Shown one piece after another: positions 1-64,000 of a stretch of 64,000 nucleotides of DNA. The position numbers and the translations under genes are program-made. Source of the stretch: a virus; the IMG/VR virus record IMGVR_UViG_3300008448_000014, positions 1 to 64,000 of that record. One strand, written 5' to 3'. Under the pieces are notes generated by a model. It was not told where the DNA came from and ran no database searches. It was given only the letters and a program-made list of their open reading frames with translations. Position 1 is the first letter of the stretch. The number at the start of each line of letters is the position of its first letter.

Positions 1-1974
1 CTTATATTTGATGGTAAATCAAGAGGACTTGGAGAACAATTTCTTAGAAATATATCAATGGATGAGAATGAAGCTGGATATGGACAAACAAATCCTATTA
101 CAGGTGAATTAATTAATTCTGTTCCTAAATATTTTATAAATGATTTAGGTGAAGGATATTCTACAGACTTATTTAAAACAATGGTTTTATATAATGAGTA
201 TGCTATTAAGTTTAAAAATCTAACTGATATTGAAGAAAGAAGTTTACAATTATTAAGAATTGAAAGAAATAAAAAATCTATAATGACTTCTACATTTGGT
301 TCTTTACTAAAAGAAGGAGATGATTTAAAATTTAATCCTAACAATTTAGAAAACTCTAAGCTTTTAGAAGATATGATTAAATCTGTTGTATATCAACAAA
401 AGTATGTTCAAAGTGAAGTGTTTGATATGGCTCTTGGAAAAATATCTGGATTTGGTAAAAATCTTAATGAAAAATTAGGAATGAAAATATTTCCAGAAGA
501 TTTAGAAGAAAGACAATTATCAGCAAATAAATTTTTAGACGCATTAAATACACAGTTTCAAATAACTACATTAGGACTAAATCCTTTATCTGCTATTTCT
601 AACTTATTTGGAGGTACTGCAAATGGTTTAATTAATGCTGGTAAGTATTTTACAAAACTAGATTTTTTGAAAACACAAATGTGGTTTCTTACAAATAAAA
701 TGACAGGTGGAGAAGATAGACAAAAAGCACTAGCTGCTCTTGATTATTTTGTTCCTTTTGTTGAAAGTTATAATAAAAATGCTGCAAGAAAACTTTCATT
801 GAATAAATTGGATGAACAAGGTGTACAGGATTTTTTAATGTTTTTAATGCGTAATGGGGATGAAGCTATACAAGCATTAAACTTTTATACATTTTTAAAA
901 AATACAATTGTTGAAGATGGTAAAATAGTTAATGTTAGAGAATATTTAAGAAGCACTGATGAATACAAAGCTTTTTATTCTGGTACACAAGAAGAAAGAA
1001 AGACAAGATCTGATAAGTTTGAAAAAGATGTACAAGAATTATTAGATAGTAAAGGAGTATTAAAACTTGGAGAAGTTGTAGATGGAGAATTTGTTATTCC
1101 TGGTGTAGATAAAAAATCTGATTCAGTTATAGAACTTAGAAGACTTGTACAAAGTTTTACTGCAGATGCTCTTGGTTCTATGAGTGAAGAGAATAGAAGA
1201 CTTATAAATATGAATGTTTATACATCTTCTATAATGGTATTTAAAAACTGGATTCCTAGACTTGTTGATATGCGTATTGGGGATATAAAATATAATGCTG
1301 CTTCAGATGCTTATGAGTGGGGTAGAATAAGAATGATATTTAATATATTAGGAACAGATACATTAAAATCTATAAAAAGTTTACAAGCTGCAATTGGTGG
1401 TAACAATGATGTATGGTTGGAACAAGTTAGATCATTATATGAAAGAAAACAAGCAGAGTATAAAGCTAGTACAAATAAAGATCTTGAAATGACTGAAGAT
1501 GAGTTTATAGCTCTTGTAAATCAAAACATTAAAAACCAAACAGTAGACTTAGTTATTTTGTTAGGATTAATATCTTTATTAGCAGGTTTAAAAGCTGCTG
1601 CTCCTGATGATGATGAAGATGTTCTTGTTAGAAATCAATATAAGTTTCTTCTTAAAGCAACTGATAAACTAACAGATGAGCTTATGTATTTTTATAAGCC
1701 TACAACTCCTATTGATTTAATTGGAGGTAAAGGTGGTATATTTCCATCTATAGGTTTATTAAATAATTATAAAAAGTTTTTTACAAATTTTCTTTCTGAA
1801 AACTATGGTATAATAACTGATGATGAAAAAATGCAGGATGATGCTAAACCTATTAAATATTTAATGAAATCATTCCCTATATCAAGTCAAGCTGCTGGTT
1901 ATCTTCCAATGTTTTACCCAGAACTAGCAAAAGATCTAGGTATAAAAGTCCAATCTACTTATGGTGTAAGATAA
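1..1974 (+). CDS. C-terminal part of a giant virion protein (5' end outside window)
   Basis: The frame is open from base 1, so the gene starts upstream of the window; an internal ATG at 58 is not a convincing start. About 657 residues are visible: mostly helical and charged, with one hydrophobic stretch (near VDLVILLGLISLLAGL) about 130 residues from the C-terminus and a Gly-rich loop (IGGKGG) after it. It is followed by lysis genes, as expected for the last large structural or ejection protein of a late operon. Role in the virion is inferred from position only; no enzymatic motif is seen in this part. Confidence 0.8.
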   Translation, partial: LIFDGKSRGLGEQFLRNISMDENEAGYGQTNPITGELINSVPKYFINDLGEGYSTDLFKTMVLYNEYAIKFKNLTDIEERSLQLLRIERNKKSIMTSTFGSLLKEGDDLKFNPNNLENSKLLEDMIKSVVYQQKYVQSEVFDMALGKISGFGKNLNEKLGMKIFPEDLEERQLSANKFLDALNTQFQITTLGLNPLSAISNLFGGTANGLINAGKYFTKLDFLKTQMWFLTNKMTGGEDRQKALAALDYFVPFVESYNKNAARKLSLNKLDEQGVQDFLMFLMRNGDEAIQALNFYTFLKNTIVEDGKIVNVREYLRSTDEYKAFYSGTQEERKTRSDKFEKDVQELLDSKGVLKLGEVVDGEFVIPGVDKKSDSVIELRRLVQSFTADALGSMSEENRRLINMNVYTSSIMVFKNWIPRLVDMRIGDIKYNAASDAYEWGRIRMIFNILGTDTLKSIKSLQAAIGGNNDVWLEQVRSLYERKQAEYKASTNKDLEMTEDEFIALVNQNIKNQTVDLVILLGLISLLAGLKAAAPDDDEDVLVRNQYKFLLKATDKLTDELMYFYKPTTPIDLIGGKGGIFPSIGLLNNYKKFFTNFLSENYGIITDDEKMQDDAKPIKYLMKSFPISSQAAGYLPMFYPELAKDLGIKVQSTYGVR

Positions 1975-2005
1975 TAACTAAAAAAGTTAATAAAATAAAT
2001 AATGT

Positions 2006-2049
2006 TTATGCTATATTATGTATAAAAAGTTGTATGTAGTATAGCATAA
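2006..2049 (+). terminator. Hairpin after giant virion gene
   Basis: TTATGCTATA (2006-2015) pairs with TATAGCATAA (2040-2049), and the stem extends inward with wobble pairs. It lies 32 bases after the stop codon and before the lysis genes. There is no clear T run after it, so it may be an attenuator or processing site rather than a strong terminator. Confidence 0.5.
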
Positions 2050-2064
2050 TATTATTTAAAACAA

Positions 2065-2072
2065 TATATTTG
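2065..2072 (+). promoter_or_regulatory. Possible -7 element upstream of lysis cassette
   Basis: TATATTTG matches the Bacteroidota -7 consensus TAnnTTTG 8/8, 57 bases before the first lysis gene and just after the hairpin. No TTG lies at the usual 17-23 base distance upstream (the nearest is 32 bases away), so the promoter call is weak. Confidence 0.35.
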
Positions 2073-2129
2073 TTGTTTATAAGGGAGAGAAATTAACATA
2101 TATGTAAACTTTAAAAAATTAATACAAAA

Positions 2130-2417
2130 ATGCCAGATTCTTCTCAAAGTCAATCAAAAATAATAGGAACAATAAAAGAATTCTTAGCTCCTATACTACT
2201 ATCAATAGTAGGTCTTTTCATCTGGAGAGATATATCAGAGATGAGATCAGATGTTAAACTTCTCCTTGTACAACAAAGTGCTGATAGAGTTAAAATAGAA
2301 AATATGGAAAGTGATATAGCTATGTTAAAATCTGTTGTTTTACAACCAGGTAAAGTAAAAGATGGTACATATGTTGTACAACCAGCCAAAAAAGAAGATG
2401 AACTTGAAATAAAATAA
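2130..2417 (+). CDS. Small membrane protein with coiled coil, lysis-cassette member
   Basis: 95 residues. One membrane segment (residues about 16-33, FLAPILLSIVGLFIW) is followed by a heptad-like helical region (residues 40-70). Layout resembles XhlA-type holin partners: a short N-terminus, one membrane helix and a coiled coil. It is 2 bases upstream of the holin candidate and 0.8 kb upstream of the endolysin, which supports a lysis role. The function is inferred. Confidence 0.7.
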   Translation: MPDSSQSQSKIIGTIKEFLAPILLSIVGLFIWRDISEMRSDVKLLLVQQSADRVKIENMESDIAMLKSVVLQPGKVKDGTYVVQPAKKEDELEIK

Positions 2418-2419
2418 TT

Positions 2420-2644
2420 ATGAAAGACAATGTAATTTATAATTGGATAAAAAATAATATACTACCAATAGTATTAGTAATAGGTGGTATTATAGACCAA
2501 ACAACTGATTTATTAGTACAATTGTTATCAGAAGTTAATGCACCTGCTTGGGTGGGTACATTATTAAGAATTATTATTATATCTATAGGAGCATTTAAAC
2601 TTTATTATACTGAATCAAGTAATGCTATTAAAAAACAAAAATAA
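2420..2644 (+). CDS. Putative holin
   Basis: 74 residues with two hydrophobic segments (about 12-33 and 43-62) and a basic C-terminal tail (NAIKKQK), the common form of small class II holins. It sits between the XhlA-like protein and the spanin-like gene, with the M15 endolysin downstream. Holins form membrane pores that release endolysin. The call rests on topology and context, not on a recognised family. Confidence 0.6.
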   Translation: MKDNVIYNWIKNNILPIVLVIGGIIDQTTDLLVQLLSEVNAPAWVGTLLRIIIISIGAFKLYYTESSNAIKKQK

Positions 2645-3248
2645 AATTAGTTATTTAATAATAATAGTTTTAGTTATTATTATTCTAATACAAAGATCTT
2701 GTACAGGACCATCTATTATAAATAATGATCCTCAGATATCTGTAAAAATAGATACAGTATATAAATATATTACTGACACTATTACTAAAACTGTAAAGTT
2801 AAAATCAGTTGTTTATGTAAAACCAGATGGTCCTCAATACTATCCAGGTGAGACTATTGATACATGTAAACAAAGATTCCAAAACTTATTAAAAGAACAT
2901 ATTGCTAAGAAAGTATATAAAGACACTTTAAAACTAGATAGTCTTGGAACTATAACAGTTATAGATACAGTGTGGATTAATAAATTATATGGTAAGAGAA
3001 CATATATACAAGATATTAAAATACCAACTGTTACAAAAACAGTTACAATTACTAAAACAGAAGATCCTAAAAGACAATTATATATAGGAGGTAATTTGTT
3101 TGGAGATAAATCACAATTACAATTAGTAACTCCAGGGATTCTATATAAAACTAAAAAAGACCATATATATCAAGTTAACCTAGGAGTAAATTTTGATGGT
3201 TCTATTACATATGGATTAGGACTATATTATAAAATCAAACTAAAATAA
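2622..3248 (+). CDS. Inner-membrane-anchored envelope protein, spanin candidate
   Basis: 208 residues. The start overlaps the holin end by 23 bases. A basic N-terminus and one hydrophobic anchor (about residues 9-25) precede a periplasmic-looking region with repeated Asp-Thr/Ile-Thr-rich strands (DTVYKYITDTITKTV). The last 50 residues alternate polar and hydrophobic and end in aromatic strands, like an outer-membrane beta hairpin. The general look recalls the DUF6808-type proteins of Bacteroidota phages (from memory). A bridge from inner to outer membrane would fit a spanin role beside a holin and an endolysin, but that is inference. Confidence 0.6.
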   Translation: MLLKNKNKISYLIIIVLVIIILIQRSCTGPSIINNDPQISVKIDTVYKYITDTITKTVKLKSVVYVKPDGPQYYPGETIDTCKQRFQNLLKEHIAKKVYKDTLKLDSLGTITVIDTVWINKLYGKRTYIQDIKIPTVTKTVTITKTEDPKRQLYIGGNLFGDKSQLQLVTPGILYKTKKDHIYQVNLGVNFDGSITYGLGLYYKIKLK

Positions 3249-3254
3249 TAACCA

Positions 3255-3674
3255 ATGGTAACAAGTGCACAATGTTTAAAAAAATATGGTGATCCTACAA
3301 AAGAATCTAACATGATTTTATGGGATGTACCAACTGAATTAGAAATAGGAGTTATACCTAAAAGATTATATTGTAATAAAGACTTAATTGCTCCACTTAC
3401 AAAAGCATTTAAAAATCTTATAGATACAGGATTTGTAAAAGAATTAAAAACCTGGGATGGATGTTTCAATATCAGAAAGAAAAGAGGTTTAAAAAGCATG
3501 TCATTACATTCATGGGGAATTGCCATTGATGTAAATGCTGCATGGAATGGATTAGGGAAAACTCCACAACTATCTGCAGGATTTGTAAAATGTTTTACAG
3601 ATGCTGGGTTTGATTGGGGTGGAAATTGGACAAATAGACCTGACGGAATGCATTTTCAACTAAATAAAATATAA
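3255..3674 (+). CDS. Peptidase M15 family endolysin (D-Ala-D-Ala/L-Ala-D-Glu type)
   Basis: 139 residues. Zinc-site motif SLHSWGIAID places His85 and Asp92 in the M15 SxHxxGxAxD pattern, and DGMHFQ supplies His133. These proteins cleave peptidoglycan peptide stems. The size fits a single-domain lytic peptidase, and the gene follows holin-like genes in the same operon. It has no signal peptide, so it would need the holin for release. The stop overlaps the next start (TAATG at 3672-3676). Confidence 0.9.
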   Translation: MVTSAQCLKKYGDPTKESNMILWDVPTELEIGVIPKRLYCNKDLIAPLTKAFKNLIDTGFVKELKTWDGCFNIRKKRGLKSMSLHSWGIAIDVNAAWNGLGKTPQLSAGFVKCFTDAGFDWGGNWTNRPDGMHFQLNKI

Positions 3675-3811
3675 TGGCAAAGATAACCAACACAGTAGAA
3701 AAAATAGCTAAACCAAAGGTTAAACGTCCTGGTGTTCATGCTAAATCAAAAACTTCTAAATTAAAAACTAGTAAGTTATATAAGAAAGCTTATAATTCTC
3801 AAGGTAGATAA
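3674..3811 (+). CDS. Small basic protein, 45 aa
   Basis: Start and stop both overlap neighbours as TAATG, so it is in a coupled string. Very Lys-rich with an ending of the type KLYKKAYNSQGR that I recognise from many small Bacteroidota phage proteins. Function unknown; a basic virion-associated or nucleic-acid-binding peptide is possible. Confidence 0.7.
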   Translation: MAKITNTVEKIAKPKVKRPGVHAKSKTSKLKTSKLYKKAYNSQGR

Positions 3812-4113
3812 TGGAAATCATATTTCAAGGTAATGTAGCAACAGATGGTAGTACAAAAATAACTTGTACATCTACTTCTATGGTTGTAAATGAAATTATT
3901 ATAAATAATATAGATAATAATTACAATATTACTATGAATAGGTTTATGACAGGAGAAGGAATACACCTTATACCTATATATGAATTTGCTTTAGATCTTG
4001 GAGATACAGTAAGAGACACTGAAGGATACACACTAAATCAAGGTAATTTTTTACAACTAATAACTAATGTAATAGGTACAACTTATTATATTAGTGCAAC
4101 AGAAACAGACTAA
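3811..4113 (+). CDS. Hypothetical virion-region protein, 100 aa
   Basis: A beta-rich, Thr/Asn-rich sequence without Cys-rich or catalytic motifs. It ends exactly where the next fibre gene begins (TAA then ATG at 4114). Resembles small tail or capsid-decoration proteins in composition only. Function unknown. Confidence 0.7.
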   Translation: MEIIFQGNVATDGSTKITCTSTSMVVNEIIINNIDNNYNITMNRFMTGEGIHLIPIYEFALDLGDTVRDTEGYTLNQGNFLQLITNVIGTTYYISATETD

Positions 4114-5274
4114 ATGTTACAGATATATAATAAATATGGACAGTTAAAAGTTGTTTCTTCTACATCAAGCACTGGTGTATCTTCTGTTTCAGGAGTTTCT
4201 CCTATCACCTCTACAGGAGGAACAAATCCTATTATTAGTACATTGGTAACTCCTAATAAATTATTAGGAAGATATAGTGCTAGCACTGGACCAATGCAAG
4301 AAATTATAATTGGAAGTGGATTATCTTTAGTTGGTAACACTCTTACCTCTACAAGTGCTGTTACACCAAACGCATTAACAAAAGTTGATGATACTAATGT
4401 TACATTAACATTGGGAGGAAATCCATCAACAGCTTTATTACAAAATGTGTCATTAACATTAGGATGGACAGGGACTTTAGCAGATAGTAGAATAACATCA
4501 GCTAGTACATGGAATGCTAAACAAGATGCAATTTCTTTAACTACATTAGGAACTTCAGGTCCAGCTACATTTATTTCTAATGTATTAAATATTCCACAAT
4601 ATACAGAGGTTTTTACTGGAACAGTTACATCTGTAGCAGCATTGACATTAGGTACTACAGGTACAGATTTATCATCAAGTGTTGTAAATAGTACAACAAC
4701 TCCTGTAATAACTTTAAATGTTCCTACAGCTAGTGCTACAAACAGAGGAGCTTTAAGTAGTACAGATTGGACTATATTTAACAATAAGCAAAATAATTTA
4801 GGCTATACGCCACCTCAAACTTGGTACAGGGGATTAGATGGTGTTACTGTTGCAAATACTCTAACAATTACTCCAACTTATACTCAATTAATACCAGCTA
4901 ATACATTTGCATCTGGTGATGTAGTTGAATTATTATTTAGAAGTACAGCACCTGGAGCTAAAACATCAGCTTCAAGTATTTATGTCTACATAAACACTAC
5001 TAACAATTTGAGTGGAACTCCAATTCAAGTTGGTATTTTAACAGGTGGTGCAACAACAAGAACTATTCAAATAGAAAGAGCTTTAGCTATAAAAGGAGCA
5101 ACAACAAGAGTTATAAATTCAGCTGGTACAACTGCAACTGATACTGGAATAAGTGCCGCAATGTCAACACTTACGATTGATTGGACAGTAAACCAATTCT
5201 TTGTCTTTGCAATAGGACATACAGTTGCTGACCAAACACTAACAGGAGATTTTTACAGAATAACAAAAAATTAA
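4114..5274 (+). CDS. Tail fibre / adhesin
   Basis: 386 residues, low-complexity Ser/Thr/Gly/Ala-rich. The N-terminal half has repeated beta-type units (SPITSTGGTNPIIS, then LTLGTTG patterns) typical of phage fibre shafts. The C-terminal third is a more compact beta domain beginning near WYRGLDG and containing IPANTFASGDVVEL. A similar IPANGFQVGD phrase occurs in the collagen-like gene at 8776. Probably binds the host surface. Confidence 0.75.
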   Translation: MLQIYNKYGQLKVVSSTSSTGVSSVSGVSPITSTGGTNPIISTLVTPNKLLGRYSASTGPMQEIIIGSGLSLVGNTLTSTSAVTPNALTKVDDTNVTLTLGGNPSTALLQNVSLTLGWTGTLADSRITSASTWNAKQDAISLTTLGTSGPATFISNVLNIPQYTEVFTGTVTSVAALTLGTTGTDLSSSVVNSTTTPVITLNVPTASATNRGALSSTDWTIFNNKQNNLGYTPPQTWYRGLDGVTVANTLTITPTYTQLIPANTFASGDVVELLFRSTAPGAKTSASSIYVYINTTNNLSGTPIQVGILTGGATTRTIQIERALAIKGATTRVINSAGTTATDTGISAAMSTLTIDWTVNQFFVFAIGHTVADQTLTGDFYRITKN

Positions 5275-5280
5275 AAAGAT

Positions 5281-5436
5281 ATGAACATAACAAGAGAATT
5301 TTTAGAAAATGGATACATTATTCATAATGATACACAAGTAAGTGTAGAAGTTGACGGTCAAGTTATTTTATATACAGTTGAAAATACTCAACAATTTATA
5401 AAACAATTAGAACAAAATAACAATATAAACAAATAA
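5281..5436 (+). CDS. Hypothetical protein, 51 aa
   Basis: Begins 6 bases after the fibre gene. Acidic/polar, with a Gln/Asn-rich C-terminus (KQLEQNNNINK). No motif recognised. A chaperone or fibre accessory role would fit the position but is not shown. Confidence 0.6.
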   Translation: MNITREFLENGYIIHNDTQVSVEVDGQVILYTVENTQQFIKQLEQNNNINK

Positions 5437-5452
5437 TATTAAAAATTATATT

Positions 5453-5460
5453 TACATTTG
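5453..5460 (+). promoter_or_regulatory. Possible -7 promoter element
   Basis: TACATTTG matches TAnnTTTG 8/8 and lies 23 bases before the ATG at 5484 in a short intergenic gap. No TTG is present 17-23 bases upstream. Confidence 0.35.
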
Positions 5461-5483
5461 TAAAACTTAAAATATTAAAAATC

Positions 5484-6134
5484 ATGGCAATACCATCTAG
5501 ACAAATAGGTTGGAGTACAGAATCAAACCTATTATGGCAAATATTAAAACAACTCACTAGACTAACCTCTACATTATTTAGTTTAAAAGAAGCAGCTACA
5601 CCTAAATATAAAGTGTATACAGCTTTATTAACACAGAGTGGTGGAGATAATATCTTACCAATTAATACAGGAGACCTAACAATAGGCGTAACATATTTGA
5701 TAAATGATTCTTCTGTAGGAATGGATTTTACTAATGTAGGTGCTCCTAATAATGATTCGGGAACATATTTTGTTGCTACAGGAACTACACCTAATAGTTG
5801 GGGAATAGATGAAGGAGGACCTGGTATTTTATTATACAATACAGGGGCTCCAGTAGTAACAGTATTAGAAAACACTATTGGGAATATTTGGTTTACTTAT
5901 CAAGATGTTGGAAACTATATTGTTAATTCTAATGGTTTATTTACTGCTAATAAAACTATACCACAAATGCTCCCTGAGGGATATACAGAAGACTCTGAAA
6001 ATATATATAGTTATGAATGTTTTCCTACAGATACTAATAGTATTGGAATAAGAACACTTAGTAAATCAGTTTCTACAGACAATTTATTAGGAGCTTATGC
6101 CCAAAATGCAATAGAAATAAAAGTTTATAACTAA
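5484..6134 (+). CDS. Mosaic adhesin with RQIGW N-terminal module
   Basis: 216 residues. The N-terminal module (RQIGWSTESNLLWQILKQL) is shared with the 47-residue gene at 6152. The following domain begins PKYKVYTALLTQSG and ends IEIKVYN, matching the frame of the 7341 protein (PPYKVYTALLSQNG to LEIRVYN). So this is a two-part protein: an attachment module plus a beta-rich displayed domain. Likely a virion surface or receptor-binding component. Confidence 0.7.
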   Translation: MAIPSRQIGWSTESNLLWQILKQLTRLTSTLFSLKEAATPKYKVYTALLTQSGGDNILPINTGDLTIGVTYLINDSSVGMDFTNVGAPNNDSGTYFVATGTTPNSWGIDEGGPGILLYNTGAPVVTVLENTIGNIWFTYQDVGNYIVNSNGLFTANKTIPQMLPEGYTEDSENIYSYECFPTDTNSIGIRTLSKSVSTDNLLGAYAQNAIEIKVYN

Positions 6135-6151
6135 TAAATATAAAAGAAAAA

Positions 6152-6295
6152 ATGAGTATAGGCAATAGACAAATAGGTTGGTCTCAAGAGAGTAATCTTC
6201 TTTGGGAAATTTCAAAACAGCTTGATAGAGCAATATCAGTGTTATGCACAGGACCATGTTCTACAACTACAACTACCTCCACTATAGCAATTTAA
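6152..6295 (+). CDS. Short paralogue of the adhesin N-terminal module, 47 aa
   Basis: Contains RQIGWSQESNLLWEISKQL, nearly the same as the start of the 5484 protein, then a short Cys-containing linker and a Thr run (STTTTTTST). It has the anchoring module and linker but no displayed domain. It may be a minimal cap, a remnant after domain loss, or a recombination acceptor. A normal start and stop argue against simple decay. Confidence 0.65.
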   Translation: MSIGNRQIGWSQESNLLWEISKQLDRAISVLCTGPCSTTTTTSTIAI

Positions 6296-6320
6296 TAAAA
6301 AACAATAAACCAACTACATA

Positions 6321-7334
6321 ATGAAACCAATATTCATCACAGCTCAACCTACAGATAGTTATTTTGTATGGCAAAATCATATGTATATAGAATCTTGTTT
6401 AGCTCAAGGAATTGAACAAGAACAAATACATATTCTATTATACAATCCTATAGGAAGACCTTATAATACCAACTGGGATAAATTAAAAGAATGTTACCCA
6501 AAATTAAATATATTTGTATATCAAGATAAAGGAGTTCAAAAGTTTTTAGGAACTTATATCCCTATATTAAGACCACATATTCTTTGGCAACATTTTGAAG
6601 CTTTTCCAGAATTACAAGATAAAACAATAGTATACACTGACTGTGATATTCTTTGGACAGATAACATGAACATTAATCAGTTATTAGAAGATAACATAAA
6701 TTATGTTAGTGATGCTAGTTCTTATTTAAATAATTCTTATTTTGAAAGTAAAGTAAAAGATGTACTTCCTGATAAGTTAGAACAATATAAAAACAGAGAT
6801 GTAGTAAAAGAACTTTGTACAATAACAGGAATAGATAAACAAACTGTATTAGACAATAATTCAAATACAGGTGGTGTACAATATATATTAAAAAACATTA
6901 ATTCTGATTTTTGGAAAAAAGTGGAAAAAGATGTTCTTCTTATTAGAACACATTTATTGAATTTCAATAGAGAGTTTTTTAAAGATGAAAATAGTGGCAT
7001 ACAATCATGGTGTGCAGATTTATGGGCAGTGCAATACAATCTTTGGTATTTTAACAAAGAGAGTAGAACAACTAAAGAATTAGATTTTGCATGGAGTACA
7101 GATCCTATAAGTAAATTAGAATCATATCCTATTCTTCATAATGCAGGAATAGTTTCTGAAACAGGAAATGGTTACCCAGCTTTCTATAAAGGAAAATATC
7201 ATATGGGAGTTGATCCAACAAAAGATGCTAACCTAGATGTTATTCTTAATAATGAACAATCAAAAAAATATTGTACATGGTTCTATGCTACAAAATTGAA
7301 TGAAATTAAAAATAAATATAAACTTAATTATTAA
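6321..7334 (+). CDS. Putative glycosyltransferase (GT-A-like)
   Basis: 337 residues. Rossmann-like start (PIFITAQPTD) and a DxD-type metal/nucleotide-sugar motif, YTDCDILW (Asp107 and Asp109), after a predicted strand. Later NTGGVQ and HNAG segments fit a GT-A core. It sits inside the adhesin cluster on the plus strand, so it probably glycosylates virion proteins or changes the host surface. Substrate unknown. Confidence 0.65.
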   Translation: MKPIFITAQPTDSYFVWQNHMYIESCLAQGIEQEQIHILLYNPIGRPYNTNWDKLKECYPKLNIFVYQDKGVQKFLGTYIPILRPHILWQHFEAFPELQDKTIVYTDCDILWTDNMNINQLLEDNINYVSDASSYLNNSYFESKVKDVLPDKLEQYKNRDVVKELCTITGIDKQTVLDNNSNTGGVQYILKNINSDFWKKVEKDVLLIRTHLLNFNREFFKDENSGIQSWCADLWAVQYNLWYFNKESRTTKELDFAWSTDPISKLESYPILHNAGIVSETGNGYPAFYKGKYHMGVDPTKDANLDVILNNEQSKKYCTWFYATKLNEIKNKYKLNY

Positions 7335-7340
7335 AATATT

Positions 7341-7817
7341 ATGCCTACATTTATAAAAGCTGGATTTTGGAATAAAAAAAAATATAAGTTAAATGGAGAA
7401 TTAGATCTTGATAGATTAATAGAAACATTTATTTCTTCATCAACTACTACTACAACTACAACCCAACCTCCTTATAAGGTTTATACTGCTTTGTTATCTC
7501 AAAATGGAACTGCATTATCTCCTCCAACAGCAATTGAACTAGAAAACACTTTAGGGTTTTCTCCTGCTTGGTTTGCACAGAGTGTAGGACAGTATTTTAC
7601 TCAAAATGTAGAGTTCGATGCTTCTTATTTAGATAAAGTAACTGTAATTGTAACTCCTATAAATAGATCTGGAAAAAGTATTAATTTAGAAGCTTATGCT
7701 AATATTCAAACTAATGGTATTTGGCTTATGTCAAAAAATGGAACATCTTTTGAAGATGGATTGTTGTCAAATGGTCCAAACGTAAAAACAACTCTTGAAA
7801 TAAGAGTATATAATTAA
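7341..7817 (+). CDS. Mosaic adhesin with FIKAGFW module and poly-Thr linker
   Basis: 158 residues. The N-terminal FIKAGFW module is shared with the 8776 gene. A Thr run at about residues 35-41 leads into a YKVYTALLSQNG domain like that of the 5484 protein. Three blocks (anchor, linker, displayed domain) are joined differently from its neighbours, suggesting exchange of modules by recombination. Confidence 0.7.
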   Translation: MPTFIKAGFWNKKKYKLNGELDLDRLIETFISSSTTTTTTTQPPYKVYTALLSQNGTALSPPTAIELENTLGFSPAWFAQSVGQYFTQNVEFDASYLDKVTVIVTPINRSGKSINLEAYANIQTNGIWLMSKNGTSFEDGLLSNGPNVKTTLEIRVYN

Positions 7818-7846
7818 ACAAATATTAACTATTAAATATAAATAAA

Positions 7847-8056
7847 ATGACACCAAACAAACGTGACTTAAAAGCGTATGTACGCTTTGATGGTTCAGGA
7901 AGAGTAGTTCCTGGAAGCTTAGTACTTAGACGTAATAAACCTAAAGTAGGTAAATGGCAAGAGATTATTGGATATGAGTGTTGTAATCCTACAACAACAT
8001 CAACAACAACTCTAGCACCAACCACTACAACAACAACAACAACTTTAGCTCTTTAA
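7847..8056 (+). CDS. Small virion-associated protein with poly-Thr tail
   Basis: 69 residues. A folded-looking N-terminal 45 residues (AYVRFDGSGRVVPGSLVLRR) is followed by CC and a tail almost wholly of Thr with Ala/Leu/Pro. It is a type I have seen repeatedly in Bacteroidota phage contigs (memory). The tail resembles the linkers of adjacent adhesins and is encoded by an ACA/ACT-rich simple repeat. Confidence 0.65.
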   Translation: MTPNKRDLKAYVRFDGSGRVVPGSLVLRRNKPKVGKWQEIIGYECCNPTTTSTTTLAPTTTTTTTTLAL

Positions 8057-8073
8057 TTTTAAAAGCATACAAC

Positions 8074-8490
8074 ATGGCACTAAAATCCATATTTCCAGAA
8101 GAAATGATGGAATCAAAAGGAAGTTCTAGTATGACACTAGAAAGTATAGCTGGTAAGCTAACATATTTTCATGAACAATTACATTTGTTACATTGGCAAA
8201 CAAGAGTGTATGCAGAACATCAAGCTTTAGGAGGATTGTATGATTATGTACATGATTTTAAAGATGGTGTTATAGAGAAACTTATGGGATATACAGGTAA
8301 AAGACCTGGTGTATTTAAAATAGATCCTCTTACAAACTGTACAGCTATGTCTTGTGTAGAAGCTCTTTGCAATTTTGCAAGTGAATTAAAAGCATATGGT
8401 GATGCAAATAGTTATCATGATATTGGAAATTTAGCAGATGCATTATCAGGTGAATCTGCAAAGGTAAAATATCTATTAACATTATCATAA
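8074..8490 (+). CDS. Dps/ferritin-like protein (DUF5856-type)
   Basis: 138 residues. The helix HEQLHLLHWQTRVYAEHQALGG has the His/Trp/His/Glu spacing of the Dps ferroxidase helix (HxxHWxxxGxxFxxLHxxxxE). The family is known from crAss-like phages near structural genes. Dps proteins form cages that oxidise iron and can bind DNA. Whether this one is virion-borne or protects DNA is not visible. The stop overlaps the next ATG. Confidence 0.7.
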   Translation: MALKSIFPEEMMESKGSSSMTLESIAGKLTYFHEQLHLLHWQTRVYAEHQALGGLYDYVHDFKDGVIEKLMGYTGKRPGVFKIDPLTNCTAMSCVEALCNFASELKAYGDANSYHDIGNLADALSGESAKVKYLLTLS

Positions 8491-8774
8491 TGAATATAAA
8501 CAGAAAACATTTTCCTAAAGTGATGCAAGATAATGATGAAATTTTTTTTGCATCACTAATAGGAGTAATAGAATCTGTAGATGAATTATGTAGTTTAGAG
8601 ATTACAAAAAACAATGATAATTATAGATTTAGAATAGCAGCAAGTCTTCCTATGTATAACAATATGCTTATAGAAGAAATATTAAAGTTCTGTAATCTAT
8701 TCCATATCAAACTTGATATGAGCAAGAGTATTAAAACAACAAGCGTTATTACATTTGATATAAATTTAGAATAA
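8490..8774 (+). CDS. Hypothetical protein, 94 aa
   Basis: Start overlaps the stop of the Dps-like gene (TAATG), so translation is probably coupled. Alpha/beta composition with a C-terminal strand pattern (TTSVITFDINLE). No family recognised. Confidence 0.65.
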   Translation: MNINRKHFPKVMQDNDEIFFASLIGVIESVDELCSLEITKNNDNYRFRIAASLPMYNNMLIEEILKFCNLFHIKLDMSKSIKTTSVITFDINLE

Positions 8775-8775
8775 C

Positions 8776-9426
8776 ATGGCAACATTTATAAAAGTTGGTT
8801 TCTGGGAACAACTATGTAAACCTTGTAAAGGATATAAGGGATGGCTTAATCTTGATGATTTTGTAAATTCAAGAGTGGTTCCAGGTCCTCCTGGTCCTCA
8901 AGGTCCTGCTGGTCCTTCTGATGGGCTATTTGCTCAAACAGGAAACTCAACAATTGTAACAGGTATTACTGAAAGCACATTAATAAATGGTGGTGTAGGA
9001 ACTTTATCTATACCTGCAAATGGATTTCAAGTAGGAGATAGTTTTAGAGCTGTTTTTGGTGGTGTTATGAATGCTGTAAATAACCAAACTATTAGAATAA
9101 GAGTTAAAGCAGGAGCTATTACATTATTAGATAGTGGTGTACAAAACTTAGGTAGTAGTGTTATAAATGATATTTGGAGTTTAAATATTGATTTTACAAT
9201 TAGACAAATTGGATTACCAGGTGTAGCATCTATTGTTTCATTAGGTAATTTTCATTATACAAAAACTAACAATGCTTCTGTACAAGGTTTTGGATTTAAT
9301 ACTGTAAACAATACAACATTTAGTACAACAATTAATAATACATTAGATGTTACAGTACAATGGGGATCTGCTAATGCAGGAAATAACATTTACAGTGATA
9401 TATTTATATTGAACAAAACATATTAA
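8776..9426 (+). CDS. Collagen-like tail adhesin
   Basis: 216 residues. FIKVGFW N-terminal module as in the 7341 protein, with a CKPC pair, then a short collagen-like Gly-X-Y stretch (PGPPGPQGPAGPS, about residues 36-48), and a C-terminal beta domain of about 165 residues. Collagen stretches in phage fibres form trimeric stalks. Likely a trimeric receptor-binding or capsid-surface fibre. Confidence 0.75.
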   Translation: MATFIKVGFWEQLCKPCKGYKGWLNLDDFVNSRVVPGPPGPQGPAGPSDGLFAQTGNSTIVTGITESTLINGGVGTLSIPANGFQVGDSFRAVFGGVMNAVNNQTIRIRVKAGAITLLDSGVQNLGSSVINDIWSLNIDFTIRQIGLPGVASIVSLGNFHYTKTNNASVQGFGFNTVNNTTFSTTINNTLDVTVQWGSANAGNNIYSDIFILNKTY

Positions 9427-9433
9427 ATTATTA

Positions 9434-9465
9434 TTTGTATATATAAAAAACATTATATACATTTA
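9434..9465 (+). promoter_or_regulatory. Candidate Bacteroidota promoter
   Basis: TTTG (9434-9437), 20-base spacer, TACATTTA (9458-9465; 7/8 to TAnnTTTG). It lies in a 66-base gap, 27 bases before the ATG at 9493, and could drive the basic-protein cluster. Confidence 0.5.
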
Positions 9466-9492
9466 CTGTTAATTTTAAAACCAATTTATATT

Positions 9493-9711
9493 ATGTCAAA
9501 TTATGACCCAAACAAGAAATATTCTTGGACACCTGAAGACAAATTTGAATTATCTGGAAGAGATTTTGGATTAATTCTAAACACATTAAGAGCTATATTA
9601 GCTAAACCAGAATCTCAAGAAGTGTTATTAGCTCATCAAGCTTCTAATACATTAGAAGGCATTTTAGCTCAAGCTGTAGAAGCAGGAATTGCTAAAGAAT
9701 CAACAGAATAA
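9493..9711 (+). CDS. Hypothetical protein, 72 aa
   Basis: A helical, acidic protein (YDPNKKYSWTPEDKFELSGRDF at its start). The tone resembles small phage proteins placed near virion genes; no catalytic motif. First gene after the 9434 promoter candidate. Confidence 0.65.
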   Translation: MSNYDPNKKYSWTPEDKFELSGRDFGLILNTLRAILAKPESQEVLLAHQASNTLEGILAQAVEAGIAKESTE

Positions 9712-9717
9712 CAAAAA

Positions 9718-9743
9718 GGCTGGTTGGGTGATTAAGAACCAGG
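9718..9743 (+). other. Short hairpin in intergenic gap
   Basis: CTGGTT (9720-9725) pairs with AACCAG (9737-9742) within a 56-base gap that is less A/T-rich than its surroundings. No T run follows. It may be an RNA-processing or translational element for the gene at 9768; a tRNA was considered and rejected. Confidence 0.35.
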
Positions 9744-9767
9744 CGTAGATAATATAAGCACTTCTCT

Positions 9768-9971
9768 ATGAGAATATATGAACCAAAGAACAGAATAGAT
9801 GTTATAACCCCCAAGGGAGAGGGAGTGATTTTTCTTGTTACAGACTATGGTCATGAGACAGACACCATCTATACAATTATAATAAACACTACAGGTGAGA
9901 TGTGGCAATACACTCACAAAGATATAATAGTTAAACCCAATATAACATTTAAACGCTATGGCAACAATTAA
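9768..9971 (+). CDS. Hypothetical protein, 67 aa
   Basis: A beta-rich sequence with strands such as GVIFLVTDYG and DTIYTIIINTTGEMWQY. It overlaps the next gene by 14 bases. No family recognised; an SH3-like small barrel is possible from the strand pattern. Confidence 0.6.
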   Translation: MRIYEPKNRIDVITPKGEGVIFLVTDYGHETDTIYTIIINTTGEMWQYTHKDIIVKPNITFKRYGNN

Positions 9972-10401
9972 AAAAGCACAGAATGGTTCTAATTTTGGAT
10001 TACCAAAAGGTGCAAAAGCAGTTCCTCAAAAAGATAGAAGACCTTCTTATATTCAAAAAGCAGATAAGAGTATTACTAATTTTTCTAAAAAAGTATCTGA
10101 TAAAGTTTCAGATGATTTAAAACCTGAAAATGTTAAAAAAGCTTTAAAAAATTTAAAAAATTTTGGTAAGGACTTAATAGGTATGAAAGCTGGTGGGTCT
10201 GTTAAAAAGAAAATGAGAAATGGTGGGTCTCTATCTGGACTTAAAGCATCAAACAAAAGAGCTGGTTCTGAAAAAGGAGCTTGGATCACTGTACAAAACA
10301 AAACATTAGCTGGTGCTACAAGTAAAGCTAAACTTACCAAAGACAAACAACTTGGTGCTACAAAAATGGCTAAAAGAGGAATGTCTATTAAAAAGAAATA
10401 A
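9958..10401 (+). CDS. Lys-rich basic protein, 147 aa
   Basis: Starts ATIKKAQNG, a beginning typical of a family of basic Bacteroidota phage proteins. Contains KAGGSVKKKMRNGG and ends GMSIKKK. It is rich in Lys, Gly and Ser with little hydrophobic core, so probably disordered. First of a run of related proteins up to 12032. Candidates are internal virion DNA-neutralising proteins or host nucleoid binders; neither is shown. Confidence 0.7.
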   Translation: MATIKKAQNGSNFGLPKGAKAVPQKDRRPSYIQKADKSITNFSKKVSDKVSDDLKPENVKKALKNLKNFGKDLIGMKAGGSVKKKMRNGGSLSGLKASNKRAGSEKGAWITVQNKTLAGATSKAKLTKDKQLGATKMAKRGMSIKKK

Positions 10402-10556
10402 TGGCTACTGATAAAAAATGGATTCAGAAAGCAGTAAAAGGAATGCGTAAAGATAAACCTTGTACTGGGCCTAAACTTGGTAGTAAAACTTGTCCTCCTG
10501 GAAGTAAAAGATATAATCTTGCCAAAACTTTTAGTAAAATGAATAAAAAGAAATAA
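10401..10556 (+). CDS. Basic small protein, 51 aa
   Basis: Coupled to the previous gene by TAATG. Sequence begins ATDKKWIQKAVKGMRKDKPC, has a second Cys in KTCPPGSKR and ends KMNKKK. The WIQKA-type start and LAKTFSKM ending recur in small crAss-like phage proteins (memory). Part of the basic cluster. Confidence 0.7.
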   Translation: MATDKKWIQKAVKGMRKDKPCTGPKLGSKTCPPGSKRYNLAKTFSKMNKKK

Positions 10557-10558
10557 TT

Positions 10559-11068
10559 ATGGCAAATATAACAAAAGTACCTAATGGTCCTCTTATTAAA
10601 AAGAAGGGTGAGTTTAAAGGAAGTACATTAAAAGCTGGTGGTGTTGTTAAGAAAGCACAAACTGGTGATAGTTTAACTCCTCAACAAAAAAGAGCTAAGT
10701 TAGATAGTATTACAGCAGTTAAAAGAGCTGAAATAACAAGGAAAAAAGATTCTATTCTTAATAGAAATGCTGCAGCTCAAGGTCTTACAAGAGAACAAGT
10801 AAGAGCTAAGCAAGAAGCTGATAAAAAGAAACCAGATGCCACTAGTTCTAGTTTAAGTGGACAAAATGCAGGTCCTGATGGATGTAAAGCTATTGGTAAA
10901 GCTGCTAGAGCTAGAAAGAAAAATGGTGGTATGATTAAACGTGCTGATGGTTCATTTTCTAAACCTGGTCTTTGGGATAATATCCGTAAGAATAAAGGAT
11001 CTGGAAAGAAGCCTACAAAGCAAATGTTAGTACAAGAGAAGAAGATTAAAGCTAAATCTAAGAAATAA
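10559..11068 (+). CDS. Lys-rich basic protein, 169 aa
   Basis: Alternating Lys/Ala/Gly sequence with GGVVKKAQTGDS near the N-terminus (related to KKAQNG of its neighbour), a long charged helix in the middle (residues about 45-95) and a basic C-terminus. Shares the TAATG junction with the next gene. Function unknown. Confidence 0.7.
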   Translation: MANITKVPNGPLIKKKGEFKGSTLKAGGVVKKAQTGDSLTPQQKRAKLDSITAVKRAEITRKKDSILNRNAAAQGLTREQVRAKQEADKKKPDATSSSLSGQNAGPDGCKAIGKAARARKKNGGMIKRADGSFSKPGLWDNIRKNKGSGKKPTKQMLVQEKKIKAKSKK

Positions 11069-11346
11069 TGGCAACTAAATCTGCAACTAAAAAGCCTGCA
11101 ATTAAAAAAGCTAGACCAGGTGCTTGGACTCGTAAAGAAGGACAAAGCCCTACAGGTGGATTGAATGCTAAAGGAAGAGCATCTTTAAGAGCTCAAGGAC
11201 AAAACATAAAACCTCCTCAACCTGAGGGTGGTCCTAGAAAAAAATCTTATTGTGCGAGATCTGCAGGACAAATGAAAATGTTTCCTAAAGCAGCTAAAGA
11301 TCCAAATAGTAGATTAAGATTAGCAAGGAAAAAATGGAAATGTTAA
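11068..11346 (+). CDS. Basic protein with two Cys, 92 aa
   Basis: ATKSATKKPAIKKARPG start; the middle part GPRKKSYCARSAGQMKMFPKAA through RKKWKC looks like a conserved basic phage motif (SYCARSxGQM) seen with small virion-region proteins (memory). Part of the basic cluster. Confidence 0.7.
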   Translation: MATKSATKKPAIKKARPGAWTRKEGQSPTGGLNAKGRASLRAQGQNIKPPQPEGGPRKKSYCARSAGQMKMFPKAAKDPNSRLRLARKKWKC

Positions 11347-11367
11347 ACCCTATAAAAATATAAAATC

Positions 11368-11850
11368 ATGTTACAACCTAAAAAGCCTGTAAAGAAATAT
11401 GTTCCTACAGCAAAAGAAAAAAAGAATCTTAAAGATGCTAAAGAGCAGAAAAATATGAGACCTCCATTTACTTCTGAGGAAAGAAAGAAAATGCCTAGAG
11501 TAGGTAGTATGGGAACTGCTAAAAATGGTAAAAATATTAAAAAAGCTAAAACAGGAACTTCATTAGGAATGAAATCTGTTAAAGCTGGTTATGATAAAAA
11601 TCCTGGTGTAACTCGTGCTGATATTATTACAGCTGCTACAAAGAAAGCTAAAACTGGAACTATTATTCCTAAAAAGAATAGTGTATCTAAAAATGTTGGT
11701 AATCTTAATAAAGCTAAATTTGGTGATATGTTAGGTAAAGCAGCAGGTAGTGGTATGTTTGGATTAGCTGGAATGGCTGCTAATAAACTATTTGGTGATA
11801 AAAAGAAAACAGGTGGTACTGTGAAAAAATGTATGCAAGGTTGCAAATAA
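11368..11850 (+). CDS. Lys-rich basic protein, 160 aa
   Basis: Contains several KKAKTGT repeats (near residues 56, 91, 98) and a Gly/Ala-rich hydrophobic segment (GMFGLAGMAANKLFG) before a KKTGGTVKKC tail. It could contact membrane or capsid through that segment. Related in repeats to the proteins at 9958 and 10559. Confidence 0.7.
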   Translation: MLQPKKPVKKYVPTAKEKKNLKDAKEQKNMRPPFTSEERKKMPRVGSMGTAKNGKNIKKAKTGTSLGMKSVKAGYDKNPGVTRADIITAATKKAKTGTIIPKKNSVSKNVGNLNKAKFGDMLGKAAGSGMFGLAGMAANKLFGDKKKTGGTVKKCMQGCK

Positions 11851-11852
11851 TT

Positions 11853-12032
11853 ATGGCTGCAAGTAAATCAATGACTTCTGGTAAAGCTAAGAAGAGTGGA
11901 GCACCAAGAATGGCTCCTAAAGTTGGTATTCCTAGAAAGGATAAACCTTTTTCTAAAGTGAAGAGTATGGATGATAAAGCTATAAGAAAAGCTCCTATGC
12001 AACTAATGAAACAAAAAAGACTAAGTAAATAA
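11853..12032 (+). CDS. Basic small protein, 59 aa
   Basis: The ATG at 11853 is preferred over an upstream ATG at 11829 inside the previous gene because it follows that gene's stop directly. AASKSMTSGKAKKSG start, Lys/Met-rich. Last plus-strand gene before the convergent terminator. Confidence 0.65.
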   Translation: MAASKSMTSGKAKKSGAPRMAPKVGIPRKDKPFSKVKSMDDKAIRKAPMQLMKQKRLSK

Positions 12033-12064
12033 ATTCTTCTCTTCTTTTCATATTTTTTTTGTTA

Positions 12065-12096
12065 AAAAAAGCTCTATAGTGATATAGAGCTTTTTT
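12065..12096. terminator. Bidirectional terminator between convergent operons
   Basis: AAAAAAGCTCTATA (12065-12078), a GTGA loop, and TATAGAGCTTTTTT (12083-12096): a perfect 14-bp stem with A and T runs on both sides. It sits 32 bases after the last plus gene and directly before the end of the minus operon, so it can stop both transcripts. Confidence 0.92.
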
Positions 12097-12099
12097 GTT

Positions 12100-12966
12100 T
12101 TAATAAAATAAATTTAAATAGTCTTTATAGTCTCCCCAATAACTATTAGTGGGTTTTATATCTGTTGTAGAATATATACTATAGTGAGAAGTAAAATGTC
12201 CACCATGATTAACATGTACTGCAGGATTAATACAACTCCATTTCTGTCTAATTATATTAGGAATTTGAGGTTCTATCATTCCACTATTTGTAACAAGTGC
12301 ATTTTCTAATATAGATTCACAATGTTTTATAGCTTCATCAAATCTCATTGTCATTTGATGAAATGGTTCATGTTTAATAGGGACATTTTGCCAACCACTT
12401 TTACATAGTCCCATATAGTTCATATTAGTTATAACAGTGTTATTAGGAATGTCTGGAAAATCAAAATATCCTTCAGGATATAATACATCATGCTCTAAAA
12501 AAGATACATAGTCATAATTACCAGTTTGTTTTGCAACATATAATAGTTGCATTATTTGTAATAACTGGTTTAAATGAGACGTAGTTTTAGTCCAAGCTAT
12601 ATATTCAGTAAATGGATTCTGAGATTCATGGTTCCACATACAAGTTAATATGTCTGCTTTACCTTCTGATGCTTTTTGAATACTCTTTAAAGATGCTCTT
12701 ATAGCAGGAAAGGTTTCTGGTCTTGTATTATTAGAATAAAATATTCCAAGCTTATTATTAGTAGAAGCAGGGTAGACAAATAGTTTTCCTTCTGGTGTTG
12801 TAAACTTTTTACCATCTATATCAATTACAAGATTTTTAACTTTACCTACAGCAGGATCTCCTATTATATTATTGTCAGAACGTAAAATCAATTGGCCATT
12901 TCTGACCAATGATTTTACTTTTTCTGTACAATCTATATTTTCATATGTTGCTTTTAGTATATTCAT
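12100..12966 (-). CDS. Putative glycosyltransferase with N-terminal DUF3395-like domain
   Basis: The ATG at 12966, one base after the GroES-like gene's stop, is chosen over 12990. The N-terminal 70 residues (ATYENIDCTEKVKSLVRNG ... GDPAVGKVKNL) look like the small beta domain found in DUF3395-type proteins. The rest has GKADILTCMWN and a FLEHDVLYPEG motif, where EHD would take the place of the GT-A DxD. Last gene of the minus operon. Virion or cell-surface sugar transfer is plausible; substrate unknown. Confidence 0.6.
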   Translation of the reverse strand: MNILKATYENIDCTEKVKSLVRNGQLILRSDNNIIGDPAVGKVKNLVIDIDGKKFTTPEGKLFVYPASTNNKLGIFYSNNTRPETFPAIRASLKSIQKASEGKADILTCMWNHESQNPFTEYIAWTKTTSHLNQLLQIMQLLYVAKQTGNYDYVSFLEHDVLYPEGYFDFPDIPNNTVITNMNYMGLCKSGWQNVPIKHEPFHQMTMRFDEAIKHCESILENALVTNSGMIEPQIPNIIRQKWSCINPAVHVNHGGHFTSHYSIYSTTDIKPTNSYWGDYKDYLNLFY

Positions 12967-12967
12967 A

Positions 12968-13261
12968 TTACCATATATGAGCAACATCAAATGTTGAAAT
13001 CATAATAACTTCTCTATCTGCTGATAAAGGAATTCTAAGAGCTTTACCTGCAGTAGAAGGATCAATCATAATTTCATCACCCTCTTTTATATCTTCTATA
13101 AGATTACCAACAGCATAAACTTTTAGTCTACCCCATTTTTTCATTTTTTCTGCTTCTAATGCAGCTTTAGATTCTTCATCTAAATGAATAGAACTCTTGG
13201 GTTCTTCAGGAATTTCTAAATAAATTCTATTCCCTCTTAGTTGTTTAAATTCTTTTGCCAT
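12968..13261 (-). CDS. GroES-like co-chaperonin
   Basis: 97 residues, the usual Cpn10 size. LRGNRIYLEIPEEP at the start, then VYAVGNLIEDIKEGDEIMID and a final strand pair ending STFDVAHIW follow the Cpn10 barrel pattern. A mobile-loop-like segment (DEESKAALEAEKMKKWG) replaces the classic loop. Phage co-chaperonins (T4 gp31 type) adapt host GroEL for capsid-protein folding. Downstream of the Acb2/Tad1-like gene in the same operon. Confidence 0.75.
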   Translation of the reverse strand: MAKEFKQLRGNRIYLEIPEEPKSSIHLDEESKAALEAEKMKKWGRLKVYAVGNLIEDIKEGDEIMIDPSTAGKALRIPLSADREVIMISTFDVAHIW

Positions 13262-13267
13262 AATTTA

Positions 13268-13504
13268 TTACTTAAATGTTAATACTTTTACTACATTCAT
13301 CTGAGCATTTAAAATCTCTCCAACACTATGGTTATATAATTTTTCATACAATGAATTAAATGTTCCTTCATCAAAAGATTCTTGTTTAGCTTCTTCTAAT
13401 ATATCTGCTAGTTCAGCACAAAGTTCTTTCACTCTTTGTACTTTTTCATTTCCTGATGGGTTAAATGGCAATCCAACAAGTTTTTGTCCAAAAGTTTGTT
13501 CCAT
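13268..13504 (-). CDS. Acb2/Tad1-like cyclic-nucleotide sponge candidate
   Basis: 78 residues. The N-terminus FGQKLVGLPFNPSG followed by a long helix (VQRVKELCAELADILEEA) and a C-terminal helix ending NAQMNVVKVLT fits the two-helix hairpin domain annotated Acb2/Tad1 (FNPSGxxxV near the start, VKxLT at the end). Known members bind cyclic oligonucleotide or ADP-ribose signals and block CBASS or Thoeris. Family assignment is from memory of the pattern; ligand unknown. The gene ends 6 bases before the GroES-like start. Confidence 0.6.
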   Translation of the reverse strand: MEQTFGQKLVGLPFNPSGNEKVQRVKELCAELADILEEAKQESFDEGTFNSLYEKLYNHSVGEILNAQMNVVKVLTFK

Positions 13505-13782
13505 TATGATCTATATTCAGTTGATTGATAAAAACGTGCACCATCTTCTGCAGATAATACTATTTCTGATTGAACAGTTTCACGTACATTTTTGTACCCT
13601 TTCATTTTGTTAGTCTTTAGATCAATGTCAGGTTGTTGTGTAACTCTCTCATTGAAATCATCAAGAATAACAATTACAGATCCTTCTTCATTAGTAAGAG
13701 ATCTAATTACTTTTTCAAGATTAAAGGAAGCTTTATATTCCTTTTCAGCTATTGTAGCTGTGTAAATAAATTGGTTTTTCAT
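13504..13782 (-). CDS. Hypothetical protein, 92 aa
   Basis: Stop overlaps the start of the Acb2-like gene (TAATG style). Beta-rich N-terminus (QFIYTATIAEKEYKASF) and an ending AEDGARFYQSTEYRS. No recognised family. Confidence 0.65.
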   Translation of the reverse strand: MKNQFIYTATIAEKEYKASFNLEKVIRSLTNEEGSVIVILDDFNERVTQQPDIDLKTNKMKGYKNVRETVQSEIVLSAEDGARFYQSTEYRS

Positions 13783-14198
13783 AAAATATTATATTTAATT
13801 TTTAATAATTCTCTTTTTTTGTTAATGTACTCATACTTATACATGTCTAATTCTACTGAAGCGTGAATTTCTGGTTGTAAAAATACTATATTTTCCTCAT
13901 CAAAACAAGCTTGTGGGTATTTACTTTTTGGTAGTATGTGATGTTGATATAAAGAAGAACACCTGTTTCCTAGATATTTTCCACTAACTTCACAATAATG
14001 TGGTTTATTTTTCCAGCATAATTCAAAGAACTCTTTCATTTGTGGGATATGTCCATCATTATAGACATTTCTAGGTTTTTTGCTGGAAATAACAGACATT
14101 TTCCTATTTAAACCCTTACCAGAAGATAAGGGTTTTTTAGGTTTACATTTAAAACAAAATTCTGATAATGCTTTAGCACCACATTTACTACACTTCAT
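13779..14198 (-). CDS. HNH nuclease-like protein with N-terminal zinc ribbon
   Basis: 139 residues. CSKCG ... CFKC at residues 3-19 forms a zinc knuckle. Central CEVSGKYLG ... YQHHILPKSKYP and later VFLQPEIHASVE resemble the His-His / Asn / His layout of an HNH fold. NinG-type recombination nucleases have a similar build. Overlaps both neighbours by a few bases, so it looks like a resident operon gene rather than an insert. Confidence 0.6.
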   Translation of the reverse strand: MKCSKCGAKALSEFCFKCKPKKPLSSGKGLNRKMSVISSKKPRNVYNDGHIPQMKEFFELCWKNKPHYCEVSGKYLGNRCSSLYQHHILPKSKYPQACFDEENIVFLQPEIHASVELDMYKYEYINKKRELLKIKYNIL

Positions 14199-14376
14199 TT
14201 TTAGGATTTATTAAATTTTCTGCCTGATTTGTAAGTTTAGAAAATCCCAACTTTTTTTTAATAGTATTTTTACAATGACAAAGTTTTACTGTAGCTGATG
14301 TATTAGAATTATAGGGAGCAAATTTATACCCTCCACATTTCTTACATATATTTTGTAATACTAAGTTATTATTCAT
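14188..14376 (-). CDS. Small zinc-binding protein, 62 aa
   Basis: CKKCGGYKFAPYN ... CHCKN supplies four Cys and one His for a zinc site. Overlaps MazG-like and HNH neighbours by 8-11 bases. Function unknown. Confidence 0.65.
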   Translation of the reverse strand: MNNNLVLQNICKKCGGYKFAPYNSNTSATVKLCHCKNTIKKKLGFSKLTNQAENLINPKNEV

Positions 14377-14674
14377 CTTTCAAAAATTGTCCATCTTTCA
14401 TTACTCCTGTACGTTTAGAAATTACATTATATGCACTTTCTAAACAATCAATAAGACTTACTTCTTGCATTTCTGCTTGAATAATAATTGTAACAAGTAT
14501 ATCACCTAGAGCATCTTCTATCTCTGGTTTATTGTTTGTATTAATTGCATCAATAAGTTCTTGAACTTCTTCTACTGTTTTACCAGCTTGTGCTCTTGGT
14601 GTTCCATTATCTAGAATACCTTTCTGATGTGCCCATGTTATAACAAGAGCTTCTAATTCATTATAACTTCTCAT
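14369..14674 (-). CDS. MazG-like nucleotide pyrophosphohydrolase
   Basis: 101 residues. KTVEEVQELIDAI carries the EExxE-like metal site and ALGDILVTIIIQAE the second (ExxD) helix of the all-alpha NTP-PPase fold. Such proteins hydrolyse dNTPs or signal nucleotides. Placed directly after RecA in the operon, overlapping the zinc protein by 8 bases. Confidence 0.8.
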   Translation of the reverse strand: MRSYNELEALVITWAHQKGILDNGTPRAQAGKTVEEVQELIDAINTNNKPEIEDALGDILVTIIIQAEMQEVSLIDCLESAYNVISKRTGVMKDGQFLKDE

Positions 14675-14675
14675 A

Positions 14676-15692
14676 TTATTCTTCTATTAAAATTTCTTCA
14701 TCTACTACTTCTATTTCTTCTATAGGAGTTTCATTATTTAAATTAGCTATTACTTTTCTTTCTATTTCTAATAGAATATCAGAGTTTTCTTCTAGAAAGT
14801 CTTTAAGCTTGTCAGTTCCTTGAAATTTATTCTCTTCATAAGTAAACCATGCTCCTCCTTTTTTGATAATATCAAACTCTACAGCATAGTCAATAATTTC
14901 TCCAAGCTTATCAATACCTGTACCCCATTCAATAGCAAACTTAGCTACACCAAATGGAGATGCAAGTTTATTCTTAATAACATCTACAGTTGTTTTATTA
15001 AGCTCATTAATCTTGTCATTCATTTTCCATACTTTCCATCTTACATCTGCATAAAATTTAATAGCATTACCACCTGTAGTAGTAGATGCTTCTCCATAAC
15101 CACCAATATTACTTCTAGTTTGAGATATAATAAACAATGTACAATTATGATTAGCTAACAAGCCTTTCACCTTCATACAAAATTTACTATTTAGTCTAGC
15201 TTGTAAACCAATTGTAGCATCACCCATCTCTCCTTGAAGAATAGCTTTAGGCATAGCTGCTGATTGACTATCTATTACAAGACATGATATAATATTATTC
15301 TCTATTAATGCTAGAGCCATATCATAACCTTCTTCTTGTGTTTCTGGTTGATAGATTAATAAAGCATCTACATCTACCCCTAGAGTTGTTGCATATTTTC
15401 TATCAAATGCATACTCATAATCAAACAGTGCTACTTTCTTATCAGGGAAAGCTTGTTGATATTCTGCCATTTGGTGAAGAGTTAGTGTTGATTTTCCAGA
15501 ACTATTTTCTCCAAATATTTCTATAAACTTACCAACAGCTGTACCTCCTACACCCATTGCTTGATTTAATTGTAAAGATCCTGTGCTTACAATTGTCAAA
15601 TCTTCAGGAACCAGCCTTCCCAAACCATACTTTTTCTCTAATCCATCAAGAACTAGGTCAACTCCTTGTTTTTCTACTTTTCTCTTTGCCAT
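14676..15692 (-). CDS. recA: RecA/UvsX-type recombinase
   Basis: 338 residues, close to RecA length. LTIVSTGSLQLNQAMG, then Walker A GENSSGKST (61-69), a Walker B-like strand (SCLVIDSQSA) and GLLANHNCTLFIISQTR, all in RecA order. Acidic C-terminal tail. Catalyses strand exchange in repair and recombination-dependent replication, and could also serve the homing endonucleases in this genome by repairing their breaks. A terminator lies just upstream (15761-15792), so it probably has its own promoter in 15693-15760, though no clear element is visible. Confidence 0.93.
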   Translation of the reverse strand: MAKRKVEKQGVDLVLDGLEKKYGLGRLVPEDLTIVSTGSLQLNQAMGVGGTAVGKFIEIFGENSSGKSTLTLHQMAEYQQAFPDKKVALFDYEYAFDRKYATTLGVDVDALLIYQPETQEEGYDMALALIENNIISCLVIDSQSAAMPKAILQGEMGDATIGLQARLNSKFCMKVKGLLANHNCTLFIISQTRSNIGGYGEASTTTGGNAIKFYADVRWKVWKMNDKINELNKTTVDVIKNKLASPFGVAKFAIEWGTGIDKLGEIIDYAVEFDIIKKGGAWFTYEENKFQGTDKLKDFLEENSDILLEIERKVIANLNNETPIEEIEVVDEEILIEE

Positions 15693-15760
15693 TATTTAAT
15701 TGTTTTAATTATTATTTAAAGTTATTAATTTTTTATGTTATTTCCTAATTTAATTAGATG

Positions 15761-15792
15761 AAAAACCCCAGGAAATGGGTGATTTCCTAGGG
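15761..15792 (-). terminator. Terminator upstream of recA
   Basis: On the minus strand ATTTCCT(A)GGG region pairs with CCCCAGGAAAT (15766-15776 with 15782-15792, one mismatch), followed by a T run (15765-15761). It ends the transcript of the 60-residue gene at 15826. Confidence 0.8.
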
Positions 15793-15825
15793 CTATTTCA
15801 ACATTTAAAAATAGAAAAACAACAA

Positions 15826-16008
15826 TTATTCTTTTAATTCTGTATTACCTTTTGCTTTTTCTGTATATGGACAAAATTGACAATCATTTCCACAACAAGA
15901 TCCTCTATCTTTCAGATAAGATTCTGAAAAAATTACTCTACCATTTATAAGGTAATAATCTTTACCTTCTATAAATTCTTTATTTGTCATAACATTTTTA
16001 AATTTCAT
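15826..16008 (-). CDS. Cys-rich small protein (DUF5522-like)
   Basis: 60 residues. The motif DRGSCCGNDCQFCPY matches the Cys-Cys-Gly-Asn-x-Cys-xx-Cys-Pro signature of small DUF5522-type proteins in Bacteroidota. It may bind metal. The gene ends just upstream of a terminator. Confidence 0.65.
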   Translation of the reverse strand: MKFKNVMTNKEFIEGKDYYLINGRVIFSESYLKDRGSCCGNDCQFCPYTEKAKGNTELKE

Positions 16009-16023
16009 AATGCAATATACGAT

Positions 16024-16365
16024 TTATTTTTGGTTTATAATACTTTCAACTATTATATGTTCAGTGTGTAAAAACTCTTTTACTACTAATGATACAGCAT
16101 CTCTATTAATTTTTAAACATTTAGAAACTTTATTACAACTTTTTAATCTAAAGTAAGTTTCTAATATTTCTATTTTTCTTTTATTATAAAGTTTATGTTT
16201 TGGAGATACAGAGCTTTTATTTCTAATTAAATAATTAATTTCTCTTTCATTAAATATTTTATATTTACCTAATTGAAATCCTTTTATTTTTAAATCAGAT
16301 GCAGATCTTTTTAATTCTCTGATACTAATATCATATTGTTTACTAATTTCTTCATAACTTAACAT
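16024..16365 (-). CDS. Helix-turn-helix DNA-binding protein
   Basis: 113 residues. Two HTH-like segments: LSYEEISKQYDISIRELKRSASDL at the start and CNKVSKCLKINRDAVSLVVKEFL near the end. Basic middle linker. Probably a DNA-binding regulator; it overlaps the preceding gene by 14 bases. The target is unknown. Confidence 0.6.
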   Translation of the reverse strand: MLSYEEISKQYDISIRELKRSASDLKIKGFQLGKYKIFNEREINYLIRNKSSVSPKHKLYNKRKIEILETYFRLKSCNKVSKCLKINRDAVSLVVKEFLHTEHIIVESIINQK

Positions 16366-16591
16366 TTTTCATTTGTTTTATAATTTCACTTTCATTTTCA
16401 AATACATATCTATACTTAACATCTTTATACTCTTCTATAATATATGGGTTTTCCATTTTTCTAAAAAAGTTTTTATCATCTTTAGTTTCTACAGCTAATA
16501 TAAAATGACTATGATTATATCCACAAACAACACCACTGTATTTAGGATGTGTTATAATAAATCCTTTAAAGAGATTGAATAGGTTTTCCAT
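16352..16591 (-). CDS. Hypothetical protein, 79 aa
   Basis: Beta strands near the start (GFIITHPKYSGVVCGYNHSHFILAV) suggest a small SH3-like barrel. It overlaps both neighbours. Function unknown. Confidence 0.6.
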   Translation of the reverse strand: MENLFNLFKGFIITHPKYSGVVCGYNHSHFILAVETKDDKNFFRKMENPYIIEEYKDVKYRYVFENESEIIKQMKNVKL

Positions 16592-16904
16592 TTACATCTA
16601 GGTTTAAGCTTAATAATCTTTGTTCCACTTCAAATTCCACTTTTAATAATAAACTAATTTTTTCTTCTAGTTCACTATTAATAATTCTTCCTACAAAAGG
16701 AAGAAGCTCATCTAGATTGGTATATACTCTTGGTAAACCATATTTAGTTTTAATCTGAGAGTATTTAAACCCAGGTATTTTAGTAAGGTCTTTAAACACT
16801 GTATTCATATAATGTACAACTGAAGGTACACCTATTTCCATACCATAAAATCCTTCTTCTATATATTCCTTATAAAAGGAATTAAATTCATTACTTGTTC
16901 TCAT
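16566..16904 (-). CDS. Hypothetical protein, 112 aa
   Basis: ATG at 16904 (RTSNEFNSFYKEY) preferred over 16928, which adds a poorly conserved-looking lead. Helical, with KYGLPRVYTNLDELLP in the centre. No family recognised. Confidence 0.6.
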   Translation of the reverse strand: MRTSNEFNSFYKEYIEEGFYGMEIGVPSVVHYMNTVFKDLTKIPGFKYSQIKTKYGLPRVYTNLDELLPFVGRIINSELEEKISLLLKVEFEVEQRLLSLNLDVNGKPIQSL

Positions 16905-16957
16905 ATTTTTTAATTTTAAGGGAGACAAATATAATTCATCTCCCTGATTATTCCTAA

Positions 16958-17356
16958 TTATTCTTCCAGTTTTGGTAACTCAATTGGGGTTAATTTAGTT
17001 TCTAATTCTTTAAATGCAGCTTTTATAGCAAATACTTCAGCTTCTTTCCTAGATTTACAAAAATGATTTTCTACTGATGCTTGCATTATTTCCCATTCCC
17101 ATTCTTCAGTGCTATTAGGAGTTCTTATAATATTTATAGATAGTTCATGCTGATCAAATACATCAAATAATGTTCTTGGTTGAACATCTATAACAGTGCT
17201 TATTCTATCATCTGATATACCTTCATCTAATATAGCTTGTTTAAATTCTTCTGGAACAGAATCTGTATTCATAGATTCCATCATCATTTCTAAAAACCAA
17301 TCCTTAACAACTTTTGCTGCTAAAGGATATTTACTCAATAATTCCTGTGCTTTCAT
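16958..17356 (-). CDS. Hypothetical phage protein, 132 aa
   Basis: Begins KAQELLSKYPLAAKVVKDWFLEMMMES, then an alpha/beta part (FDVFDQHELSINIIR ... EEWEWEIM). I have seen this kind of protein in Bacteroidota phages as a conserved hypothetical. Overlaps the next gene upstream by 26 bases. Confidence 0.65.
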   Translation of the reverse strand: MKAQELLSKYPLAAKVVKDWFLEMMMESMNTDSVPEEFKQAILDEGISDDRISTVIDVQPRTLFDVFDQHELSINIIRTPNSTEEWEWEIMQASVENHFCKSRKEAEVFAIKAAFKELETKLTPIELPKLEE

Positions 17357-17900
17357 ATTCTTTTATTTTATTTAAATTTAATTGTTCATCTTGGTCATCC
17401 CAACCTCTCCAGACTTCTTGATCTTCTTCAAACTTTACATCTAATTTTTCTTCCCAGAAATCTATTAAATCTTGTGTCTTTTTAAAGATTCTAACTTGTA
17501 AAGCAATTTCATCTCTATGTTTTCCATTTATTAAAATTTTAACAGCTTTAGGAAACACATCTTGAAACTTTTTTGAAGTTTTAGAATATTTACCTTGTCT
17601 AATTAAATCAAAATCTTCTTTGAATTTATCATCAAGTTTATATACTACTACTACAAATCCATCTTCATAATCATAGTCTTCTATTACATTTTTAGTTCTT
17701 TCATGTTCAAGGTCTAGAAATTCTCTAAATTTATCTAGATTGGGAGGTTTAAATAATAAACATATACAATCCTTATATTGATGTTCTTTGTCAATATCTG
17801 TACTATATGCATTTATAAACCCATTATCTTTTAAAGAATTCTTTGGTATTTGTAAGGTGGGAACCATAAAAATACTAGTTATGGTTTTCTTTATATCCAT
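17331..17900 (-). CDS. Conserved phage hypothetical protein, 189 aa
   Basis: Alpha/beta, acidic. ALQVRIFKKTQDLIDFWEEKL followed by DQEVWRGWDDQDEQLNL looks like a conserved phage signature. Adjacent to the FEN-type exonuclease (1-base gap). No catalytic motif identified. Confidence 0.65.
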   Translation of the reverse strand: MDIKKTITSIFMVPTLQIPKNSLKDNGFINAYSTDIDKEHQYKDCICLLFKPPNLDKFREFLDLEHERTKNVIEDYDYEDGFVVVVYKLDDKFKEDFDLIRQGKYSKTSKKFQDVFPKAVKILINGKHRDEIALQVRIFKKTQDLIDFWEEKLDVKFEEDQEVWRGWDDQDEQLNLNKIKEYESTGIIE

Positions 17901-17901
17901 A

Positions 17902-18732
17902 TTATTTTAAATTTTTAATTTCTTCTAGAGTGTGTAACTTTAAAACTTTATAGTAAAGTCTTATTTGTTGTTTTGCCTCTATATTATTATTTTTTGTGGC
18001 TTTTAAATATGCTAAATAAATAGCTTTTATAAATTGATAATCTGTCATATCAATATGTAGATTATTTTCACACCATGCTTTCCCTACACCTTTTGCTCCT
18101 GGTACACCATCTGTACTATCTCCAGTAATAATTTGTGTAGCTCTAGCAAGTCTACTTTCTTTTTCAGAGATGTATTTAAACTCTCCTAGAACATCATTAT
18201 AACCTCTATAATCATATAAAGGTATGTTTGGGCTATAATAGAGAACATCTTTGTCTATAGAGCTTACTACGCAGTTTCCAGAGCATTCACTAACAGCATC
18301 AATAATGTAATCATCAGCTTCTCCACCATGAGCTTCAATAGCACCTAGTTCATTAATCATATACTCTTTAATAATAGGAAGAAGAGGACTCTTTATAACA
18401 TTCTTTCTATTAGCCTTATATTCAGGAAATATTTTATATCTAAAATTATTCTTTCCTCCTATAAATATATATGTTTGTACAATATTATACCATTCTTCTA
18501 CATTAATTTGTATTTCTTGTAGTTTTGTTCTAGTTCTATATTTAGCTTCCTCTAATTGTTCTTCTTCTGTAGGAAACTCAAATAAAGAATCTTCAGGAAA
18601 ATATGTTGCTGTGTACATTATACTGTCAGCATCTATTAACAACACTCTATCAGAATCATCATAACTAGTAGGACAATTCTTCACTGCTCTTATAATCTCT
18701 TCTACGTTTTGTTTTACTGGTCCTTGTATCAT
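17902..18732 (-). CDS. 5'-3' exonuclease (FEN / T4 RNase H family)
   Basis: 276 residues. Metal-site motifs in order: VLLIDADS, YKANRK, GGEADDYIID, VSSIDKDVL, and a helix-hairpin-helix-like ITGDSTDGVPGAKGVGK. This family removes RNA primers and 5' flaps in replication. It probably works with the family A polymerase at 45212, which has a 3'-5' but no 5'-3' exonuclease domain. Confidence 0.92.
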   Translation of the reverse strand: MIQGPVKQNVEEIIRAVKNCPTSYDDSDRVLLIDADSIMYTATYFPEDSLFEFPTEEEQLEEAKYRTRTKLQEIQINVEEWYNIVQTYIFIGGKNNFRYKIFPEYKANRKNVIKSPLLPIIKEYMINELGAIEAHGGEADDYIIDAVSECSGNCVVSSIDKDVLYYSPNIPLYDYRGYNDVLGEFKYISEKESRLARATQIITGDSTDGVPGAKGVGKAWCENNLHIDMTDYQFIKAIYLAYLKATKNNNIEAKQQIRLYYKVLKLHTLEEIKNLK

Positions 18733-18737
18733 ATTAT

Positions 18738-18959
18738 TTATTTAATTATTTTTACTTCTCCTTGTGTTTCCATCCAAACATGTGCTCCACAACTAAGAGG
18801 TTTATCTGGACTATATACTATTTTACTAGGACCAACTATCTCAACTTCATGAGCATATTTATTCTCTTTATAAGTCTTAACAGTTAGAACAGGGTTTTGA
18901 ACCCCATTCTTTCTGTTATCTTTCACCACATGCTGATTCACATGTATTATTGTTTTCAT
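18738..18959 (-). CDS. Conserved small phage protein, 73 aa
   Basis: KTIIHVNQHVVKDNRKNG ... PVLTVKTYKENKYAHEVE ... DKPLSCGAHVWMET is a signature I recognise from small hypothetical proteins of diverse phages. Beta-rich. Function unknown. Overlaps the metallopeptidase-like gene by 44 bases. Confidence 0.75.
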   Translation of the reverse strand: MKTIIHVNQHVVKDNRKNGVQNPVLTVKTYKENKYAHEVEIVGPSKIVYSPDKPLSCGAHVWMETQGEVKIIK

Positions 18960-19314
18960 CTTCTTTTATTTTTAAAATTTGATTAGTTAAATACTCTAAA
19001 GTATAAGCATAAGCTTCTTCTGATTCATAACAATATTGTATTCCTATTTTCTTAAACAAGAACACAATAGCATGGAATGCTTCGTGAGCTACAATTCCTG
19101 GATTATCTATATCATCTTTAAATCTTATAAGAATGCATCCACTTCTCATTTTATGTGTAGTAGCAATAGCTTTTTGATTAGCCATGTGTTTCTTAAAATC
19201 TTTCTCAGATATATTCTCTTTAATTTCTTTATATAAATCTTCATCTGATTGTCCTATAGATACAACTATATCATGTCCATACACATCTAGTGGTATTATT
19301 TTAAATATGTTCAT
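18916..19314 (-). CDS. Putative zinc metallopeptidase (HExxH)
   Basis: 132 residues. GIVAHEAFHAIVF carries HExxH, and EEAYAYTLEYL one helix later supplies a possible third ligand Glu. The N-terminal half is beta-rich. A phage-encoded intracellular protease is possible; substrate unknown. Confidence 0.6.
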   Translation of the reverse strand: MNIFKIIPLDVYGHDIVVSIGQSDEDLYKEIKENISEKDFKKHMANQKAIATTHKMRSGCILIRFKDDIDNPGIVAHEAFHAIVFLFKKIGIQYCYESEEAYAYTLEYLTNQILKIKEDENNNTCESACGER

Positions 19315-19538
19315 ATTTTCTGTTTAAAAGATTCAATAATTTGTGGAACCATAGATCTCACTTCTCTTGGTACTCTTTGAAAAAACCAACGCACATCTAT
19401 TTCATATTCATTACCATTAGGATCAACTCCTTGTGGATGAATAATCCAAAAACTATATTGCTCTTTTTCATATATAACAAATCCTTCATACCATATTTCA
19501 TTGAATGAAGGATTTTTATTAATTGATATTTGTATCAT
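19311..19538 (-). CDS. Hypothetical protein, 75 aa
   Basis: Aromatic-rich beta part (YSFWIIHPQG ... YEIDVRWFF) then a C-terminal amphipathic helix. Overlaps the HExxH gene by 4 bases. Function unknown. Confidence 0.6.
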   Translation of the reverse strand: MIQISINKNPSFNEIWYEGFVIYEKEQYSFWIIHPQGVDPNGNEYEIDVRWFFQRVPREVRSMVPQIIESFKQKI

Positions 19539-19549
19539 GTTTAATTATT

Positions 19550-19972
19550 TTATCTATCACATACTACTTGTGCTTCAGGAAATTCTTTTAAAGCTTTTAA
19601 ATATTCTTCTATCCAAGGAACAAAGTTATGATACATTCCCCATCCATTTGAACTATTAAACTTTTCATAATGCTTAGGTCTGGCTTTCATATCTTCTAAT
19701 CCTTTTTCTATAATATCAATTATTTCATACGCTCTTACAGGATTGTCTTCTTCAAACTTATACTCAGCTTGGAGATCATCTTCTGGAATGTTATATTCTG
19801 GTTTTAATTGATATGGTCTCCATAAAGCATTATATATTCCTGCTTCATCAGCCATTTTGTTAAGATTATGTGTAATGTTTGCACTATACACTTCTTCTCT
19901 TCTAGGTTCTAATGTCACACCTTCATCATAACTGATAAGGTAGTTTCTATATAAGGATACATCTAAACTCAT
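19550..19972 (-). CDS. Conserved phage protein, 140 aa
   Basis: SANITHNLNKMADEAGIYNA and FNSSNGWGMYHNFVPWIEEYL are strong signatures of a conserved phage protein family of unknown function that I have met in many phages. Overlaps the next gene by 4 bases. Confidence 0.75.
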   Translation of the reverse strand: MSLDVSLYRNYLISYDEGVTLEPRREEVYSANITHNLNKMADEAGIYNALWRPYQLKPEYNIPEDDLQAEYKFEEDNPVRAYEIIDIIEKGLEDMKARPKHYEKFNSSNGWGMYHNFVPWIEEYLKALKEFPEAQVVCDR

Positions 19973-20217
19973 AGCTCCACTTCTTTAGGGTTCCAAGAAT
20001 AAATATATAATCTATAATCTTTACCTCCTGGTAATTTACTTTTTAATTTAGGAGAAAAACCTTTAACATCATTTTCCAGTTGTTCTACATTCAATATCAT
20101 TCTTTCTCCTTTATGGATTATTTCCATAGATTCTTTATTTCTAATACAACCAGTCACTTCATAATCTCTTACAGAAACTGTGGCATCATTGTTTAGTTTT
20201 GTTACTTCTTTTCTCAT
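19969..20217 (-). CDS. Hypothetical protein, 82 aa
   Basis: Beta-rich with basic C-terminal half (GFSPKLKSKLPGGKDYRLYIY). No family recognised. Tight operon spacing. Confidence 0.6.
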   Translation of the reverse strand: MRKEVTKLNNDATVSVRDYEVTGCIRNKESMEIIHKGERMILNVEQLENDVKGFSPKLKSKLPGGKDYRLYIYSWNPKEVEL

Positions 20218-20222
20218 TTTTT

Positions 20223-20471
20223 CTATTTTAAAATTAATGTTGATACTAATAATCCTATAGCACTACCAAAAGCAGCACCTAATGCGTATACAATTCTATC
20301 TGTTAATGTTCCAAATGCAACTTTCTTTACATTCCAACTCCATATTAGAGAAATCATAAATCCACAGAAAAATACACCTACATAAAATATCTTACTTAAG
20401 AAGTATGTATTAACTGCAACAAAGAACACTTGTATAAATCCTGTTATAAATAGTTTTATTGAATCTCTCAT
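20223..20471 (-). CDS. Small membrane protein, 82 aa
   Basis: Three hydrophobic segments: LFITGFIQVFFVAVNTYFL, YVGVFFCGFMISLIWSW and YALGAAFGSAIGLLVSTLIL. Overlaps the end of the dNMP kinase gene by 4 bases. Probably acts in the inner membrane; role unknown. Confidence 0.65.
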   Translation of the reverse strand: MRDSIKLFITGFIQVFFVAVNTYFLSKIFYVGVFFCGFMISLIWSWNVKKVAFGTLTDRIVYALGAAFGSAIGLLVSTLILK

Positions 20472-21796
20472 ATTATTCCTTCTATAGTTAATACTTGTCT
20501 CATCTTCTCTATAAGATCTTCTATAGATCCATTATTGATAATTTCATAATCAAACTCAGCATCATCAAGAGCTGTTTCACTTGGATGTAAATCTGCAGCA
20601 ATAAGTTTTATCTCGTGATATAGAACTTGTGCTTCTGAGAAGTCATTGTTTATAAAACAAAAATCTTGATATACTTCAGTGACTTCATAGGATCCAGAAG
20701 AAACACCTTCAGGATCTGTCCAGTATACTTTATCACCAACTTTGTATCTTACTACTCTAATAGTAATACCTTTTCTTTCTTCAACAGCTTCTAATTCATT
20801 AGGAAATCTCATGTCCGTTATGCACCACGAAGGATAAATTAAATTATTTTCTTCTTCTTTTAAATACAAACCTTCTCTTTCCATAAAAGCATTTTCGTAT
20901 GCTTCAGAAGCTTCTTCAGCAGTATCAAAATATCCAAGAAATTTTTGTTTTCCCTTTATTTGTATTTGTGCTCTCCAATTATGACTATCTTTAGTAACGC
21001 CTTTATAACCAGAAGTATTATCTTTTCTTAAACTTTTATTAATTGACTGTACTGCATAGCTTACACATCTACAATTATCAGGAGAATACCCTTTGTTATT
21101 ATCAATTCTATCAATACTTAAACTTTCATTATAACCATTTTCAATTGCCCAATTAATAAAAGAAGTAATATTATTTAACCATTCTTCACACATGGTTATG
21201 CCTCTATTACCATAATCATTATATCTTGGATGTTTTGGATTATTACATCTTTGTTTTATATTATGATAAGTACGATAAATTTTAGTTCCTTTATAACCAT
21301 GATGTAGTCTATCATCAACACATGTGTTTGATTTAGATATATCACTTATTGGAACATAATCAGCAAACAAAGCATTAACCCATACATTTGTATGTAATCC
21401 ATCACGCATTGCTTCTGTACCAAGTTTTTGAAGGAGCTCACGTATTGTCATTTTAGTTATACTACCTCTAGGACTATTGTTCATATATTCTATATAATCC
21501 CACTCTTGTCCAAGAAATGTCTTTTTGAACTCTTGGTCTTCAAACTTCTCTACATCAATACCAGTTAGAAGAGAAGCTGTTGTTTTCAACTTTCCAGCAA
21601 ATTTCTTAACTTCCCAATCAGATACATAATGTTGATCAAAGTTTCTTAAATTAGAACCTCCTCCTCTTTTTAAAAATTCTGCATAAGTTCTATGTCTAGA
21701 ACTATTTGAATCTCCACATTCACTAGTCAGATACTGAATAATTTTGCCTACAGTGTCCTTTCCACTGCCAATCTTTCCATTGATACCTATTATCAT
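20468..21796 (-). CDS. dNMP kinase interrupted in frame by an HNH-AP2 endonuclease domain
   Basis: 442 residues. P-loop GKIGSGKD (7-14) and KFAGKLK / FLGQEWDY segments identify a T4 gp1-like deoxynucleoside monophosphate kinase. After NALFADYVP (to about 151) a foreign HNH-AP2 block runs to about residue 320, and the kinase resumes with WCITDMRFPNELEAVEER. A second small module (KVGDKVYWTDPEGVSSGSY, about 351-399) is inserted before the final DLHPSE ... DYEIINNGS part. The frame is intact throughout. The kinase would feed dNTP synthesis. Whether it folds with both inserts is unknown. Confidence 0.8.
   Translation of the reverse strand: MIIGINGKIGSGKDTVGKIIQYLTSECGDSNSSRHRTYAEFLKRGGGSNLRNFDQHYVSDWEVKKFAGKLKTTASLLTGIDVEKFEDQEFKKTFLGQEWDYIEYMNNSPRGSITKMTIRELLQKLGTEAMRDGLHTNVWVNALFADYVPISDISKSNTCVDDRLHHGYKGTKIYRTYHNIKQRCNNPKHPRYNDYGNRGITMCEEWLNNITSFINWAIENGYNESLSIDRIDNNKGYSPDNCRCVSYAVQSINKSLRKDNTSGYKGVTKDSHNWRAQIQIKGKQKFLGYFDTAEEASEAYENAFMEREGLYLKEEENNLIYPSWCITDMRFPNELEAVEERKGITIRVVRYKVGDKVYWTDPEGVSSGSYEVTEVYQDFCFINNDFSEAQVLYHEIKLIAADLHPSETALDDAEFDYEIINNGSIEDLIEKMRQVLTIEGII
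20837..21343 (-). mobile_element. In-frame HNH-AP2 homing endonuclease insert
   Basis: Residues about 152-320 of the kinase. GTKIYRTYHNIKQRCNNP and SIDRIDNNKGYSPDNCRC are the usual features of HNH homing endonucleases, followed by an AP2-type DNA-binding domain (SGYKGVTKDSHNWRAQIQI, then FDTAEEASEAYE). The insert has no intein splice residues (no terminal His-Asn, no nucleophile after it), no stop and no start of its own with a clear upstream signal. Boundaries are estimated from where kinase-like sequence stops and resumes. Confidence 0.75.
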
Positions 21797-21900
21797 TTTA
21801 TTGGTTTGTTTTTTGTGTTACACGTTTTACATTTAAGTGTTTCAGGGTCAAAGTTTTTCTCTGTCTTACACTTGTCACAATACTTATATAAAGCTATCAT
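21793..21900 (-). CDS. Tiny zinc-ribbon protein, 35 aa
   Basis: CDKCKTEKNFDPETLKCKTC gives two CxxC pairs. The stop overlaps the kinase start (ATGA). Probably binds zinc. Function unknown. Confidence 0.6.
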   Translation of the reverse strand: MIALYKYCDKCKTEKNFDPETLKCKTCNTKNKPIK

Positions 21901-21902
21901 TA

Positions 21903-22061
21903 TTAAGTAATTTTAATTCTACATCCCCATCTTGAACAAGCCATATAGACATCAAAATAATAATCTTGCCAGTAATATACTGGTTCATTTGATATTCCAT
22001 CCCAGAATCCTTTTTCTGATGTTTTCATCATAGTGAGTCTACTTATAATATTTTTTATCAT
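21903..22061 (-). CDS. Hypothetical small protein, 52 aa
   Basis: Starts at an ATG overlapping the stop of the 136-residue gene and ends two bases before the zinc-ribbon gene. Aromatic-rich (EPVYYWQDYYFDVYM). The consistent overlap pattern supports it as a gene. Confidence 0.6.
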   Translation of the reverse strand: MIKNIISRLTMMKTSEKGFWDGISNEPVYYWQDYYFDVYMACSRWGCRIKIT

Positions 22062-22468
22062 ATTCCTAATAATTTAATTATTTTTCTAAATGTGTTAATG
22101 TCTTTACATTCTCCATAGTATATTGAATCTTCTAATTCATTATTAATAATTCTAATTTTATTGTTATTAATAATGTATAAATCATAATCTCTCCCTACCC
22201 CTTTATAAAAAAGATTTTCTTCAGCTGGACGTTGTTTCCATCCTTCAGATTCTATTTGTTCTTTAGTGAGATAGGGAACTCTAAGTTGTTCTTTTCTTTC
22301 ATAAAGAAGAAGTATTCTATCTATTGTAAAAGGATCAGGAAATTTGCATTTCATCCACTCAGGTTCACTTTTACTTAAAGACTCTGAAAGAGGTGTAACT
22401 AATTGTTCATACTCATATCCAATACATATGTCTTCTATATCTGGAGTAAAATATTTATTGTTTTCCAT
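22058..22468 (-). CDS. Hypothetical protein, 136 aa
   Basis: Acidic N-terminus (FTPDIEDICIGYEYEQL), then CKFPDPFTIDRILLLYE and a beta part with LYIINNNKIRIIN. No recognised family. Follows the GIY-YIG gene at 22490 by 21 bases. Confidence 0.65.
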   Translation of the reverse strand: MENNKYFTPDIEDICIGYEYEQLVTPLSESLSKSEPEWMKCKFPDPFTIDRILLLYERKEQLRVPYLTKEQIESEGWKQRPAEENLFYKGVGRDYDLYIINNNKIRIINNELEDSIYYGECKDINTFRKIIKLLGI

Positions 22469-22489
22469 TTGTTTTCTTTTTTAATTGTT

Positions 22490-23317
22490 TTATATAAATT
22501 CAAATTTACAACACTTGCTATTTCTAATAAGTTGAGCATATAATGTCCCTACTTTTATATTATTTTTTATAGAACATTGTGTTATAGACTCAAATAATTC
22601 TTTTGTTTCTTTATTTATAATTTTTCTACATATTTTATCTTTTTGTTTTTGAAGTTGTTCTTTACTAGGTTTCCTACCTTTTAATTTTATACTTCTTTTT
22701 AATTTACTTTCTTCTGAATGTATTCTTCCTGTATTTATACTTATTAATCGTAATCTTTCAGTTTCAGAAATTTTTTTACCTTTATGTATAATAGACATTT
22801 TTTTACAAAATTCTTCAGACATTTTTCTACCTTTTAAAGCTTTTGATATTTTTAATTTAGCTTCTTCAGTATGTTTATAGTTTTTGTTTTTTAAACGTAT
22901 TTTTTCTTTTGTCTCTTCTGATAAACATTTTCCTTTTCTACTATTTGAAATTTTTTCTCTACCTTCTTTACTTATTTTTCTACCTATTCCTGCTTTAGAT
23001 ATTTTTTCTTTAGTTTCATTAGTATGTAACCATCCAAAAGAACCTTCACCAGATTCATTAACAAGATTTGCAAATTCATTACTGTTTACAATATTGTATA
23101 ATTCAGAAAAATATAATCCTTTTTCTCTAATATCTTCAATATTATTAGAAGTATATAATATTTTTGTTTTTATACTTTTTGTTGAAATTTTATGAAATTT
23201 TAAGTGTCTTACCCAATATTTTCCACTCCCTTTATATTTATAAGGATTTTGTATTGTTTTACCTAAATATTTTAAACCTAAAGGAGATTCTTTTAAATAT
23301 AAATAAATTGTTTTCAT
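22490..23317 (-). CDS. GIY-YIG-type homing endonuclease with NUMOD3 repeats
   Basis: 275 residues. N-terminal IYLYLKESPLGLKYLGKT is a variant GIY-YIG start (Y/LY ... YLG) with a YKGSG loop. From about residue 95 there are five or more NUMOD3-like units (TKEKISKAGIGRK, GREKISNSRKGK, SEETKEKIRLKN, AKLKISKALKGRK), then a NUMOD1-like tail. Free-standing, between an HNH gene and a hypothetical gene, with its own promoter-like sequence upstream. It presumably cuts a phage gene lacking the insert. Confidence 0.8.
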   Translation of the reverse strand: MKTIYLYLKESPLGLKYLGKTIQNPYKYKGSGKYWVRHLKFHKISTKSIKTKILYTSNNIEDIREKGLYFSELYNIVNSNEFANLVNESGEGSFGWLHTNETKEKISKAGIGRKISKEGREKISNSRKGKCLSEETKEKIRLKNKNYKHTEEAKLKISKALKGRKMSEEFCKKMSIIHKGKKISETERLRLISINTGRIHSEESKLKRSIKLKGRKPSKEQLQKQKDKICRKIINKETKELFESITQCSIKNNIKVGTLYAQLIRNSKCCKFEFI

Positions 23318-23337
23318 AGTAATAATTATTATTTATA

Positions 23338-23368
23338 CAAATGTAGAAAATTGTTTCCTAAAAAACAA
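23338..23368 (-). promoter_or_regulatory. Promoter of the GIY-YIG gene at 22490
   Basis: On the minus strand: TTG (23368-23366), 20-base spacer, TACATTTG (23345-23338), an exact match to TTG-N(17-23)-TAnnTTTG, with the ATG 20 bases downstream. AAATTGTTT and AAACAATTT within it form an inverted repeat. Confidence 0.7.
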
Positions 23369-23369
23369 T

Positions 23370-23774
23370 TTATTTACCATGTTCTTTATCATGACATTTA
23401 GAACAAACTAATTTTAAATCTTTGCTATCACAAAACAATCTTTGTACAAAACCAGGTAAATCATCAAATGAATTTAACTCTCCACATTCTATTGAATGAT
23501 GTACATTTACTTCTTTAGAGTCAAATAATTCAGCACATCCTTCACATTTGTACATCCACTTTCTTCTTTTATTTGGGCCTGTATAAGCTACTTTTTGACG
23601 TTCTTTACAGTTTTTAATTGGTAAAAACCATCTACTTTTTTGCCTTAAAGCACTTCTAATAGACCCAAAAAAAGCAGCACTACTTAGTGTACCATCTGCA
23701 AAAGGTTTTTCTATAATTCTTTTCTTTTTAGCTACTACTGTTGTAGCTTTTCTTTTTATTATTTTCTTTGCCAT
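23370..23774 (-). CDS. HNH endonuclease
   Basis: 134 residues. Very basic N-terminus, RSALRQKSRWFLPIKNCK, then zinc-bound HNH: CEGCAELF, VNVHHSIECGE, LKLVCSKCHDKEH. The family is common in tailed phages and may act in packaging or replication rather than homing. Its stop precedes the GIY-YIG promoter. Confidence 0.8.
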   Translation of the reverse strand: MAKKIIKRKATTVVAKKKRIIEKPFADGTLSSAAFFGSIRSALRQKSRWFLPIKNCKERQKVAYTGPNKRRKWMYKCEGCAELFDSKEVNVHHSIECGELNSFDDLPGFVQRLFCDSKDLKLVCSKCHDKEHGK

Positions 23775-23829
23775 AATATATTATTAATTAAAATAGAGTA
23801 ACAAAGTTAATTATTACTCTATTCAATTA

Positions 23830-24129
23830 CTAATTTATTTTATTAATTCTACTTTTAATAACTTTTTTCATAGTGTGAGAAGCTACAGAACTAACATAAG
23901 TTTGATTTTCTATATCATAATTTTCTACATAAATTTTATTTTTAATCTCTGTTTTAGTTTTAGCTTCTACTACAGCATAATAATCTTCTTCTGTTGCACC
24001 ATCTTTAGTTACTATTTGTCCATCACTTAGCACTACTATCAATTTGTCTCCTATTAATTTAATATTTTTATATGGAGATCCTTGGTTTTCTGCTATTTTC
24101 CTTAATATACTGTGTAAATCATCATTCAT
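23830..24129 (-). CDS. Hypothetical protein downstream of RIIA-like gene, 99 aa
   Basis: Directly follows the RIIA-like gene (1-base gap), the position of rIIB in T4-like phages, but no rIIB signature is evident. Acidic alpha/beta first half and a basic C-terminus (KKVIKSRINKIN). Confidence 0.6.
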   Translation of the reverse strand: MNDDLHSILRKIAENQGSPYKNIKLIGDKLIVVLSDGQIVTKDGATEEDYYAVVEAKTKTEIKNKIYVENYDIENQTYVSSVASHTMKKVIKSRINKIN

Positions 24130-24130
24130 A

Positions 24131-26422
24131 TCATACTAATTCGTCTATTATTTCATCTGTTAATATTGCTGTTTCCTCTTCATTTAATGTTATTTTGTAA
24201 TGTTTATAATCCACTCTTTGTTTGTAGTATTTAAACATATCTACTAATATAGGAAACATAACATCTCTTTCTTGATTATAATGATTCATTTTTCCTATTA
24301 TAATATTTACAAATGGAAGTTTTTCTAATAACGCTTTCATCTCTAAATATTCTGTATATATGTTTTCATCAAACAATTTGTTATTTGTAGCCACTTCTAT
24401 CATTGCTTTTATAGCTGAATTACCAGAATGTACATAATTAAGATTTTTATATTCATGTATATCATTTAGTTTTTTATACAAACTTTCAGAAATTAGTTTA
24501 ATACAATTCAAATTACCAAACAAATTACTATTCTTACTTATCAGCTCATCAATAATATAACTTGTCACTATTCTTTTAAATGGAGCATTTTTTCCTTCCA
24601 TAAACTTTTTATAAGGTATTAAATTGTGAATATTTAACTTGTCTACAACTTTTAATGTAGCATCTGAAAATGTAATAAACTTTATTTTTTGTTTACTAGC
24701 TATTTCAAATAATTTATCAAGTTGTGATGCTTTATCATGTTCTGTATATACAAATAAACATTTTTGTTTATAAATATTTTCTAGTTTATATGTTTCTGGC
24801 ACAAACTTGCAATTATTGCCATTGTTATATCTCAACAAAGGAACAGCTAATTTACATGTTATCTCTCCTTGTAGCTTTACTTTTCTAGTTCCTCCACTAG
24901 CTACAGATATTCTTTTCTTTTTTCTAGCATCATGCCATTCTTGTGGAATAACAAAATCATCTACATTTATAAAGTTTTCTAATAACAGAGATTGTATGTA
25001 TTGAAACTCTTTTATAGCTTCTCTCCATTGTTCTTTTGGATATTGACTTAAGTTAAGAATATCAAAATAATTCTGATAAGAATTATGTTTTGTACTATAC
25101 AATTTAAAAGAGCTAACTTTTTTAATAAAATGATATGTAGCATGGTCTAAGTTTTCTCTGTAAAAACTTTTTTTATTACCAGGTATTGTTTCATTATATA
25201 TATAATAATTAACCTTATTGATATACATAGGGTTAATATCTCTATAATAATGATGTTTATTCTCTACAAATTTATTATTGTACAATCTATATCTTAATTG
25301 ATACTCTCCAAACATATATTCTCTATTATTGTAGAGAGTTTTTAAATTTAGTAGTTTAACATTTTTTAATTTAGGGGTTGCAATTTCAACACTAGAAAAT
25401 TTAATTAAACTATTAATCTCTATACTACTATTATTTAAATTAAAGTATTTACTACTATTATAATAGTATTTAAAAATGTTTTGAATATTATCTGTCTCTT
25501 GTATAGATTCATTATACTTATTAATGAACTCTTCTGCTATTAAACTAATTTTATTTAAGATTAATTCTTTTGTTTTAGCATTGTATAATAAAGACTCTCT
25601 TGAAGGAATTGGAAATAATCCATCACTCAATCCAAATCTTAAAGCAATAGGAATTTCTATTCTATCAATTCCCATTTTGGTAAAATCTAAAGGGTAGTAT
25701 ACATCATCTAAACATATATGCATATTTTCATCACTAGATAACTCTGAGAATTGATAATTATCTGATCTATATATAGAAAAACTATTATCAATAGTTTCAG
25801 AACCTAATTTTACATCAAAATACACATTTTCAAAATAAGCTAATTGTTGCTTTATTTTATTAAAGAATTCCCATCTGTCAGTATATTTAATAGGAATTAT
25901 AACTTTAACACCATTACATTCTGTAGTAGTAGATTCATATAACAAATCAATACTGTTACCATTCTCATTCTCATACATTATGTATTTTCTTTCCACTCCA
26001 TTTTTTCTACAAGTAAAAAAGAAAGAAGAACTATAAGCTAATGGACTTTTAAACCCTAATCCCATAGCTCCAAGAGAGTTAGCTTCTTCTCTTTTAGTAG
26101 ACATACCATACTTACTGATAATATTACGTACATCATCATCATCCAACCCTGTACCAAAATCCTCACTACTAAATTCACAATCACCTCCTTCATTAATTTT
26201 TAATGAAACTATAATTGGTTTTTTACATTTAGCTCTTCTATGACTGTCTAAACTATTACTAACTGTTTCCCTAATAGCACTTCCTATACTGTCAGAATAT
26301 AAATTCTTACTTAACATATTCATTAATATATTAGCACTATTCATATCTAATGACATCCCTATAGTATCACTATTTTCTGTCTGTAGTATTTCTACTTCTG
26401 ATTGTTTTTGATTTATTATCAT
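24131..26422 (-). CDS. RIIA-like GHKL ATPase
   Basis: 763 residues, near T4 RIIA length. GHKL ATP-site motifs: AIRETVSNSLDSH (N box), EDFGTGLDDDD (G1), GAMGLGFKSPLAYS (G2). The C-terminal two thirds show no catalytic motif. In T4, RIIA protects against exclusion by prophage-encoded systems. A similar role is plausible here; only the ATPase fold is visible. Confidence 0.85.
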   Translation of the reverse strand: MIINQKQSEVEILQTENSDTIGMSLDMNSANILMNMLSKNLYSDSIGSAIRETVSNSLDSHRRAKCKKPIIVSLKINEGGDCEFSSEDFGTGLDDDDVRNIISKYGMSTKREEANSLGAMGLGFKSPLAYSSSFFFTCRKNGVERKYIMYENENGNSIDLLYESTTTECNGVKVIIPIKYTDRWEFFNKIKQQLAYFENVYFDVKLGSETIDNSFSIYRSDNYQFSELSSDENMHICLDDVYYPLDFTKMGIDRIEIPIALRFGLSDGLFPIPSRESLLYNAKTKELILNKISLIAEEFINKYNESIQETDNIQNIFKYYYNSSKYFNLNNSSIEINSLIKFSSVEIATPKLKNVKLLNLKTLYNNREYMFGEYQLRYRLYNNKFVENKHHYYRDINPMYINKVNYYIYNETIPGNKKSFYRENLDHATYHFIKKVSSFKLYSTKHNSYQNYFDILNLSQYPKEQWREAIKEFQYIQSLLLENFINVDDFVIPQEWHDARKKKRISVASGGTRKVKLQGEITCKLAVPLLRYNNGNNCKFVPETYKLENIYKQKCLFVYTEHDKASQLDKLFEIASKQKIKFITFSDATLKVVDKLNIHNLIPYKKFMEGKNAPFKRIVTSYIIDELISKNSNLFGNLNCIKLISESLYKKLNDIHEYKNLNYVHSGNSAIKAMIEVATNNKLFDENIYTEYLEMKALLEKLPFVNIIIGKMNHYNQERDVMFPILVDMFKYYKQRVDYKHYKITLNEEETAILTDEIIDELV

Positions 26423-26438
26423 GTTTTTTATTTTTTAA

Positions 26439-27158
26439 TTAAAATGGGCATTCAATATCTGGAAGCCATAACACAATTTGTTCATGTTGTTTCCATATTA
26501 CATCATTCAATTTTGTAAACACTCCATTTGTATTCCATTTACCACCATTATAACTAGCAGAGGCTGGATGAGAAGCTTTTAGCACTACAGAATCTATTTC
26601 TGATTCATACTCTTGAGCATCTTTTCCTAACAATACAATAGGAATATTATATCTATTTACAATTTTTTCTATTATATAATTTGTAAAAGGTTTCCACAAT
26701 TCTTTATGACTACCTGCTTTATCTTTTTGTACAGTGAGAGATGCATTTAACATCATAACTCCTTGTTCTGTTAAATAACTTAAATCATAATTTTCTGTAT
26801 TCCATTGTAAACTTAAACCACCATATAATTCTTCTTCAATTCCACTATAGAATTGTCTTAATGTAGGTTGTAGTTTTTTTGTTACAGAACAATCTAATGC
26901 TACTCCTGTTGCTATAGGTAATCCATCTTTAAATGTGAAATAAGGGTCTTGAAACATAAATATACATTTAATATCTTTTAGAGGTAATTCTTTAAACACT
27001 CTAAATGTATTCATGGATTGAGGAGCTAAACTAGCTCCCCTTCCACTTTCCTTCTTTAAGAATGCATATATTTTATTACATTCCTCACTTTCTATAAATG
27101 GTTTCATAATCTCATGATAACTCTCATGAAATTTACTTTTAAACTTTTCCCATTCCAT
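26439..27158 (-). CDS. ung: Uracil-DNA glycosylase (family 1, variant motif)
   Basis: 239 residues. FMFQDPYFTFKDG (69-74 FQDPYF) stands for the canonical GQDPYH and keeps the catalytic Asp but has Phe where His is usual. LNASLTV and ASHPASAS match later UDG motifs. It removes uracil from DNA. UDG genes are frequent in crAss-like phages. The altered water-activating loop may change activity. Confidence 0.85.
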   Translation of the reverse strand: MEWEKFKSKFHESYHEIMKPFIESEECNKIYAFLKKESGRGASLAPQSMNTFRVFKELPLKDIKCIFMFQDPYFTFKDGLPIATGVALDCSVTKKLQPTLRQFYSGIEEELYGGLSLQWNTENYDLSYLTEQGVMMLNASLTVQKDKAGSHKELWKPFTNYIIEKIVNRYNIPIVLLGKDAQEYESEIDSVVLKASHPASASYNGGKWNTNGVFTKLNDVIWKQHEQIVLWLPDIECPF

Positions 27159-27160
27159 AA

Positions 27161-27613
27161 TTATTCTTTTTTTAAAAGTTCTGGATTTTCATATATATTT
27201 CCAATCACCTCATATTCATACCCCCAATGCTTTCTTAATTTTATATAGCTACTTCCATATTCCATTACAAAAGCAAACACTTCTTCACTAAAAACTATTT
27301 TATGAGTAGTTGTCATATATTGTCCAGTCCAATTACCTATACTTCTTTTATAAGTTACAATATCCCCTTCATATATTTCTTTACCATTTTTATCTGTAAG
27401 ACCTGTAAATTGTTGAATTACAAAATCTTCATTGTTTACTAAAGAACCAAAAGCACTATAACCACCTAAAATACCATTTAAATCTGCACCACTACCATCA
27501 TATAGTTTTTGTACATTATAAATCATTTGAGGTTTTTCATAATCTTCTAAATTTTGTAAATCTAATGGAAATTGACAACCTTTATACCAAGCTCTAAACT
27601 TAATAGTTCTCAT
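27161..27613 (-). CDS. YopX family protein
   Basis: 150 residues. IKFRAWYKGC at the start and QQFTGLTDKNGKEIYEGDIV in the middle are the YopX signatures, ending VIGNIYENPELL. Common in phages and prophages; function unknown. Confidence 0.88.
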   Translation of the reverse strand: MRTIKFRAWYKGCQFPLDLQNLEDYEKPQMIYNVQKLYDGSGADLNGILGGYSAFGSLVNNEDFVIQQFTGLTDKNGKEIYEGDIVTYKRSIGNWTGQYMTTTHKIVFSEEVFAFVMEYGSSYIKLRKHWGYEYEVIGNIYENPELLKKE

Positions 27614-28389
27614 TATACTGGAAACAATTCTAATTGATTAACAGGTTGTAATTCTGGAGCATTAAATCCTGGTGTTACAAGTATTCCTGCTTCATTTACA
27701 AAGAATGAATGAGCATCCATATGATTCTCCATCCATAATGAAGGATGTACCTCTTTCATACTAAATGTAGTAAATTGATATAATTCCCATAAACTATTAG
27801 GAGCACCATAACTATGTGTTGGTTTATTTAATTCTCCTTTGATAATATTTAATTGTGTAGATTGTATAAATTCTTTTTCAATTAACATTCTACCAATTAA
27901 TTCTGCTTGAATTTTTCTATCAATTTCAATTTCTTTCATTCTTTCTCTTTCTTCTTGCATTTTTATAAAAGCATCTCCTGCTCTTTTGATATAATCTACT
28001 ATAGCAGAAGGAGCAAAACTTTGAATTTGTCCTTGATGTTTCTTCTTAAAAGCACCATAATCTCCACTTACACACCCATTAGAGCATATAAAGATTTTAG
28101 TTCCAATAGCAAATTTCAATGATAGAGATTTATCATATGAATTTTGCCATCCTATTTGTAATTGCATTTCACTATCTGCAACATTCTTAATTGTAAATTT
28201 ACCATTAGCCACTTTACCATCTCTAGCTGATGAATAAGTTTCACTGTCTAATTTAAATCCTGCTTTATGAATGCTATCCAAAGTTAAATCCATTAATTGT
28301 GTATGACTCACTGGTCTGTAAGTTCTTGTAGCACTAGGTACTGGTGTACTTATTAATATGTTTTTTGCTGTATTATATGTGTTTTCCAT
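27613..28389 (-). CDS. DUF932-like phage protein
   Basis: 258 residues. YRPVSHTQLMDLTLDSIHKAG, SLKFAIGTKIFICSNGCVSGD and a later WELYQFTTFSMKE follow the DUF932/LGT-like pattern seen in phages and plasmids. Located between YopX and a small gene. Biochemical role unknown. Confidence 0.75.
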   Translation of the reverse strand: MENTYNTAKNILISTPVPSATRTYRPVSHTQLMDLTLDSIHKAGFKLDSETYSSARDGKVANGKFTIKNVADSEMQLQIGWQNSYDKSLSLKFAIGTKIFICSNGCVSGDYGAFKKKHQGQIQSFAPSAIVDYIKRAGDAFIKMQEERERMKEIEIDRKIQAELIGRMLIEKEFIQSTQLNIIKGELNKPTHSYGAPNSLWELYQFTTFSMKEVHPSLWMENHMDAHSFFVNEAGILVTPGFNAPELQPVNQLELFPV

Positions 28390-28392
28390 TTT

Positions 28393-28545
28393 TTATAATT
28401 TTATTTTTCTTTCAAAGAATGTTGTTAATATTTGTTGCAAATCTTCTAATGTTATAGCTTTTTGATTTCCAAAATCTTCATCAAAAGCTTTTTCTAATAT
28501 ATTTTCTTCTAAAACATCTAAATCTTCTTGTGTGTATGTTTTCAT
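28393..28545 (-). CDS. Acidic small protein, 50 aa
   Basis: KTYTQEDLDVLEENILEKAF: strongly acidic helix. The start overlaps the primase stop (ATGA). Function unknown. Confidence 0.6.
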   Translation of the reverse strand: MKTYTQEDLDVLEENILEKAFDEDFGNQKAITLEDLQQILTTFFERKIKL

Positions 28546-29543
28546 AATAATTTCTTTTTTTTAAATATTTTTTCTATTGTTTCCATACCATAATCTTTTG
28601 CAAGGTCTGCAAAATCTTTAATACCATCTGACAAATAACTTCTAGGTACATTGATATAATCAAAATCAAACACTTTAGTTATCTGTTGAGAATTCTTTAC
28701 ACCTGTAGGATCTGAATCAAAAGATAATGTCTGTCTATCTGAATTAGCTTTTATATATTCTAAATTATCATCAGAGAAACATACAATACTTTCATTTTGA
28801 ACAGCACATACATTAGGATAAATCTTCTTAAGAACCATATAGTCTTTTTTAGACTTAGTAATGATAGCCATTTTACAATCAATAATGTCTTTTTTACCAT
28901 CCATAGTTGTAATAGGTACATTATTAGGCATCCATTTCATTTTAGGATCTACAAATGGTCTATATATCTTCCAATGTCCATTATATAAATATCCAAACCT
29001 AAGATCACTATTCTTGAGATAGAATAATTGTTTATTTAAATACACTTTAGATAGACTATATACATTATTTGCTTTTAAATCATCTTCACTTTGGTGGTAT
29101 TGATTCCAATAGGCAAGTTCTTCATTTGTAAACTTTCTAGTTATTGCTTGTACTAAAGAATATCTTTTTTCTATATTGTCAGGTTGTTTATATTCATTGA
29201 CAATCTTTTTATAATCACCAACTTTTCCTGAAGATATACCAAGACTAAAATCTCTATCAATAAGTTTTAAAGCATCATAATAACCAGGAAGATTACATAT
29301 CATCTGTACAAAATTAAAACAATTACCTTTTTTGCTTATATCAGCAAAATCTATAAAACTAATATTGCCATGTTTAGTTCCTATAACAAAAGAAGGATTA
29401 TCATCTTTTCTAAAAGGACTATTTGTAACAATATTTAATTTCCAATTTCCAGGCATATACATTTTAAATATATCATATTCTGATATTTTACTTAAAATAG
29501 TTTCTTCTGTTAACTTTACTCTTTTTTGTCCTTGTATACTCAT
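28542..29543 (-). CDS. DNA primase (CHC2/Toprim type)
   Basis: The ATG at 29543 (SIQGQKRVKLTEE) is chosen because a further upstream start would place codons inside a terminator hairpin (29546-29573). 333 residues. The zinc-domain-like region NSPFRKDDNPSFVIG and NCFNFVQMICNLPGY, and a Toprim-like LSFDSDPTG with later DFADLAKDYG, mark a DnaG-type primase. The classic Toprim Glu loop appears as ITKSKKDYM, without an obvious Glu. It primes replication with the DnaB-like helicase at 36357. Confidence 0.8.
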   Translation of the reverse strand: MSIQGQKRVKLTEETILSKISEYDIFKMYMPGNWKLNIVTNSPFRKDDNPSFVIGTKHGNISFIDFADISKKGNCFNFVQMICNLPGYYDALKLIDRDFSLGISSGKVGDYKKIVNEYKQPDNIEKRYSLVQAITRKFTNEELAYWNQYHQSEDDLKANNVYSLSKVYLNKQLFYLKNSDLRFGYLYNGHWKIYRPFVDPKMKWMPNNVPITTMDGKKDIIDCKMAIITKSKKDYMVLKKIYPNVCAVQNESIVCFSDDNLEYIKANSDRQTLSFDSDPTGVKNSQQITKVFDFDYINVPRSYLSDGIKDFADLAKDYGMETIEKIFKKKKLL

Positions 29544-29545
29544 AA

Positions 29546-29573
29546 TAAAAAAGCCTCCCATTTCTGAGAGGCT
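29546..29573 (-). terminator. Terminator after SSB-like gene
   Basis: On the minus strand AGCCTC (29573-29568) pairs with GAGGCT (29557-29552), followed by six T. It lies between the SSB candidate and the primase and sets the primase start. Confidence 0.85.
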
Positions 29574-29593
29574 CATATATTAATTAATAATTA

Positions 29594-30454
29594 TTAATAA
29601 TCACTATCTTCTTCAGAAATTGCAGCATCAGATGAAACTAAATTATCATCTGGGTTATAATCTGTAATCTCTTTGAATGTATAATAGTCTTTACAACCAT
29701 ATTCACCAGTTACATTAAGAACAAATCTTTCATGTGGTTTTAAGTCTTTAGACTTTTTACTAGCTAGCCCTTCAATAACTTTAGGATTAGAATAATCAAC
29801 AAGTTTAAAGTTCTTTAAAGCATATGCTGGTACAAATGATTTGTTATATATACCTTGGTATTCTTTAACTTCACCATCTTTCTCTTTTGTGATGATTGTA
29901 GCTAAAGCTCCAACATTACCACAATAGTCACCATCAATTTGATCTTTTAAATCTCTTACATTACCTTTCATCAATTTCTTCCAATCAATTTGTAATGTTG
30001 TATCATCACTTCTGTAGTCTAATTCACATAACCATGTTCTAACAAAGTTATAGAAATCTTCTTCTCCTACATATGCAACTCTATAATCTCTAGCAGAAAA
30101 CCATTCTGGTAAATCATCTACATCAGCTGCCCATGAACAAGCACCAATATCATTAATATACTGATGTTTTGTTTGATCTTTATTAGTTCTTTCTTTGTTT
30201 TCTAAGAAGAAATTTACTTTAAATTTATCACCATTTTTAACATCTTCTAACCAGAAATCAACTCTAAGAACAGTGTTTCCATCTCTTTCACTAAGATATT
30301 CTGCAGCTTTACTGTCTTCTTTAAGTTCCATTCCTAGTATGGATTTAAACTGCTCAATAGTAGGATTGATAGCTATAACTGAACACTCTACCATGCCAAC
30401 TTTTAAAGTTTTACTTGAATCACTTAATTGTCTTTTTTCTCCTTTAATACTCAT
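29594..30454 (-). CDS. Candidate single-stranded DNA-binding protein
   Basis: 286 residues, ending in an acidic tail (DDNLVSSDAAISEEDSDY) like that of T4 gp32/SSB proteins that recruit partners. Basic N-terminus (SIKGEKRQLSDSSK). It sits between primase and a recombination-type ATPase and has its own terminator, suggesting high expression. No OB-fold signature can be read with certainty; assignment is by context and tail. Confidence 0.5.
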   Translation of the reverse strand: MSIKGEKRQLSDSSKTLKVGMVECSVIAINPTIEQFKSILGMELKEDSKAAEYLSERDGNTVLRVDFWLEDVKNGDKFKVNFFLENKERTNKDQTKHQYINDIGACSWAADVDDLPEWFSARDYRVAYVGEEDFYNFVRTWLCELDYRSDDTTLQIDWKKLMKGNVRDLKDQIDGDYCGNVGALATIITKEKDGEVKEYQGIYNKSFVPAYALKNFKLVDYSNPKVIEGLASKKSKDLKPHERFVLNVTGEYGCKDYYTFKEITDYNPDDNLVSSDAAISEEDSDY

Positions 30455-30460
30455 AATTTT

Positions 30461-31105
30461 TTAATTTAAATAATAAAAATTTGTTTTTAATTTATTGTTT
30501 TTAATTTTACCTTCAAGGTATCTTTTTATAATAGAGAAAGATACATTATAGTGTTTAGCTGCTTCAGAAATACTATCCCAAATAGTTTCTTTATTTAAAA
30601 AATTTATTTCTTTTATTTTTATTTTAAATGAGCTATTTTTACTAATATTTAATCTATGTTCTATTGTTATAACCTGCAAAGCTCTTTTTTCTCTTATTTT
30701 ATTTTTTGTTTCTTCAGAATGTTTAGATCCCTTTTTTCTTCCTCTATTTTTACACTTAGATAAAGCTATTCTACAATTTTCTGAAATTATTCCTGTTTTA
30801 CCTCCTTTCGTTTTATTTAATAAATTGTTTCCTTCTTTTTCATACTTTTCTATCCACTCTTTTTCTTTTTCTTCCCATATTTCAGTAAGAACTTCTTCTA
30901 AAATATTTAATTTAGGTCGTATACCTTTTTCTAAAAGGGATTTAATCCATTTTGCTTTATCTTCATTTTTTCCTTTTATGTTATTTTTAGCTTCATGAAT
31001 ATGTCCCCAAAATCTGTTAAAAGGGTCTACAGTTTTTCCTACATATCTAATTTCTTCTGATTCTGGATCAGACAAAGAATAAATATAAACAGTTTTCATT
31101 TTCAT
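30461..31105 (-). CDS. GIY-YIG homing endonuclease
   Basis: 214 residues (212 if ATG 31099 is used). VYIYSLSDPESEEIRYVGKT is the GIY-YIG core with the RFWGHIHEA helix; a NUMOD-like KHSEETKNKIREKRA and a C-terminal HTH-like segment (SISEAAKHYNVSFSIIKRYL) follow. Inserted immediately upstream of the SSB candidate. Sister of the gene at 31854 by the shared IxSLxDP/IRYxG pattern. Confidence 0.85.
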   Translation of the reverse strand: MKMKTVYIYSLSDPESEEIRYVGKTVDPFNRFWGHIHEAKNNIKGKNEDKAKWIKSLLEKGIRPKLNILEEVLTEIWEEKEKEWIEKYEKEGNNLLNKTKGGKTGIISENCRIALSKCKNRGRKKGSKHSEETKNKIREKRALQVITIEHRLNISKNSSFKIKIKEINFLNKETIWDSISEAAKHYNVSFSIIKRYLEGKIKNNKLKTNFYYLN

Positions 31106-31111
31106 AATAAA

Positions 31112-31161
31112 TAGGTTTAAAATTATTTTGTAAATATATAAAATTTAAACCTACTTTCAAA
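31112..31161 (-). promoter_or_regulatory. Promoter-like sequence and inverted repeat for GIY-YIG gene
   Basis: Minus strand TTTG (31161-31158), 19-base spacer, TATATTTA (31138-31131; 7/8). TAGGTTTAAA (31112-31121) and TTTAAACCTA (31144-31153) form a 10-bp inverted repeat across it. Confidence 0.5.
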
Positions 31162-31185
31162 CAACTATAATAATTAATTTAATTT

Positions 31186-31857
31186 TTAGTTATAATATTC
31201 ATTAATTTTTTCTATAACAACTTGTAAGTTATTAGGTATTTTTACATCTGTAAACATTCCATCAGGACTTTTAGCTGGAAACTTTTTGTATCTATTAGTT
31301 ACAAAGTTATAGTCTACCATCCCATCCTTCTTTTCTTCTACATTTGTATATAATACAACTGTAAAAAGTCCTTCTAGATTAATTTGATTATCAATCAATT
31401 TACCTGCAGTTTTAATTTTGTATCCTATAATCTCACCACCATCTTCAATAGTTTCTGGGTGTGTAAAATAGAATACAATTAAATCATCTCTTAATGTTCT
31501 AGCTGTTCTAACTAAATCCACCATATCTTTAGCCATAAGACTAAATTTAGTGAAACCAGTTTCTGTAGCTTTAGCAACCATATTAAAACCCATTATATAG
31601 TTTGAATCTTCTATAATGATGTTTTTAATGTGTGGTGCTTTTTCAGAGATTGTTTTTAACAACTTGCTGATTTCAATAGCATCATCTACTTCTTTGTAAT
31701 TTTTGCTTTCTACGTTGTACAGTTTCTCACTTCCTTTAAATGGAAGTTCTTTTTTTGCTACGTTAATAATGTAAGTTTCTTTTGGGTCTAGATGTTTAAT
31801 ACTTGTTGATTTTCCAGTTCCTGTCTGTCCAACTATGCCTATCAGCTTCGAGCTCAT
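31186..31857 (-). CDS. P-loop ATPase (RecA-fold, Sak4-like)
   Basis: 223 residues. Walker A GQTGTGKST (10-18), Walker B-like IKNIIIEDSNY, and a sensor-like LIVFYFTHPET, as in single-domain phage recombination ATPases. Possibly anneals or loads recombinases. The first 13 codons are a replacement: an older copy with the same amino acids stands at 32822-32860, upstream of the GIY-YIG gene. The start overlaps the GIY-YIG stop (ATGA). Confidence 0.8.
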   Translation of the reverse strand: MSSKLIGIVGQTGTGKSTSIKHLDPKETYIINVAKKELPFKGSEKLYNVESKNYKEVDDAIEISKLLKTISEKAPHIKNIIIEDSNYIMGFNMVAKATETGFTKFSLMAKDMVDLVRTARTLRDDLIVFYFTHPETIEDGGEIIGYKIKTAGKLIDNQINLEGLFTVVLYTNVEEKKDGMVDYNFVTNRYKKFPAKSPDGMFTDVKIPNNLQVVIEKINEYYN

Positions 31858-32759
31858 ATGTTATATTTTTTATAGTTTTTTACTGATTTTATTCTTTCTT
31901 GTAATAAATCATATACTGCATAAACTAAACATCCAATATGTTTGGAAGCTTCTTTTACAGAATTAAATTTATATTCTACACCTTCTTTATATATAATAAT
32001 TTCTTTTTTATCTAAATTAGGGTTTAATGAGTTAATGGTCCACCCATTAATTGGTTTTTTACTTTTGTCTAATTTTTTATAAATAAAATCAGAGATATTT
32101 AAAAATTCCATAATTTCTGAAAATGTACTAAAAATTCTAATTTCTTTTTTTTCATAATTATATAAATATAAATAATCTTCTAAATGTAATTTACAAGTTT
32201 TTGAAATAAATATATTATCTATAGATCTTTTAGATTTTATTCTACTAATTATAGCTTTAATAGTTGTATTAAATAATACAGCAGTAGAAGTAATACTTTC
32301 TTCCTCTTTCAATAAATTTCCAAACTTATCAAACAAAAATAATTTTGTTGTTTTTTTCTTTATCTCATTTTTTTCATATTTTTCTTTTAATGTTTTACTT
32401 ATTAATTTTTTAGTATCTTCTGTAGTTATTCTACTTTCAGGACCAATACCTCTATCTTGAGCATTTAATAAATTAAATTTATCTTTATACTTTCCTATTA
32501 ATGATGTTTCAAAAATATATGATTCATTCCATCCTTTAATTTCAATCAATTTTTTAATTTTAGGTTCAATTCCTTTTTTTAATAAAGAATTTATCCAATT
32601 TACTTTGTGGGGAGGATTTCTGTTAGGAAAATATTTATTATAATATTTTGATTTACTTATATGTTCAATTAACCTTATTTCTAAAGGTTTTCTAGTTCGT
32701 CCAATGTATCTAATCTTACAATCTGTAGGATCATACAAACAATATATATTTACTTTCAT
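31854..32759 (-). CDS. GIY-YIG homing endonuclease inserted in the ATPase gene
   Basis: 301 residues from ATG 32759; an in-frame TTG six bases upstream is less likely. NIYCLYDPTDCKIRYIGRTRKP is the GIY-YIG core, with EHISKSKYY and IFETSLIGKY supplying the following helix and Glu. C-terminal NUMOD1-like segments (FDKFGNLLKEEESITSTA; KEGVEYKFNSVKEASKHIG). It lies between a relic of the ATPase 5' end and the intact ATPase gene, whose start it overlaps. Confidence 0.88.
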   Translation of the reverse strand: MKVNIYCLYDPTDCKIRYIGRTRKPLEIRLIEHISKSKYYNKYFPNRNPPHKVNWINSLLKKGIEPKIKKLIEIKGWNESYIFETSLIGKYKDKFNLLNAQDRGIGPESRITTEDTKKLISKTLKEKYEKNEIKKKTTKLFLFDKFGNLLKEEESITSTAVLFNTTIKAIISRIKSKRSIDNIFISKTCKLHLEDYLYLYNYEKKEIRIFSTFSEIMEFLNISDFIYKKLDKSKKPINGWTINSLNPNLDKKEIIIYKEGVEYKFNSVKEASKHIGCLVYAVYDLLQERIKSVKNYKKYNI

Positions 32760-32762
32760 AAG

Positions 32763-32789
32763 CAAATATAATTATAATTTTACAGCAAA
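32763..32789 (-). promoter_or_regulatory. Possible leaderless promoter of the GIY-YIG gene
   Basis: TATATTTG (32770-32763) is an exact -7 element ending 3 bases before the ATG at 32759, which would make the transcript start at or next to the start codon. The nearest TTTG (32789-32786) is 15 bases away, short of the 17-23 norm. Confidence 0.4.
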
Positions 32790-32821
32790 CTGGTATATAA
32801 ATGTTAAATTGTTGTTAAATC

Positions 32822-32860
32822 ACCTGTTTGTCCTACAATTCCAATTAGTTTAGAGCTCAT
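32822..32860 (-). pseudogene. Relic of the ATPase 5' end (13 codons)
   Basis: From ATG 32860 the reading frame gives MSSKLIGIVGQTG, identical over all 13 residues to the start of the ATPase at 31857, then leaves the gene and stops at 32804. At DNA level nine of the 13 codons differ, every time at the third base. The relic begins 2 bases after the stop of the 62-residue gene, the natural place for the next operon gene. It is cut inside the Walker A codons. Confidence 0.9.
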
Positions 32861-32862
32861 AT

Positions 32863-33051
32863 TTAATTATTAATTTTAGTTTGTAATTCTTTATCTGTTA
32901 AAATATACTCTTTGCAATAAGTTGTAGATCCATTTTCTTCTAATACTACATTTCCATTTTTAATAGACTCTTTTAATAGATTTAAACGATCTTCGTCATT
33001 GTTACAGTATTCTTTTAACAACGCTAATACCTGTTCTTGTTTTTCATTCAT
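32863..33051 (-). CDS. Hypothetical protein, 62 aa
   Basis: Helical, acidic (NEKQEQVLALLKEYCNNDEDRLN). Ended 2 bases before the old ATPase start, so it was the original upstream neighbour of the ATPase. Function unknown. Confidence 0.65.
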   Translation of the reverse strand: MNEKQEQVLALLKEYCNNDEDRLNLLKESIKNGNVVLEENGSTTYCKEYILTDKELQTKINN

Positions 33052-33114
33052 TTTTTAATTTATTTAGTTAATTTTTTAAAGAATAAAGATACAAATAATT
33101 TTTTTAATTATCAA

Positions 33115-33483
33115 CTATTCTACTCTATATTTTCTGTTAAATTCTATTAGCTTTTTAGCTAATTCCTCTGGGTTTAATTCTGATTCATCGTGATTATTAT
33201 CTCTTCGTTGATGTTCTTTAAACCACCATTCTAAATCTGAATTTACAAATTTATAATCAAAATTAGACACTACTATTTCCATAGCTTTACATAGAAATAC
33301 TGTCATAAAAGAATTAAAAGCAATGTTTTCTAGTTCTTTTAATTCTAAACTTTCTAACTCTATAATTCTTTTTTTTAATGATGCATTTTCATCAATTAAA
33401 TCATCAATAGGATTACTAGGTTTTTTAAAATTATTAGAATCTCCACAACAATTTGAATTCCATTCATCTACTCTACAAGGCAT
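33115..33483 (-). CDS. Hypothetical protein, 122 aa
   Basis: Begins PCRVDEWNSNCCGDS, Cys-rich, then a coiled-coil-like segment (ENASLKKRIIELESLELKELE) and a helical C-terminus. I recognise the CRVDEW-CC start from other Bacteroidota phage proteins. Function unknown. Confidence 0.65.
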   Translation of the reverse strand: MPCRVDEWNSNCCGDSNNFKKPSNPIDDLIDENASLKKRIIELESLELKELENIAFNSFMTVFLCKAMEIVVSNFDYKFVNSDLEWWFKEHQRRDNNHDESELNPEELAKKLIEFNRKYRVE

Positions 33484-33485
33484 AA

Positions 33486-34568
33486 TTATATATATTTAAT
33501 TTTGTTTTTATCTATTAATTGAAGTGATTTCTCAAGCCATTTATTTTGAAAAACTTCTGTACTCACAAATATATGTATATGTGAATGATCTGTATCATCT
33601 AGTAAACTTCTTCCTATCATTTGCTCTAAATTTTCTCCATTACCATTAATGGCAGTTATTAATATATTTTGCAATTCTGGAAAAGTTACACCAGCAGAAG
33701 CTTTCTTTAATAAACACAATTGATTTATATCTCCTTGTTGAAATTGTTTTAAAATAGAATCATCTTTACTTTTACTATTGAACATAGGAAGATTATATTT
33801 AAGTCCTGTTTTTTCATCAGAACTAAATAATATAAACCTCTTATCTTTGTTATTGATAATCCATTTGTTTACACATTCAATTAAAGAGTCACATGAATTA
33901 ATAAATCTCATTCTTTCTAAAGACTTAAACATCTTTAGTTGACCACTGCTTTTTAATATAAAAGCACTGAGTCTGTTACATTCTTTTTTCTCTGTTGATT
34001 TCCATTTCTTTACTCTACCATACTCTACTATTTTAGTGTTATTTAAATTATATCTATGTATATAAATAGTAAAATCACTAACAATACCATCTTTAATAGC
34101 TTTGTTAGTAGAATAATCTACTATCAATTTCATTTTAGTAAAAAACTTTATGTCAGCTAAAGTTTCTTTATTATACGTACCAGAAGCAAACATTACATGT
34201 TTATTGTTTTTTGCTATATCTCCTGCAATAGGCATTTGATTTTCTTCTCCAAGAAGATGAGCTTCATCAAATACATAATAATCAGCAATTACTTTTTTGT
34301 TTTTTTCTAAAGACATAAAAGTGGAAAATATAATAATTTGTTTAAAGTTTAATCTATTTATTTCATTTTCCCAAGAAATACGCACGTCTATATTAGGATA
34401 AGCTATAAACACTGTTATTTCTTTATTATTACTATGATTTTTTATTGATTCTAAAATCATTTTTGTTTTTCCTGATCTTACACTAGATAATATAATACCT
34501 TTACAATTATTTTCTATAATAGTATTTTGTATTTTTTCTTGAATTAAATCTTTTTTTGTATTAATCAT
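33486..34568 (-). CDS. SF2 helicase (DEAH)
   Basis: 360 residues from ATG 34568, which overlaps the GIY-YIG stop; a longer start at 34592 would lie deeper in that gene. Walker A-like SVRSGKTK, VFDEAHLLG (motif II), ASGTYN (motif III-like) and QMIGRSL (motif VI). UvsW-like recombination helicases have this size. An 8-codon fragment at 35389-35415 may be its original start. Confidence 0.85.
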   Translation of the reverse strand: MINTKKDLIQEKIQNTIIENNCKGIILSSVRSGKTKMILESIKNHSNNKEITVFIAYPNIDVRISWENEINRLNFKQIIIFSTFMSLEKNKKVIADYYVFDEAHLLGEENQMPIAGDIAKNNKHVMFASGTYNKETLADIKFFTKMKLIVDYSTNKAIKDGIVSDFTIYIHRYNLNNTKIVEYGRVKKWKSTEKKECNRLSAFILKSSGQLKMFKSLERMRFINSCDSLIECVNKWIINNKDKRFILFSSDEKTGLKYNLPMFNSKSKDDSILKQFQQGDINQLCLLKKASAGVTFPELQNILITAINGNGENLEQMIGRSLLDDTDHSHIHIFVSTEVFQNKWLEKSLQLIDKNKIKYI

Positions 34569-35313
34569 ATTTATATTTCCATTTAAATCCACAAGATTGT
34601 TTTTGCCTACCTTTTAACGTTGCAGGTATATCTCCTTTAAAAAATTTTTTAGCTTCTGTTACAGTTTTCCATTCTTTAATAAAATTATCATTTAAATCAT
34701 ATTGTATTATAGGTTTTGAAACTCTTTCAGAAACTTTTTTTCTATTCTCAATTGACATACCTTTACCTATATTACCTAGTTTAATTTTTTCTTTAGTAAT
34801 TTCAGATAAAATTCTACCTTTTTTAGCTTTGCTCATTTTTTCACGAGCCTCTTTTGACATTTTTTTACCTTTGTTACCTTGAGAAATTTTTTTCTTAGTA
34901 TCTTCAGTATGTTTTTTATTTAAAAAATGTCCTACATGTCCTAATAATGTTTTAGATATTTTATTTTTAGTTTCTTGTAAAATTATTCTATTACTCATTT
35001 TTTTCTTTGTTTCCTCGCTTACTATTCTAGGTAAAATATCTGTTTCTTGTAATCTACAATTTAACCCTTTAGTGGAAACAACATTAAATAAATCTTGATA
35101 ATATCTTTCTTTAAGATTTAATTGATCATGTTTACATTCTTCAATTATTTCAAAAATATGATTTTCTACGCCATATTTTAAAAAGCTTTTATACAAAATA
35201 GGTTGATTTTTACAAGAAAGATTTTTATAATTTTTAAATCTTTTTTCAATATTAATACTTTGCCCAATGTATATTTTACCACTTGGACTTGTGATTTTAT
35301 AAATTCCTATCAT
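34561..35313 (-). CDS. GIY-YIG homing endonuclease with NUMOD3 repeats
   Basis: 250 residues from ATG 35313 (IGIYKITSPSGKIYIGQS). Classic GIY-YIG with RFKNYKN and the later Glu helix. NUMOD3-type units (SEETKKKMSNRI, TEDTKKKISQGNKGKK, AREKMSKAKKGR) and a C-terminal NUMOD1 (IIQYDLNDNFIKEWKTVTEA). Sits at the 5' end of the SF2 helicase gene, overlapping its start by 8 bases. Confidence 0.9.
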   Translation of the reverse strand: MIGIYKITSPSGKIYIGQSINIEKRFKNYKNLSCKNQPILYKSFLKYGVENHIFEIIEECKHDQLNLKERYYQDLFNVVSTKGLNCRLQETDILPRIVSEETKKKMSNRIILQETKNKISKTLLGHVGHFLNKKHTEDTKKKISQGNKGKKMSKEAREKMSKAKKGRILSEITKEKIKLGNIGKGMSIENRKKVSERVSKPIIQYDLNDNFIKEWKTVTEAKKFFKGDIPATLKGRQKQSCGFKWKYKYD

Positions 35314-35340
35314 TTTGTATAAAATTAATTTTATACAAAA
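35313..35340. repeat. Perfect 28-bp palindrome at the GIY-YIG start codon
   Basis: Half-site TTTTGTATAAAATT followed by its exact complement, no loop, touching the first base of the ATG. In RNA it would form a hairpin over the leader; in DNA it resembles an operator. Confidence 0.8.
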
Positions 35341-35370
35341 ATAAGTAATTAATATCAATATTTGGACAAA
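35336..35370 (-). promoter_or_regulatory. Promoter-like sequence of the GIY-YIG gene at 34561
   Basis: TTTG (35370-35367), 23-base spacer, TATTTTTG (35343-35336), 8/8 to TAnnTTTG, with spacing at the upper limit. It overlaps one end of the palindrome. Confidence 0.5.
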
Positions 35371-35388
35371 GTATTATTTTTTTTTTAT

Positions 35389-35415
35389 CTACACTTGTAT
35401 TTCTGTTTTTGTCAT
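35389..35415 (-). pseudogene. Possible relic of the helicase 5' end
   Basis: An ATG at 35415 overlaps the stop of the upstream gene (ATGA), the usual junction here, but opens only eight codons (MTKTEIQV). The intact helicase starts MINTKKDLIQ. Position fits a severed gene start; sequence similarity is too short to prove it. Confidence 0.35.
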
Positions 35416-35630
35416 AATTCTTTGTTATAATATTCTTCTTCAAAATGTTCATATAAAGCCATCAATGTGTAAGAATGTTTTTTTGTTAACCATTCAGCAA
35501 AATGAATTACTTTGTTATCAGTATTAATTTTTTCTAGTTCTTTTGCTTTTTCAATAATTGGTTCATCATCAGCTATACTCACACCAGTTAATGTTTTTAT
35601 ACCATCAACTACATATTCTACTGCTGTCAT
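35412..35630 (-). CDS. Hypothetical protein, 72 aa
   Basis: TAVEYVVDGIKTLTGVSIADDEPIIEKAKELEK, then AEWLTKKHSY: helical, a kind often repeated in Flavobacterium phages. Overlaps its upstream neighbour by 4 bases. Function unknown. Confidence 0.65.
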   Translation of the reverse strand: MTAVEYVVDGIKTLTGVSIADDEPIIEKAKELEKINTDNKVIHFAEWLTKKHSYTLMALYEHFEEEYYNKEL

Positions 35631-35842
35631 AACTTCTTAGTTAAATAATATTTTAAATCTAATGCTCTTCTTTTAACAGCACCAGACATTCTGGTATTGC
35701 TAATATCATGTTTACCTATAACTATTCCATTATAACTACTAACATATCCTGTTGTAGCTTTAGCAACTGTTATAGCTTCATCCACTGTATCTGAGAATCT
35801 TTTGATTTCAGATTTAATTTGTATTAAGTCTTCTAGTTTCAT
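35627..35842 (-). CDS. Hypothetical protein, 71 aa
   Basis: Helical start (LEDLIQIKSEIKRFSDTVDEA) and a basic C-terminus with SGAVKRRALDLKYYL. No family recognised. Confidence 0.65.
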   Translation of the reverse strand: MKLEDLIQIKSEIKRFSDTVDEAITVAKATTGYVSSYNGIVIGKHDISNTRMSGAVKRRALDLKYYLTKKL

Positions 35843-35858
35843 TTTTTATTATATTTTA

Positions 35859-36059
35859 TTAATTTCTATTTTGTTTTAAATTATTTTTCCATTCTATCCA
35901 AAAACCTATAGCTACTAATATATTCATACCAAAAGAAGCAATAATTTCATGTAAGTCTTCATATATATTCATAGTTAAGTGAACATGTCCAATTACCCAA
36001 AAAGGTACTGATAAATTACTTGCTGTCCATGTTATAAAAAATATAATAAATTTTTTCAT
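35859..36059 (-). CDS. Small membrane protein, 66 aa
   Basis: Two hydrophobic segments (KFIIFFITWTASNLSVPFWVI; IIASFGMNILVAIGFWIEW). Start overlaps the previous small gene's stop. Role unknown. Confidence 0.6.
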   Translation of the reverse strand: MKKFIIFFITWTASNLSVPFWVIGHVHLTMNIYEDLHEIIASFGMNILVAIGFWIEWKNNLKQNRN

Positions 36060-36148
36060 TTGTCTCCTTTACTAATCAAGTAATACCATAACCAAATCAC
36101 TTTTGGCCTTATAAACTCATAACCTATCCATATTAATAAGTATTTCAT
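36056..36148 (-). CDS. Tiny membrane peptide, 30 aa
   Basis: KYLLIWIGYEFIRPKVIWLW: hydrophobic and Trp/Tyr-rich. ATGA overlaps at both ends support translation. Function unknown. Confidence 0.55.
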   Translation of the reverse strand: MKYLLIWIGYEFIRPKVIWLWYYLISKGDK

Positions 36149-36357
36149 TCTTCTTTGTTTTTTATATATCCATATACATTAAAACCTTCTTCATCTTCAT
36201 ATTTAGTACCATCCTTACGAACTCCCCATTTATACCACATAGCCATAATTGTTGATTCATTAGTTTTACTCCATTTATCATCTTCAAACCTGAATTGTTC
36301 TTTGTCTGATTTTTCTTTAAATAAAGGAACAAATCCTTCTGGTTTTTCTTTTCTCAT
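36145..36357 (-). CDS. Hypothetical protein, 70 aa
   Basis: Charged protein with KEKSDKEQFRFEDDKWSKT and TIMAMWYKWGVRKDGTKYED. Overlaps the DnaB-like gene's stop by one base. Function unknown. Confidence 0.6.
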   Translation of the reverse strand: MRKEKPEGFVPLFKEKSDKEQFRFEDDKWSKTNESTIMAMWYKWGVRKDGTKYEDEEGFNVYGYIKNKEE

Positions 36358-37427
36358 TATTGTAAAAAATATGATTTGTTAATAATACTTTCATAATCTG
36401 CATCTGTAATATCTCTTTTTCTAGGCAATTCCTTGAAAATTCCTAATTTTCCTAAAAATGCAAGTCCAATTCTAATATCATCTTCACCATATGAATTTTT
36501 CAATAATCTTAAACTTCTGAAATATTTACCACCATACTCATCTTTGAGTTTGTTAAGATCATATCCAGAAGTATCTTCCACTTTATATCTCACAGGATCA
36601 AATAGAGCAAGAACAACATCTGCATCATTTTGTGTGCTAGATGAATCTGAAAAATCTTCTAGTTGAGGTTCTACATCTCCTGCTTTAAGTCTCATTGGAT
36701 TAGATATACTTCTATTAAACTGACTAACAATTACAGGAGTATAACCAAAGAAATCTCTAACATATTGAAGTTCATTTGACATTTTATCAATTGCTTCTTT
36801 TTTTGTTGGCTGATCTTTTGTTGTTTTCAATAATCCTATATGGTCAATAATAACAATAGTTATTACATTAGGATCATTAGGAACATATACTTTGCTATAT
36901 TCATCATCAGGATCTTTTTGTATTATTTTACCATTCTTTAGAGCGTGTGCTCTTAGTTCTTTGGCTATACCTACAGGATTCTCTGGACCATCTATAACTG
37001 TAATAACATCTTTCATCTTATCCATATACCATTGATAGGAAAGAAATAATTTATGTTCATCTTCAGTCATTTTTTCTGTCCAACCTAATAGTCTATTAAC
37101 AGACATACTTATACCATGATCAAGAAATATCTTTCTACACACCCATTTTGCATACTTGTATGTAGAACTTCTCTCCATTGATCTATATATAATCTTTAAC
37201 TTTATATCTGTATTATTCTTTTTAGATATATACCAATCAAAAGGATTAAGAACAAAACAATCATCTATAAAAGAAGTTTTACCACTTCCTGTATTACCAC
37301 CAATAAGAAACATCATAGACTTCCTAATACCTATATATCTATTAAGTCTATCAAATCCCATAGGAATACCATTATTGTTTCCTTCCAATCCTTTATCAAC
37401 TTCTCTCTTTAATTGCTCAAAACTCAT
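36357..37427 (-). CDS. dnaB: Replicative helicase, DnaB-like
   Basis: 356 residues. Walker A GGNTGSGKTS (43-52), TIVIIDHIGLLKT (motif H2), TPVIVSQFNRSIS (H3), then a C-terminal part with YGGKYFRSLRLLKNSYGEDD (H4-like). It lacks the N-terminal domain of DnaB, as in many phage RecA-type helicases. A possible -7 element (37451-37458) lies upstream. Confidence 0.88.
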   Translation of the reverse strand: MSFEQLKREVDKGLEGNNNGIPMGFDRLNRYIGIRKSMMFLIGGNTGSGKTSFIDDCFVLNPFDWYISKKNNTDIKLKIIYRSMERSSTYKYAKWVCRKIFLDHGISMSVNRLLGWTEKMTEDEHKLFLSYQWYMDKMKDVITVIDGPENPVGIAKELRAHALKNGKIIQKDPDDEYSKVYVPNDPNVITIVIIDHIGLLKTTKDQPTKKEAIDKMSNELQYVRDFFGYTPVIVSQFNRSISNPMRLKAGDVEPQLEDFSDSSSTQNDADVVLALFDPVRYKVEDTSGYDLNKLKDEYGGKYFRSLRLLKNSYGEDDIRIGLAFLGKLGIFKELPRKRDITDADYESIINKSYFLQ

Positions 37428-37450
37428 TTTAATTTTTTTAATTATAAATA

Positions 37451-37458
37451 CAAAAATA
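37451..37458 (-). promoter_or_regulatory. Possible -7 element for dnaB-like gene
   Basis: TATTTTTG on the minus strand matches TAnnTTTG, 23 bases before the ATG. No TTG is found at normal spacing, so weak. Confidence 0.3.
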
Positions 37459-37464
37459 CTAATA

Positions 37465-37917
37465 TTAACTGAATAATTTCTCTAACCATTCATTCATAAT
37501 TAAAGATGTTCCTTTAATCTCTTCTATATGATTTCTTATATCATCTCCTTTAAGAGCAGGCCAGTATTTTACATAGCCACCACAATTACCATCTTTAGCT
37601 CCAATACGTAAATCTATTCCATATTTTGTACTAGTGTTCTTAAGAAGACCAGTTCCAGTATATTTTAGCCAATAATGTGCACCTCCTGATTTAGTGTTGT
37701 AATGATAACTCTTATTTAGTTCTACTAATATAACCATTGGTATATTCTCAAAACCATCTTTACCATTTTTACAATCTACATCTACTACAATATATTCATC
37801 TGTAGGAGATACAGCTAGATTATAACCTTCAGGAATTTCTCCTTCAAAATAATATCCTGAAGGAATAGAACCCCACTTACATGTGGGGGTTCCATTTCTC
37901 AACAAAAAACTCTTCAC
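37465..37917 (-). CDS. AEP/prim-pol domain protein (bifunctional primase-polymerase N-terminal type)
   Basis: 150 residues. EYIVVDVDCKNG supplies a DxD metal site (Asp-Val-Asp), HYNTKSGGAHYWLKY the SGGxH nucleotide motif and IDLRIGAKDGNCGGYVKYWP the third motif, the usual order in archaeo-eukaryotic-type primases. Only the catalytic domain is present. It sits next to the DnaB-like helicase, so the phage appears to encode two different primases. Confidence 0.75.
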   Translation of the reverse strand: MKSFLLRNGTPTCKWGSIPSGYYFEGEIPEGYNLAVSPTDEYIVVDVDCKNGKDGFENIPMVILVELNKSYHYNTKSGGAHYWLKYTGTGLLKNTSTKYGIDLRIGAKDGNCGGYVKYWPALKGDDIRNHIEEIKGTSLIMNEWLEKLFS

Positions 37918-38180
37918 TAAAAAGAATATTGTTTACGTGCTTTATCTGTTTCCCAGAATTTAGCATAATTATGATTATAAGCATAATCAAACACTCTATC
38001 AATCTCTTCATTTACATCACTATCTTCACTATCTGCTGCTTTAAGGCAATCTAATTCTGTTGCTTTTATATAACAAGCATAACCACAAAGAGCAAGAATG
38101 TTTACATCTCCTCCACTTCCACCATTAAATTCTAATTTGTTATCTGTAATAAACTGTTTTAATTTTTCTAACTTGTTCAT
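37917..38180 (-). CDS. Hypothetical protein, 87 aa
   Basis: Overlaps the prim-pol start by one base. Contains FNGGSGGDVNILALCGYACYI and an acidic middle (KAADSEDSDVNEEID). No family recognised; the tight coupling hints at a shared process. Confidence 0.6.
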   Translation of the reverse strand: MNKLEKLKQFITDNKLEFNGGSGGDVNILALCGYACYIKATELDCLKAADSEDSDVNEEIDRVFDYAYNHNYAKFWETDKARKQYSF

Positions 38181-38196
38181 GTTTTTATATATTTAA

Positions 38197-38409
38197 TTAG
38201 TTAATAGCTGTATAAGGGTTAGACTCTATCCATTCTTTTAGAAAATCTTCTTTCTCTGATAAACTTTGAAAGTTTAATTCAGCAAAACTATCTCCAGATC
38301 CTATTCTTTCCCACGTTTCTCTATTGTTTGGTAATCCTATAAAATCACTAGATTTCTTATCTGATGATAATGTTAACATTGATTTCAATAATTCTTCTAT
38401 TGTTGCCAT
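38197..38409 (-). CDS. Hypothetical protein, 70 aa
   Basis: ATIEELLKSMLTLSSDKKSS, then LPNNRETWERIGSGDSFAEL. Helical ends. Function unknown. Confidence 0.6.
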   Translation of the reverse strand: MATIEELLKSMLTLSSDKKSSDFIGLPNNRETWERIGSGDSFAELNFQSLSEKEDFLKEWIESNPYTAIN

Positions 38410-38413
38410 AATT

Positions 38414-38746
38414 TTATTTTTTAATTTTTAAAAAGTTTTCTACTAATGTTTTTATTATAAATTCGTCTGCATGGCAGTCTTCATATCCTGTCCATACTAA
38501 TGTATTACTGATTGCATCTGCTAATTCTTTGTAGTTTTTAGGTGTAATACATAAAAATTCATCTATTTTAGTTTCAATATCAGCAATAGCTCTATCCATT
38601 GTTGGATAACCCATAGAAGCATTTCTATCTTTTTCTTTATTTGAAGTAGATAGTACATCTAAAGCATAACCATGAAAGAATCCAGTTTCATAGACTGCTA
38701 TTGTAACAGAACAATCTTTGTATTTATAAGATTTAACTATTGCCAT
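38414..38746 (-). CDS. Hypothetical protein, 110 aa
   Basis: Beta-rich N-terminus with DCSVTIAVYETGFFHGYAL, helical second half (DRAIADIETKIDEFL). No known family seen. Gap of 2 bases to the next gene. Confidence 0.6.
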   Translation of the reverse strand: MAIVKSYKYKDCSVTIAVYETGFFHGYALDVLSTSNKEKDRNASMGYPTMDRAIADIETKIDEFLCITPKNYKELADAISNTLVWTGYEDCHADEFIIKTLVENFLKIKK

Positions 38747-38748
38747 TT

Positions 38749-39498
38749 TTATAATTGTTTAATTGTTTCTCTTAATAATTCTAACTCTGTTTCACTAATT
38801 GTATGGTTTAATAACCATAAATCAATAATTTTAATTAATATTTTACTATTCTTCTTTACAGATTCTACTTTCTCATCTACTTTTTGAGAATTAAATATGT
38901 TTTCATATTCTAACATACTAGTTAGTATCTCTTTGTATTTAAGAACAGCTTCATCAGTGTTATATCCACGTTTATAATACTTAAAACATCTTTCAAGCTG
39001 ACGTAATATTCTACTTACAGCCCAAATGTTTGGATTATAAAAAGATTTATTCCATTTATTCCATGTAGCTATTCCTTCTCTACCCTCAGAAAGATTTAAT
39101 GTCTTTTTAGATTTTAAATCATATCCTATAGCAATTATATCTAAATCAAATGTACTAAGTACATCAAATATAGAATGGTTCTTTTCTTTAAATATAATAT
39201 TAACATCAATAGCCATATTGTATTTAAACTTAATAGTTATAAGTCCTAATTTCTTTAAACTTCCTTTATAAGGATTAGAAATCCAATCCTCAAACTTCCA
39301 TTTCTCTATTGGATCTATCAATAAAAACATTTTATTATGATAGAGAGTGAATAATAGTTTTGTGAAGGCAGCTTCATCATATGTGAATATATCAACATCT
39401 GCTCCTTCAAAATATTGAAGCATACAGCTTCCAGTTATACATCCATTAACATCCTGTTCTTTTAAAAATGCAATAGCATTTTCCATTTGTTCTTTCAT
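38749..39498 (-). CDS. Nucleotidyltransferase-fold protein
   Basis: 249 residues. VNGCITGSCMLQYFEGADVDIF has the GSxxxx ... DxD pattern of the MNT/Pol-beta nucleotidyltransferase fold, and MAIDVNIIF may carry the third Asp. A helical C-terminal half follows. Substrate could be a tRNA, protein or nucleotide. Terminator upstream (39536-39563) separates it from the 39584 gene. Confidence 0.6.
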   Translation of the reverse strand: MKEQMENAIAFLKEQDVNGCITGSCMLQYFEGADVDIFTYDEAAFTKLLFTLYHNKMFLLIDPIEKWKFEDWISNPYKGSLKKLGLITIKFKYNMAIDVNIIFKEKNHSIFDVLSTFDLDIIAIGYDLKSKKTLNLSEGREGIATWNKWNKSFYNPNIWAVSRILRQLERCFKYYKRGYNTDEAVLKYKEILTSMLEYENIFNSQKVDEKVESVKKNSKILIKIIDLWLLNHTISETELELLRETIKQL

Positions 39499-39535
39499 CT
39501 TGTTTATTTATTTGTGTTCTATGTTATAAAATAAA

Positions 39536-39563
39536 AAAGACACCTAAATTAATAGGTGTCTTT
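39536..39563 (-). terminator. Intrinsic terminator
   Basis: AAAGACACCT (39536-39545) and AGGTGTCTTT (39554-39563) form a perfect 10-bp stem with a T-rich run on the minus strand. Ends the transcript of the gene at 39584. Confidence 0.9.
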
Positions 39564-39583
39564 AATGTTAAAATGACTAATAA

Positions 39584-40075
39584 TTAGTCTAAATGTGGCT
39601 CTAAAGTTGTTACAGCTTCTACAATTTGCTCTAATGTATATAAAGCCTGTAGTTTAACAATTTTGTCTGTAGAGAAATACAATCCAAACTCTTCAAATTC
39701 TGCAATGATATTGAATTTTTGCATGATTCTGTTCAATTTTTCTGCTTTTCCTTCATCTTCTTTATTACCTAACCAAGCCAAAGCTTCTTTTTGTAATTTA
39801 TCTAATGTAGGAGTTTTTACTTCTTCTGGAGCAGTTACATAAGTTCTTTTCTCATCATTCAATTTTTCTGTAACTTGTTTTACTACACTTTCAAATGTAA
39901 TAACTTCTTTCACTTTAAAATCTGTAGCTCTAACTGTATTAGCTAAATTTACAAGATAATGAGCTTCTTTTTGAAGAGTTACAAATTCTTCGTGATTTAC
40001 AGGAACTTGTCCTTCTGTTGCTACTAAATAACCACCATTCACTAACGCTAATTCATTGTTTTTTAAAAATTTCAT
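39584..40075 (-). CDS. Hypothetical protein, 163 aa
   Basis: Mainly helical, Glu/Lys-rich, starting KFLKNNELALVNGGYLVAT and ending EAVTTLEPHLD. Own terminator implies high expression, but no function is recognised. Confidence 0.65.
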   Translation of the reverse strand: MKFLKNNELALVNGGYLVATEGQVPVNHEEFVTLQKEAHYLVNLANTVRATDFKVKEVITFESVVKQVTEKLNDEKRTYVTAPEEVKTPTLDKLQKEALAWLGNKEDEGKAEKLNRIMQKFNIIAEFEEFGLYFSTDKIVKLQALYTLEQIVEAVTTLEPHLD

Positions 40076-40132
40076 TTTTTTTTTGTGTTTTAAATTATTA
40101 ATTATTAATTATTTTGAGTGTCCTCTCCAGGT

Positions 40133-41125
40133 TTAATTTAAGTCTTTTACCCAATTGCTAACATGTTCTACATTACTACAATCAAACATATCAGCATAAC
40201 CTGCTAATGTACTACTGCTTGTTGTATGAAAAGAATATATTTTATTCACTTTAAAGTTACAAACATCATATGCTTGTTTCTTACTAATAGCTCTTTCTGA
40301 TCCCCAACTATCTAAAGGTGTATGATAATCACCAAATACAATAACATTGTCATAGTTTCTATGTTGAGAAACAATAGCTCTAAAGTCTTTACATTCATTA
40401 TTTTGACCATAATCTTGATACACTTGATCTATATCTAAGCTATCAACTTCTGTATAATCAAATAGCCCTGATCTAGCTCCTGTAATAATCAAATCAGCAA
40501 AGAACTGTGTAACCATTGTTTTACTCAATAATAGACAAGCTTTTGCAATAGATTTAGGAATAGATGCTGATATATCTATAATAATAAGATTTCTATCTGG
40601 TGTGCTCAATGTAATATTACCAGATGTATTATCTAGTTTTTTATTATACAATGAAGGATTCCATGTTATAGAACTCAATATATTAGATTTAATAGCATCT
40701 TCTATTTTAGAGCTAAACCATGTAGGAATAACTTTCAAATTCTTTAAGCAATCTAAATCTACTTGATATGATATATCAGCAATAAATTCTTCTACATCAA
40801 CAGAAGGAGTTACACCATTAATTGTAGTGTCCACTGTTATTTTAGAATCATCATTAATATATATACATTGCTCTGAATATGCTTTAGACTTAAACAAATC
40901 TTTATACCCATTCTTTTGTAATATTGCTTGCCAATCAAAAGGAAGACCTGTTGCTATAGCAGATTTTAACAATATTTCAAACTCTAATAGTTTTACATAA
41001 TTGTTATAATCTTTTTTGTTTCCTTTAATAAAAGGAACACCCATAGGAATTGTTGCCAATTCTTTATCATCTTCTATAAGATAGACAATAGGTAGACTAA
41101 ATTTTTTACTCTGTAATAATTCCAT
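40133..41125 (-). CDS. VWA-domain protein paired with MoxR-like ATPase
   Basis: 330 residues. NLIIIDISASIPKSIA contains the MIDAS motif DxSxS (184-188); later VIVFGDYHT provides a plausible second metal-site Asp. N-terminal helical part about 170 residues. Overlaps the MoxR-type gene by 20 bases. MoxR/VWA pairs act as chaperone-like systems in bacteria; the phage role is not known. Confidence 0.75.
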   Translation of the reverse strand: MELLQSKKFSLPIVYLIEDDKELATIPMGVPFIKGNKKDYNNYVKLLEFEILLKSAIATGLPFDWQAILQKNGYKDLFKSKAYSEQCIYINDDSKITVDTTINGVTPSVDVEEFIADISYQVDLDCLKNLKVIPTWFSSKIEDAIKSNILSSITWNPSLYNKKLDNTSGNITLSTPDRNLIIIDISASIPKSIAKACLLLSKTMVTQFFADLIITGARSGLFDYTEVDSLDIDQVYQDYGQNNECKDFRAIVSQHRNYDNVIVFGDYHTPLDSWGSERAISKKQAYDVCNFKVNKIYSFHTTSSSTLAGYADMFDCSNVEHVSNWVKDLN

Positions 41126-41894
41126 GTTTCATAATTTTTTGAAGTTTTAACCAACTAATTTTCTCATTCTGTTTAAATACGTAATCATTTATTATTAAAT
41201 CACTATCTCCTGTATTCTCTATTAAGTTATTTAATATAGGATTTAGTTTATTCTCGTAAGGAGTTTTAATACCTGCAATCATCATTTTAATAGCTTTTAC
41301 AAGACTTCTTGGTGTATTATAATTCTTTTCAGAACTATTAAATGATTCATTTTGTATTAATACACACAATTGCTCAAAGATTTCATCTGTCACCATAAAC
41401 TTAGCCATATATTCTTTCCAAGCTGATTTATCAAATGCAATATTATACCATATAAATCTTTCTTTAATCTGTGGTGTAATAATTGTAGCTCCTTGTGGAT
41501 TAGCTGCTGCTACAATCATAATCTTTGGAAGCTTTTTACCACTAATCAATTCTCTGTTCTCTAATATAGTTAAACATGCATTTAACACCATTGTATTAGC
41601 ATTTAATAACTCATCAAAGAATAGTATATCACCATCTTTTAGAGATGTAAACATTTTGGTATCAAAATACTCCACTTCTTTTTGTTCATGAACAGGAAGT
41701 AACATACCACTAACCTCGTGAGGCATTAATTGACTTGCAATAATATCTAAACACTTAACACCTTTTTCTTTAGCAAACTGCTTTATCACTTCTGTCTTTC
41801 CTATACCAGGATTTGATAGAAATAAAGGAATACAGGTTTGCCTTAATTCTTCATCTTCATAAATCTTTTCTAACACATTTAATAGTTCTCTCAT
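41106..41894 (-). CDS. MoxR-family AAA+ ATPase
   Basis: 262 residues from ATG 41894 (RELLNVLEKIYED); an upstream start at 41927 would overlap the preceding gene more. Walker A SNPGIGKTE, DILFFDELLNA (Walker B with Glu), VAAANPQGA (sensor 1), TPRSLVKAI (sensor 2 region). ATP-dependent remodelling partner of the VWA protein. Confidence 0.85.
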   Translation of the reverse strand: MRELLNVLEKIYEDEELRQTCIPLFLSNPGIGKTEVIKQFAKEKGVKCLDIIASQLMPHEVSGMLLPVHEQKEVEYFDTKMFTSLKDGDILFFDELLNANTMVLNACLTILENRELISGKKLPKIMIVAAANPQGATIITPQIKERFIWYNIAFDKSAWKEYMAKFMVTDEIFEQLCVLIQNESFNSSEKNYNTPRSLVKAIKMMIAGIKTPYENKLNPILNNLIENTGDSDLIINDYVFKQNEKISWLKLQKIMKHGIITE

Positions 41895-41907
41895 TGTTTT
41901 TCTAGTT

Positions 41908-42075
41908 TTAATTATTCTTATTTTCAAATTTTATTAATTCATTATATAATGATTCTGGAATTTCTTCCCAATCATGCCCATCATAATTTTCAATACTCCA
42001 ATAAAATTTATCATTTACTTTTTTAATATGCAATCCTCCATAATAGTTTCCTATATTGCCAATTTCTCTTTCCAT
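41908..42075 (-). CDS. Hypothetical small protein, 55 aa
   Basis: ATG four bases after the previous stop; EREIGNIGNYYGGLHI and YDGHDWEEIPESLYNEL. Aromatic and acidic. Function unknown. Confidence 0.6.
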   Translation of the reverse strand: MEREIGNIGNYYGGLHIKKVNDKFYWSIENYDGHDWEEIPESLYNELIKFENKNN

Positions 42076-42078
42076 TTA

Positions 42079-42249
42079 TTATTTTTTAGGTTCTACAAAT
42101 ATTTTTAATGTTCTACCATCATCTTGATATGATAATTCTACATCAGAATTATATATTACATATGCTCTTCCTGTATGATCTATCACTTCAAGTCTTGTAA
42201 CTTTAGGTAGTTTATAAATTCCATCAACTATTACTTCTCCATCTTTCAT
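42079..42249 (-). CDS. Hypothetical small protein, 56 aa
   Basis: KDGEVIVDGIYKLPKVTRLEV: beta-rich, possibly an SH3-like or OB-like barrel. Overlaps the next gene by 4 bases. Confidence 0.6.
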   Translation of the reverse strand: MKDGEVIVDGIYKLPKVTRLEVIDHTGRAYVIYNSDVELSYQDDGRTLKIFVEPKK

Positions 42250-42452
42250 AATCCTTTTTCTTTTTTATATATTTCTAATAGTTCTTTAGTTGAATGATTA
42301 ATCCAAAGTTCTGAATGAAATTGAATCCACTTTGCAAACTCAATAGCAAATTCATCTGCTATTTGCTCTATGATTTCAGCATCCTCAAAAATTGGAATAA
42401 CATAATAGCTTCCTTTATTTGTGGCTTTTGCAAACCTATCTCTTAGTGTCAT
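42246..42452 (-). CDS. Hypothetical protein, 68 aa
   Basis: Begins TLRDRFAKATNKGSYYVI; central EQIADEFAIEFAKWI. Helical. Belongs to a common style of small phage proteins (WIxxHxE near the C-terminus). Function unknown. Confidence 0.6.
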   Translation of the reverse strand: MTLRDRFAKATNKGSYYVIPIFEDAEIIEQIADEFAIEFAKWIQFHSELWINHSTKELLEIYKKEKGL

Positions 42453-42940
42453 AAATGTATTTGTATTTTTCTTGTTTCACATCCCATTTTATGTTTACCT
42501 CCTGCTAAATTACAATAAGCACACTTCTCTGTAATAATCTTATATCCTGTATCAATAGGCTTAAAGTCTTTAACTATATAGTCTTTAAAACCAAAACTAT
42601 CTAATGACATACCTCTAGACATATAAGGACCACCTGAAGGGTCAACCATATCAATCTCATTTTTTAATGAATCAACCATCTTTACATATTCAGGATAATG
42701 ATATGTATGAGTTTCATCATCCCATTCATGTACAGCTTTCTTAAATAATTCTAAAGACATTCTTTCTCCATTGTAAAAGTTTTCTATATGATCTTTGCAA
42801 TATTTATCATATGCTTTTGTATAATCATTTGGCATACCTATTCTACAATATTCAAAATTACCTTGCCATAAGATGTCTTGATTTTCATCTTCTGTATATG
42901 TGAATATATCACCATATCTATTTTTATAAGTTTTTTCCAT
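42449..42940 (-). CDS. Putative zinc-site protein, 163 aa
   Basis: The C-terminal CAYCNLAGGKHKMGC can bind zinc. Upstream is a mostly polar helical sequence with MDSFGF-like turns. No enzyme family recognised. Confidence 0.6.
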   Translation of the reverse strand: MEKTYKNRYGDIFTYTEDENQDILWQGNFEYCRIGMPNDYTKAYDKYCKDHIENFYNGERMSLELFKKAVHEWDDETHTYHYPEYVKMVDSLKNEIDMVDPSGGPYMSRGMSLDSFGFKDYIVKDFKPIDTGYKIITEKCAYCNLAGGKHKMGCETRKIQIHL

Positions 42941-42944
42941 AATA

Positions 42945-43562
42945 TTAAATATCTGTTGCTCCTATACTATCTGTTTCTTTTGTATTAATTCCTTCTTTTA
43001 ATAATTCTATAAAAGGTTCATAACTTCTCTGATTCAGATATGTTGAAGAGTTTTGCATATATTTTAGTTTGTTAGTGTTTTCTTTAAATGAAGCCTCTTT
43101 CTTTTGTAAAACATCAAGATTTAAAGCATCAATTAATTGTTTAGATGTGTATTCTCCTTCAAGAAGTATTTTATCAAACTTAACTCTACAATCATCAGGA
43201 TTTTGTCTTAATGTTCTACTTCCTGTAAATGTTTTACCTTTGTATGTAAAAGTATCTGTACCAGGAAATGTCTTATACCACTGTTCAAACTCTGTAACTG
43301 TTTTCTTTTTGATAATCTTCTTTTGTCCTTTACTTTCAAGGAATAATAAAAGCTCAACACCATGGGTAGTAATTTTACTATCATCTGTAATGAGGCCTTT
43401 TCTTAGCAGTCCTTGTTGTAATCCAGCAATTTTCATACTTTCTTCTCCTAATTCACTTATATCAAATCCTTCATTAACTAGTTTTAGTAAGAAGATGTGA
43501 TCTAAACTGTAAGATCTTTTTTGTAGTTCTATAAAATGATGATTTTCTAATGTAATTTTCAT
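42945..43562 (-). CDS. Hypothetical protein with winged-helix-like N-terminus, 205 aa
   Basis: SYSLDHIFLLKLVNEGFD, LQQGLLRKGLITDD and TTHGVELLLFLES suggest a winged-helix fold. The C-terminal FPGTDTFTYKGKTFTGSRTLRQN resembles phage replication or regulation proteins only loosely. The N-terminal gene part overlaps the next gene by 88 bases. Confidence 0.55.
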   Translation of the reverse strand: MKITLENHHFIELQKRSYSLDHIFLLKLVNEGFDISELGEESMKIAGLQQGLLRKGLITDDSKITTHGVELLLFLESKGQKKIIKKKTVTEFEQWYKTFPGTDTFTYKGKTFTGSRTLRQNPDDCRVKFDKILLEGEYTSKQLIDALNLDVLQKKEASFKENTNKLKYMQNSSTYLNQRSYEPFIELLKEGINTKETDSIGATDI

Positions 43563-43692
43563 TAAATATTATTTTTGCTGGTTTTCTGTTCTGTTCTTTT
43601 TCCCATTTTTCCCATGATGCTTGTAAATCCATTTCTCTTTCAAGAGCATATATATAATCATGGTCATATTCTTTCTCCCAATCTATATCCAT
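43474..43692 (-). CDS. Hypothetical protein, 72 aa (long overlap)
   Basis: DIDWEKEYDHDYIYALEREM starts an acidic helix. The last 29 residues overlap the start of the 205-residue gene in another frame. They may be real dual coding or read-through caused by a lost earlier stop. Confidence 0.5.
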   Translation of the reverse strand: MDIDWEKEYDHDYIYALEREMDLQASWEKWEKEQNRKPAKIIFNENYIRKSSFYRTTKKILQFRSHLLTKTS

Positions 43693-43694
43693 AA

Positions 43695-43808
43695 CTAATT
43701 ATCAGTTATAATTGCTAAAACAAATAATACAATTAATATACATACATAAACTGTATTAGCTTTTTTCATTACTTTTTTATATTCAATTGATTCTTCTTCT
43801 TCTGTCAT
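43695..43808 (-). CDS. Single-pass membrane peptide, 37 aa
   Basis: TEEEESIEYKKVMKKANTVY then a hydrophobic helix (VCILIVLFVLAIIT). Ends two bases before the next gene. Role unknown. Confidence 0.6.
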   Translation of the reverse strand: MTEEEESIEYKKVMKKANTVYVCILIVLFVLAIITDN

Positions 43809-43818
43809 ATTTTTATAT

Positions 43819-44019
43819 TTATTTAATTTGAATAATTAATTCTTTATTTAGTTTATTACAAAACTTTTCTAATTGGTCTAATGATAAATCTAATCTACCA
43901 CTTAACCATTGAGTCATATTTGGCGTATGAGCTTTATATCCTAACATTATACAAAAATCTGTCTGAGAGCAATTATAGCTTTGAAATAAGTCCCATAATA
44001 TTTGATTAGATTGTTTCAT
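43819..44019 (-). CDS. Small HTH protein (XRE-like), 66 aa
   Basis: CSQTDFCIMLGYKAHTPNMTQWLSG follows the helix-turn-helix spacing of Cro/C1-type regulators, in reduced form. Overlaps the next gene by 4 bases. Target unknown. Confidence 0.6.
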   Translation of the reverse strand: MKQSNQILWDLFQSYNCSQTDFCIMLGYKAHTPNMTQWLSGRLDLSLDQLEKFCNKLNKELIIQIK

Positions 44020-44273
44020 AATCCTTTTATTCTAAGACCATAAGCCATATCAAACTGGTCAAACCATTTCTCTCCTCTTAGTCTGTTACATTTATAAATC
44101 TTTCTAATCAATTTAATGGCATATTTTTTAAATTCATTATGCTGTTCTCTAGTCATAGTGAAATTAAAATACCATCTGTCATCATCTATAGCATCTAATC
44201 TAGTTTTACCAACCATATTAAGTTCATAGTCTACAAGATGCTGAACTAAGTTTTCTCTTGTAAGTTTTTCCAT
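44016..44273 (-). CDS. Hypothetical protein, 85 aa
   Basis: MTREQHNEFKKYAIKLIRKIY and GEKWFDQFDMAYGLRI: helical, basic. Reminiscent of small conserved phage proteins, function unknown. Confidence 0.6.
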   Translation of the reverse strand: MEKLTRENLVQHLVDYELNMVGKTRLDAIDDDRWYFNFTMTREQHNEFKKYAIKLIRKIYKCNRLRGEKWFDQFDMAYGLRIKGL

Positions 44274-44275
44274 AA

Positions 44276-44461
44276 TTATAATTTCTTTAATCTATTATAA
44301 CATCTTAATTCACAATGAAATTCATGTTCAACTTCACATTCAACTTCTTTATGGTCTACATGTTGAAGTATAAATAATAATTTTTCATAATCAAAATCTT
44401 CTTTTTTATATTTTTTAAGAAGTTTATGCTTTTTAATTATTTTTTTAATAAATTTTATCAT
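44276..44461 (-). CDS. Hypothetical protein, 61 aa
   Basis: Basic N-terminus (IKFIKKIIKKHKLLKKYKK) and His/Cys-containing C-terminal part (VECEVEHEFHCELRC). It overlaps the HNH gene by 4 bases. Function unknown. Confidence 0.55.
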   Translation of the reverse strand: MIKFIKKIIKKHKLLKKYKKEDFDYEKLLFILQHVDHKEVECEVEHEFHCELRCYNRLKKL

Positions 44462-45135
44462 AATTTTTTAAATGTTTTATTAATCCATTCTGCAAACAAC
44501 AATAACTCTTCAACTGTAGCAGAATTTTTAATTGTATTAGCTTTCATTGAAATAATTTGTATATTACCTTTTATATATCCTTTAGTGTTATCAATTCTGT
44601 CTACAGAAGGCGAAAATTTATAATTATCTTTAGTTCCTTGTATTATAGGCTGTAACAGAATAGGACATATTTTTGGTATAACAATATCTTCTAGAGTAAT
44701 ATTAAATTCTATTCCTTTTTTTAAAGCTCTATCTTTACAACCTTTTAACAAAACTGCAGAAATATTTCTTAATCTACTTTCTCTTTTTTGTTTATTAATT
44801 TTTTCTTTAAAAATAGGATCATTATGTATTTTTTCTTTTCTTACAGCTCCAGATTTTTTAGCATATTCAGAAACTTTGTGTTTTTCTGAACAACATGTTT
44901 TACACCAAGTGTGTAATCCACCTTGTAATCCTGCATTTTTTGAAAACTCTTTTGCAGGTTTTGTTTTTTTACAACAAAAACAAGTTTTTTCAGTTAATGT
45001 TATTTCATATCTTTTAGTTTGTTTGATTAATGATGCACACTTTCTACAAGTACTTATAGTACCATCTAATGTTAATTTTGAATTTACAAATTCAATTAAA
45101 GGTTTTTCAATATTGCAATGTTTACAAATCTTCAT
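44458..45135 (-). CDS. HNH endonuclease with zinc fingers, probably homing
   Basis: 225 residues from ATG 45135 (KICKHCNIEKP); an upstream start at 45159 is unlikely. Three zinc pairs (CKHC, CRKC, CFCC/CKTC) precede an HNH-like SPSVDRIDNTKGYIKGNIQIISM. The DRIDNTKGY ... N pattern is typical of homing HNH enzymes. Located immediately downstream of the DNA polymerase and separated from it by a hairpin. Confidence 0.8.
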   Translation of the reverse strand: MKICKHCNIEKPLIEFVNSKLTLDGTISTCRKCASLIKQTKRYEITLTEKTCFCCKKTKPAKEFSKNAGLQGGLHTWCKTCCSEKHKVSEYAKKSGAVRKEKIHNDPIFKEKINKQKRESRLRNISAVLLKGCKDRALKKGIEFNITLEDIVIPKICPILLQPIIQGTKDNYKFSPSVDRIDNTKGYIKGNIQIISMKANTIKNSATVEELLLFAEWINKTFKKL

Positions 45136-45144
45136 AATTACTTT

Positions 45145-45183
45145 ATTTAATGAGCTCAAATTTACTTAAAGAACTCATTAAAT
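45145..45183 (-). promoter_or_regulatory. Hairpin with -7-like element upstream of the HNH gene
   Basis: ATTTAATGAG (45145-45154) and CTCATTAAAT (45174-45183) form a 10-bp stem. TAAATTTG (minus strand 45164-45157), 8/8 to the -7 consensus, sits inside the loop. No TTG at normal spacing. Could end the polymerase transcript or start that of the HNH gene. Confidence 0.5.
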
Positions 45184-45211
45184 AAAAATATTTAACAAGA
45201 AATTAACATTA

Positions 45212-47242
45212 TCACTTTGCATCATACCAAGAATTTCCATAATGTGCGTCTGCCTTGATTTTTAATGTTTGTAAATAATGGTTTCCACCTTCAATCATAG
45301 CTTCTTCAACTTTAGTTCTAGCTAATTCTGCTAAATCTACAGGACATTCTATTACTAATTCATCATGTACAGAATTACATATTTTAATTATATTAATATA
45401 ATTATTATCAACTATCCAATCAAAAAGTATTAAAGCACTTCTCTTAATCATCATGGCACTTCTGGCTTGAACAGGGTTGTTAAGGCATAAACGTTGGTAT
45501 TCAGATTTAAGTTTAAAAAATTGACTCACTTCTGTTTTCTTTGACTTATAATATGTCACAGCTTTAGGAAATATATATGTATATTCATTTCCTTTTTCTT
45601 TCTCATCAAACTTCTTTTTATAATCTAATTTACCTTGTTTATATAACTGCCATTGTTCTTTAGTTATAGCCTCAACTTTACCTTTGTATTCATTAAACTT
45701 ATCAAACTTTGGTAGAGCTAGTTTCCAACCATCTGCAGATTCTATATATCCTTGCTTAACAGCTTTATTGAATTCTTCTGCTCCCCATGTATACAATCCT
45801 TCATGAAGTTCTTTAAAAGCATCTTCAATTCTATATGCTTGTACTAATGGTATTCCTTCATTTTGATGAATAGTATATGCAGAACCACCATATTGAAATG
45901 CAAACCTTGGACTCTTTGCTGCTTGTCTTTTAGATTTATGTTCTTTAATGATTGTTTCATCATCAAGTTCTTCTAATTCTGGATATAAAACTCTAGCAAA
46001 AGCACAATGCAAATCATCTCCATTAACTACAGAAGATGTCATTGCAGCATCTCCAGATAAATCTGCAGCTACAACAGTTTCTTGACCACTATAATCACAA
46101 ACAATAATTACATTACCTTTATTAGCTTTAAAACACTTTCTTGTAATACTATCAGAAGGAAAATTTAAAAAGTTTATATTTCCTTTTCTAGTAGATAGTC
46201 TAGCTGTATCAACCATAGGATTAAAGTTAGTGTATATACGTTCATTCTCTATTTGCTTGTATATACTTTCTCCAAAGGTTGTAACTCTATGATTAGCTTC
46301 TTGAAAACTAAGCCACATATCAACAAAATCATGTTTAGATTTCTTTATAATGTTTTCTCCAATACTATCTTTACCATCTTTATCCTTTGTAGGGATACCA
46401 AAAGCATTAAAGACTTTAAGCATTTGTGATGGTGAATTAATAGATACATGTATTCTTTTCTTTGTGTCAAACATATCTATTTGTCCATCTGCAAATTGTG
46501 GAAGATTATCATATATATACTCTTCAATTATAGTTTTCCATTTGAATGTATTTTCTATGTCTTCAACCATTTTATCTTTCCATGATTTAGAGCTAATAGG
46601 AAGCCCACATTGCTCAATATATGCTAAAGCTCTAATATATCTACAATGAAGATTATATGTCTCTGTAAAGCCTCTTTTATTGATTTTAAGCATTAATGCA
46701 TCATGTAACTCAATAAGTCTATCAACATCATTAAATGAATACTCAATTGTACTCTGTTGGCTTAATTTAACTATATGAATATTCTTTTGGTCTGTTTTGT
46801 CATATATAACATCAAGTTCTCTTTCCATCACTTTACCAAAATCATGTCTATAAGGCATAAAGTCTTTATCAACTTGTCCATTATATATAATCTTACTAGC
46901 AAGCATTGTATCTCTAACATCTTTAGGATAGAATCCATACTTATAACAAAACCCTACATCAAATAATGCATTATGAAATATTAATGTCTTGCTCTCTATA
47001 TAAGGAACCAAATCACTAAACTTATAACTATTTTCTCCACTAGTATATAAGTCTATAATATAATTGTTTTTTCCTGTTCCAATTTGTACACAAAATATAT
47101 CACAATGTCTTGGTTGAAGTCCACTAGTTTCTGTGTCTATTCCTATAATATCAGGTAAAATTAAATCAGTTAAATCACAGTAATTATACTTACCAATTTT
47201 TTCAAAATATTTTTTATTTTTAGTTATAATAAAATTTGCCAT
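45212..47242 (-). CDS. polA: DNA polymerase, family A with 3'-5' exonuclease
   Basis: 676 residues. Exonuclease motifs DTETSG (Asp36, Glu38), FHNALFD (about 89-95), YSFND (168-172). Polymerase motif A VCDYSGQE (Asp383), motif B RQAAKSPRFAFQYG (439-452), motif C VHDE (625-628). Replicative enzyme. The first 40 codons are a replacement: a diverged older copy remains at 48062-48184, upstream of a GIY-YIG gene whose stop overlaps this start (TAATG). Confidence 0.95.
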   Translation of the reverse strand: MANFIITKNKKYFEKIGKYNYCDLTDLILPDIIGIDTETSGLQPRHCDIFCVQIGTGKNNYIIDLYTSGENSYKFSDLVPYIESKTLIFHNALFDVGFCYKYGFYPKDVRDTMLASKIIYNGQVDKDFMPYRHDFGKVMERELDVIYDKTDQKNIHIVKLSQQSTIEYSFNDVDRLIELHDALMLKINKRGFTETYNLHCRYIRALAYIEQCGLPISSKSWKDKMVEDIENTFKWKTIIEEYIYDNLPQFADGQIDMFDTKKRIHVSINSPSQMLKVFNAFGIPTKDKDGKDSIGENIIKKSKHDFVDMWLSFQEANHRVTTFGESIYKQIENERIYTNFNPMVDTARLSTRKGNINFLNFPSDSITRKCFKANKGNVIIVCDYSGQETVVAADLSGDAAMTSSVVNGDDLHCAFARVLYPELEELDDETIIKEHKSKRQAAKSPRFAFQYGGSAYTIHQNEGIPLVQAYRIEDAFKELHEGLYTWGAEEFNKAVKQGYIESADGWKLALPKFDKFNEYKGKVEAITKEQWQLYKQGKLDYKKKFDEKEKGNEYTYIFPKAVTYYKSKKTEVSQFFKLKSEYQRLCLNNPVQARSAMMIKRSALILFDWIVDNNYINIIKICNSVHDELVIECPVDLAELARTKVEEAMIEGGNHYLQTLKIKADAHYGNSWYDAK

Positions 47243-48003
47243 TATTTGTTTCTTTTTACTTTTTTAAAGAATAATCCTTTATAAGATTTGTTATTTTTAA
47301 TTGCTCTAAATATATTTTGATAAGATACTATTTTATTTTTTAAATACTTTTTATTAAATTTTTTAGCATTAATATTGTAAAACTCAATATAATCAGGAAT
47401 TGGTAAATCATTTTCTTTTGTTCTAGAAAATCTATCTATTTCCAAAGTATTATCAAATCTTCTAAAAAAGTTCATATTAATATCATACACTTCTATGTCA
47501 TCAAACATATTTTTTCTAGCATCAGAAATGTTATTACATACTAAACCTTTATTCCAAGAAGGTTTACCTTTTTTAATATTAGATAAATGTTGCCTGTAAT
47601 TTTCATTATTTTTATATCTTTCCTTTAATGTATCACTTATTTTTTTCTTTACATCACTATTACAAGGAGGTTGAGTAGTAACATCACTTATATTGTATCC
47701 ATTTTTAATACTATTAAAAAAGTTTATATAAAAAGATTCTTTTTCTCTTATAAAAGGTATATTATTATTTTCTAATATTTCTATTACAGAAAATTCAAAA
47801 TTTTCTATACCATGTTTTAAAACAGAATTATTTAAATAACTATTATGATGGTTACCTGTCTTAAGTTTTCTTACATGTTCAGTATATCTTCTTTTAAAAG
47901 TCATTTTTGTTGACCCAATGTAAACTTTATTATTTAATAAGTTTTTTATCATATAAACTCCTGAAAGTTTAAATGTTTCTAAATTTGGTATTGCTATTTT
48001 CAT
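47242..48003 (-). CDS. GIY-YIG homing endonuclease inserted in the polymerase gene
   Basis: 253 residues. After a 14-residue lead, GVYMIKNLLNNKVYIGST is the GIY-YIG core with KRRYTEH and a downstream Glu helix (IREKESFYINFFN). C-terminal DVKKKISDTLKERYKN is NUMOD3-like, followed by a NUMOD1/HTH-like tail. It separates the relic polymerase start from the repaired polymerase gene. Confidence 0.9.
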   Translation of the reverse strand: MKIAIPNLETFKLSGVYMIKNLLNNKVYIGSTKMTFKRRYTEHVRKLKTGNHHNSYLNNSVLKHGIENFEFSVIEILENNNIPFIREKESFYINFFNSIKNGYNISDVTTQPPCNSDVKKKISDTLKERYKNNENYRQHLSNIKKGKPSWNKGLVCNNISDARKNMFDDIEVYDINMNFFRRFDNTLEIDRFSRTKENDLPIPDYIEFYNINAKKFNKKYLKNKIVSYQNIFRAIKNNKSYKGLFFKKVKRNK

Positions 48004-48007
48004 AGCA

Positions 48008-48039
48008 CAAATATATAAAATTTACATTAGATACACAAA
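48008..48039 (-). promoter_or_regulatory. Promoter of the polymerase-linked GIY-YIG gene (leaderless)
   Basis: Minus strand TTTG (48039-48036), 20-base spacer, TATATTTG (48015-48008): a full match to the Bacteroidota consensus. The ATG (48003) is only 4 bases further, so the transcript would begin at about the start codon. Confidence 0.7.
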
Positions 48040-48061
48040 CATTTTTAAACATTAGTTAGTT

Positions 48062-48184
48062 TTAACCTGTTGTTTCACTATCACAAGCAATTACATCTGG
48101 AAGAATCATATCTTCTAAACTACAATAATTGTAATCACCAATGCTTTCAAACTGTTCTTTATTCTTGCATACTATATAGTTCAT
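48062..48184 (-). pseudogene. Relic of the DNA polymerase 5' end (40 codons)
   Basis: From ATG 48184 the frame reads MNYIVCKNKEQFESIGDYNY, continues CSLEDMILPDVIACDSETTG, and meets TAA. It aligns with the start of the intact polymerase (KNK..FE.IG.YNYC.L.D.ILPD.I..D.ET.G), about 22 identities in 39. It breaks off just after the DxETxG exonuclease motif. It overlaps the end of the 147-residue gene by 26 bases, the natural operon arrangement. Confidence 0.93.
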
Positions 48185-48602
48185 CGTCTTCTTCTTCTGT
48201 TAAAAATTTAAGTACCACCTTCTGTTCTACAAAGTTAGGAATAATTGTTGAGATTTCCTCATCATAAAATGATTCATGTATCTCAATATCAAGCCATCCA
48301 TCATACTCATTAATTATAACATTTATATCTTTAAGGGATATAGGTCTTAATTCATCAACATGAACTCCTTCATCCCACCAACCTATTTCATGTGGTTCAG
48401 CAAGAATATCTCCATTTTCGTCAATAATACACACTTCCATAGGTGCACCATGTTCAACTAAAAACTTTTCCTTATCAAAAGGAATAGTTTCTAGTTCCCA
48501 TAATATTGTTTCATGTTCAGTAACTCTGACAAACAACATTCCTTTCTCTAGTTCTTTAGGCATATAACTCCTAAGAACTAATTCTGCTTCATAATTGTAC
48601 AT
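48159..48602 (-). CDS. Hypothetical protein, 147 aa
   Basis: Acidic, beta-rich: GMLFVRVTEHETILWELETIP, CIIDENGDILAEPHEIGWWDEG. No family recognised. Originally overlapped the polymerase start, which is now the relic at 48184. Confidence 0.65.
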   Translation of the reverse strand: MYNYEAELVLRSYMPKELEKGMLFVRVTEHETILWELETIPFDKEKFLVEHGAPMEVCIIDENGDILAEPHEIGWWDEGVHVDELRPISLKDINVIINEYDGWLDIEIHESFYDEEISTIIPNFVEQKVVLKFLTEEEDDELYSMQE

Positions 48603-48603
48603 G

Positions 48604-48855
48604 TCATTTTATATTAGTTAATGGATAAGCATCATAAACAGATTGAGGGTTAATGTAACGCTCGCTGTAATCAGTGCCATTAATCATTTGCCTCATAGTT
48701 GTTATTTTTGCTTCTTTAATAACTTTATCTAAAGCCTCTTTTACGTGCATTTGTGCAAATTCAATCATAGCATAATTAATATCATCTCCTGATAATATAT
48801 CAGTAGGTAAATTTTCTCTTTTTAAAAATTCTTCTGCTGTTGGTATATTTTTCAT
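48604..48855 (-). CDS. Hypothetical protein, 83 aa
   Basis: ATG at 48855 (KNIPTAEEFLKRENLP) fits a common Flavobacterium-phage start. Contains MIEFAQMHVKEALDKVIKEA. The IPTAEEFL and FAKxHVxxAL pattern is seen in many small phage proteins of these hosts. Function unknown. Confidence 0.7.
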   Translation of the reverse strand: MKNIPTAEEFLKRENLPTDILSGDDINYAMIEFAQMHVKEALDKVIKEAKITTMRQMINGTDYSERYINPQSVYDAYPLTNIK

Positions 48856-48856
48856 A

Positions 48857-49117
48857 TTATATAATTCTTTCATAGTTATGTCTAATAATACTATCTATCT
48901 TATTACTCAAATCTGTTAAATATGTGCTAGAACTTATTTCAGGAAAACCATACACTTTTGTTATTAATTCTTCACAAACTGGAAGTAAATCTTCCACTTT
49001 ATCTTTAAATCTTTTAGATAAAGGTTTTAGTTCATCTATTTCATGTGTATAATCAGCTAATAAAGCCATTAATACAGTGACTGTGTGACATATTTGTGCT
49101 TCTCTTTTTGGTGTCAT
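48857..49117 (-). CDS. Hypothetical protein, 86 aa
   Basis: Helical: ICHTVTVLMALLADYTHEID, then KDKVEDLLPVCEELITKVYG. Overlaps the next gene by 4 bases. Function unknown. Confidence 0.65.
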   Translation of the reverse strand: MTPKREAQICHTVTVLMALLADYTHEIDELKPLSKRFKDKVEDLLPVCEELITKVYGFPEISSSTYLTDLSNKIDSIIRHNYERII

Positions 49118-49341
49118 AACTTTTCTATTTTTTGTTTAATTTCTTGCCAATAAATTATTCTTGATTTCATCCAAACTTCACCACATTCTAAAAGTTCTTC
49201 AATAATTTCATCAACTGCTATTAATCCACATTGTTTTGCTATTGATGTGCAAAGTATTTCGTTACCGCATTCAGTGGCTTCGTTCATTAAAATAATACGA
49301 TACTGATTTACTAACTCTTCTGCTTTTTCTTTTGGTGTCAT
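49114..49341 (-). CDS. Hypothetical protein, 75 aa
   Basis: TPKEKAEELVNQYRIILMNE followed by KQCGLIAVDEIIEELLECGE: a pattern widespread in small Bacteroidota phage proteins (AxxLVxxY ... ALIxVDEII). Function unknown; the family call is from memory. Confidence 0.75.
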   Translation of the reverse strand: MTPKEKAEELVNQYRIILMNEATECGNEILCTSIAKQCGLIAVDEIIEELLECGEVWMKSRIIYWQEIKQKIEKL

Positions 49342-49637
49342 AATGTTATTAATTCTTCTTGTTCTACACTAATTTTATTTGTTACTTCTTCTATTTTTCT
49401 AAATCTATCTATTCTAAATGTAGGTTCCATAAATTTATTTACTAATTTAAACCATCTTGGTGGATTAATTATCTCTTCAAGTCTAACTCCTACAACAAAA
49501 TCAGAATCAACAATATCTCTTATAGTGTATTGTTTATCTTTAACTACCCAATTAGGACAATCTTTTAATAATTCTGCTACAGTATGTGGCTGCATTGAGC
49601 TATCAATGCAAACCACTTTGTCTCCTATATCAAACAT
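49338..49637 (-). CDS. Hypothetical protein, 99 aa
   Basis: FDIGDKVVCIDSSMQPHTVAEL, QYTIRDIVDSDFVVGVRLEE and PRWFKLVNKFMEPTFRIDRF: an SH3-like small phage domain with an FRxxRFxK ending that recurs in Bacteroidota phages. Overlaps the phosphoesterase gene by 13 bases. Confidence 0.7.
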   Translation of the reverse strand: MFDIGDKVVCIDSSMQPHTVAELLKDCPNWVVKDKQYTIRDIVDSDFVVGVRLEEIINPPRWFKLVNKFMEPTFRIDRFRKIEEVTNKISVEQEELITL

Positions 49638-50098
49638 AAATCATCAAATCTAACAGGTGTATAATTAATCATCTCTGCACATACATTAATATATCTAGCA
49701 TCATCTAAACTGTTTTGATGAACATGTCCATGAATATTATATGAATATCTAAACTCAAGTTGTGAAGGATGTATAGGACAATGTGTAAGAATAGCTTTTT
49801 TTTTATAATCTATCATTCCTGCTACACTATGTACATAATTTAACATTTCTTTTACATGTTGCCTTTGGTCATGATTACCAAGAACAACATTTATTAGACC
49901 TTGTAATCTACCTAAGATTTCATATTGTTTCTTTTCCATTGTTATATCTCCAAGTAAAAACACTACATCTTTTTTAGATATAGTGTTATTCCAGTTCTTT
50001 ACAATAAGCTCATTCATTTCTTCTGCAGAGCTAAATCCTCTTCTGATAGCCATATTCTCATGATGAAAATGTGGATCACTAAATAAATATGTACTCAT
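49625..50098 (-). CDS. Calcineurin-like phosphoesterase
   Basis: 157 residues. Metal-site motifs in order: SDPHFHHEN (Asp8, His10), LLGDIT, VVLGNHDQ, ILTHCPIHP, IHGHVH. Compact phage type. Could hydrolyse cyclic nucleotides, nucleotide ends or DNA; a role against signalling-based defence is possible but unproven. Confidence 0.85.
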   Translation of the reverse strand: MSTYLFSDPHFHHENMAIRRGFSSAEEMNELIVKNWNNTISKKDVVFLLGDITMEKKQYEILGRLQGLINVVLGNHDQRQHVKEMLNYVHSVAGMIDYKKKAILTHCPIHPSQLEFRYSYNIHGHVHQNSLDDARYINVCAEMINYTPVRFDDLCLI

Positions 50099-50101
50099 AT
50101 A

Positions 50102-50479
50102 TCAATCATTATGAAATTCAACCATATATCCTTTGGCTATTAGTATTCTAAGACATGTATCATCATCAAATAACTGTACAGCCACTTTATCTCCATCTTC
50201 ATCAAGACATTCTACTATCTGATAACCAGCACCATCTGTAGTTTTACCTTCTTTAGCACCACTAATTTGATGTAATATTAATGTTTTACCACTAGAATAG
50301 TAAAACACAATATCTCTCACTCCTTTGGGATTAAATACAACTGTAACATCAGTTTCTTCCCATGGTTGCACTACATCATTTTTCTTTGATATAATAGAAT
50401 TGTATTTCTTAACAAATGTTTCTTGTGCAAACATTGATGCACTTAATAGCAATAAGCTACAAATTAATAATTTTTTCAT
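50102..50479 (-). CDS. Secreted protein with signal peptide, 125 aa
   Basis: ATG at 50479 begins a clean signal peptide (KKLLICSLLLLSASMFAQ) with a likely cut before or after AQ, as often in Bacteroidota; a longer frame start at 50563 would hide it. The mature part is beta-rich (VTVVFNPKGVRDIVFYYSSGKTL). Expected in the periplasm. Possibly superinfection exclusion or envelope change. Confidence 0.7.
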   Translation of the reverse strand: MKKLLICSLLLLSASMFAQETFVKKYNSIISKKNDVVQPWEETDVTVVFNPKGVRDIVFYYSSGKTLILHQISGAKEGKTTDGAGYQIVECLDEDGDKVAVQLFDDDTCLRILIAKGYMVEFHND

Positions 50480-50483
50480 AATT

Positions 50484-50699
50484 TTATTGTTTAAATGTTT
50501 CGTTGTAGTATTGTTCATCTTCTTTATACATAGCACCATTATCTCTAAAATCTTGCCGTCCATTATGTCTTGCTGATTTTATATTTTGCTTTTCCATTTC
50601 TTTGGCTTGTTTTAAAATTTCTTTTTTAATGACATTACCTTTCATTTGATAATAATTATCTAATTCTTGAAATAACCATTCTACTACTGTTTGTTTCAT
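50484..50699 (-). CDS. Hypothetical protein, 71 aa
   Basis: KQTVVEWLFQELDNYYQMKGNVIKKEILKQAKEMEKQ: a family of small helical proteins common in Flavobacterium phages (VEWLxxxL ... AKxMEKxQ). Function unknown. Confidence 0.75.
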   Translation of the reverse strand: MKQTVVEWLFQELDNYYQMKGNVIKKEILKQAKEMEKQNIKSARHNGRQDFRDNGAMYKEDEQYYNETFKQ

Positions 50700-50702
50700 A
50701 TC

Positions 50703-50933
50703 TTATTTGTTTTTAAATTGTTTAAACCAATCTTTTGCAGTTATACAAGGTAATCTGTTTTGATTACACCTAATACAAAATTCTGCATACTCTTGCATAT
50801 CTTCCTCACTATACATTCTTTCAGCTTGCCATTTAGCACCATCAATAACTAAATCCATTAATGCTTTATAATTATCATTGTCAAATGCTCTTGATACTTT
50901 TTCAGCAAATTCTTCAAGTGTTTCTTTATTCAT
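50703..50933 (-). CDS. Small protein of the GAKWQ family, 76 aa
   Basis: ETLEEFAEKVSRAF, IDGAKWQAERMYSEEDM, and CIRCNQNRLPC. ETLEExAE ... GAKWQxExMYSEEEV is a very common Bacteroidota phage signature (memory). Shares it with the C-terminus of the 319-residue gene. Confidence 0.75.
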   Translation of the reverse strand: MNKETLEEFAEKVSRAFDNDNYKALMDLVIDGAKWQAERMYSEEDMQEYAEFCIRCNQNRLPCITAKDWFKQFKNK

Positions 50934-50949
50934 GTTATTTCTTTTTAAA

Positions 50950-51909
50950 TTAAAATTTATTATTCAGCCAAGTATAACATCTAAGTTTATATTGCGTATC
51001 ATTTTCATGCTCAAATCTTTTAGGTAAGTTACCTAGTTCATTTTGTTCTTGTTGCCATTTTGCGCCAGCTATCCAATTAGGTTTCCTTACTTTATTTTGA
51101 TAATCTAAAGATTCATCTCCAGTATTAATAGGAAATAATCTTTCAGCCACTTCCTCAAGCGTTTCTTGTTTATTAACTTTTATTCTTTTTCCTAAATGAA
51201 TTATAGAATTTCCACAAATTTTACATAGACCTTTCATTACATCAAAATCAGGTTCTTTACAAGTACAATCAGGTAATAAAAAACAATCTTGTTTAGGTTC
51301 TTCTTTTGGAATGATTTGCCCCATTTCTAAACCACCAGCATAATCCTCATTAATAATTTGTTGAGTTGTTCTTGGAATGATGATTTTGTATTCTCCAAAT
51401 GTTTTAAGTATTTTTTCAGCTCCTGTAATACCTCTATTATTAAACTTTACCTCAACACTCTTACAACTTGGATTCTTCACAAACCATTCAAGGAAATCAT
51501 CTGGTATGGATTGTATACCTTGTTTGATTAAATCTTGGTCTGTTGTAAGAATTACCTTTTTATCTCCTTCTTGAAAATATAGAAACGCAACACCATCAAT
51601 GGTTTTAAAACCTAAAACACCTTGACTGATTTCTGCTTTAGTTAATCTACCACTTTTAAGTATAACACTATCTCCTTCTTTAATTTCTTCATTGTTGGTG
51701 ATGTATATGTTATGAGTTTTAAATGAAGAAGTAATATCTCTAAAACTACCATTTAAGGTAGTGTATTGAATAACATCATCAATAGTAATTGTTTCATTAT
51801 ATCTCCACCAAGATATACATTCATTTGAAGTTCCTCTCCAAAGATGTCTTAACAGTAAATCTCCTTTAATTGGATTTTTATCTGTTGGCAATACGTGTAT
51901 GTTTTTCAT
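50950..51909 (-). CDS. Multi-domain hypothetical protein, 319 aa
   Basis: N-terminal 200 residues: beta-rich with GDSVILKSGRLTKAEI and LEWFVKNPSCKSVEVKF. Then a Cys-rich zinc-type segment (CKEPDFDVMKGLCKICG), and a C-terminal ETLEEVAERLF ... WIAGAKWQQEQNE module as in the previous gene. A mosaic of small phage domains. Confidence 0.65.
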   Translation of the reverse strand: MKNIHVLPTDKNPIKGDLLLRHLWRGTSNECISWWRYNETITIDDVIQYTTLNGSFRDITSSFKTHNIYITNNEEIKEGDSVILKSGRLTKAEISQGVLGFKTIDGVAFLYFQEGDKKVILTTDQDLIKQGIQSIPDDFLEWFVKNPSCKSVEVKFNNRGITGAEKILKTFGEYKIIIPRTTQQIINEDYAGGLEMGQIIPKEEPKQDCFLLPDCTCKEPDFDVMKGLCKICGNSIIHLGKRIKVNKQETLEEVAERLFPINTGDESLDYQNKVRKPNWIAGAKWQQEQNELGNLPKRFEHENDTQYKLRCYTWLNNKF

Positions 51910-51911
51910 AT

Positions 51912-52169
51912 CTATCTACATTGTCCTATCTCAGGAATTAAACTTGCATCTGTTGTGCTAAATGTTTTTTGTTTTTGAATATTAGTACATTCATTAATGG
52001 TAGTGTACACAGTGTGATAAGTGATAGCTGGATTCTGTGGTGTGCCAAGTACATTGTAAGTTGTCTTAGCTACAACCTTATCACAATCACAATTCAATGC
52101 AGGAGTTTGCTCTTCTTCATTATTGCAAGACATTGCAACTAATGATAATAATAATAATACTTTTTTCAT
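51912..52169 (-). CDS. Small surface lipoprotein, 85 aa
   Basis: KKVLLLLSLVAMSCNNEEEQ: signal peptide with a lipobox ending at Cys15, followed by acidic residues like the Bacteroidota lipoprotein export signal, so it may reach the outer face. Mature part has a CDCDK pair and further Cys. Candidate superinfection-exclusion factor. Confidence 0.75.
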   Translation of the reverse strand: MKKVLLLLSLVAMSCNNEEEQTPALNCDCDKVVAKTTYNVLGTPQNPAITYHTVYTTINECTNIQKQKTFSTTDASLIPEIGQCR

Positions 52170-52345
52170 GGTTTTTTAAATTTAATTTCTAATGATTCCA
52201 TTATTTCATTAAAATCTTTTTGTTTTAATGTTTTAGGTTTGTTAATATATAATACATGTGTAGAATTTCCTTCTTCACTAATAAAAGATACAATACCTGT
52301 TTCTTTTTTTAATAGCACTCTTTTAGTTTCTTGTAATAAACTCAT
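52166..52345 (-). CDS. Hypothetical small protein, 59 aa
   Basis: SLLQETKRVLLKKETGIVSF and HVLYINKPKTLKQKDFNEIM. ATGA overlaps at both ends. Function unknown. Confidence 0.6.
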   Translation of the reverse strand: MSLLQETKRVLLKKETGIVSFISEEGNSTHVLYINKPKTLKQKDFNEIMESLEIKFKKP

Positions 52346-52440
52346 AATTTATTTTTAAATGTATTTAATAATATTTTGTTAATAATTGGTACTATTAAAA
52401 AACATATTATAATAGCTAAACTTAATCCTTGATTTTCCAT
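52342..52440 (-). CDS. Tiny membrane peptide, 32 aa
   Basis: ENQGLSLAIIICFLIVPIIN: a hydrophobic helix with basic tail. Overlaps the next gene by 4 bases (ATGA). Role unknown. Confidence 0.5.
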   Translation of the reverse strand: MENQGLSLAIIICFLIVPIINKILLNTFKNKL

Positions 52441-52460
52441 AATTTAAACTTTTTAAAAAG

Positions 52461-52482
52461 AAAAAGCCCTATTTCTAGGGCT
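52461..52482 (-). terminator. Intrinsic terminator
   Basis: Minus strand AGCCCTA (52482-52476), loop, TAGGGCT (52471-52465) followed by a T-rich run. Follows the 48-residue gene at 52493. Confidence 0.85.
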
Positions 52483-52492
52483 AATTCAAGAA

Positions 52493-52639
52493 TTAATAAC
52501 CTAATTGTTCTAAAGATAACTTATCAGCTGTCACCTCGTATACTCCTTTTGTTATTTTACAATCAAACCAAATTTTAAATTCATTTGCTTTTTGTTTAAA
52601 CTGATAAAAAGCTGTGGGTTGCATTTTAATTTTTTTCAT
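52493..52639 (-). CDS. Hypothetical small protein, 48 aa
   Basis: ATG at 52639 (KKIKMQPTAFYQFKQKANEF) is chosen; a frame start at 52696 would lie inside the terminator of the upstream RNA gene. Ends in KGVYEVTADKLSLEQLGY. Flanked by terminators on both sides, so separately expressed or a remnant. Confidence 0.55.
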   Translation of the reverse strand: MKKIKMQPTAFYQFKQKANEFKIWFDCKITKGVYEVTADKLSLEQLGY

Positions 52640-52670
52640 GTGTTCTATGTTTAATTTGTGATTAAGTGTT

Positions 52671-52705
52671 AAAAAATCCCTACACACTTGAGACATGTGT
52701 AGGGA
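52671..52705 (-). terminator. Strong terminator ending the ornate RNA region
   Basis: TCCCTACACA and TGTGTAGGGA (52696-52705 with 52677-52686) form a perfect 10-bp stem, 9-base loop, followed by six T on the minus strand (52676-52671). It belongs to the gene-free region upstream of it. Confidence 0.9.
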
Positions 52706-53300
52706 AATGGTAAAATTTTACATTCAAAGAATGCAAGCCTCATATGTATGAGCACTTATCAGTTAGTTGTGTATAAGTTAATCAAACCAATGATTACTAT
52801 TTTAGCACCTTCTTTCTTATATAAACTGCCTATTATGGTACCTAAATATAAGAGTAAGGTCACGTAGTTTATTGTAATAAGAAGTAAATGTTTCATTACA
52901 TCCCAATAGAACTACTTGCTGAGAACTCATTACGTGAGTGTGGAGCCATTCATTATCCACCATAACTAGCACTTTCCTTTCTCAAGGGAACTCACGTTCT
53001 AGGATTACTCCTTGCTACTCTATAGGGTTCTTATGGTTTCCTATTTCACATCTCTCTGGCAATTCAGGATTAGTATCTTTATGTAAATAACAACTTCATA
53101 GATGCTACGTTAACTGTAGAGAAGTTTAATCATCATTTTTATTTACAAACCATCAATGTTTAGGGCTAACTTCTATCAGATTATCAGTTCTGACGCTTTA
53201 CACAGCTTAGCTATTGTTTGAGAGTTTTTCATTACAACTCACAAGTGTTGACTTTTCTTCAGTCACCAATAGCACCCATTTAACCTTGGGTACACCAGGA
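52706..53300 (-). ncRNA. Candidate large structured noncoding RNA (about 590 nt)
   Basis: No credible coding frame in about 600 bases, in a genome otherwise packed with genes. Composition jumps: bases 52921-52980 hold 25 G/C of 60, while 52381-52440 hold 12 of 60. Nested helices are readable: GCTATTG/CAATAGC (53210-53216 with 53267-53273) encloses TGACT/AGTCA (53249-53253, 53261-53265) and AACTC/GAGTT (53222-53226, 53236-53240); ACGTGAGT/ACTCACGT (52932-52939 with 52990-52997) encloses GTGGA/TCCAC; CTCAT/ATGAG at 52739-52752; CATTC/GAATG at 52721-52733. It ends in a strong terminator. Size and phage setting recall ROOL or GOLLD RNAs, but no consensus was checked. Confidence 0.7.
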
Positions 53301-53304
53301 TTTA

Positions 53305-53658
53305 TTATTCTTCTAACAAAGCAGCTTGTTTTCTTAAGAAATCTAGCTTAGCATTGTGTAATTCAAGAGCTTCTTCAGCATCAACTAATTTGTTTTGAGC
53401 TAATAATAAATTAGAAATATAATAATTTCTATCAGTGATTAAATTACCATTGTTTAATCTAGCAAGTCTTAATGACTCTTTTGCTTCTTCTACAGCATCT
53501 TCTAAAGATATAGTATCTCCTGTTAATGATGCAATTTGTGTTTTGAAAGCTGAATCAGCTTGTCTTAAGATTTTTTGTGCTGTTGCTTCTGCATCATCTC
53601 CTTTAAGTAAACAAACAATTTCTGTTACAAATGATTTTACAATTTTTTTAGTTGTCAT
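53305..53658 (-). CDS. Coiled-coil protein upstream of the ncRNA, 117 aa
   Basis: TTKKIVKSFVTEIVCLLKGD then a long heptad region (SLEDAVEEAKESLRLARLNN; LLLAQNKLVDAEEALELHNA). It directly precedes the structured RNA and could bind it, although nothing in the sequence shows that. Confidence 0.65.
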   Translation of the reverse strand: MTTKKIVKSFVTEIVCLLKGDDAEATAQKILRQADSAFKTQIASLTGDTISLEDAVEEAKESLRLARLNNGNLITDRNYYISNLLLAQNKLVDAEEALELHNAKLDFLRKQAALLEE

Positions 53659-53663
53659 GATTT

Positions 53664-54953
53664 TTAAAATTTAAATTTGTTATTAATTGTTTTTGTGCTT
53701 AATTTAACACTAACAGAATGCACATTTTCTATTAGTGGTTTTGTTTTTACTGTTTCATATGAATCATGTACATATACAGAGGATTCTTTTTTAATAATAT
53801 CATATACATCTATAGGATGTACATTATCATAAAATTGTTGAAGAGTTATTTCTGTATACCCAACTGGAACACTATTATTCCAATGTGTATATGTTCCATC
53901 ATGTGCATCAGAAAGTAACCAACCTGTAAAAGCAATACTTTGTTCAAAAAAGTTAGGTTGTCTTTTTCTCCATTTATTTAATACTTCTTGATTACTTGAT
54001 GTAATTTTTAAACACCATTTCTTTGGTAATATAGATAAAGTGGCTACAAACTGAGCATCATATGCTTCTTTAGAAGAAGGTTTGAAACAATCTTTTTCTT
54101 TTCTTACTTGTTGACCACCTTTACCATCTCTTTTATCAAATTGTAGCCTAAAATAACCATTATTAACATCAAAAGAATCAATTTTATATATTCTTCCTTT
54201 TTTAGTAATATTCCAACCATAAGGTACTTCAATACATTCTACATATTCAGGAATACTAATAGATGTATCTACAGAAACTTTATCAGAAACTAGTTCCCAC
54301 TTTGATAAATCTAGTGGATTTTGTATAATCATACCATTATTACCTTTAGGAGTTGTATTTAAAACATAAGTTTTTAATCTTTCTAATAAAATTTTAACTG
54401 TTTCACCTTTTTTCAGACCTGTATTATCAGGATTATCAAATAAAGCTTTAATAGTTCTTCCATTGTAACTTTCAGATGTTGTTTTACCAAGAAAATCTTT
54501 AGATAAAACTACACTTGTATAATAAAAACTGTGATGATTTTTTCTAGCTACTGTCCATTCTTTTCTTGTTCTATTAAACCCAACAAAATACCATTCAGTA
54601 TTGGCAGTTTTAGTAGCATACTTATAATAATTAGGATTAATATTTTCTTCTTTTGATTCTAAATAATCAAATACTTTTTTAGAATCAGTCTCAGAGCTAC
54701 ACTCTATTAATAAATTTCTATCTATATTTTCCATACTAACTGTTTTTGTTACAAATTTAGATAATTCTTCCCACTTATATTCAGTTTTTGAAGAACTTTG
54801 ACAAAACCAATAAAATTTACTGTTCCAACCAACAAAAATAGCATATGTACTTATAATTTCATTAGATGTTCTATTTTCTTTTAAATATGTTATTAAATCA
54901 TTTTGGTTTTTTCCATCAAATTTAAAACAACCTTGAATTGGAAACTCTTTCAT
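53664..54953 (-). CDS. Hypothetical protein with several aromatic beta modules, 429 aa
   Basis: Repeated Trp/Tyr-rich modules: CFKFDGKNQNDLITYL ... WNSKFYWFC, then EWYFVGFNRTRKEWTVARKN, then VECIEVPYGWNITKKGRIYKI with a FKPSSKEAYDAQF ending. The last is a common small phage domain (YVxCxxxxGWxxTxGxxYxI). Appears to be a composite of small domains. Function unknown. Confidence 0.6.
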   Translation of the reverse strand: MKEFPIQGCFKFDGKNQNDLITYLKENRTSNEIISTYAIFVGWNSKFYWFCQSSSKTEYKWEELSKFVTKTVSMENIDRNLLIECSSETDSKKVFDYLESKEENINPNYYKYATKTANTEWYFVGFNRTRKEWTVARKNHHSFYYTSVVLSKDFLGKTTSESYNGRTIKALFDNPDNTGLKKGETVKILLERLKTYVLNTTPKGNNGMIIQNPLDLSKWELVSDKVSVDTSISIPEYVECIEVPYGWNITKKGRIYKIDSFDVNNGYFRLQFDKRDGKGGQQVRKEKDCFKPSSKEAYDAQFVATLSILPKKWCLKITSSNQEVLNKWRKRQPNFFEQSIAFTGWLLSDAHDGTYTHWNNSVPVGYTEITLQQFYDNVHPIDVYDIIKKESSVYVHDSYETVKTKPLIENVHSVSVKLSTKTINNKFKF

Positions 54954-55114
54954 AACTCTTGTTTTACATATCTAGAAATTCTTTTATATGTCAAAGAGTT
55001 ATAACTCTGTAACACAACCAATGCTTTACAACAAGCATATTGTAATGGATTAGTAGAAGCAACTACTTGTCCTACTACCACTTTTGCTGGAATTCTTGGT
55101 CTACCTTTCTTCAT
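54950..55114 (-). CDS. Basic small protein, 54 aa
   Basis: ATG at 55114 (KKGRPRIPAKVVVGQ) is chosen; a frame start at 55141 overlaps the next gene more. The KKGRP start recalls AT-hook-like DNA-binding tails. YKRISRYVKQEL at the end. Confidence 0.6.
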   Translation of the reverse strand: MKKGRPRIPAKVVVGQVVASTNPLQYACCKALVVLQSYNSLTYKRISRYVKQEL

Positions 55115-55271
55115 CTTTTTTCTTGTTAAGAGAAAATCCAAATATCACAGGAGCAACAATAGGTGCTAATATAAAACAAATAATATCATTCCATGACCAA
55201 TCTTCTAAATGGTCATACTCATTTAATAATATTCCAAATACTATTAAATAACAAACTATACAATATAACAT
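55101..55271 (-). CDS. Small membrane protein, 56 aa
   Basis: Two hydrophobic segments (YCIVCYLIVFGILL; IICFILAPIVAPVIFGF) and a basic end. Overlaps the next gene by 14 bases. Role unknown. Confidence 0.55.
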   Translation of the reverse strand: MLYCIVCYLIVFGILLNEYDHLEDWSWNDIICFILAPIVAPVIFGFSLNKKKDEER

Positions 55272-55289
55272 AATTTTTAAATTTTTAAA

Positions 55290-55496
55290 TTAAACATCTT
55301 CTGCTTCATCAGCAAACATCATATCCCAATCTTCATCAGTGTTACCACTGATTATAAATTCTCTTTCACTAGCATTAAGCTTAGTAAATACATCTTGAGC
55401 TAATTCACCTTGTTCCCAACGTGAAATCTGCTCTGGTGTAACATTTAAATCTTTACTTCTTGTTACACCAAATACAGAGGTTCTAGTTATTATCAT
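55290..55496 (-). CDS. Conserved phage protein, 68 aa
   Basis: IITRTSVFGVTRSKDLNVTPEQISRWEQGELAQDVF ... REFIISGNTDEDWDMMF: a well-known small phage/plasmid family with a TRTSxFTGxTRTM start and EREFLxTGxTPEEWD ending. Function unknown. Confidence 0.8.
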   Translation of the reverse strand: MIITRTSVFGVTRSKDLNVTPEQISRWEQGELAQDVFTKLNASEREFIISGNTDEDWDMMFADEAEDV

Positions 55497-55723
55497 ACTC
55501 CTATTAATTTATTTAAATGTCCTTCTTCAATTAATTTTGATAACACTTTTTCATCTTGATTGTTTAAATCATTAAGTTGACTAACAAGTCTTATTCTATC
55601 ATGAGTGATATTATCACCATATATAGTTTTAACTTTATTACCTAATTCTATTAATTCTGACCAATTACGTTCATCTATTGGATTGAAATTATTATCAACC
55701 CATCTTCCATTAACAATTCTCAT
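55493..55723 (-). CDS. Hypothetical protein, 76 aa
   Basis: RIVNGRWVDNNFNPIDERN, IRLVSQLNDLNNQDEKVLSK. Helical. Overlaps neighbours on both sides. Function unknown. Confidence 0.6.
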   Translation of the reverse strand: MRIVNGRWVDNNFNPIDERNWSELIELGNKVKTIYGDNITHDRIRLVSQLNDLNNQDEKVLSKLIEEGHLNKLIGV

Positions 55724-55871
55724 ATTTTTCTATTTTTTGTTTGTACAATAATATAATTTGTTCTTGTAATAATATTCTTTCTTGGTAACTACTAATAAGT
55801 CTATTATTAACATCATTCAAATCTTTTAATATTTGATTTTGTTCTTCTAATGCTTTTGTATATTCTTCCAT
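55710..55871 (-). CDS. Coiled-coil small protein, 53 aa
   Basis: EEYTKALEEQNQILKDLNDVNNRL ... QEQIILLYKQKIEKY: a continuous heptad pattern. Overlaps the next gene by 14 bases. Follows a long hairpin at 55884-55931 that may control it. Confidence 0.55.
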   Translation of the reverse strand: MEEYTKALEEQNQILKDLNDVNNRLISSYQERILLQEQIILLYKQKIEKYENC

Positions 55872-55883
55872 AATGTTATTTTA

Positions 55884-55931
55884 GCTTACAGATTGTAACC
55901 ATTTTTGTTTATATAGTTATAATCTGTAAGC
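55884..55931 (-). promoter_or_regulatory. Long hairpin upstream of the coiled-coil gene
   Basis: GCTTACAGATTGTAAC (55884-55899) and GTTATAATCTGTAAGC (55916-55931) pair over 16 positions with one mismatch, loop 16 bases. No T run follows on the minus strand. Candidate leader RNA element or processing site. Confidence 0.6.
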
Positions 55932-55990
55932 AGTTTTTGTTAATACTTGCAAATTAAAAAATTTTAAACTAGCTTTGAGCAAGCTTTGAG

Positions 55991-56104
55991 CTATAAAAGT
56001 ATTGGAACAATATAACACATATCTAATAATAGACATATACACAGAGCAATACTTAATTCTTTTCTTGTTCCTTTAAAGTTAGGAATTACAAATAATGTTA
56101 TCAT
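55991..56104 (-). CDS. Small membrane peptide, 37 aa
   Basis: ITLFVIPNFKGTRKELSIAL then a hydrophobic stretch (CICLLLDMCYIVPILL). ATG overlaps the stop of the upstream gene. Followed by direct repeats of AGCTTTGAGC. Role unknown. Confidence 0.45.
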   Translation of the reverse strand: MITLFVIPNFKGTRKELSIALCICLLLDMCYIVPILL

Positions 56105-56328
56105 AAGTCTATTAGTTTTGCTTCATCTCTTGATAACCATTTAATAGAATACCCATATTCTTTAAGATGATCAAAAGGTAAACCATCTCTTTCACTTTCT
56201 GTTTCCATACCATATAGGAGAGAATCAATAAATTGTTCTTCATCATCATAATTAAGTGAATAATTAGGATATACTTCTGATATATTATCAGCAATAGATA
56301 TTTCTACTAAAACTGTTAGTTTTTTCAT
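56101..56328 (-). CDS. Hypothetical protein, 75 aa
   Basis: KKLTVLVEISIADNISEVYPNYSLNY, GMETESERDGLPFDHLKEYGY, a pattern I recall from small phage proteins. Acidic. Function unknown. Confidence 0.65.
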   Translation of the reverse strand: MKKLTVLVEISIADNISEVYPNYSLNYDDEEQFIDSLLYGMETESERDGLPFDHLKEYGYSIKWLSRDEAKLIDL

Positions 56329-56342
56329 ATAATGCTATATTA

Positions 56343-56537
56343 TTATGGGATTAAATCTTCCCAATTAATACTCTTTATTTTATGTTGCTCATTAGCTAAA
56401 TAATCATCTTCATCTTTTAATTGTATAATAGCTGAATATAATTCATCAACATTAGCTTTTGACATTGGTTTATTAAACATAATACCAACCATATCCTCCA
56501 TTCTTTGTAATGTAATTGTTTCTTTTACTTTTGCCAT
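56343..56537 (-). CDS. Hypothetical protein, 64 aa
   Basis: AKVKETITLQRMEDMVGIMF, YSAIIQLKDEDDYLANEQHK, ending SINWEDLIP. Start at 56537 preferred; an ATG at 56546 is also possible. Function unknown. Confidence 0.6.
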   Translation of the reverse strand: MAKVKETITLQRMEDMVGIMFNKPMSKANVDELYSAIIQLKDEDDYLANEQHKIKSINWEDLIP

Positions 56538-56566
56538 GTGTTTCAAGTTTTAATTTATTACTATTT

Positions 56567-56803
56567 TTATTCATCTACAGAATTTAAATACACTGTATCT
56601 CCATTTGTAGTTAATTGTAATTTCCTAATACCATCTGCAGGTATATCTTTATCAAGTCCTTCCCATTCAAATTTAATATTTGATTTAAGGTTTTCATTAG
56701 TGTTGCTCAAGATATATTCATTAGTAATATAACCACCAACAGCCATACCAAAAAATAATCCACTAATCCATACCCAAATTAAGGAATAATCTATTTTTTT
56801 CAT
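56567..56803 (-). CDS. Membrane-anchored small protein, 78 aa
   Basis: SLIWVWISGLFFGMAVGGYI is an N-terminal signal anchor or signal peptide; the rest looks like a small beta domain outside the cytoplasm (KFEWEGLDKDIPADGIRKL). Role unknown. Confidence 0.6.
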   Translation of the reverse strand: MKKIDYSLIWVWISGLFFGMAVGGYITNEYILSNTNENLKSNIKFEWEGLDKDIPADGIRKLQLTTNGDTVYLNSVDE

Positions 56804-56837
56804 ATAATTTTATTTGTTTGTTATTTAAAATTTTTTA

Positions 56838-57029
56838 TTAATAACAATAAAAATCACCAACTTTATAAATTAATGAATTAATATATATAATTGTATTATT
56901 TTCTAATGTTAAATAATGACCTGATTCTTTAGATTCAACTTTTGTAATTTTTAAACAATCTTGTGTGTCTTCTATTGTACAACTTGATAAAGTAAATGAC
57001 AATATAAATAATATTATTATTTTTTTCAT
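56838..57029 (-). CDS. Small lipoprotein, 63 aa
   Basis: KKIIILFILSFTLSSCTIED has a signal sequence and a lipobox (LSSC, Cys17), followed by acidic residues. Small mature beta domain. Probably periplasmic or outer-membrane; candidate exclusion protein. Confidence 0.65.
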   Translation of the reverse strand: MKKIIILFILSFTLSSCTIEDTQDCLKITKVESKESGHYLTLENNTIIYINSLIYKVGDFYCY

Positions 57030-57049
57030 TGTTATTTTATTTAATATAA

Positions 57050-57082
57050 TCAGTCAATCCAGCACTACCTGTAATTGACTGA
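57050..57082 (-). terminator. Intrinsic terminator-like hairpin
   Basis: TCAGTCAAT (57050-57058) pairs with ATTGACTGA (57074-57082) immediately after the stop of the 97-residue gene on the minus strand. T-run is weak (TTATATTAAAT). Confidence 0.65.
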
Positions 57083-57376
57083 CTAAAGTTTTGTTATTAA
57101 ATTTAATGCTTTTTCATGTCCTTCAAGAGCATCTTTGTGTGATGTATATCTCTCTTGATATTGATCGTGTTCTCCTCCAAATATCATAGTTTCCCATAAC
57201 ACTGGTATTTCACTATTCCAACTATGGTTAAGACCTAGGAATACAGTAGATACAAAAACTGTATCAATATGATCTTTAGCTACAGTTTTTATTATACCAC
57301 CATCTGACCATTTTAAATAGTCATGAACATCAATTGCCTTAACAGGTTTATTGTTTTCATCTAATTTGTACCACAT
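57083..57376 (-). CDS. Conserved phage protein, 97 aa
   Basis: VSTVFLGLNHSWNSEIPVLWETMIFGG followed by QERYTSHKDALEGHEKAL is a strong signature of a small phage/plasmid family of unknown function that I have seen often. Confidence 0.8.
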   Translation of the reverse strand: MWYKLDENNKPVKAIDVHDYLKWSDGGIIKTVAKDHIDTVFVSTVFLGLNHSWNSEIPVLWETMIFGGEHDQYQERYTSHKDALEGHEKALNLITKL

Positions 57377-57408
57377 AATTTTGTTATTTAGTCAGTTAAT
57401 AATTTGTT

Positions 57409-57717
57409 TTAAAAATCATCTGCTACACCATTGTAAGCAAATGTACCATCCATAGAACATTCATCATACCAATCATTATAAGACATAACTGGTTTTCTAA
57501 TGATTTTATTCTTGTTATATATTCTTTTAAAAGAAGCAAAATCTTGTTGAGCTAACTCTGATATAATTAAATACCAATCAGCATCAACTCTCTTTGGTCT
57601 TTTAATACTATGCACCTCAAGTGCATACAATGACAATAGTCTTCTCATATCATGAATAGAACATCCATGATTAATGAGAAAACTAAATACACCACTATCT
57701 ATTTTAATCTTTTTCAT
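57409..57717 (-). CDS. Hypothetical protein, 102 aa
   Basis: KKIKIDSGVFSFLINHGCSIHDMRRLLSLYALEV: helical, basic. C-terminal YDECSMDGTFAYNGVADDF. No family recognised. Confidence 0.6.
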   Translation of the reverse strand: MKKIKIDSGVFSFLINHGCSIHDMRRLLSLYALEVHSIKRPKRVDADWYLIISELAQQDFASFKRIYNKNKIIRKPVMSYNDWYDECSMDGTFAYNGVADDF

Positions 57718-57719
57718 AA

Positions 57720-57995
57720 CTATACCTCAGTTATATTAATTAAAGAACAAAACCATACTTCTTTATTACTATTATTCTGTATAAGAATATTATTAGAGTA
57801 TTTATTAGCTCTCTCTATCAACTCTCCATCTAAATACATAGGAAGAGGAATATTAAACAATAATACAGTCCATTCATCTCTATTCCATCCTATAACAGGT
57901 ATAAGAGGAGAAGAATGACTAATAGATCCATTACTAAGTTGTGTAGTCATATAAGACCCATCTATAATCCTAACTTGTGTTCCTTTTGTTATCAT
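57720..57995 (-). CDS. Hypothetical protein, 91 aa
   Basis: ITKGTQVRIIDGSYMTTQLS, VIGWNRDEWTVLLFNIPLP, ILIQNNSNKEVWFCSLINI: an SH3-like barrel pattern found in small phage proteins. First gene after a 300-base gene-free stretch. Confidence 0.6.
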   Translation of the reverse strand: MITKGTQVRIIDGSYMTTQLSNGSISHSSPLIPVIGWNRDEWTVLLFNIPLPMYLDGELIERANKYSNNILIQNNSNKEVWFCSLINITEV

Positions 57996-58296
57996 AATGC
58001 TATATATATCTGATTAAAATTTGATTTTTGTTGTTTATTTTTGACCTGTTTGATTGCAGAATGGTCTACACTGCTCTTATTTTACCCACACAAACACATA
58101 ATATTTTAGTCTATGTATATCTATTTTACATCATTCTATATGTATTCTCTTACAAAAACATACAATTTAGTATAATAAGTGAACTTTTACCCCTATGTAA
58201 ATACAAACTTTTTTCACATTATTCTCTCAATATGTATATATATGCTAATTTGGTATACATACTCCTTATTATGTATATATATATATATTAAGGTAT
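57996..58296. other. Gene-free A/T-rich spacer
   Basis: About 300 bases with runs such as alternating TA near 58270-58290. A short open frame on the plus strand (58028-58291) has no phage-like features. No promoter pair, terminator or tRNA is clear. A melting site for replication initiation is possible. Confidence 0.5.
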
Positions 58297-58416
58297 TTAT
58301 TTATTTGTTTTAATAAACATATATAATAGTAATAACATTCCTAATATCATAAAGACTACATCATTCATTAGTAATAATGATATACATATAAATAGTATAA
58401 ATAATAATTGTTTCAT
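58297..58416 (-). CDS. Small hydrophobic peptide, 39 aa
   Basis: KQLLFILFICISLLLMNDVVF and MILGMLLLLYMFIK: two hydrophobic stretches. Weakly supported by start and stop only. Confidence 0.45.
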   Translation of the reverse strand: MKQLLFILFICISLLLMNDVVFMILGMLLLLYMFIKTNK

Positions 58417-58482
58417 TTGCTTTCTTTGTTTTTTAAATTACCCACCCTGAACAAGTTCTTTTCCCACCACTATATATAATAA

Positions 58483-58504
58483 CAGGCTCAAATTAATGAG
58501 CCTG
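58483..58504 (-). terminator. Terminator after the first minus-strand gene
   Basis: CAGGCTCA (58483-58490) pairs with TGAGCCTG (58497-58504), 6-base loop, followed by a T/A-rich tail on the minus strand. Isolates the gene at 58521. Confidence 0.75.
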
Positions 58505-58520
58505 CTATTGTATTACAATA

Positions 58521-59036
58521 TTACATTGCAATAAGGTCTTCCAAATTAATGGCAACACTTTCAAGTTTCTTGTTAAGCATTTCTTCTGTAATACTAACAC
58601 GAGTTTTTGACATATCTTGTCCACCTTGGTTAGAGATTGTGTAAATAACAAGAGGTTTCATTTCTCCTGTTTCTTCGTCTGCTACCATAATTGGCTTACC
58701 AAAGTTAGGAGATGTTTCATCTCTGTCTACTTGTGGTAATTCAAGAATTGGTAACAAAGCAAGATTAGCAAGTTTTTTTTGTAGTTCATTTTCTGATTTA
58801 GAAGAACGTAAATCAGCACTTAATGGGTCAGAACAATTAACGTAAACACGTTGTCCTTTTGCATTATAGATTGCAATAGTAACACGATTAAGTTTACCTG
58901 TCTTTTCATTAAGCACTCCTTTGAAGTTCTTCTTGCTTGATAGTTCGTGGTAACCACCTATTCCTGCATACTCTGCAACTGTACCAATAGTTTTTAATGT
59001 GCTCTCTTGTTGAGCAACGTCTTTAAATTGTAACAT
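58521..59036 (-). CDS. First gene of the minus-strand block, 171 aa, unknown
   Basis: LQFKDVAQQESTLKTIGTVAEYAG, IYNAKGQRVYVNCSDPLSADLR, then ETGEMKPLVIYTISNQGGQDMSK. No family recognised. Closest to the divergent control region and followed by its own terminator, so probably a strongly and early expressed protein; a nucleic-acid-binding or takeover role is a guess. Confidence 0.65.
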   Translation of the reverse strand: MLQFKDVAQQESTLKTIGTVAEYAGIGGYHELSSKKNFKGVLNEKTGKLNRVTIAIYNAKGQRVYVNCSDPLSADLRSSKSENELQKKLANLALLPILELPQVDRDETSPNFGKPIMVADEETGEMKPLVIYTISNQGGQDMSKTRVSITEEMLNKKLESVAINLEDLIAM

Positions 59037-59318
59037 AATTTCTAATTTTTAAATTGTTTTTATAATAGAGATAATACTCACGTTGTTAAAAGGGTTTTGG
59101 GATGGAGTTTGTTTTATTTCACAAAATAGCATTCCAACCATAAGATTTGCACAAGTGATGTGCAATGTGTGGGGAGTACCCCAACTACTCAAATTGTATG
59201 GGGGGTCTTGATATGGAGTAACCCACCTTCTCACACATATGATGGCCTTCAAAATTTTGGGAAAAAAATTTTTTTGCATTTTGAAAAAACACATGGCAAA
59301 AAATATTCCTTTAAAAGT
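59037..59318. promoter_or_regulatory. Divergent intergenic control region, possible origin
   Basis: About 280 bases without genes between diverging operons. Contains TTGCAC/GTGCAA (59147-59152 with 59160-59165), GGGG-AGTA-CCCC (near 59172-59183), and A/T palindromes near 59250-59275. G/C-richer patches than the rest. Near matches to TAnnTTTG exist on the minus strand (for example CTATTTTG), none exact. Expected to hold the minus promoter and operators, perhaps the origin. Confidence 0.5.
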
Positions 59319-59350
59319 TTGGGAGAGATATAATTTTATATCTATATTTG
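59319..59350 (+). promoter_or_regulatory. Promoter of the right-hand plus-strand operon
   Basis: TTG (59319-59321), 21-base spacer, TATATTTG (59343-59350): complete match to the Flavobacterium consensus TTG-N(17-23)-TAnnTTTG, 27 bases before the ATG at 59378. Confidence 0.8.
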
Positions 59351-59377
59351 TGAGAATTATTTAAAACCAATTATATA

Positions 59378-59743
59378 ATGTTAGTACAAAAACTAAAAAA
59401 GGATGTAGTGGATGAGTTTCAACTTGCTGAAAAGTATTATGGAATCTTGTCTATTATAAACTCTCTTCAATTAACAGAAAGAGAAATACAGCTTATTGCT
59501 TTTACAGCTATAAGAGGTAATATATCTAATATGAATTATAGAGAAGAGTTTTGTAAAAGGTATAATACAACAAGTCCTACAATTAATAATATTGTTAGTA
59601 AGCTTAAAAGGATTGGTGTGTTTGTTAAAACAGAGGATAAAGATTCTTCCTACCCAAAGAAGATTAGAGTTAATCCCTCTATTGCTTTAGATTTTAAAAA
59701 GGATTTAATGTTAGCTATAAGTTTAAAACATGTTATCAGTTAG
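59378..59743 (+). CDS. Winged-helix DNA-binding protein
   Basis: 121 residues. LTEREIQLIAFTAIRGNISN, then TTSPTINNIVSKLKRIGVFVKTED has the recognition-helix and wing pattern. First gene of the plus operon leading to terminase. It could be a regulator of the divergent region or a small-terminase-like DNA-binding protein. Confidence 0.7.
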   Translation: MLVQKLKKDVVDEFQLAEKYYGILSIINSLQLTEREIQLIAFTAIRGNISNMNYREEFCKRYNTTSPTINNIVSKLKRIGVFVKTEDKDSSYPKKIRVNPSIALDFKKDLMLAISLKHVIS

Positions 59744-60077
59744 AGAAACAATTATAAAACAATTAGCTATTAATAAAATAGCAGATAAATTAATTTCTGA
59801 GAAGATTATTGATAAGGTTATTTCTCATCAATTTGATTCAGCTCTTAAAGCTACAGTAAAACATAATTCTGTTGAGATTTCTGGGTTTGGAAAGTTTTCT
59901 TTTAATCAGAAAAAAGCAATTAAACAAATGACAAAGTATAATGAGCAAATAGTTTATTATACAGAAAAATTAAATAGTAGTGATTCTGATGCAGAGAAAA
60001 GAAATTTAAGTATGAGAATTAATACAACTTTGCAAAATATAGAAGTGTTAAAATTAAAAATTAAATCTGATGAGTAA
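59730..60077 (+). CDS. HU/IHF-like DNA-bending protein
   Basis: 115 residues. VISHQFDSALKATVKHNSVEISGFGKFSFNQKKA matches the HU/IHF core (helix, then VEIxGFGxFxxxxKxA). It lacks the long DNA-binding arm with the RNP motif and has a helical C-terminus. IHF-like genes near terL are known in crAss-like phages. Overlaps the winged-helix gene by 14 bases. Confidence 0.75.
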   Translation: MLSVRETIIKQLAINKIADKLISEKIIDKVISHQFDSALKATVKHNSVEISGFGKFSFNQKKAIKQMTKYNEQIVYYTEKLNSSDSDAEKRNLSMRINTTLQNIEVLKLKIKSDE

Positions 60078-60315
60078 ATTAGGAGAGATTGCTGAAGGAT
60101 GGAAAAACAACTTGACACCAGAAAGTATGTTAGATCCACACATTGTAGAGGTGTCTAAAAAAAGAATGTCTATATGTCAAAACTGTGAACACATTTCTAC
60201 AAAGCATAAGGGATTAAGACCAGATGTACATTGTGTAGAATGTGGTTGTACATTGTCTGCGAAGACAAAATGTTTGTCTTGTGAATGCCCTAAAGAAAAA
60301 TGGTTAGCTGAATAA
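60070..60315 (+). CDS. Zinc-ribbon small protein, 81 aa
   Basis: CQNCEHIS ... CVECGCTLSAKTKCLSCECP: multiple CxxC for one or two zinc ions, in the style of DUF6171-type phage proteins. Overlaps the IHF-like gene by 8 bases. Probably conserved in Bacteroidota phages. Confidence 0.75.
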   Translation: MSKLGEIAEGWKNNLTPESMLDPHIVEVSKKRMSICQNCEHISTKHKGLRPDVHCVECGCTLSAKTKCLSCECPKEKWLAE

Positions 60316-60323
60316 TTATAAAT

Positions 60324-60551
60324 ATGGAAAAGAATAGAATAATATTGAGAAAGATTCCTATAGAGATGGTGATAGAATTATTAGATTCTTTGTATGAAGC
60401 AGGTTATGATTATTTTGATATAAAAGGTAGTGCAGGAGAAGAACAGGATATTATTCAGATTTTTATAAAGCCTGAATATTTTTCTGAAGAAATAGAAGAA
60501 GAAGATGTCCCTAGAAAGCTTTCTGATGAAGATTTAAATCAATTGATATGA
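60324..60551 (+). CDS. Hypothetical acidic protein, 75 aa
   Basis: IPIEMVIELLDSLYEAGYDYFDIKG, then an acidic C-terminus (SEEIEEEDVPRKLSDEDL). Function unknown. Overlaps the next gene by 4 bases. Confidence 0.65.
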   Translation: MEKNRIILRKIPIEMVIELLDSLYEAGYDYFDIKGSAGEEQDIIQIFIKPEYFSEEIEEEDVPRKLSDEDLNQLI

Positions 60552-60802
60552 AAAGTTATTATAATAGAAGCCTGATTGTACTAGAAAGAATAAAAAAGTT
60601 TATTCCTAACATCACTTTAGGAAAACATTTTGCTACAGCCTTAGAAGACTGTAACATAGAAAATATTTCAGATAAAGATTTATTTATTAAATTAAATGAC
60701 TATCTTAGCACGCTAGAAAGTGATGTCCCTCATTGCCAAGATCTTGAACAGATTATAAAGGAAGGCCTTGATTTAAATCACATTTTAGATAGTGAAGAAT
60801 AG
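60548..60802 (+). CDS. Hypothetical protein, 84 aa
   Basis: RSLIVLERIKKFIPNITLGKHFATALEDC: helical, ends with LEQIIKEGLDLNHIL. No family recognised; coupled to the upstream gene. Confidence 0.65.
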   Translation: MKSYYNRSLIVLERIKKFIPNITLGKHFATALEDCNIENISDKDLFIKLNDYLSTLESDVPHCQDLEQIIKEGLDLNHILDSEE

Positions 60803-60823
60803 AAATATATAATAAACTACATA

Positions 60824-61210
60824 ATGGAAAACCAAGATTTAAGGTGGAATGAAATAACAAATTCATTTTATACATGGAATCAAATGACTTTTACAAAAGA
60901 AGATATAACAATTCCTTATTTTTGTAATGGTGAAAGATTTGGAACATTTAGAAGAGCACATTTAAATGGTATGCAAGAATTTCTTTGTTCTGATGGTGAA
61001 GATGTTTATCATTCACAAGAGGAAAGAAGAAGAGAAAGATTTAGAAAGCAGGAATTAGCATTTAAAAATAGACTTGCTGCAGACTCTGAAGAACAACTTA
61101 GATACAATGCTGTAGTAGATAGCATTGTTAATTATAAAGACCATAAGGAATATAAATATAAAACTAGTTTTAAATATAGAATGTTAAAGTTTTTTAAATT
61201 AGCTAAATAA
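60824..61210 (+). CDS. Hypothetical protein, 128 aa
   Basis: FYTWNQMTFTKEDITIPYFC near the start, then a charged RRRERFRKQELAFKNRL helix and a basic tail. No family. Stop overlaps the next ATG (TAATGG). Confidence 0.65.
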   Translation: MENQDLRWNEITNSFYTWNQMTFTKEDITIPYFCNGERFGTFRRAHLNGMQEFLCSDGEDVYHSQEERRRERFRKQELAFKNRLAADSEEQLRYNAVVDSIVNYKDHKEYKYKTSFKYRMLKFFKLAK

Positions 61211-61581
61211 TGGAAAATACACATGAGTTTAAAACTGTACATGATCCTTTATTTTGTGAAGAAGGAGATATTCCTTTTGATGTACATTTAGTAAATAAAG
61301 ATGGTAGTAAATTTGTAACTATTCAAGAAGAATTTCATAATCCTAAAGATGTACCAGCTTGTAATCCAGAAAATACTTGTGAAGTGATACAAGACTTTTT
61401 AAAAGAAGGTGAAGATGATAAATTCTATACATTTCGAGCAATGCAACAAAGTTATTACGAAGAAATATATCAATGTCAAAATAGAATAGAGTCTTATAAA
61501 AAGAAAATCAAAGCGGAGATTCAAGATATAATAGCTTACAAACAAAAATTGGATGAAGCATTTAACCAATATTTAGAATAA
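61210..61581 (+). CDS. Hypothetical protein, 123 aa
   Basis: Acidic N-terminal half (DPLFCEEGDIPFDVHLVNKDG), a helical C-terminal part (YQCQNRIESYKKKIKAEIQD). Between small genes leading to terminase. Could be a packaging or scaffold accessory protein; not shown. Confidence 0.65.
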   Translation: MENTHEFKTVHDPLFCEEGDIPFDVHLVNKDGSKFVTIQEEFHNPKDVPACNPENTCEVIQDFLKEGEDDKFYTFRAMQQSYYEEIYQCQNRIESYKKKIKAEIQDIIAYKQKLDEAFNQYLE

Positions 61582-61913
61582 TGGCAGTAAAGAAGAATAC
61601 ATATGTATCAGCTGAGTTAGATTGGGCAGAACAACAGCTTTCTTCTTGGAAAGAATATGTTGATGCTAATCCTTTACATTTGTTAAAAGATAGGATAGAG
61701 TGGAAACCTACAGCTAAGGGAGGAATGCTTCCAATGGTTATAGCTTCTATTGAAAGTCAAGGTAAATTTGTACAAGAGACAATGAAGAACTATTTAGCTC
61801 TTCTTGAACAAGTTGATAAGCTACGTGAAAAAGAAGAAGCTAAAACAGTACCTGTAAGAGGAGATGTACAACTTGGAAGTATGGCTGAAGATTTCTTAAA
61901 AAGAAGAACATAA
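61581..61913 (+). CDS. Helical protein directly upstream of terL, small-terminase candidate
   Basis: 110 residues, helical: AELDWAEQQLSSWKEYVD and VIASIESQGKFVQETMKNYLALLEQVDKLREKEE. Position directly before terL, with a TAATG overlap, fits a small terminase subunit, but no HTH is obvious. Confidence 0.5.
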   Translation: MAVKKNTYVSAELDWAEQQLSSWKEYVDANPLHLLKDRIEWKPTAKGGMLPMVIASIESQGKFVQETMKNYLALLEQVDKLREKEEAKTVPVRGDVQLGSMAEDFLKRRT

Positions 61914-63934
61914 TGAAATTACATAATATAGAATATAAAGATTGGTTTATTAATCAAGCAAGGATTCCTGATGAAACATCAGATGAATACAAAGCATTCT
62001 TTAATTTTCATAAAGAACTATGTATGAATGGTGCTATGATGGATGGACAATATATTAATCCATTTCTATATTGGCATTTAAACATATGGCATACAGAGGT
62101 GGATGTTATAGATGAATATGGACGTATTAATCAGAAATATGCCAACCCATTATTAAGAGATAATGAATGGCTTGTTACAAACGAAATAGATAGAGCACAT
62201 AAAGAAAAGAAAGGCCTAGTTATACTAGGTATTAGACGTTTTGCTAAAAGTGTTATTGAAGCTTCATATATAGGACAAGGAGCTACGTTTGATGAAAACT
62301 CACAGAATATTATTGCAGGACTGAATGCTCCTGATATTAAGCTGATTACAGATAAGATTGATAAGGGATTAAACTTCCTACCTAAAGCTTGGAGATGGCA
62401 AAGAGTTGAAGACAACTGGGCTAAACAAGTTACATTAGGGATTAAAACAAAAGCAGGAGAGAGAATACCTTTTTCTCAGATTCTTATAAGAAACTTAGAT
62501 GGTGGTAATAATGAAGAAGCTATTGCAGGATCAAAACCTAGAAGACTTATTATTGATGAGATAGGTAAAGGAAGCTTTCTTAGAGGACTTCAAGCTGCTA
62601 TACCAGGGTTTACAACACCATTTGGTTGGGGATGTTCTCCAATTCTAACAGGTACAGGTGGAGATATGAAGATGTTTATGGATGCAAAAAGTTTAATGTT
62701 TGACGTTGAAAACTTTAACTTCCTAGAATATAACAATGCTAAAGATGATAAGAGAGTTCATGGACTTTTTATATCACATAAATATAGAATGGAAGCCAAA
62801 GAGGAAAGTTCTCTTGGTGCATTTTTAGATAAACCAGCAGGTTCTTCTTTACATCAAGTGAAGATGATGGTGAGTAATGAAGAGAAAGCTACAGAAATCA
62901 CTAACTCTAATTTAGAAAAACTTAAGAAAGCTGGTGATAGAATGGCCTATCTTAAGGAGAAGATGTACTACCCACAAGAAGTGGATGATATATTTTTAAA
63001 TGAAGATACTAATATATTTGATATAGAAGCAGCTAAACGTCAGAAAGCTAGACTACTATATAATGAAAAGGTGGGAACATCTGTTGTGTTATTTGATGAT
63101 GGTAATGGTGTTAAACATGAAGTTTCACAAAAACTACCTATATCAAATTTTCCATTAAAGAATAGTGATTTAAAAGATGCTCCTGTAGTTATATATGAAT
63201 TTCCATTGCCTGATCCTCCATTTGGATTATATGTTGCAGGGATTGACCCTTATAGACAAGGTAAATCTGCATATTCAAGCTCCTTAGGATCTGTGTATAT
63301 ATACAAACGTATGCATAGTATATCAGGAGAAGATTATCAAGATATGTTTGTAGCTAGTTATTGTGCTAGACCAGACAAAAAAGAAACATGGGAAGAACAG
63401 GCAAGATATTTGATAAAGTATTATAATGCTAGAGCTCTCTGTGAAAATGATGAAATTTCTTTTATAGACTATATGATAGCTAAAGGAGATGCACATTATT
63501 TAGAAAAACAACCAGATTGGTTAAAAGAAATAGTTCCAAATACTACTGTTAGGCGTGATTATGGAATACATAGATCTTCTGAGAAAATTAGAGACTTCTT
63601 ACATGGAAGTTTAAAGAAGTATACAGAAGAAGTTATTAATAGAGAACTAGATGATAATGGTGATGTTAAATCTGAAACAAAAGGTATGTCTAAAATACTT
63701 GACCCTGTACTTTTGGAGGAGATGATACAATATAATGAATCAGGAAACTTTGATAGGATTATTGCTGCAGAATTAGCAATAGCGTTAGCTATGAAAATGG
63801 ATCCTATATATGGAAGAATAGAAGGAAAGAAAGATGTTAGACTAGAATCTATGTATTCTAAGAAAACAAAAAAGAAATTATTCTCTGAATCATCAGGGAT
63901 GTTTAATAATAACAAACGTAAATTGTTTACATAA
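61913..63934 (+). CDS. terL: Terminase large subunit
   Basis: 673 residues. Walker A-like GIRRFAKS (106-113), Walker B RLIIDE (211-216), and a C-terminal RNase H-type nuclease with VAGIDPYRQG, ALCENDE and a downstream Asp in FDRIIAAELA. The Walker A without the usual Gly-Lys-Thr ending recalls crAss-like terminases. Drives DNA into the prohead and cuts concatemers. Confidence 0.93.
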   Translation: MKLHNIEYKDWFINQARIPDETSDEYKAFFNFHKELCMNGAMMDGQYINPFLYWHLNIWHTEVDVIDEYGRINQKYANPLLRDNEWLVTNEIDRAHKEKKGLVILGIRRFAKSVIEASYIGQGATFDENSQNIIAGLNAPDIKLITDKIDKGLNFLPKAWRWQRVEDNWAKQVTLGIKTKAGERIPFSQILIRNLDGGNNEEAIAGSKPRRLIIDEIGKGSFLRGLQAAIPGFTTPFGWGCSPILTGTGGDMKMFMDAKSLMFDVENFNFLEYNNAKDDKRVHGLFISHKYRMEAKEESSLGAFLDKPAGSSLHQVKMMVSNEEKATEITNSNLEKLKKAGDRMAYLKEKMYYPQEVDDIFLNEDTNIFDIEAAKRQKARLLYNEKVGTSVVLFDDGNGVKHEVSQKLPISNFPLKNSDLKDAPVVIYEFPLPDPPFGLYVAGIDPYRQGKSAYSSSLGSVYIYKRMHSISGEDYQDMFVASYCARPDKKETWEEQARYLIKYYNARALCENDEISFIDYMIAKGDAHYLEKQPDWLKEIVPNTTVRRDYGIHRSSEKIRDFLHGSLKKYTEEVINRELDDNGDVKSETKGMSKILDPVLLEEMIQYNESGNFDRIIAAELAIALAMKMDPIYGRIEGKKDVRLESMYSKKTKKKLFSESSGMFNNNKRKLFT

Positions 63935-64000
63935 TGGCAATAATTAGATATACAAAAGATGCAACTATAAGGTATGCATACTTAAACATTTTTCCTGATC
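63934..64000 (+). CDS. Start of next late gene (3' end outside window)
   Basis: ATG at 63934 overlaps the terL stop (TAATG) and opens 22 codons to the window end (AIIRYTKDATIRYAYLNIF). Likely a portal or other head gene by position; the sequence is too short to identify. Confidence 0.7.
   Translation, partial: MAIIRYTKDATIRYAYLNIFPD

Follow-up and report, generated by a model that had tools for sequence, protein, structure and literature searches.

The locus analysed here raises the question of why a phage should carry the first codons of one of its own replication genes twice, once as a truncated copy and once at the head of the intact gene, with an endonuclease gene between the two. The window, a 64,000-nucleotide stretch taken from a viral record of 113,909 bases, comes from a crAss-like phage; its Sak4-like ATPase finds matches in crAss-like phages among others, and the order of its replication genes is that of environmental relatives L001–L080. 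Read along the minus strand, a relic of the ATPase gene (32860–32822) is followed by a GIY-YIG gene (32759–31854) and then by the intact ATPase gene (31857–31186), which encodes a ssDNA-annealing ATPase of 223 residues (PHROG 2872, E=5e-53; AAA_24). The GIY-YIG stop codon directly overlaps the ATPase start codon at 31857 (ATGA).

The relic is 39 nt long (ATG AGC TCT AAA CTA ATT GGA ATT GTA GGA CAA ACA GGT) and comprises the first 13 codons of the ATPase gene, truncated within Walker A. The active gene begins ATG AGC TCG AAG CTG ATA GGC ATA GTT GGA CAG ACA GGA ACT GGA AAA TCA, and its first 13 codons (31819–31857) encode the same peptide as the relic, MSSKLIGIVGQTG, with 9 of the 13 codons different and every difference at the third base. 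The match is not a chance one, because all residues agree, the start codon is shared, both copies lie on the same strand and the GIY-YIG ORF sits exactly between them. Beyond the relic, where the sequence continues GAT TTA ACA ACA ATT TAA, homology to the ATPase is gone. Within Walker A the break separates G13 from T14 (GQTG^TGKS), and the same boundary between codons 13 and 14 is visible in the synonymous-difference profile of the ATPase gene. The identical residues, the third-base differences and the break inside the Walker A codons had all been reported in a first-pass annotation of the sequence, and they are borne out here.

Relatives in which the gene is uninvaded, such as L002–L005, carry the ATPase with its own leader of 39–63 nt, and in L002 and L003 it begins ATG AGT AGT AAA CTA ATT GGA ATT GTA GGA CAA ACA GGA and similar. 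The relic shows synonymous differences from L002 at 3 of 12 codons and from the active copy at 9 of 12, while the active ATPase differs synonymously from L002 at 9 of 12 codons over codons 2–13 and at 2 of 16 over codons 14–30 (Fisher p=0.0013). These counts make the relic and codons 14–30 one native sequence and active codons 1–13 the intruder. TCG, CTG and GGC, all used in the active start, make up 1%, 2% and 3% of the synonymous codons for their respective amino acids in this phage, and under the phage's own codon usage the active 13 codons have P=2e-5, against P=0.41 for the relic. The first 13 codons of the active ATPase are foreign and the relic is native, and the earlier claims that the active start uses unusual codons and that the 5' end was replaced with the protein kept hold on both counts. 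In DNA scans, the only match to the relic core was in the L002 contig and the only match to the recoded core was in L001; no ATPase relatives were found in bacterial genome contigs.

L001, a 9,965-base contig, is the closest relative (97% amino acid identity) and has no endonuclease at its ATPase locus. Its ATPase start includes AAG CTT ATA GGC ATA GTT; the run AAG-CTn-ATA-GGC-ATA-GTT is thus common to L001 and the active start of the window, with 5 of the 9 replaced codons shared, so that the replaced start has an outside relative. L001 speaks against an origin of the recoded start in the window phage alone. L001 is itself out of line with uninvaded relatives, differing synonymously from L003 at 11 of 12 codons over codons 2–13 and at 2 of 16 over codons 14–30 (p=4e-5), with the break point as in the window. 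An unrelated 43-codon ORF resembling the C-terminal end of TacA1 antitoxins (L001:4438-4566) occupies the place of the native ATPase leader and start, and its stop overlaps the ATPase start. The arrangement fits an older replacement at the same point with the endonuclease since lost, or kinship of L001 with the donor lineage. Nucleotides about 156–390 of the window ATPase gene are also 100% identical to L001, flanked by stretches of 87–95% identity, a sign of recent exchange within the gene.

The first-pass annotation took the active start to be in effect a recoded rescue that would make the gene resistant to the endonuclease. Adaptive recoding of this kind, in which the start diverged in situ, codon by codon, under selection to escape the endonuclease, would suit nine changes that are all synonymous and the use of rare codons, but is very improbable given the five codons shared with L001, the near absence of change from L002 in codons 14–30, and the replacements at the polymerase and helicase genes described below, which differ at the protein level. 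For two saturated natural alleles, 9 differing codons of 13 has P of about 0.08–0.10 and an identical run no longer than 8 nt has P of 0.24–0.39; the difference lies within that range, and its amount alone is therefore no proof of selected recoding. Since the divergence does not exceed that of natural alleles and L001 reveals outside relatives, "foreign allele" is preferred here to "recoded", and the simplest origin of the ATPase start is a divergent allele carried by a homing element. The rescue architecture is real and is repeated elsewhere in the genome and in further phages; the adaptive part of the proposal gives way to the divergent allele. The annotation had also looked to related phages, where L002 does have the relic-type start, and had named a relative with a recoded start and no endonuclease as the case that would count against it. 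L001 literally is such a relative, although not a clean refutation, since its own codons 2–13 are out of line.

The protein encoded between the two starts (31854–32759, minus strand; 301 residues, with an alternative TTG start at 32765) is, to judge from its residues, a GIY-YIG homing endonuclease. Alignment with GIY-YIG relatives identifies conserved Y6, Y18–G20, R29, H33, E84 and N99, with Y6, Y18, G20, R29, E84 and N99 invariant, giving a domain with the Y, YIG, R, E and N residues of the family. A NUMOD1 motif falls just below the Pfam cut-off, and a Pfam GIY-YIG match is obtained for relatives of the protein, not for the protein itself. In the AlphaFold model, residues 1–100 have pLDDT of about 90, and the best PDB matches are restriction endonucleases, among them PD-T4-3 (probability 1.00 but a weak E=0.017); because the PDB E-values are weak, it is the residues that carry the family assignment. 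Searches with peptide patterns did not find this endonuclease in other viral contigs, it was not found in cultured phages, and otherwise only distant relatives turned up. L059–L069 have a different endonuclease upstream of the ATPase, and no relic was seen there. A Bacteroidetes-type −7 promoter-like motif, TATATTTG (32763–32770, minus strand), lies 3 nt before the endonuclease ATG. TANNTTTG occurs within 22 nt upstream of the start in 5 of the 6 endonuclease genes of the window, compared with 4% of random positions (within 40 nt), which suggests that these genes have their own putative promoters; the Bacteroidetes two-box promoter pattern is not enriched in the window, where nothing but the −7 motif before endonuclease starts is conspicuous.

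Mobile introns typically place an endonuclease between two parts of a gene, and the relic could on that account be exon 1 and the gene beyond codon 13 exon 2 of a group I or II intron. This is exceedingly unlikely: an Rfam search gives no intron match and no group I catalytic RNA core around the endonuclease gene, and the segment after the endonuclease encodes the same 13 residues over again, in frame from its own ATG. The endonuclease is a separate ORF that shares no reading frame with the ATPase, and is thus free-standing, outside any intron or intein.

The same layout is found at two further genes of the window, all on the minus strand. A relic of the native DNA polymerase 5' end (48065–48184) spans 40 codons and is cut in the Exo I motif DSETTG; 31 of its 40 residues match uninvaded L089/L090 and 25 of 40 match the active start. 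It is followed by a GIY-YIG endonuclease gene (47242–48003; Pfam GIY-YIG, E=1e-9) that overlaps the polymerase start by 1 nt, and by the polymerase gene (45212–47242), in which the first ~75 codons are foreign: amino acid identity to L089 is 56–68% over codons 1–75 and about 85% over the next 50, as compared with 88–96% between L089 and L090 over codons 1–75. At the helicase, the relic (35394–35415) consists of the first 22 nt of the native gene and is identical to L001, the adjoining GIY-YIG endonuclease gene (34561–35313; GIY-YIG and NUMOD3 in Pfam) overlaps the helicase start by 8 nt, and the helicase gene (33486–34568) has a foreign first ~290 nt and aligns near-identically to L001 from the DEAH motif onward. 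That the polymerase and helicase replacements differ in protein as well points to foreign alleles. A further GIY-YIG endonuclease gene (30461–31105, minus strand) lies upstream of gene 29594–30454, of which the first ~90 nt have diverged from L001; no relic was found for this gene. Other observations on the window concern further endonuclease genes and the far end of the polymerase. An HNH/AP2-type endonuclease is seemingly inserted in frame within a deoxynucleotide monophosphate kinase gene (20468–21796, minus strand), which recalls in-frame homing inserts, ShiLan among them (PMC11855218), and a GIY-YIG/NUMOD3 endonuclease gene (22490–23317, minus strand) lies upstream of 22058–22468. Related HNH-like ORFs occur just downstream of the DNA polymerase in the window (44458–45159, minus strand) and in L106 (13160–13891), and divergence is also seen in the final ~75 codons of the window polymerase.

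The layout recurs in other phages. Replaced 5' ends are seen at the L017 helicase, in L109 and in L218, a 53% GC phage with different genes, and wherever a replaced 5' end comes with a relic, the gene start and the endonuclease stop overlap by 1–8 nt. Mirrored cases at the 3' end are seen at a DnaB-like gene of L020 and L045 and at the polymerase of L106, where the relic of the polymerase 3' end forms an in-frame continuation of an HNH-like ORF. The L106 polymerase gene is also split near codon 410 by a LAGLIDADG-like ORF (9710–13085), which may be read either as an intron or as a gene in pieces. L020 and L045 are about 85% identical over the gene body, and 97–100% identical over a block comprising the last ~135 nt of the gene, the endonuclease, a 64-residue ORF and the relic, with similarity lost beyond it; the relic is 82–91% identical to 14 listed relatives, as compared with 67–78% for the active end. 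Transfer of a block between two phages is shown at a 3' end, and this block is the strongest sign of a mobile unit. Because no relative carries the ATPase-locus endonuclease, transfer of the ATPase unit is not itself seen directly.

In a survey of 154 endonuclease ORFs, which passes over very short relics such as that of the helicase, matches were found at 10, two of them repeating others at overlapping loci, with about 7 terminal relics, so that most endonucleases are without the pattern. A control scan of non-endonuclease genes returned mainly paralogues, tandem endonucleases and tail repeats. Short identical runs between relic and active end (6–9 nt in six cases) were considered as selection against recombination, an argument that was dropped because natural allele pairs and simulations give such runs often enough.

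These comparisons bear on two other accounts. That the locus is an assembly chimera of two strains has only a slight probability: the record is a single metagenomic contig, but the layout is present at several loci and on independent contigs that come from different samples and of which two have the block in common. An unlikely but more serious candidate is an ordinary free-standing endonuclease beside a divergent allele, in which the element and its flank were acquired by co-conversion from a diverged phage, the relic is debris of an imprecise left junction and the foreign end does not belong to what moves. Flanks are routinely co-converted in T4-type homing (PMC2988022), and this account would sit well with the unequal lengths of the foreign tracts (39, ~225 and ~290 nt) and with L001, which has a similar start without an endonuclease. 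Against it, relic and replacement are paired at three genes of this genome and again in other phages, whether at the 5' or the 3' end, and in the L020/L045 block relic and replacement end travel together.

We therefore favor, as the probable explanation, a homing element composed of the GIY-YIG endonuclease gene together with a replacement for the piece of host gene that it cuts off. The mechanism is inferred from the layout of the locus and from the general course of homing (PMC2988022). During mixed infection, the endonuclease would cleave the native ATPase gene at the conserved codons of Walker A, and the element-bearing phage would serve as template for repair of the break. The recipient would gain both the endonuclease gene and the divergent 5' end, which would restore the frame and no longer match the target, presumably conferring resistance. 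The native 5' end would stay upstream as a relic ending at the cut and could act as the left homology arm in later rounds, the shared gene body being the other arm, and the ATPase would then be translated by coupling from the endonuclease stop codon. Set against this homing element are the recoded-type start of L001 without an endonuclease, the frequency of ~7 in 154, a degree of difference within natural allele divergence, and L017 and L067, which have in common the endonuclease at the helicase, although the replacement end did not accompany it.

Several known systems resemble the phage element in part. WHO elements of Torulaspora and Lachancea yeasts are mobile units of an endonuclease and a resistance-conferring gene end (Coughlan et al. 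2020, PMC7282813), with allele-specific cutting and resistance by allelic difference proven experimentally (PMC7282813). There too the endonuclease gene adjoins a conserved host gene, the gene end is a divergent allele and a fragment of the native end lies on the far side (PMC7282813). At the ATPase, the divergent allele beside the endonuclease replaces the 5' rather than the 3' end of the gene, and the relic at 32822–32860 is the displaced native-end fragment. WHO elements use an HO-like LAGLIDADG nuclease with a zinc finger and act at the 3' end of yeast nuclear FBA1 (PMC7282813), whereas the phage enzyme is a GIY-YIG protein with NUMOD1, and the phage elements occupy mostly 5' ends of replication genes, whose starts overlap the endonuclease stop. 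Fungal mitochondrial mobile ORFs, described for Glomus atp6, atp9, cox2 and nad3 and Allomyces atp6 (PMC3630166), likewise bring a replacement gene end with an endonuclease ORF, keep a relic of the native end and diverge in nucleotides with a nearly identical protein, and the Glomus atp9 case uses a GIY-YIG enzyme (PMC3630166). They differ in being mitochondrial, at 3' ends and mostly LAGLIDADG (PMC3630166); the 3' duplication with an endonuclease between is the form seen in L020, L045 and L106, and the ATPase has the 5' form. T4 Seg and Mob endonucleases share the phage GIY-YIG gene outside introns, the target in a neighbouring gene and flank co-conversion, but their cut sites are hundreds to thousands of bases away from the gene that encodes them (PMC2988022); the passages of this review of T4 free-standing endonucleases reached by a term search make no mention of gene-end relics. 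Synthetic home-and-rescue gene drives pair a cutter in the target gene with a rescue copy, a likeness by analogy only, as they are engineered, CRISPR-based and built in insects (PMC7968924). No description of the layout in phages was found in the open-access literature searched, which misses most subscription journals, and the 5'-end form with stop–start overlap differs from the described WHO (PMC7282813) and Glomus mobile-ORF (PMC3630166) forms.

We give roughly even odds to the broader reading that there is a general phage class of homing elements bearing their own replacement gene ends, 5' and 3', in which the 5' form couples translation, and that they act as natural home-and-rescue drives directed at conserved active-site codons in replication genes. 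With host-gene translation coupled to the endonuclease gene, the phage could not simply delete the element. Such elements would account for free-standing endonuclease genes inside replication genes without introns or inteins, and the signature of relic, endonuclease and foreign gene end would map homing events and point to probable cleavage sites, which in this genome are Walker A and the Exo I motif. Phage phylogenies will be misled by gene ends, 5' or 3', that lie close to such elements. The locus also offers a small phage system for allele-specific cleavage and rescue, so far shown in the yeast WHO elements.
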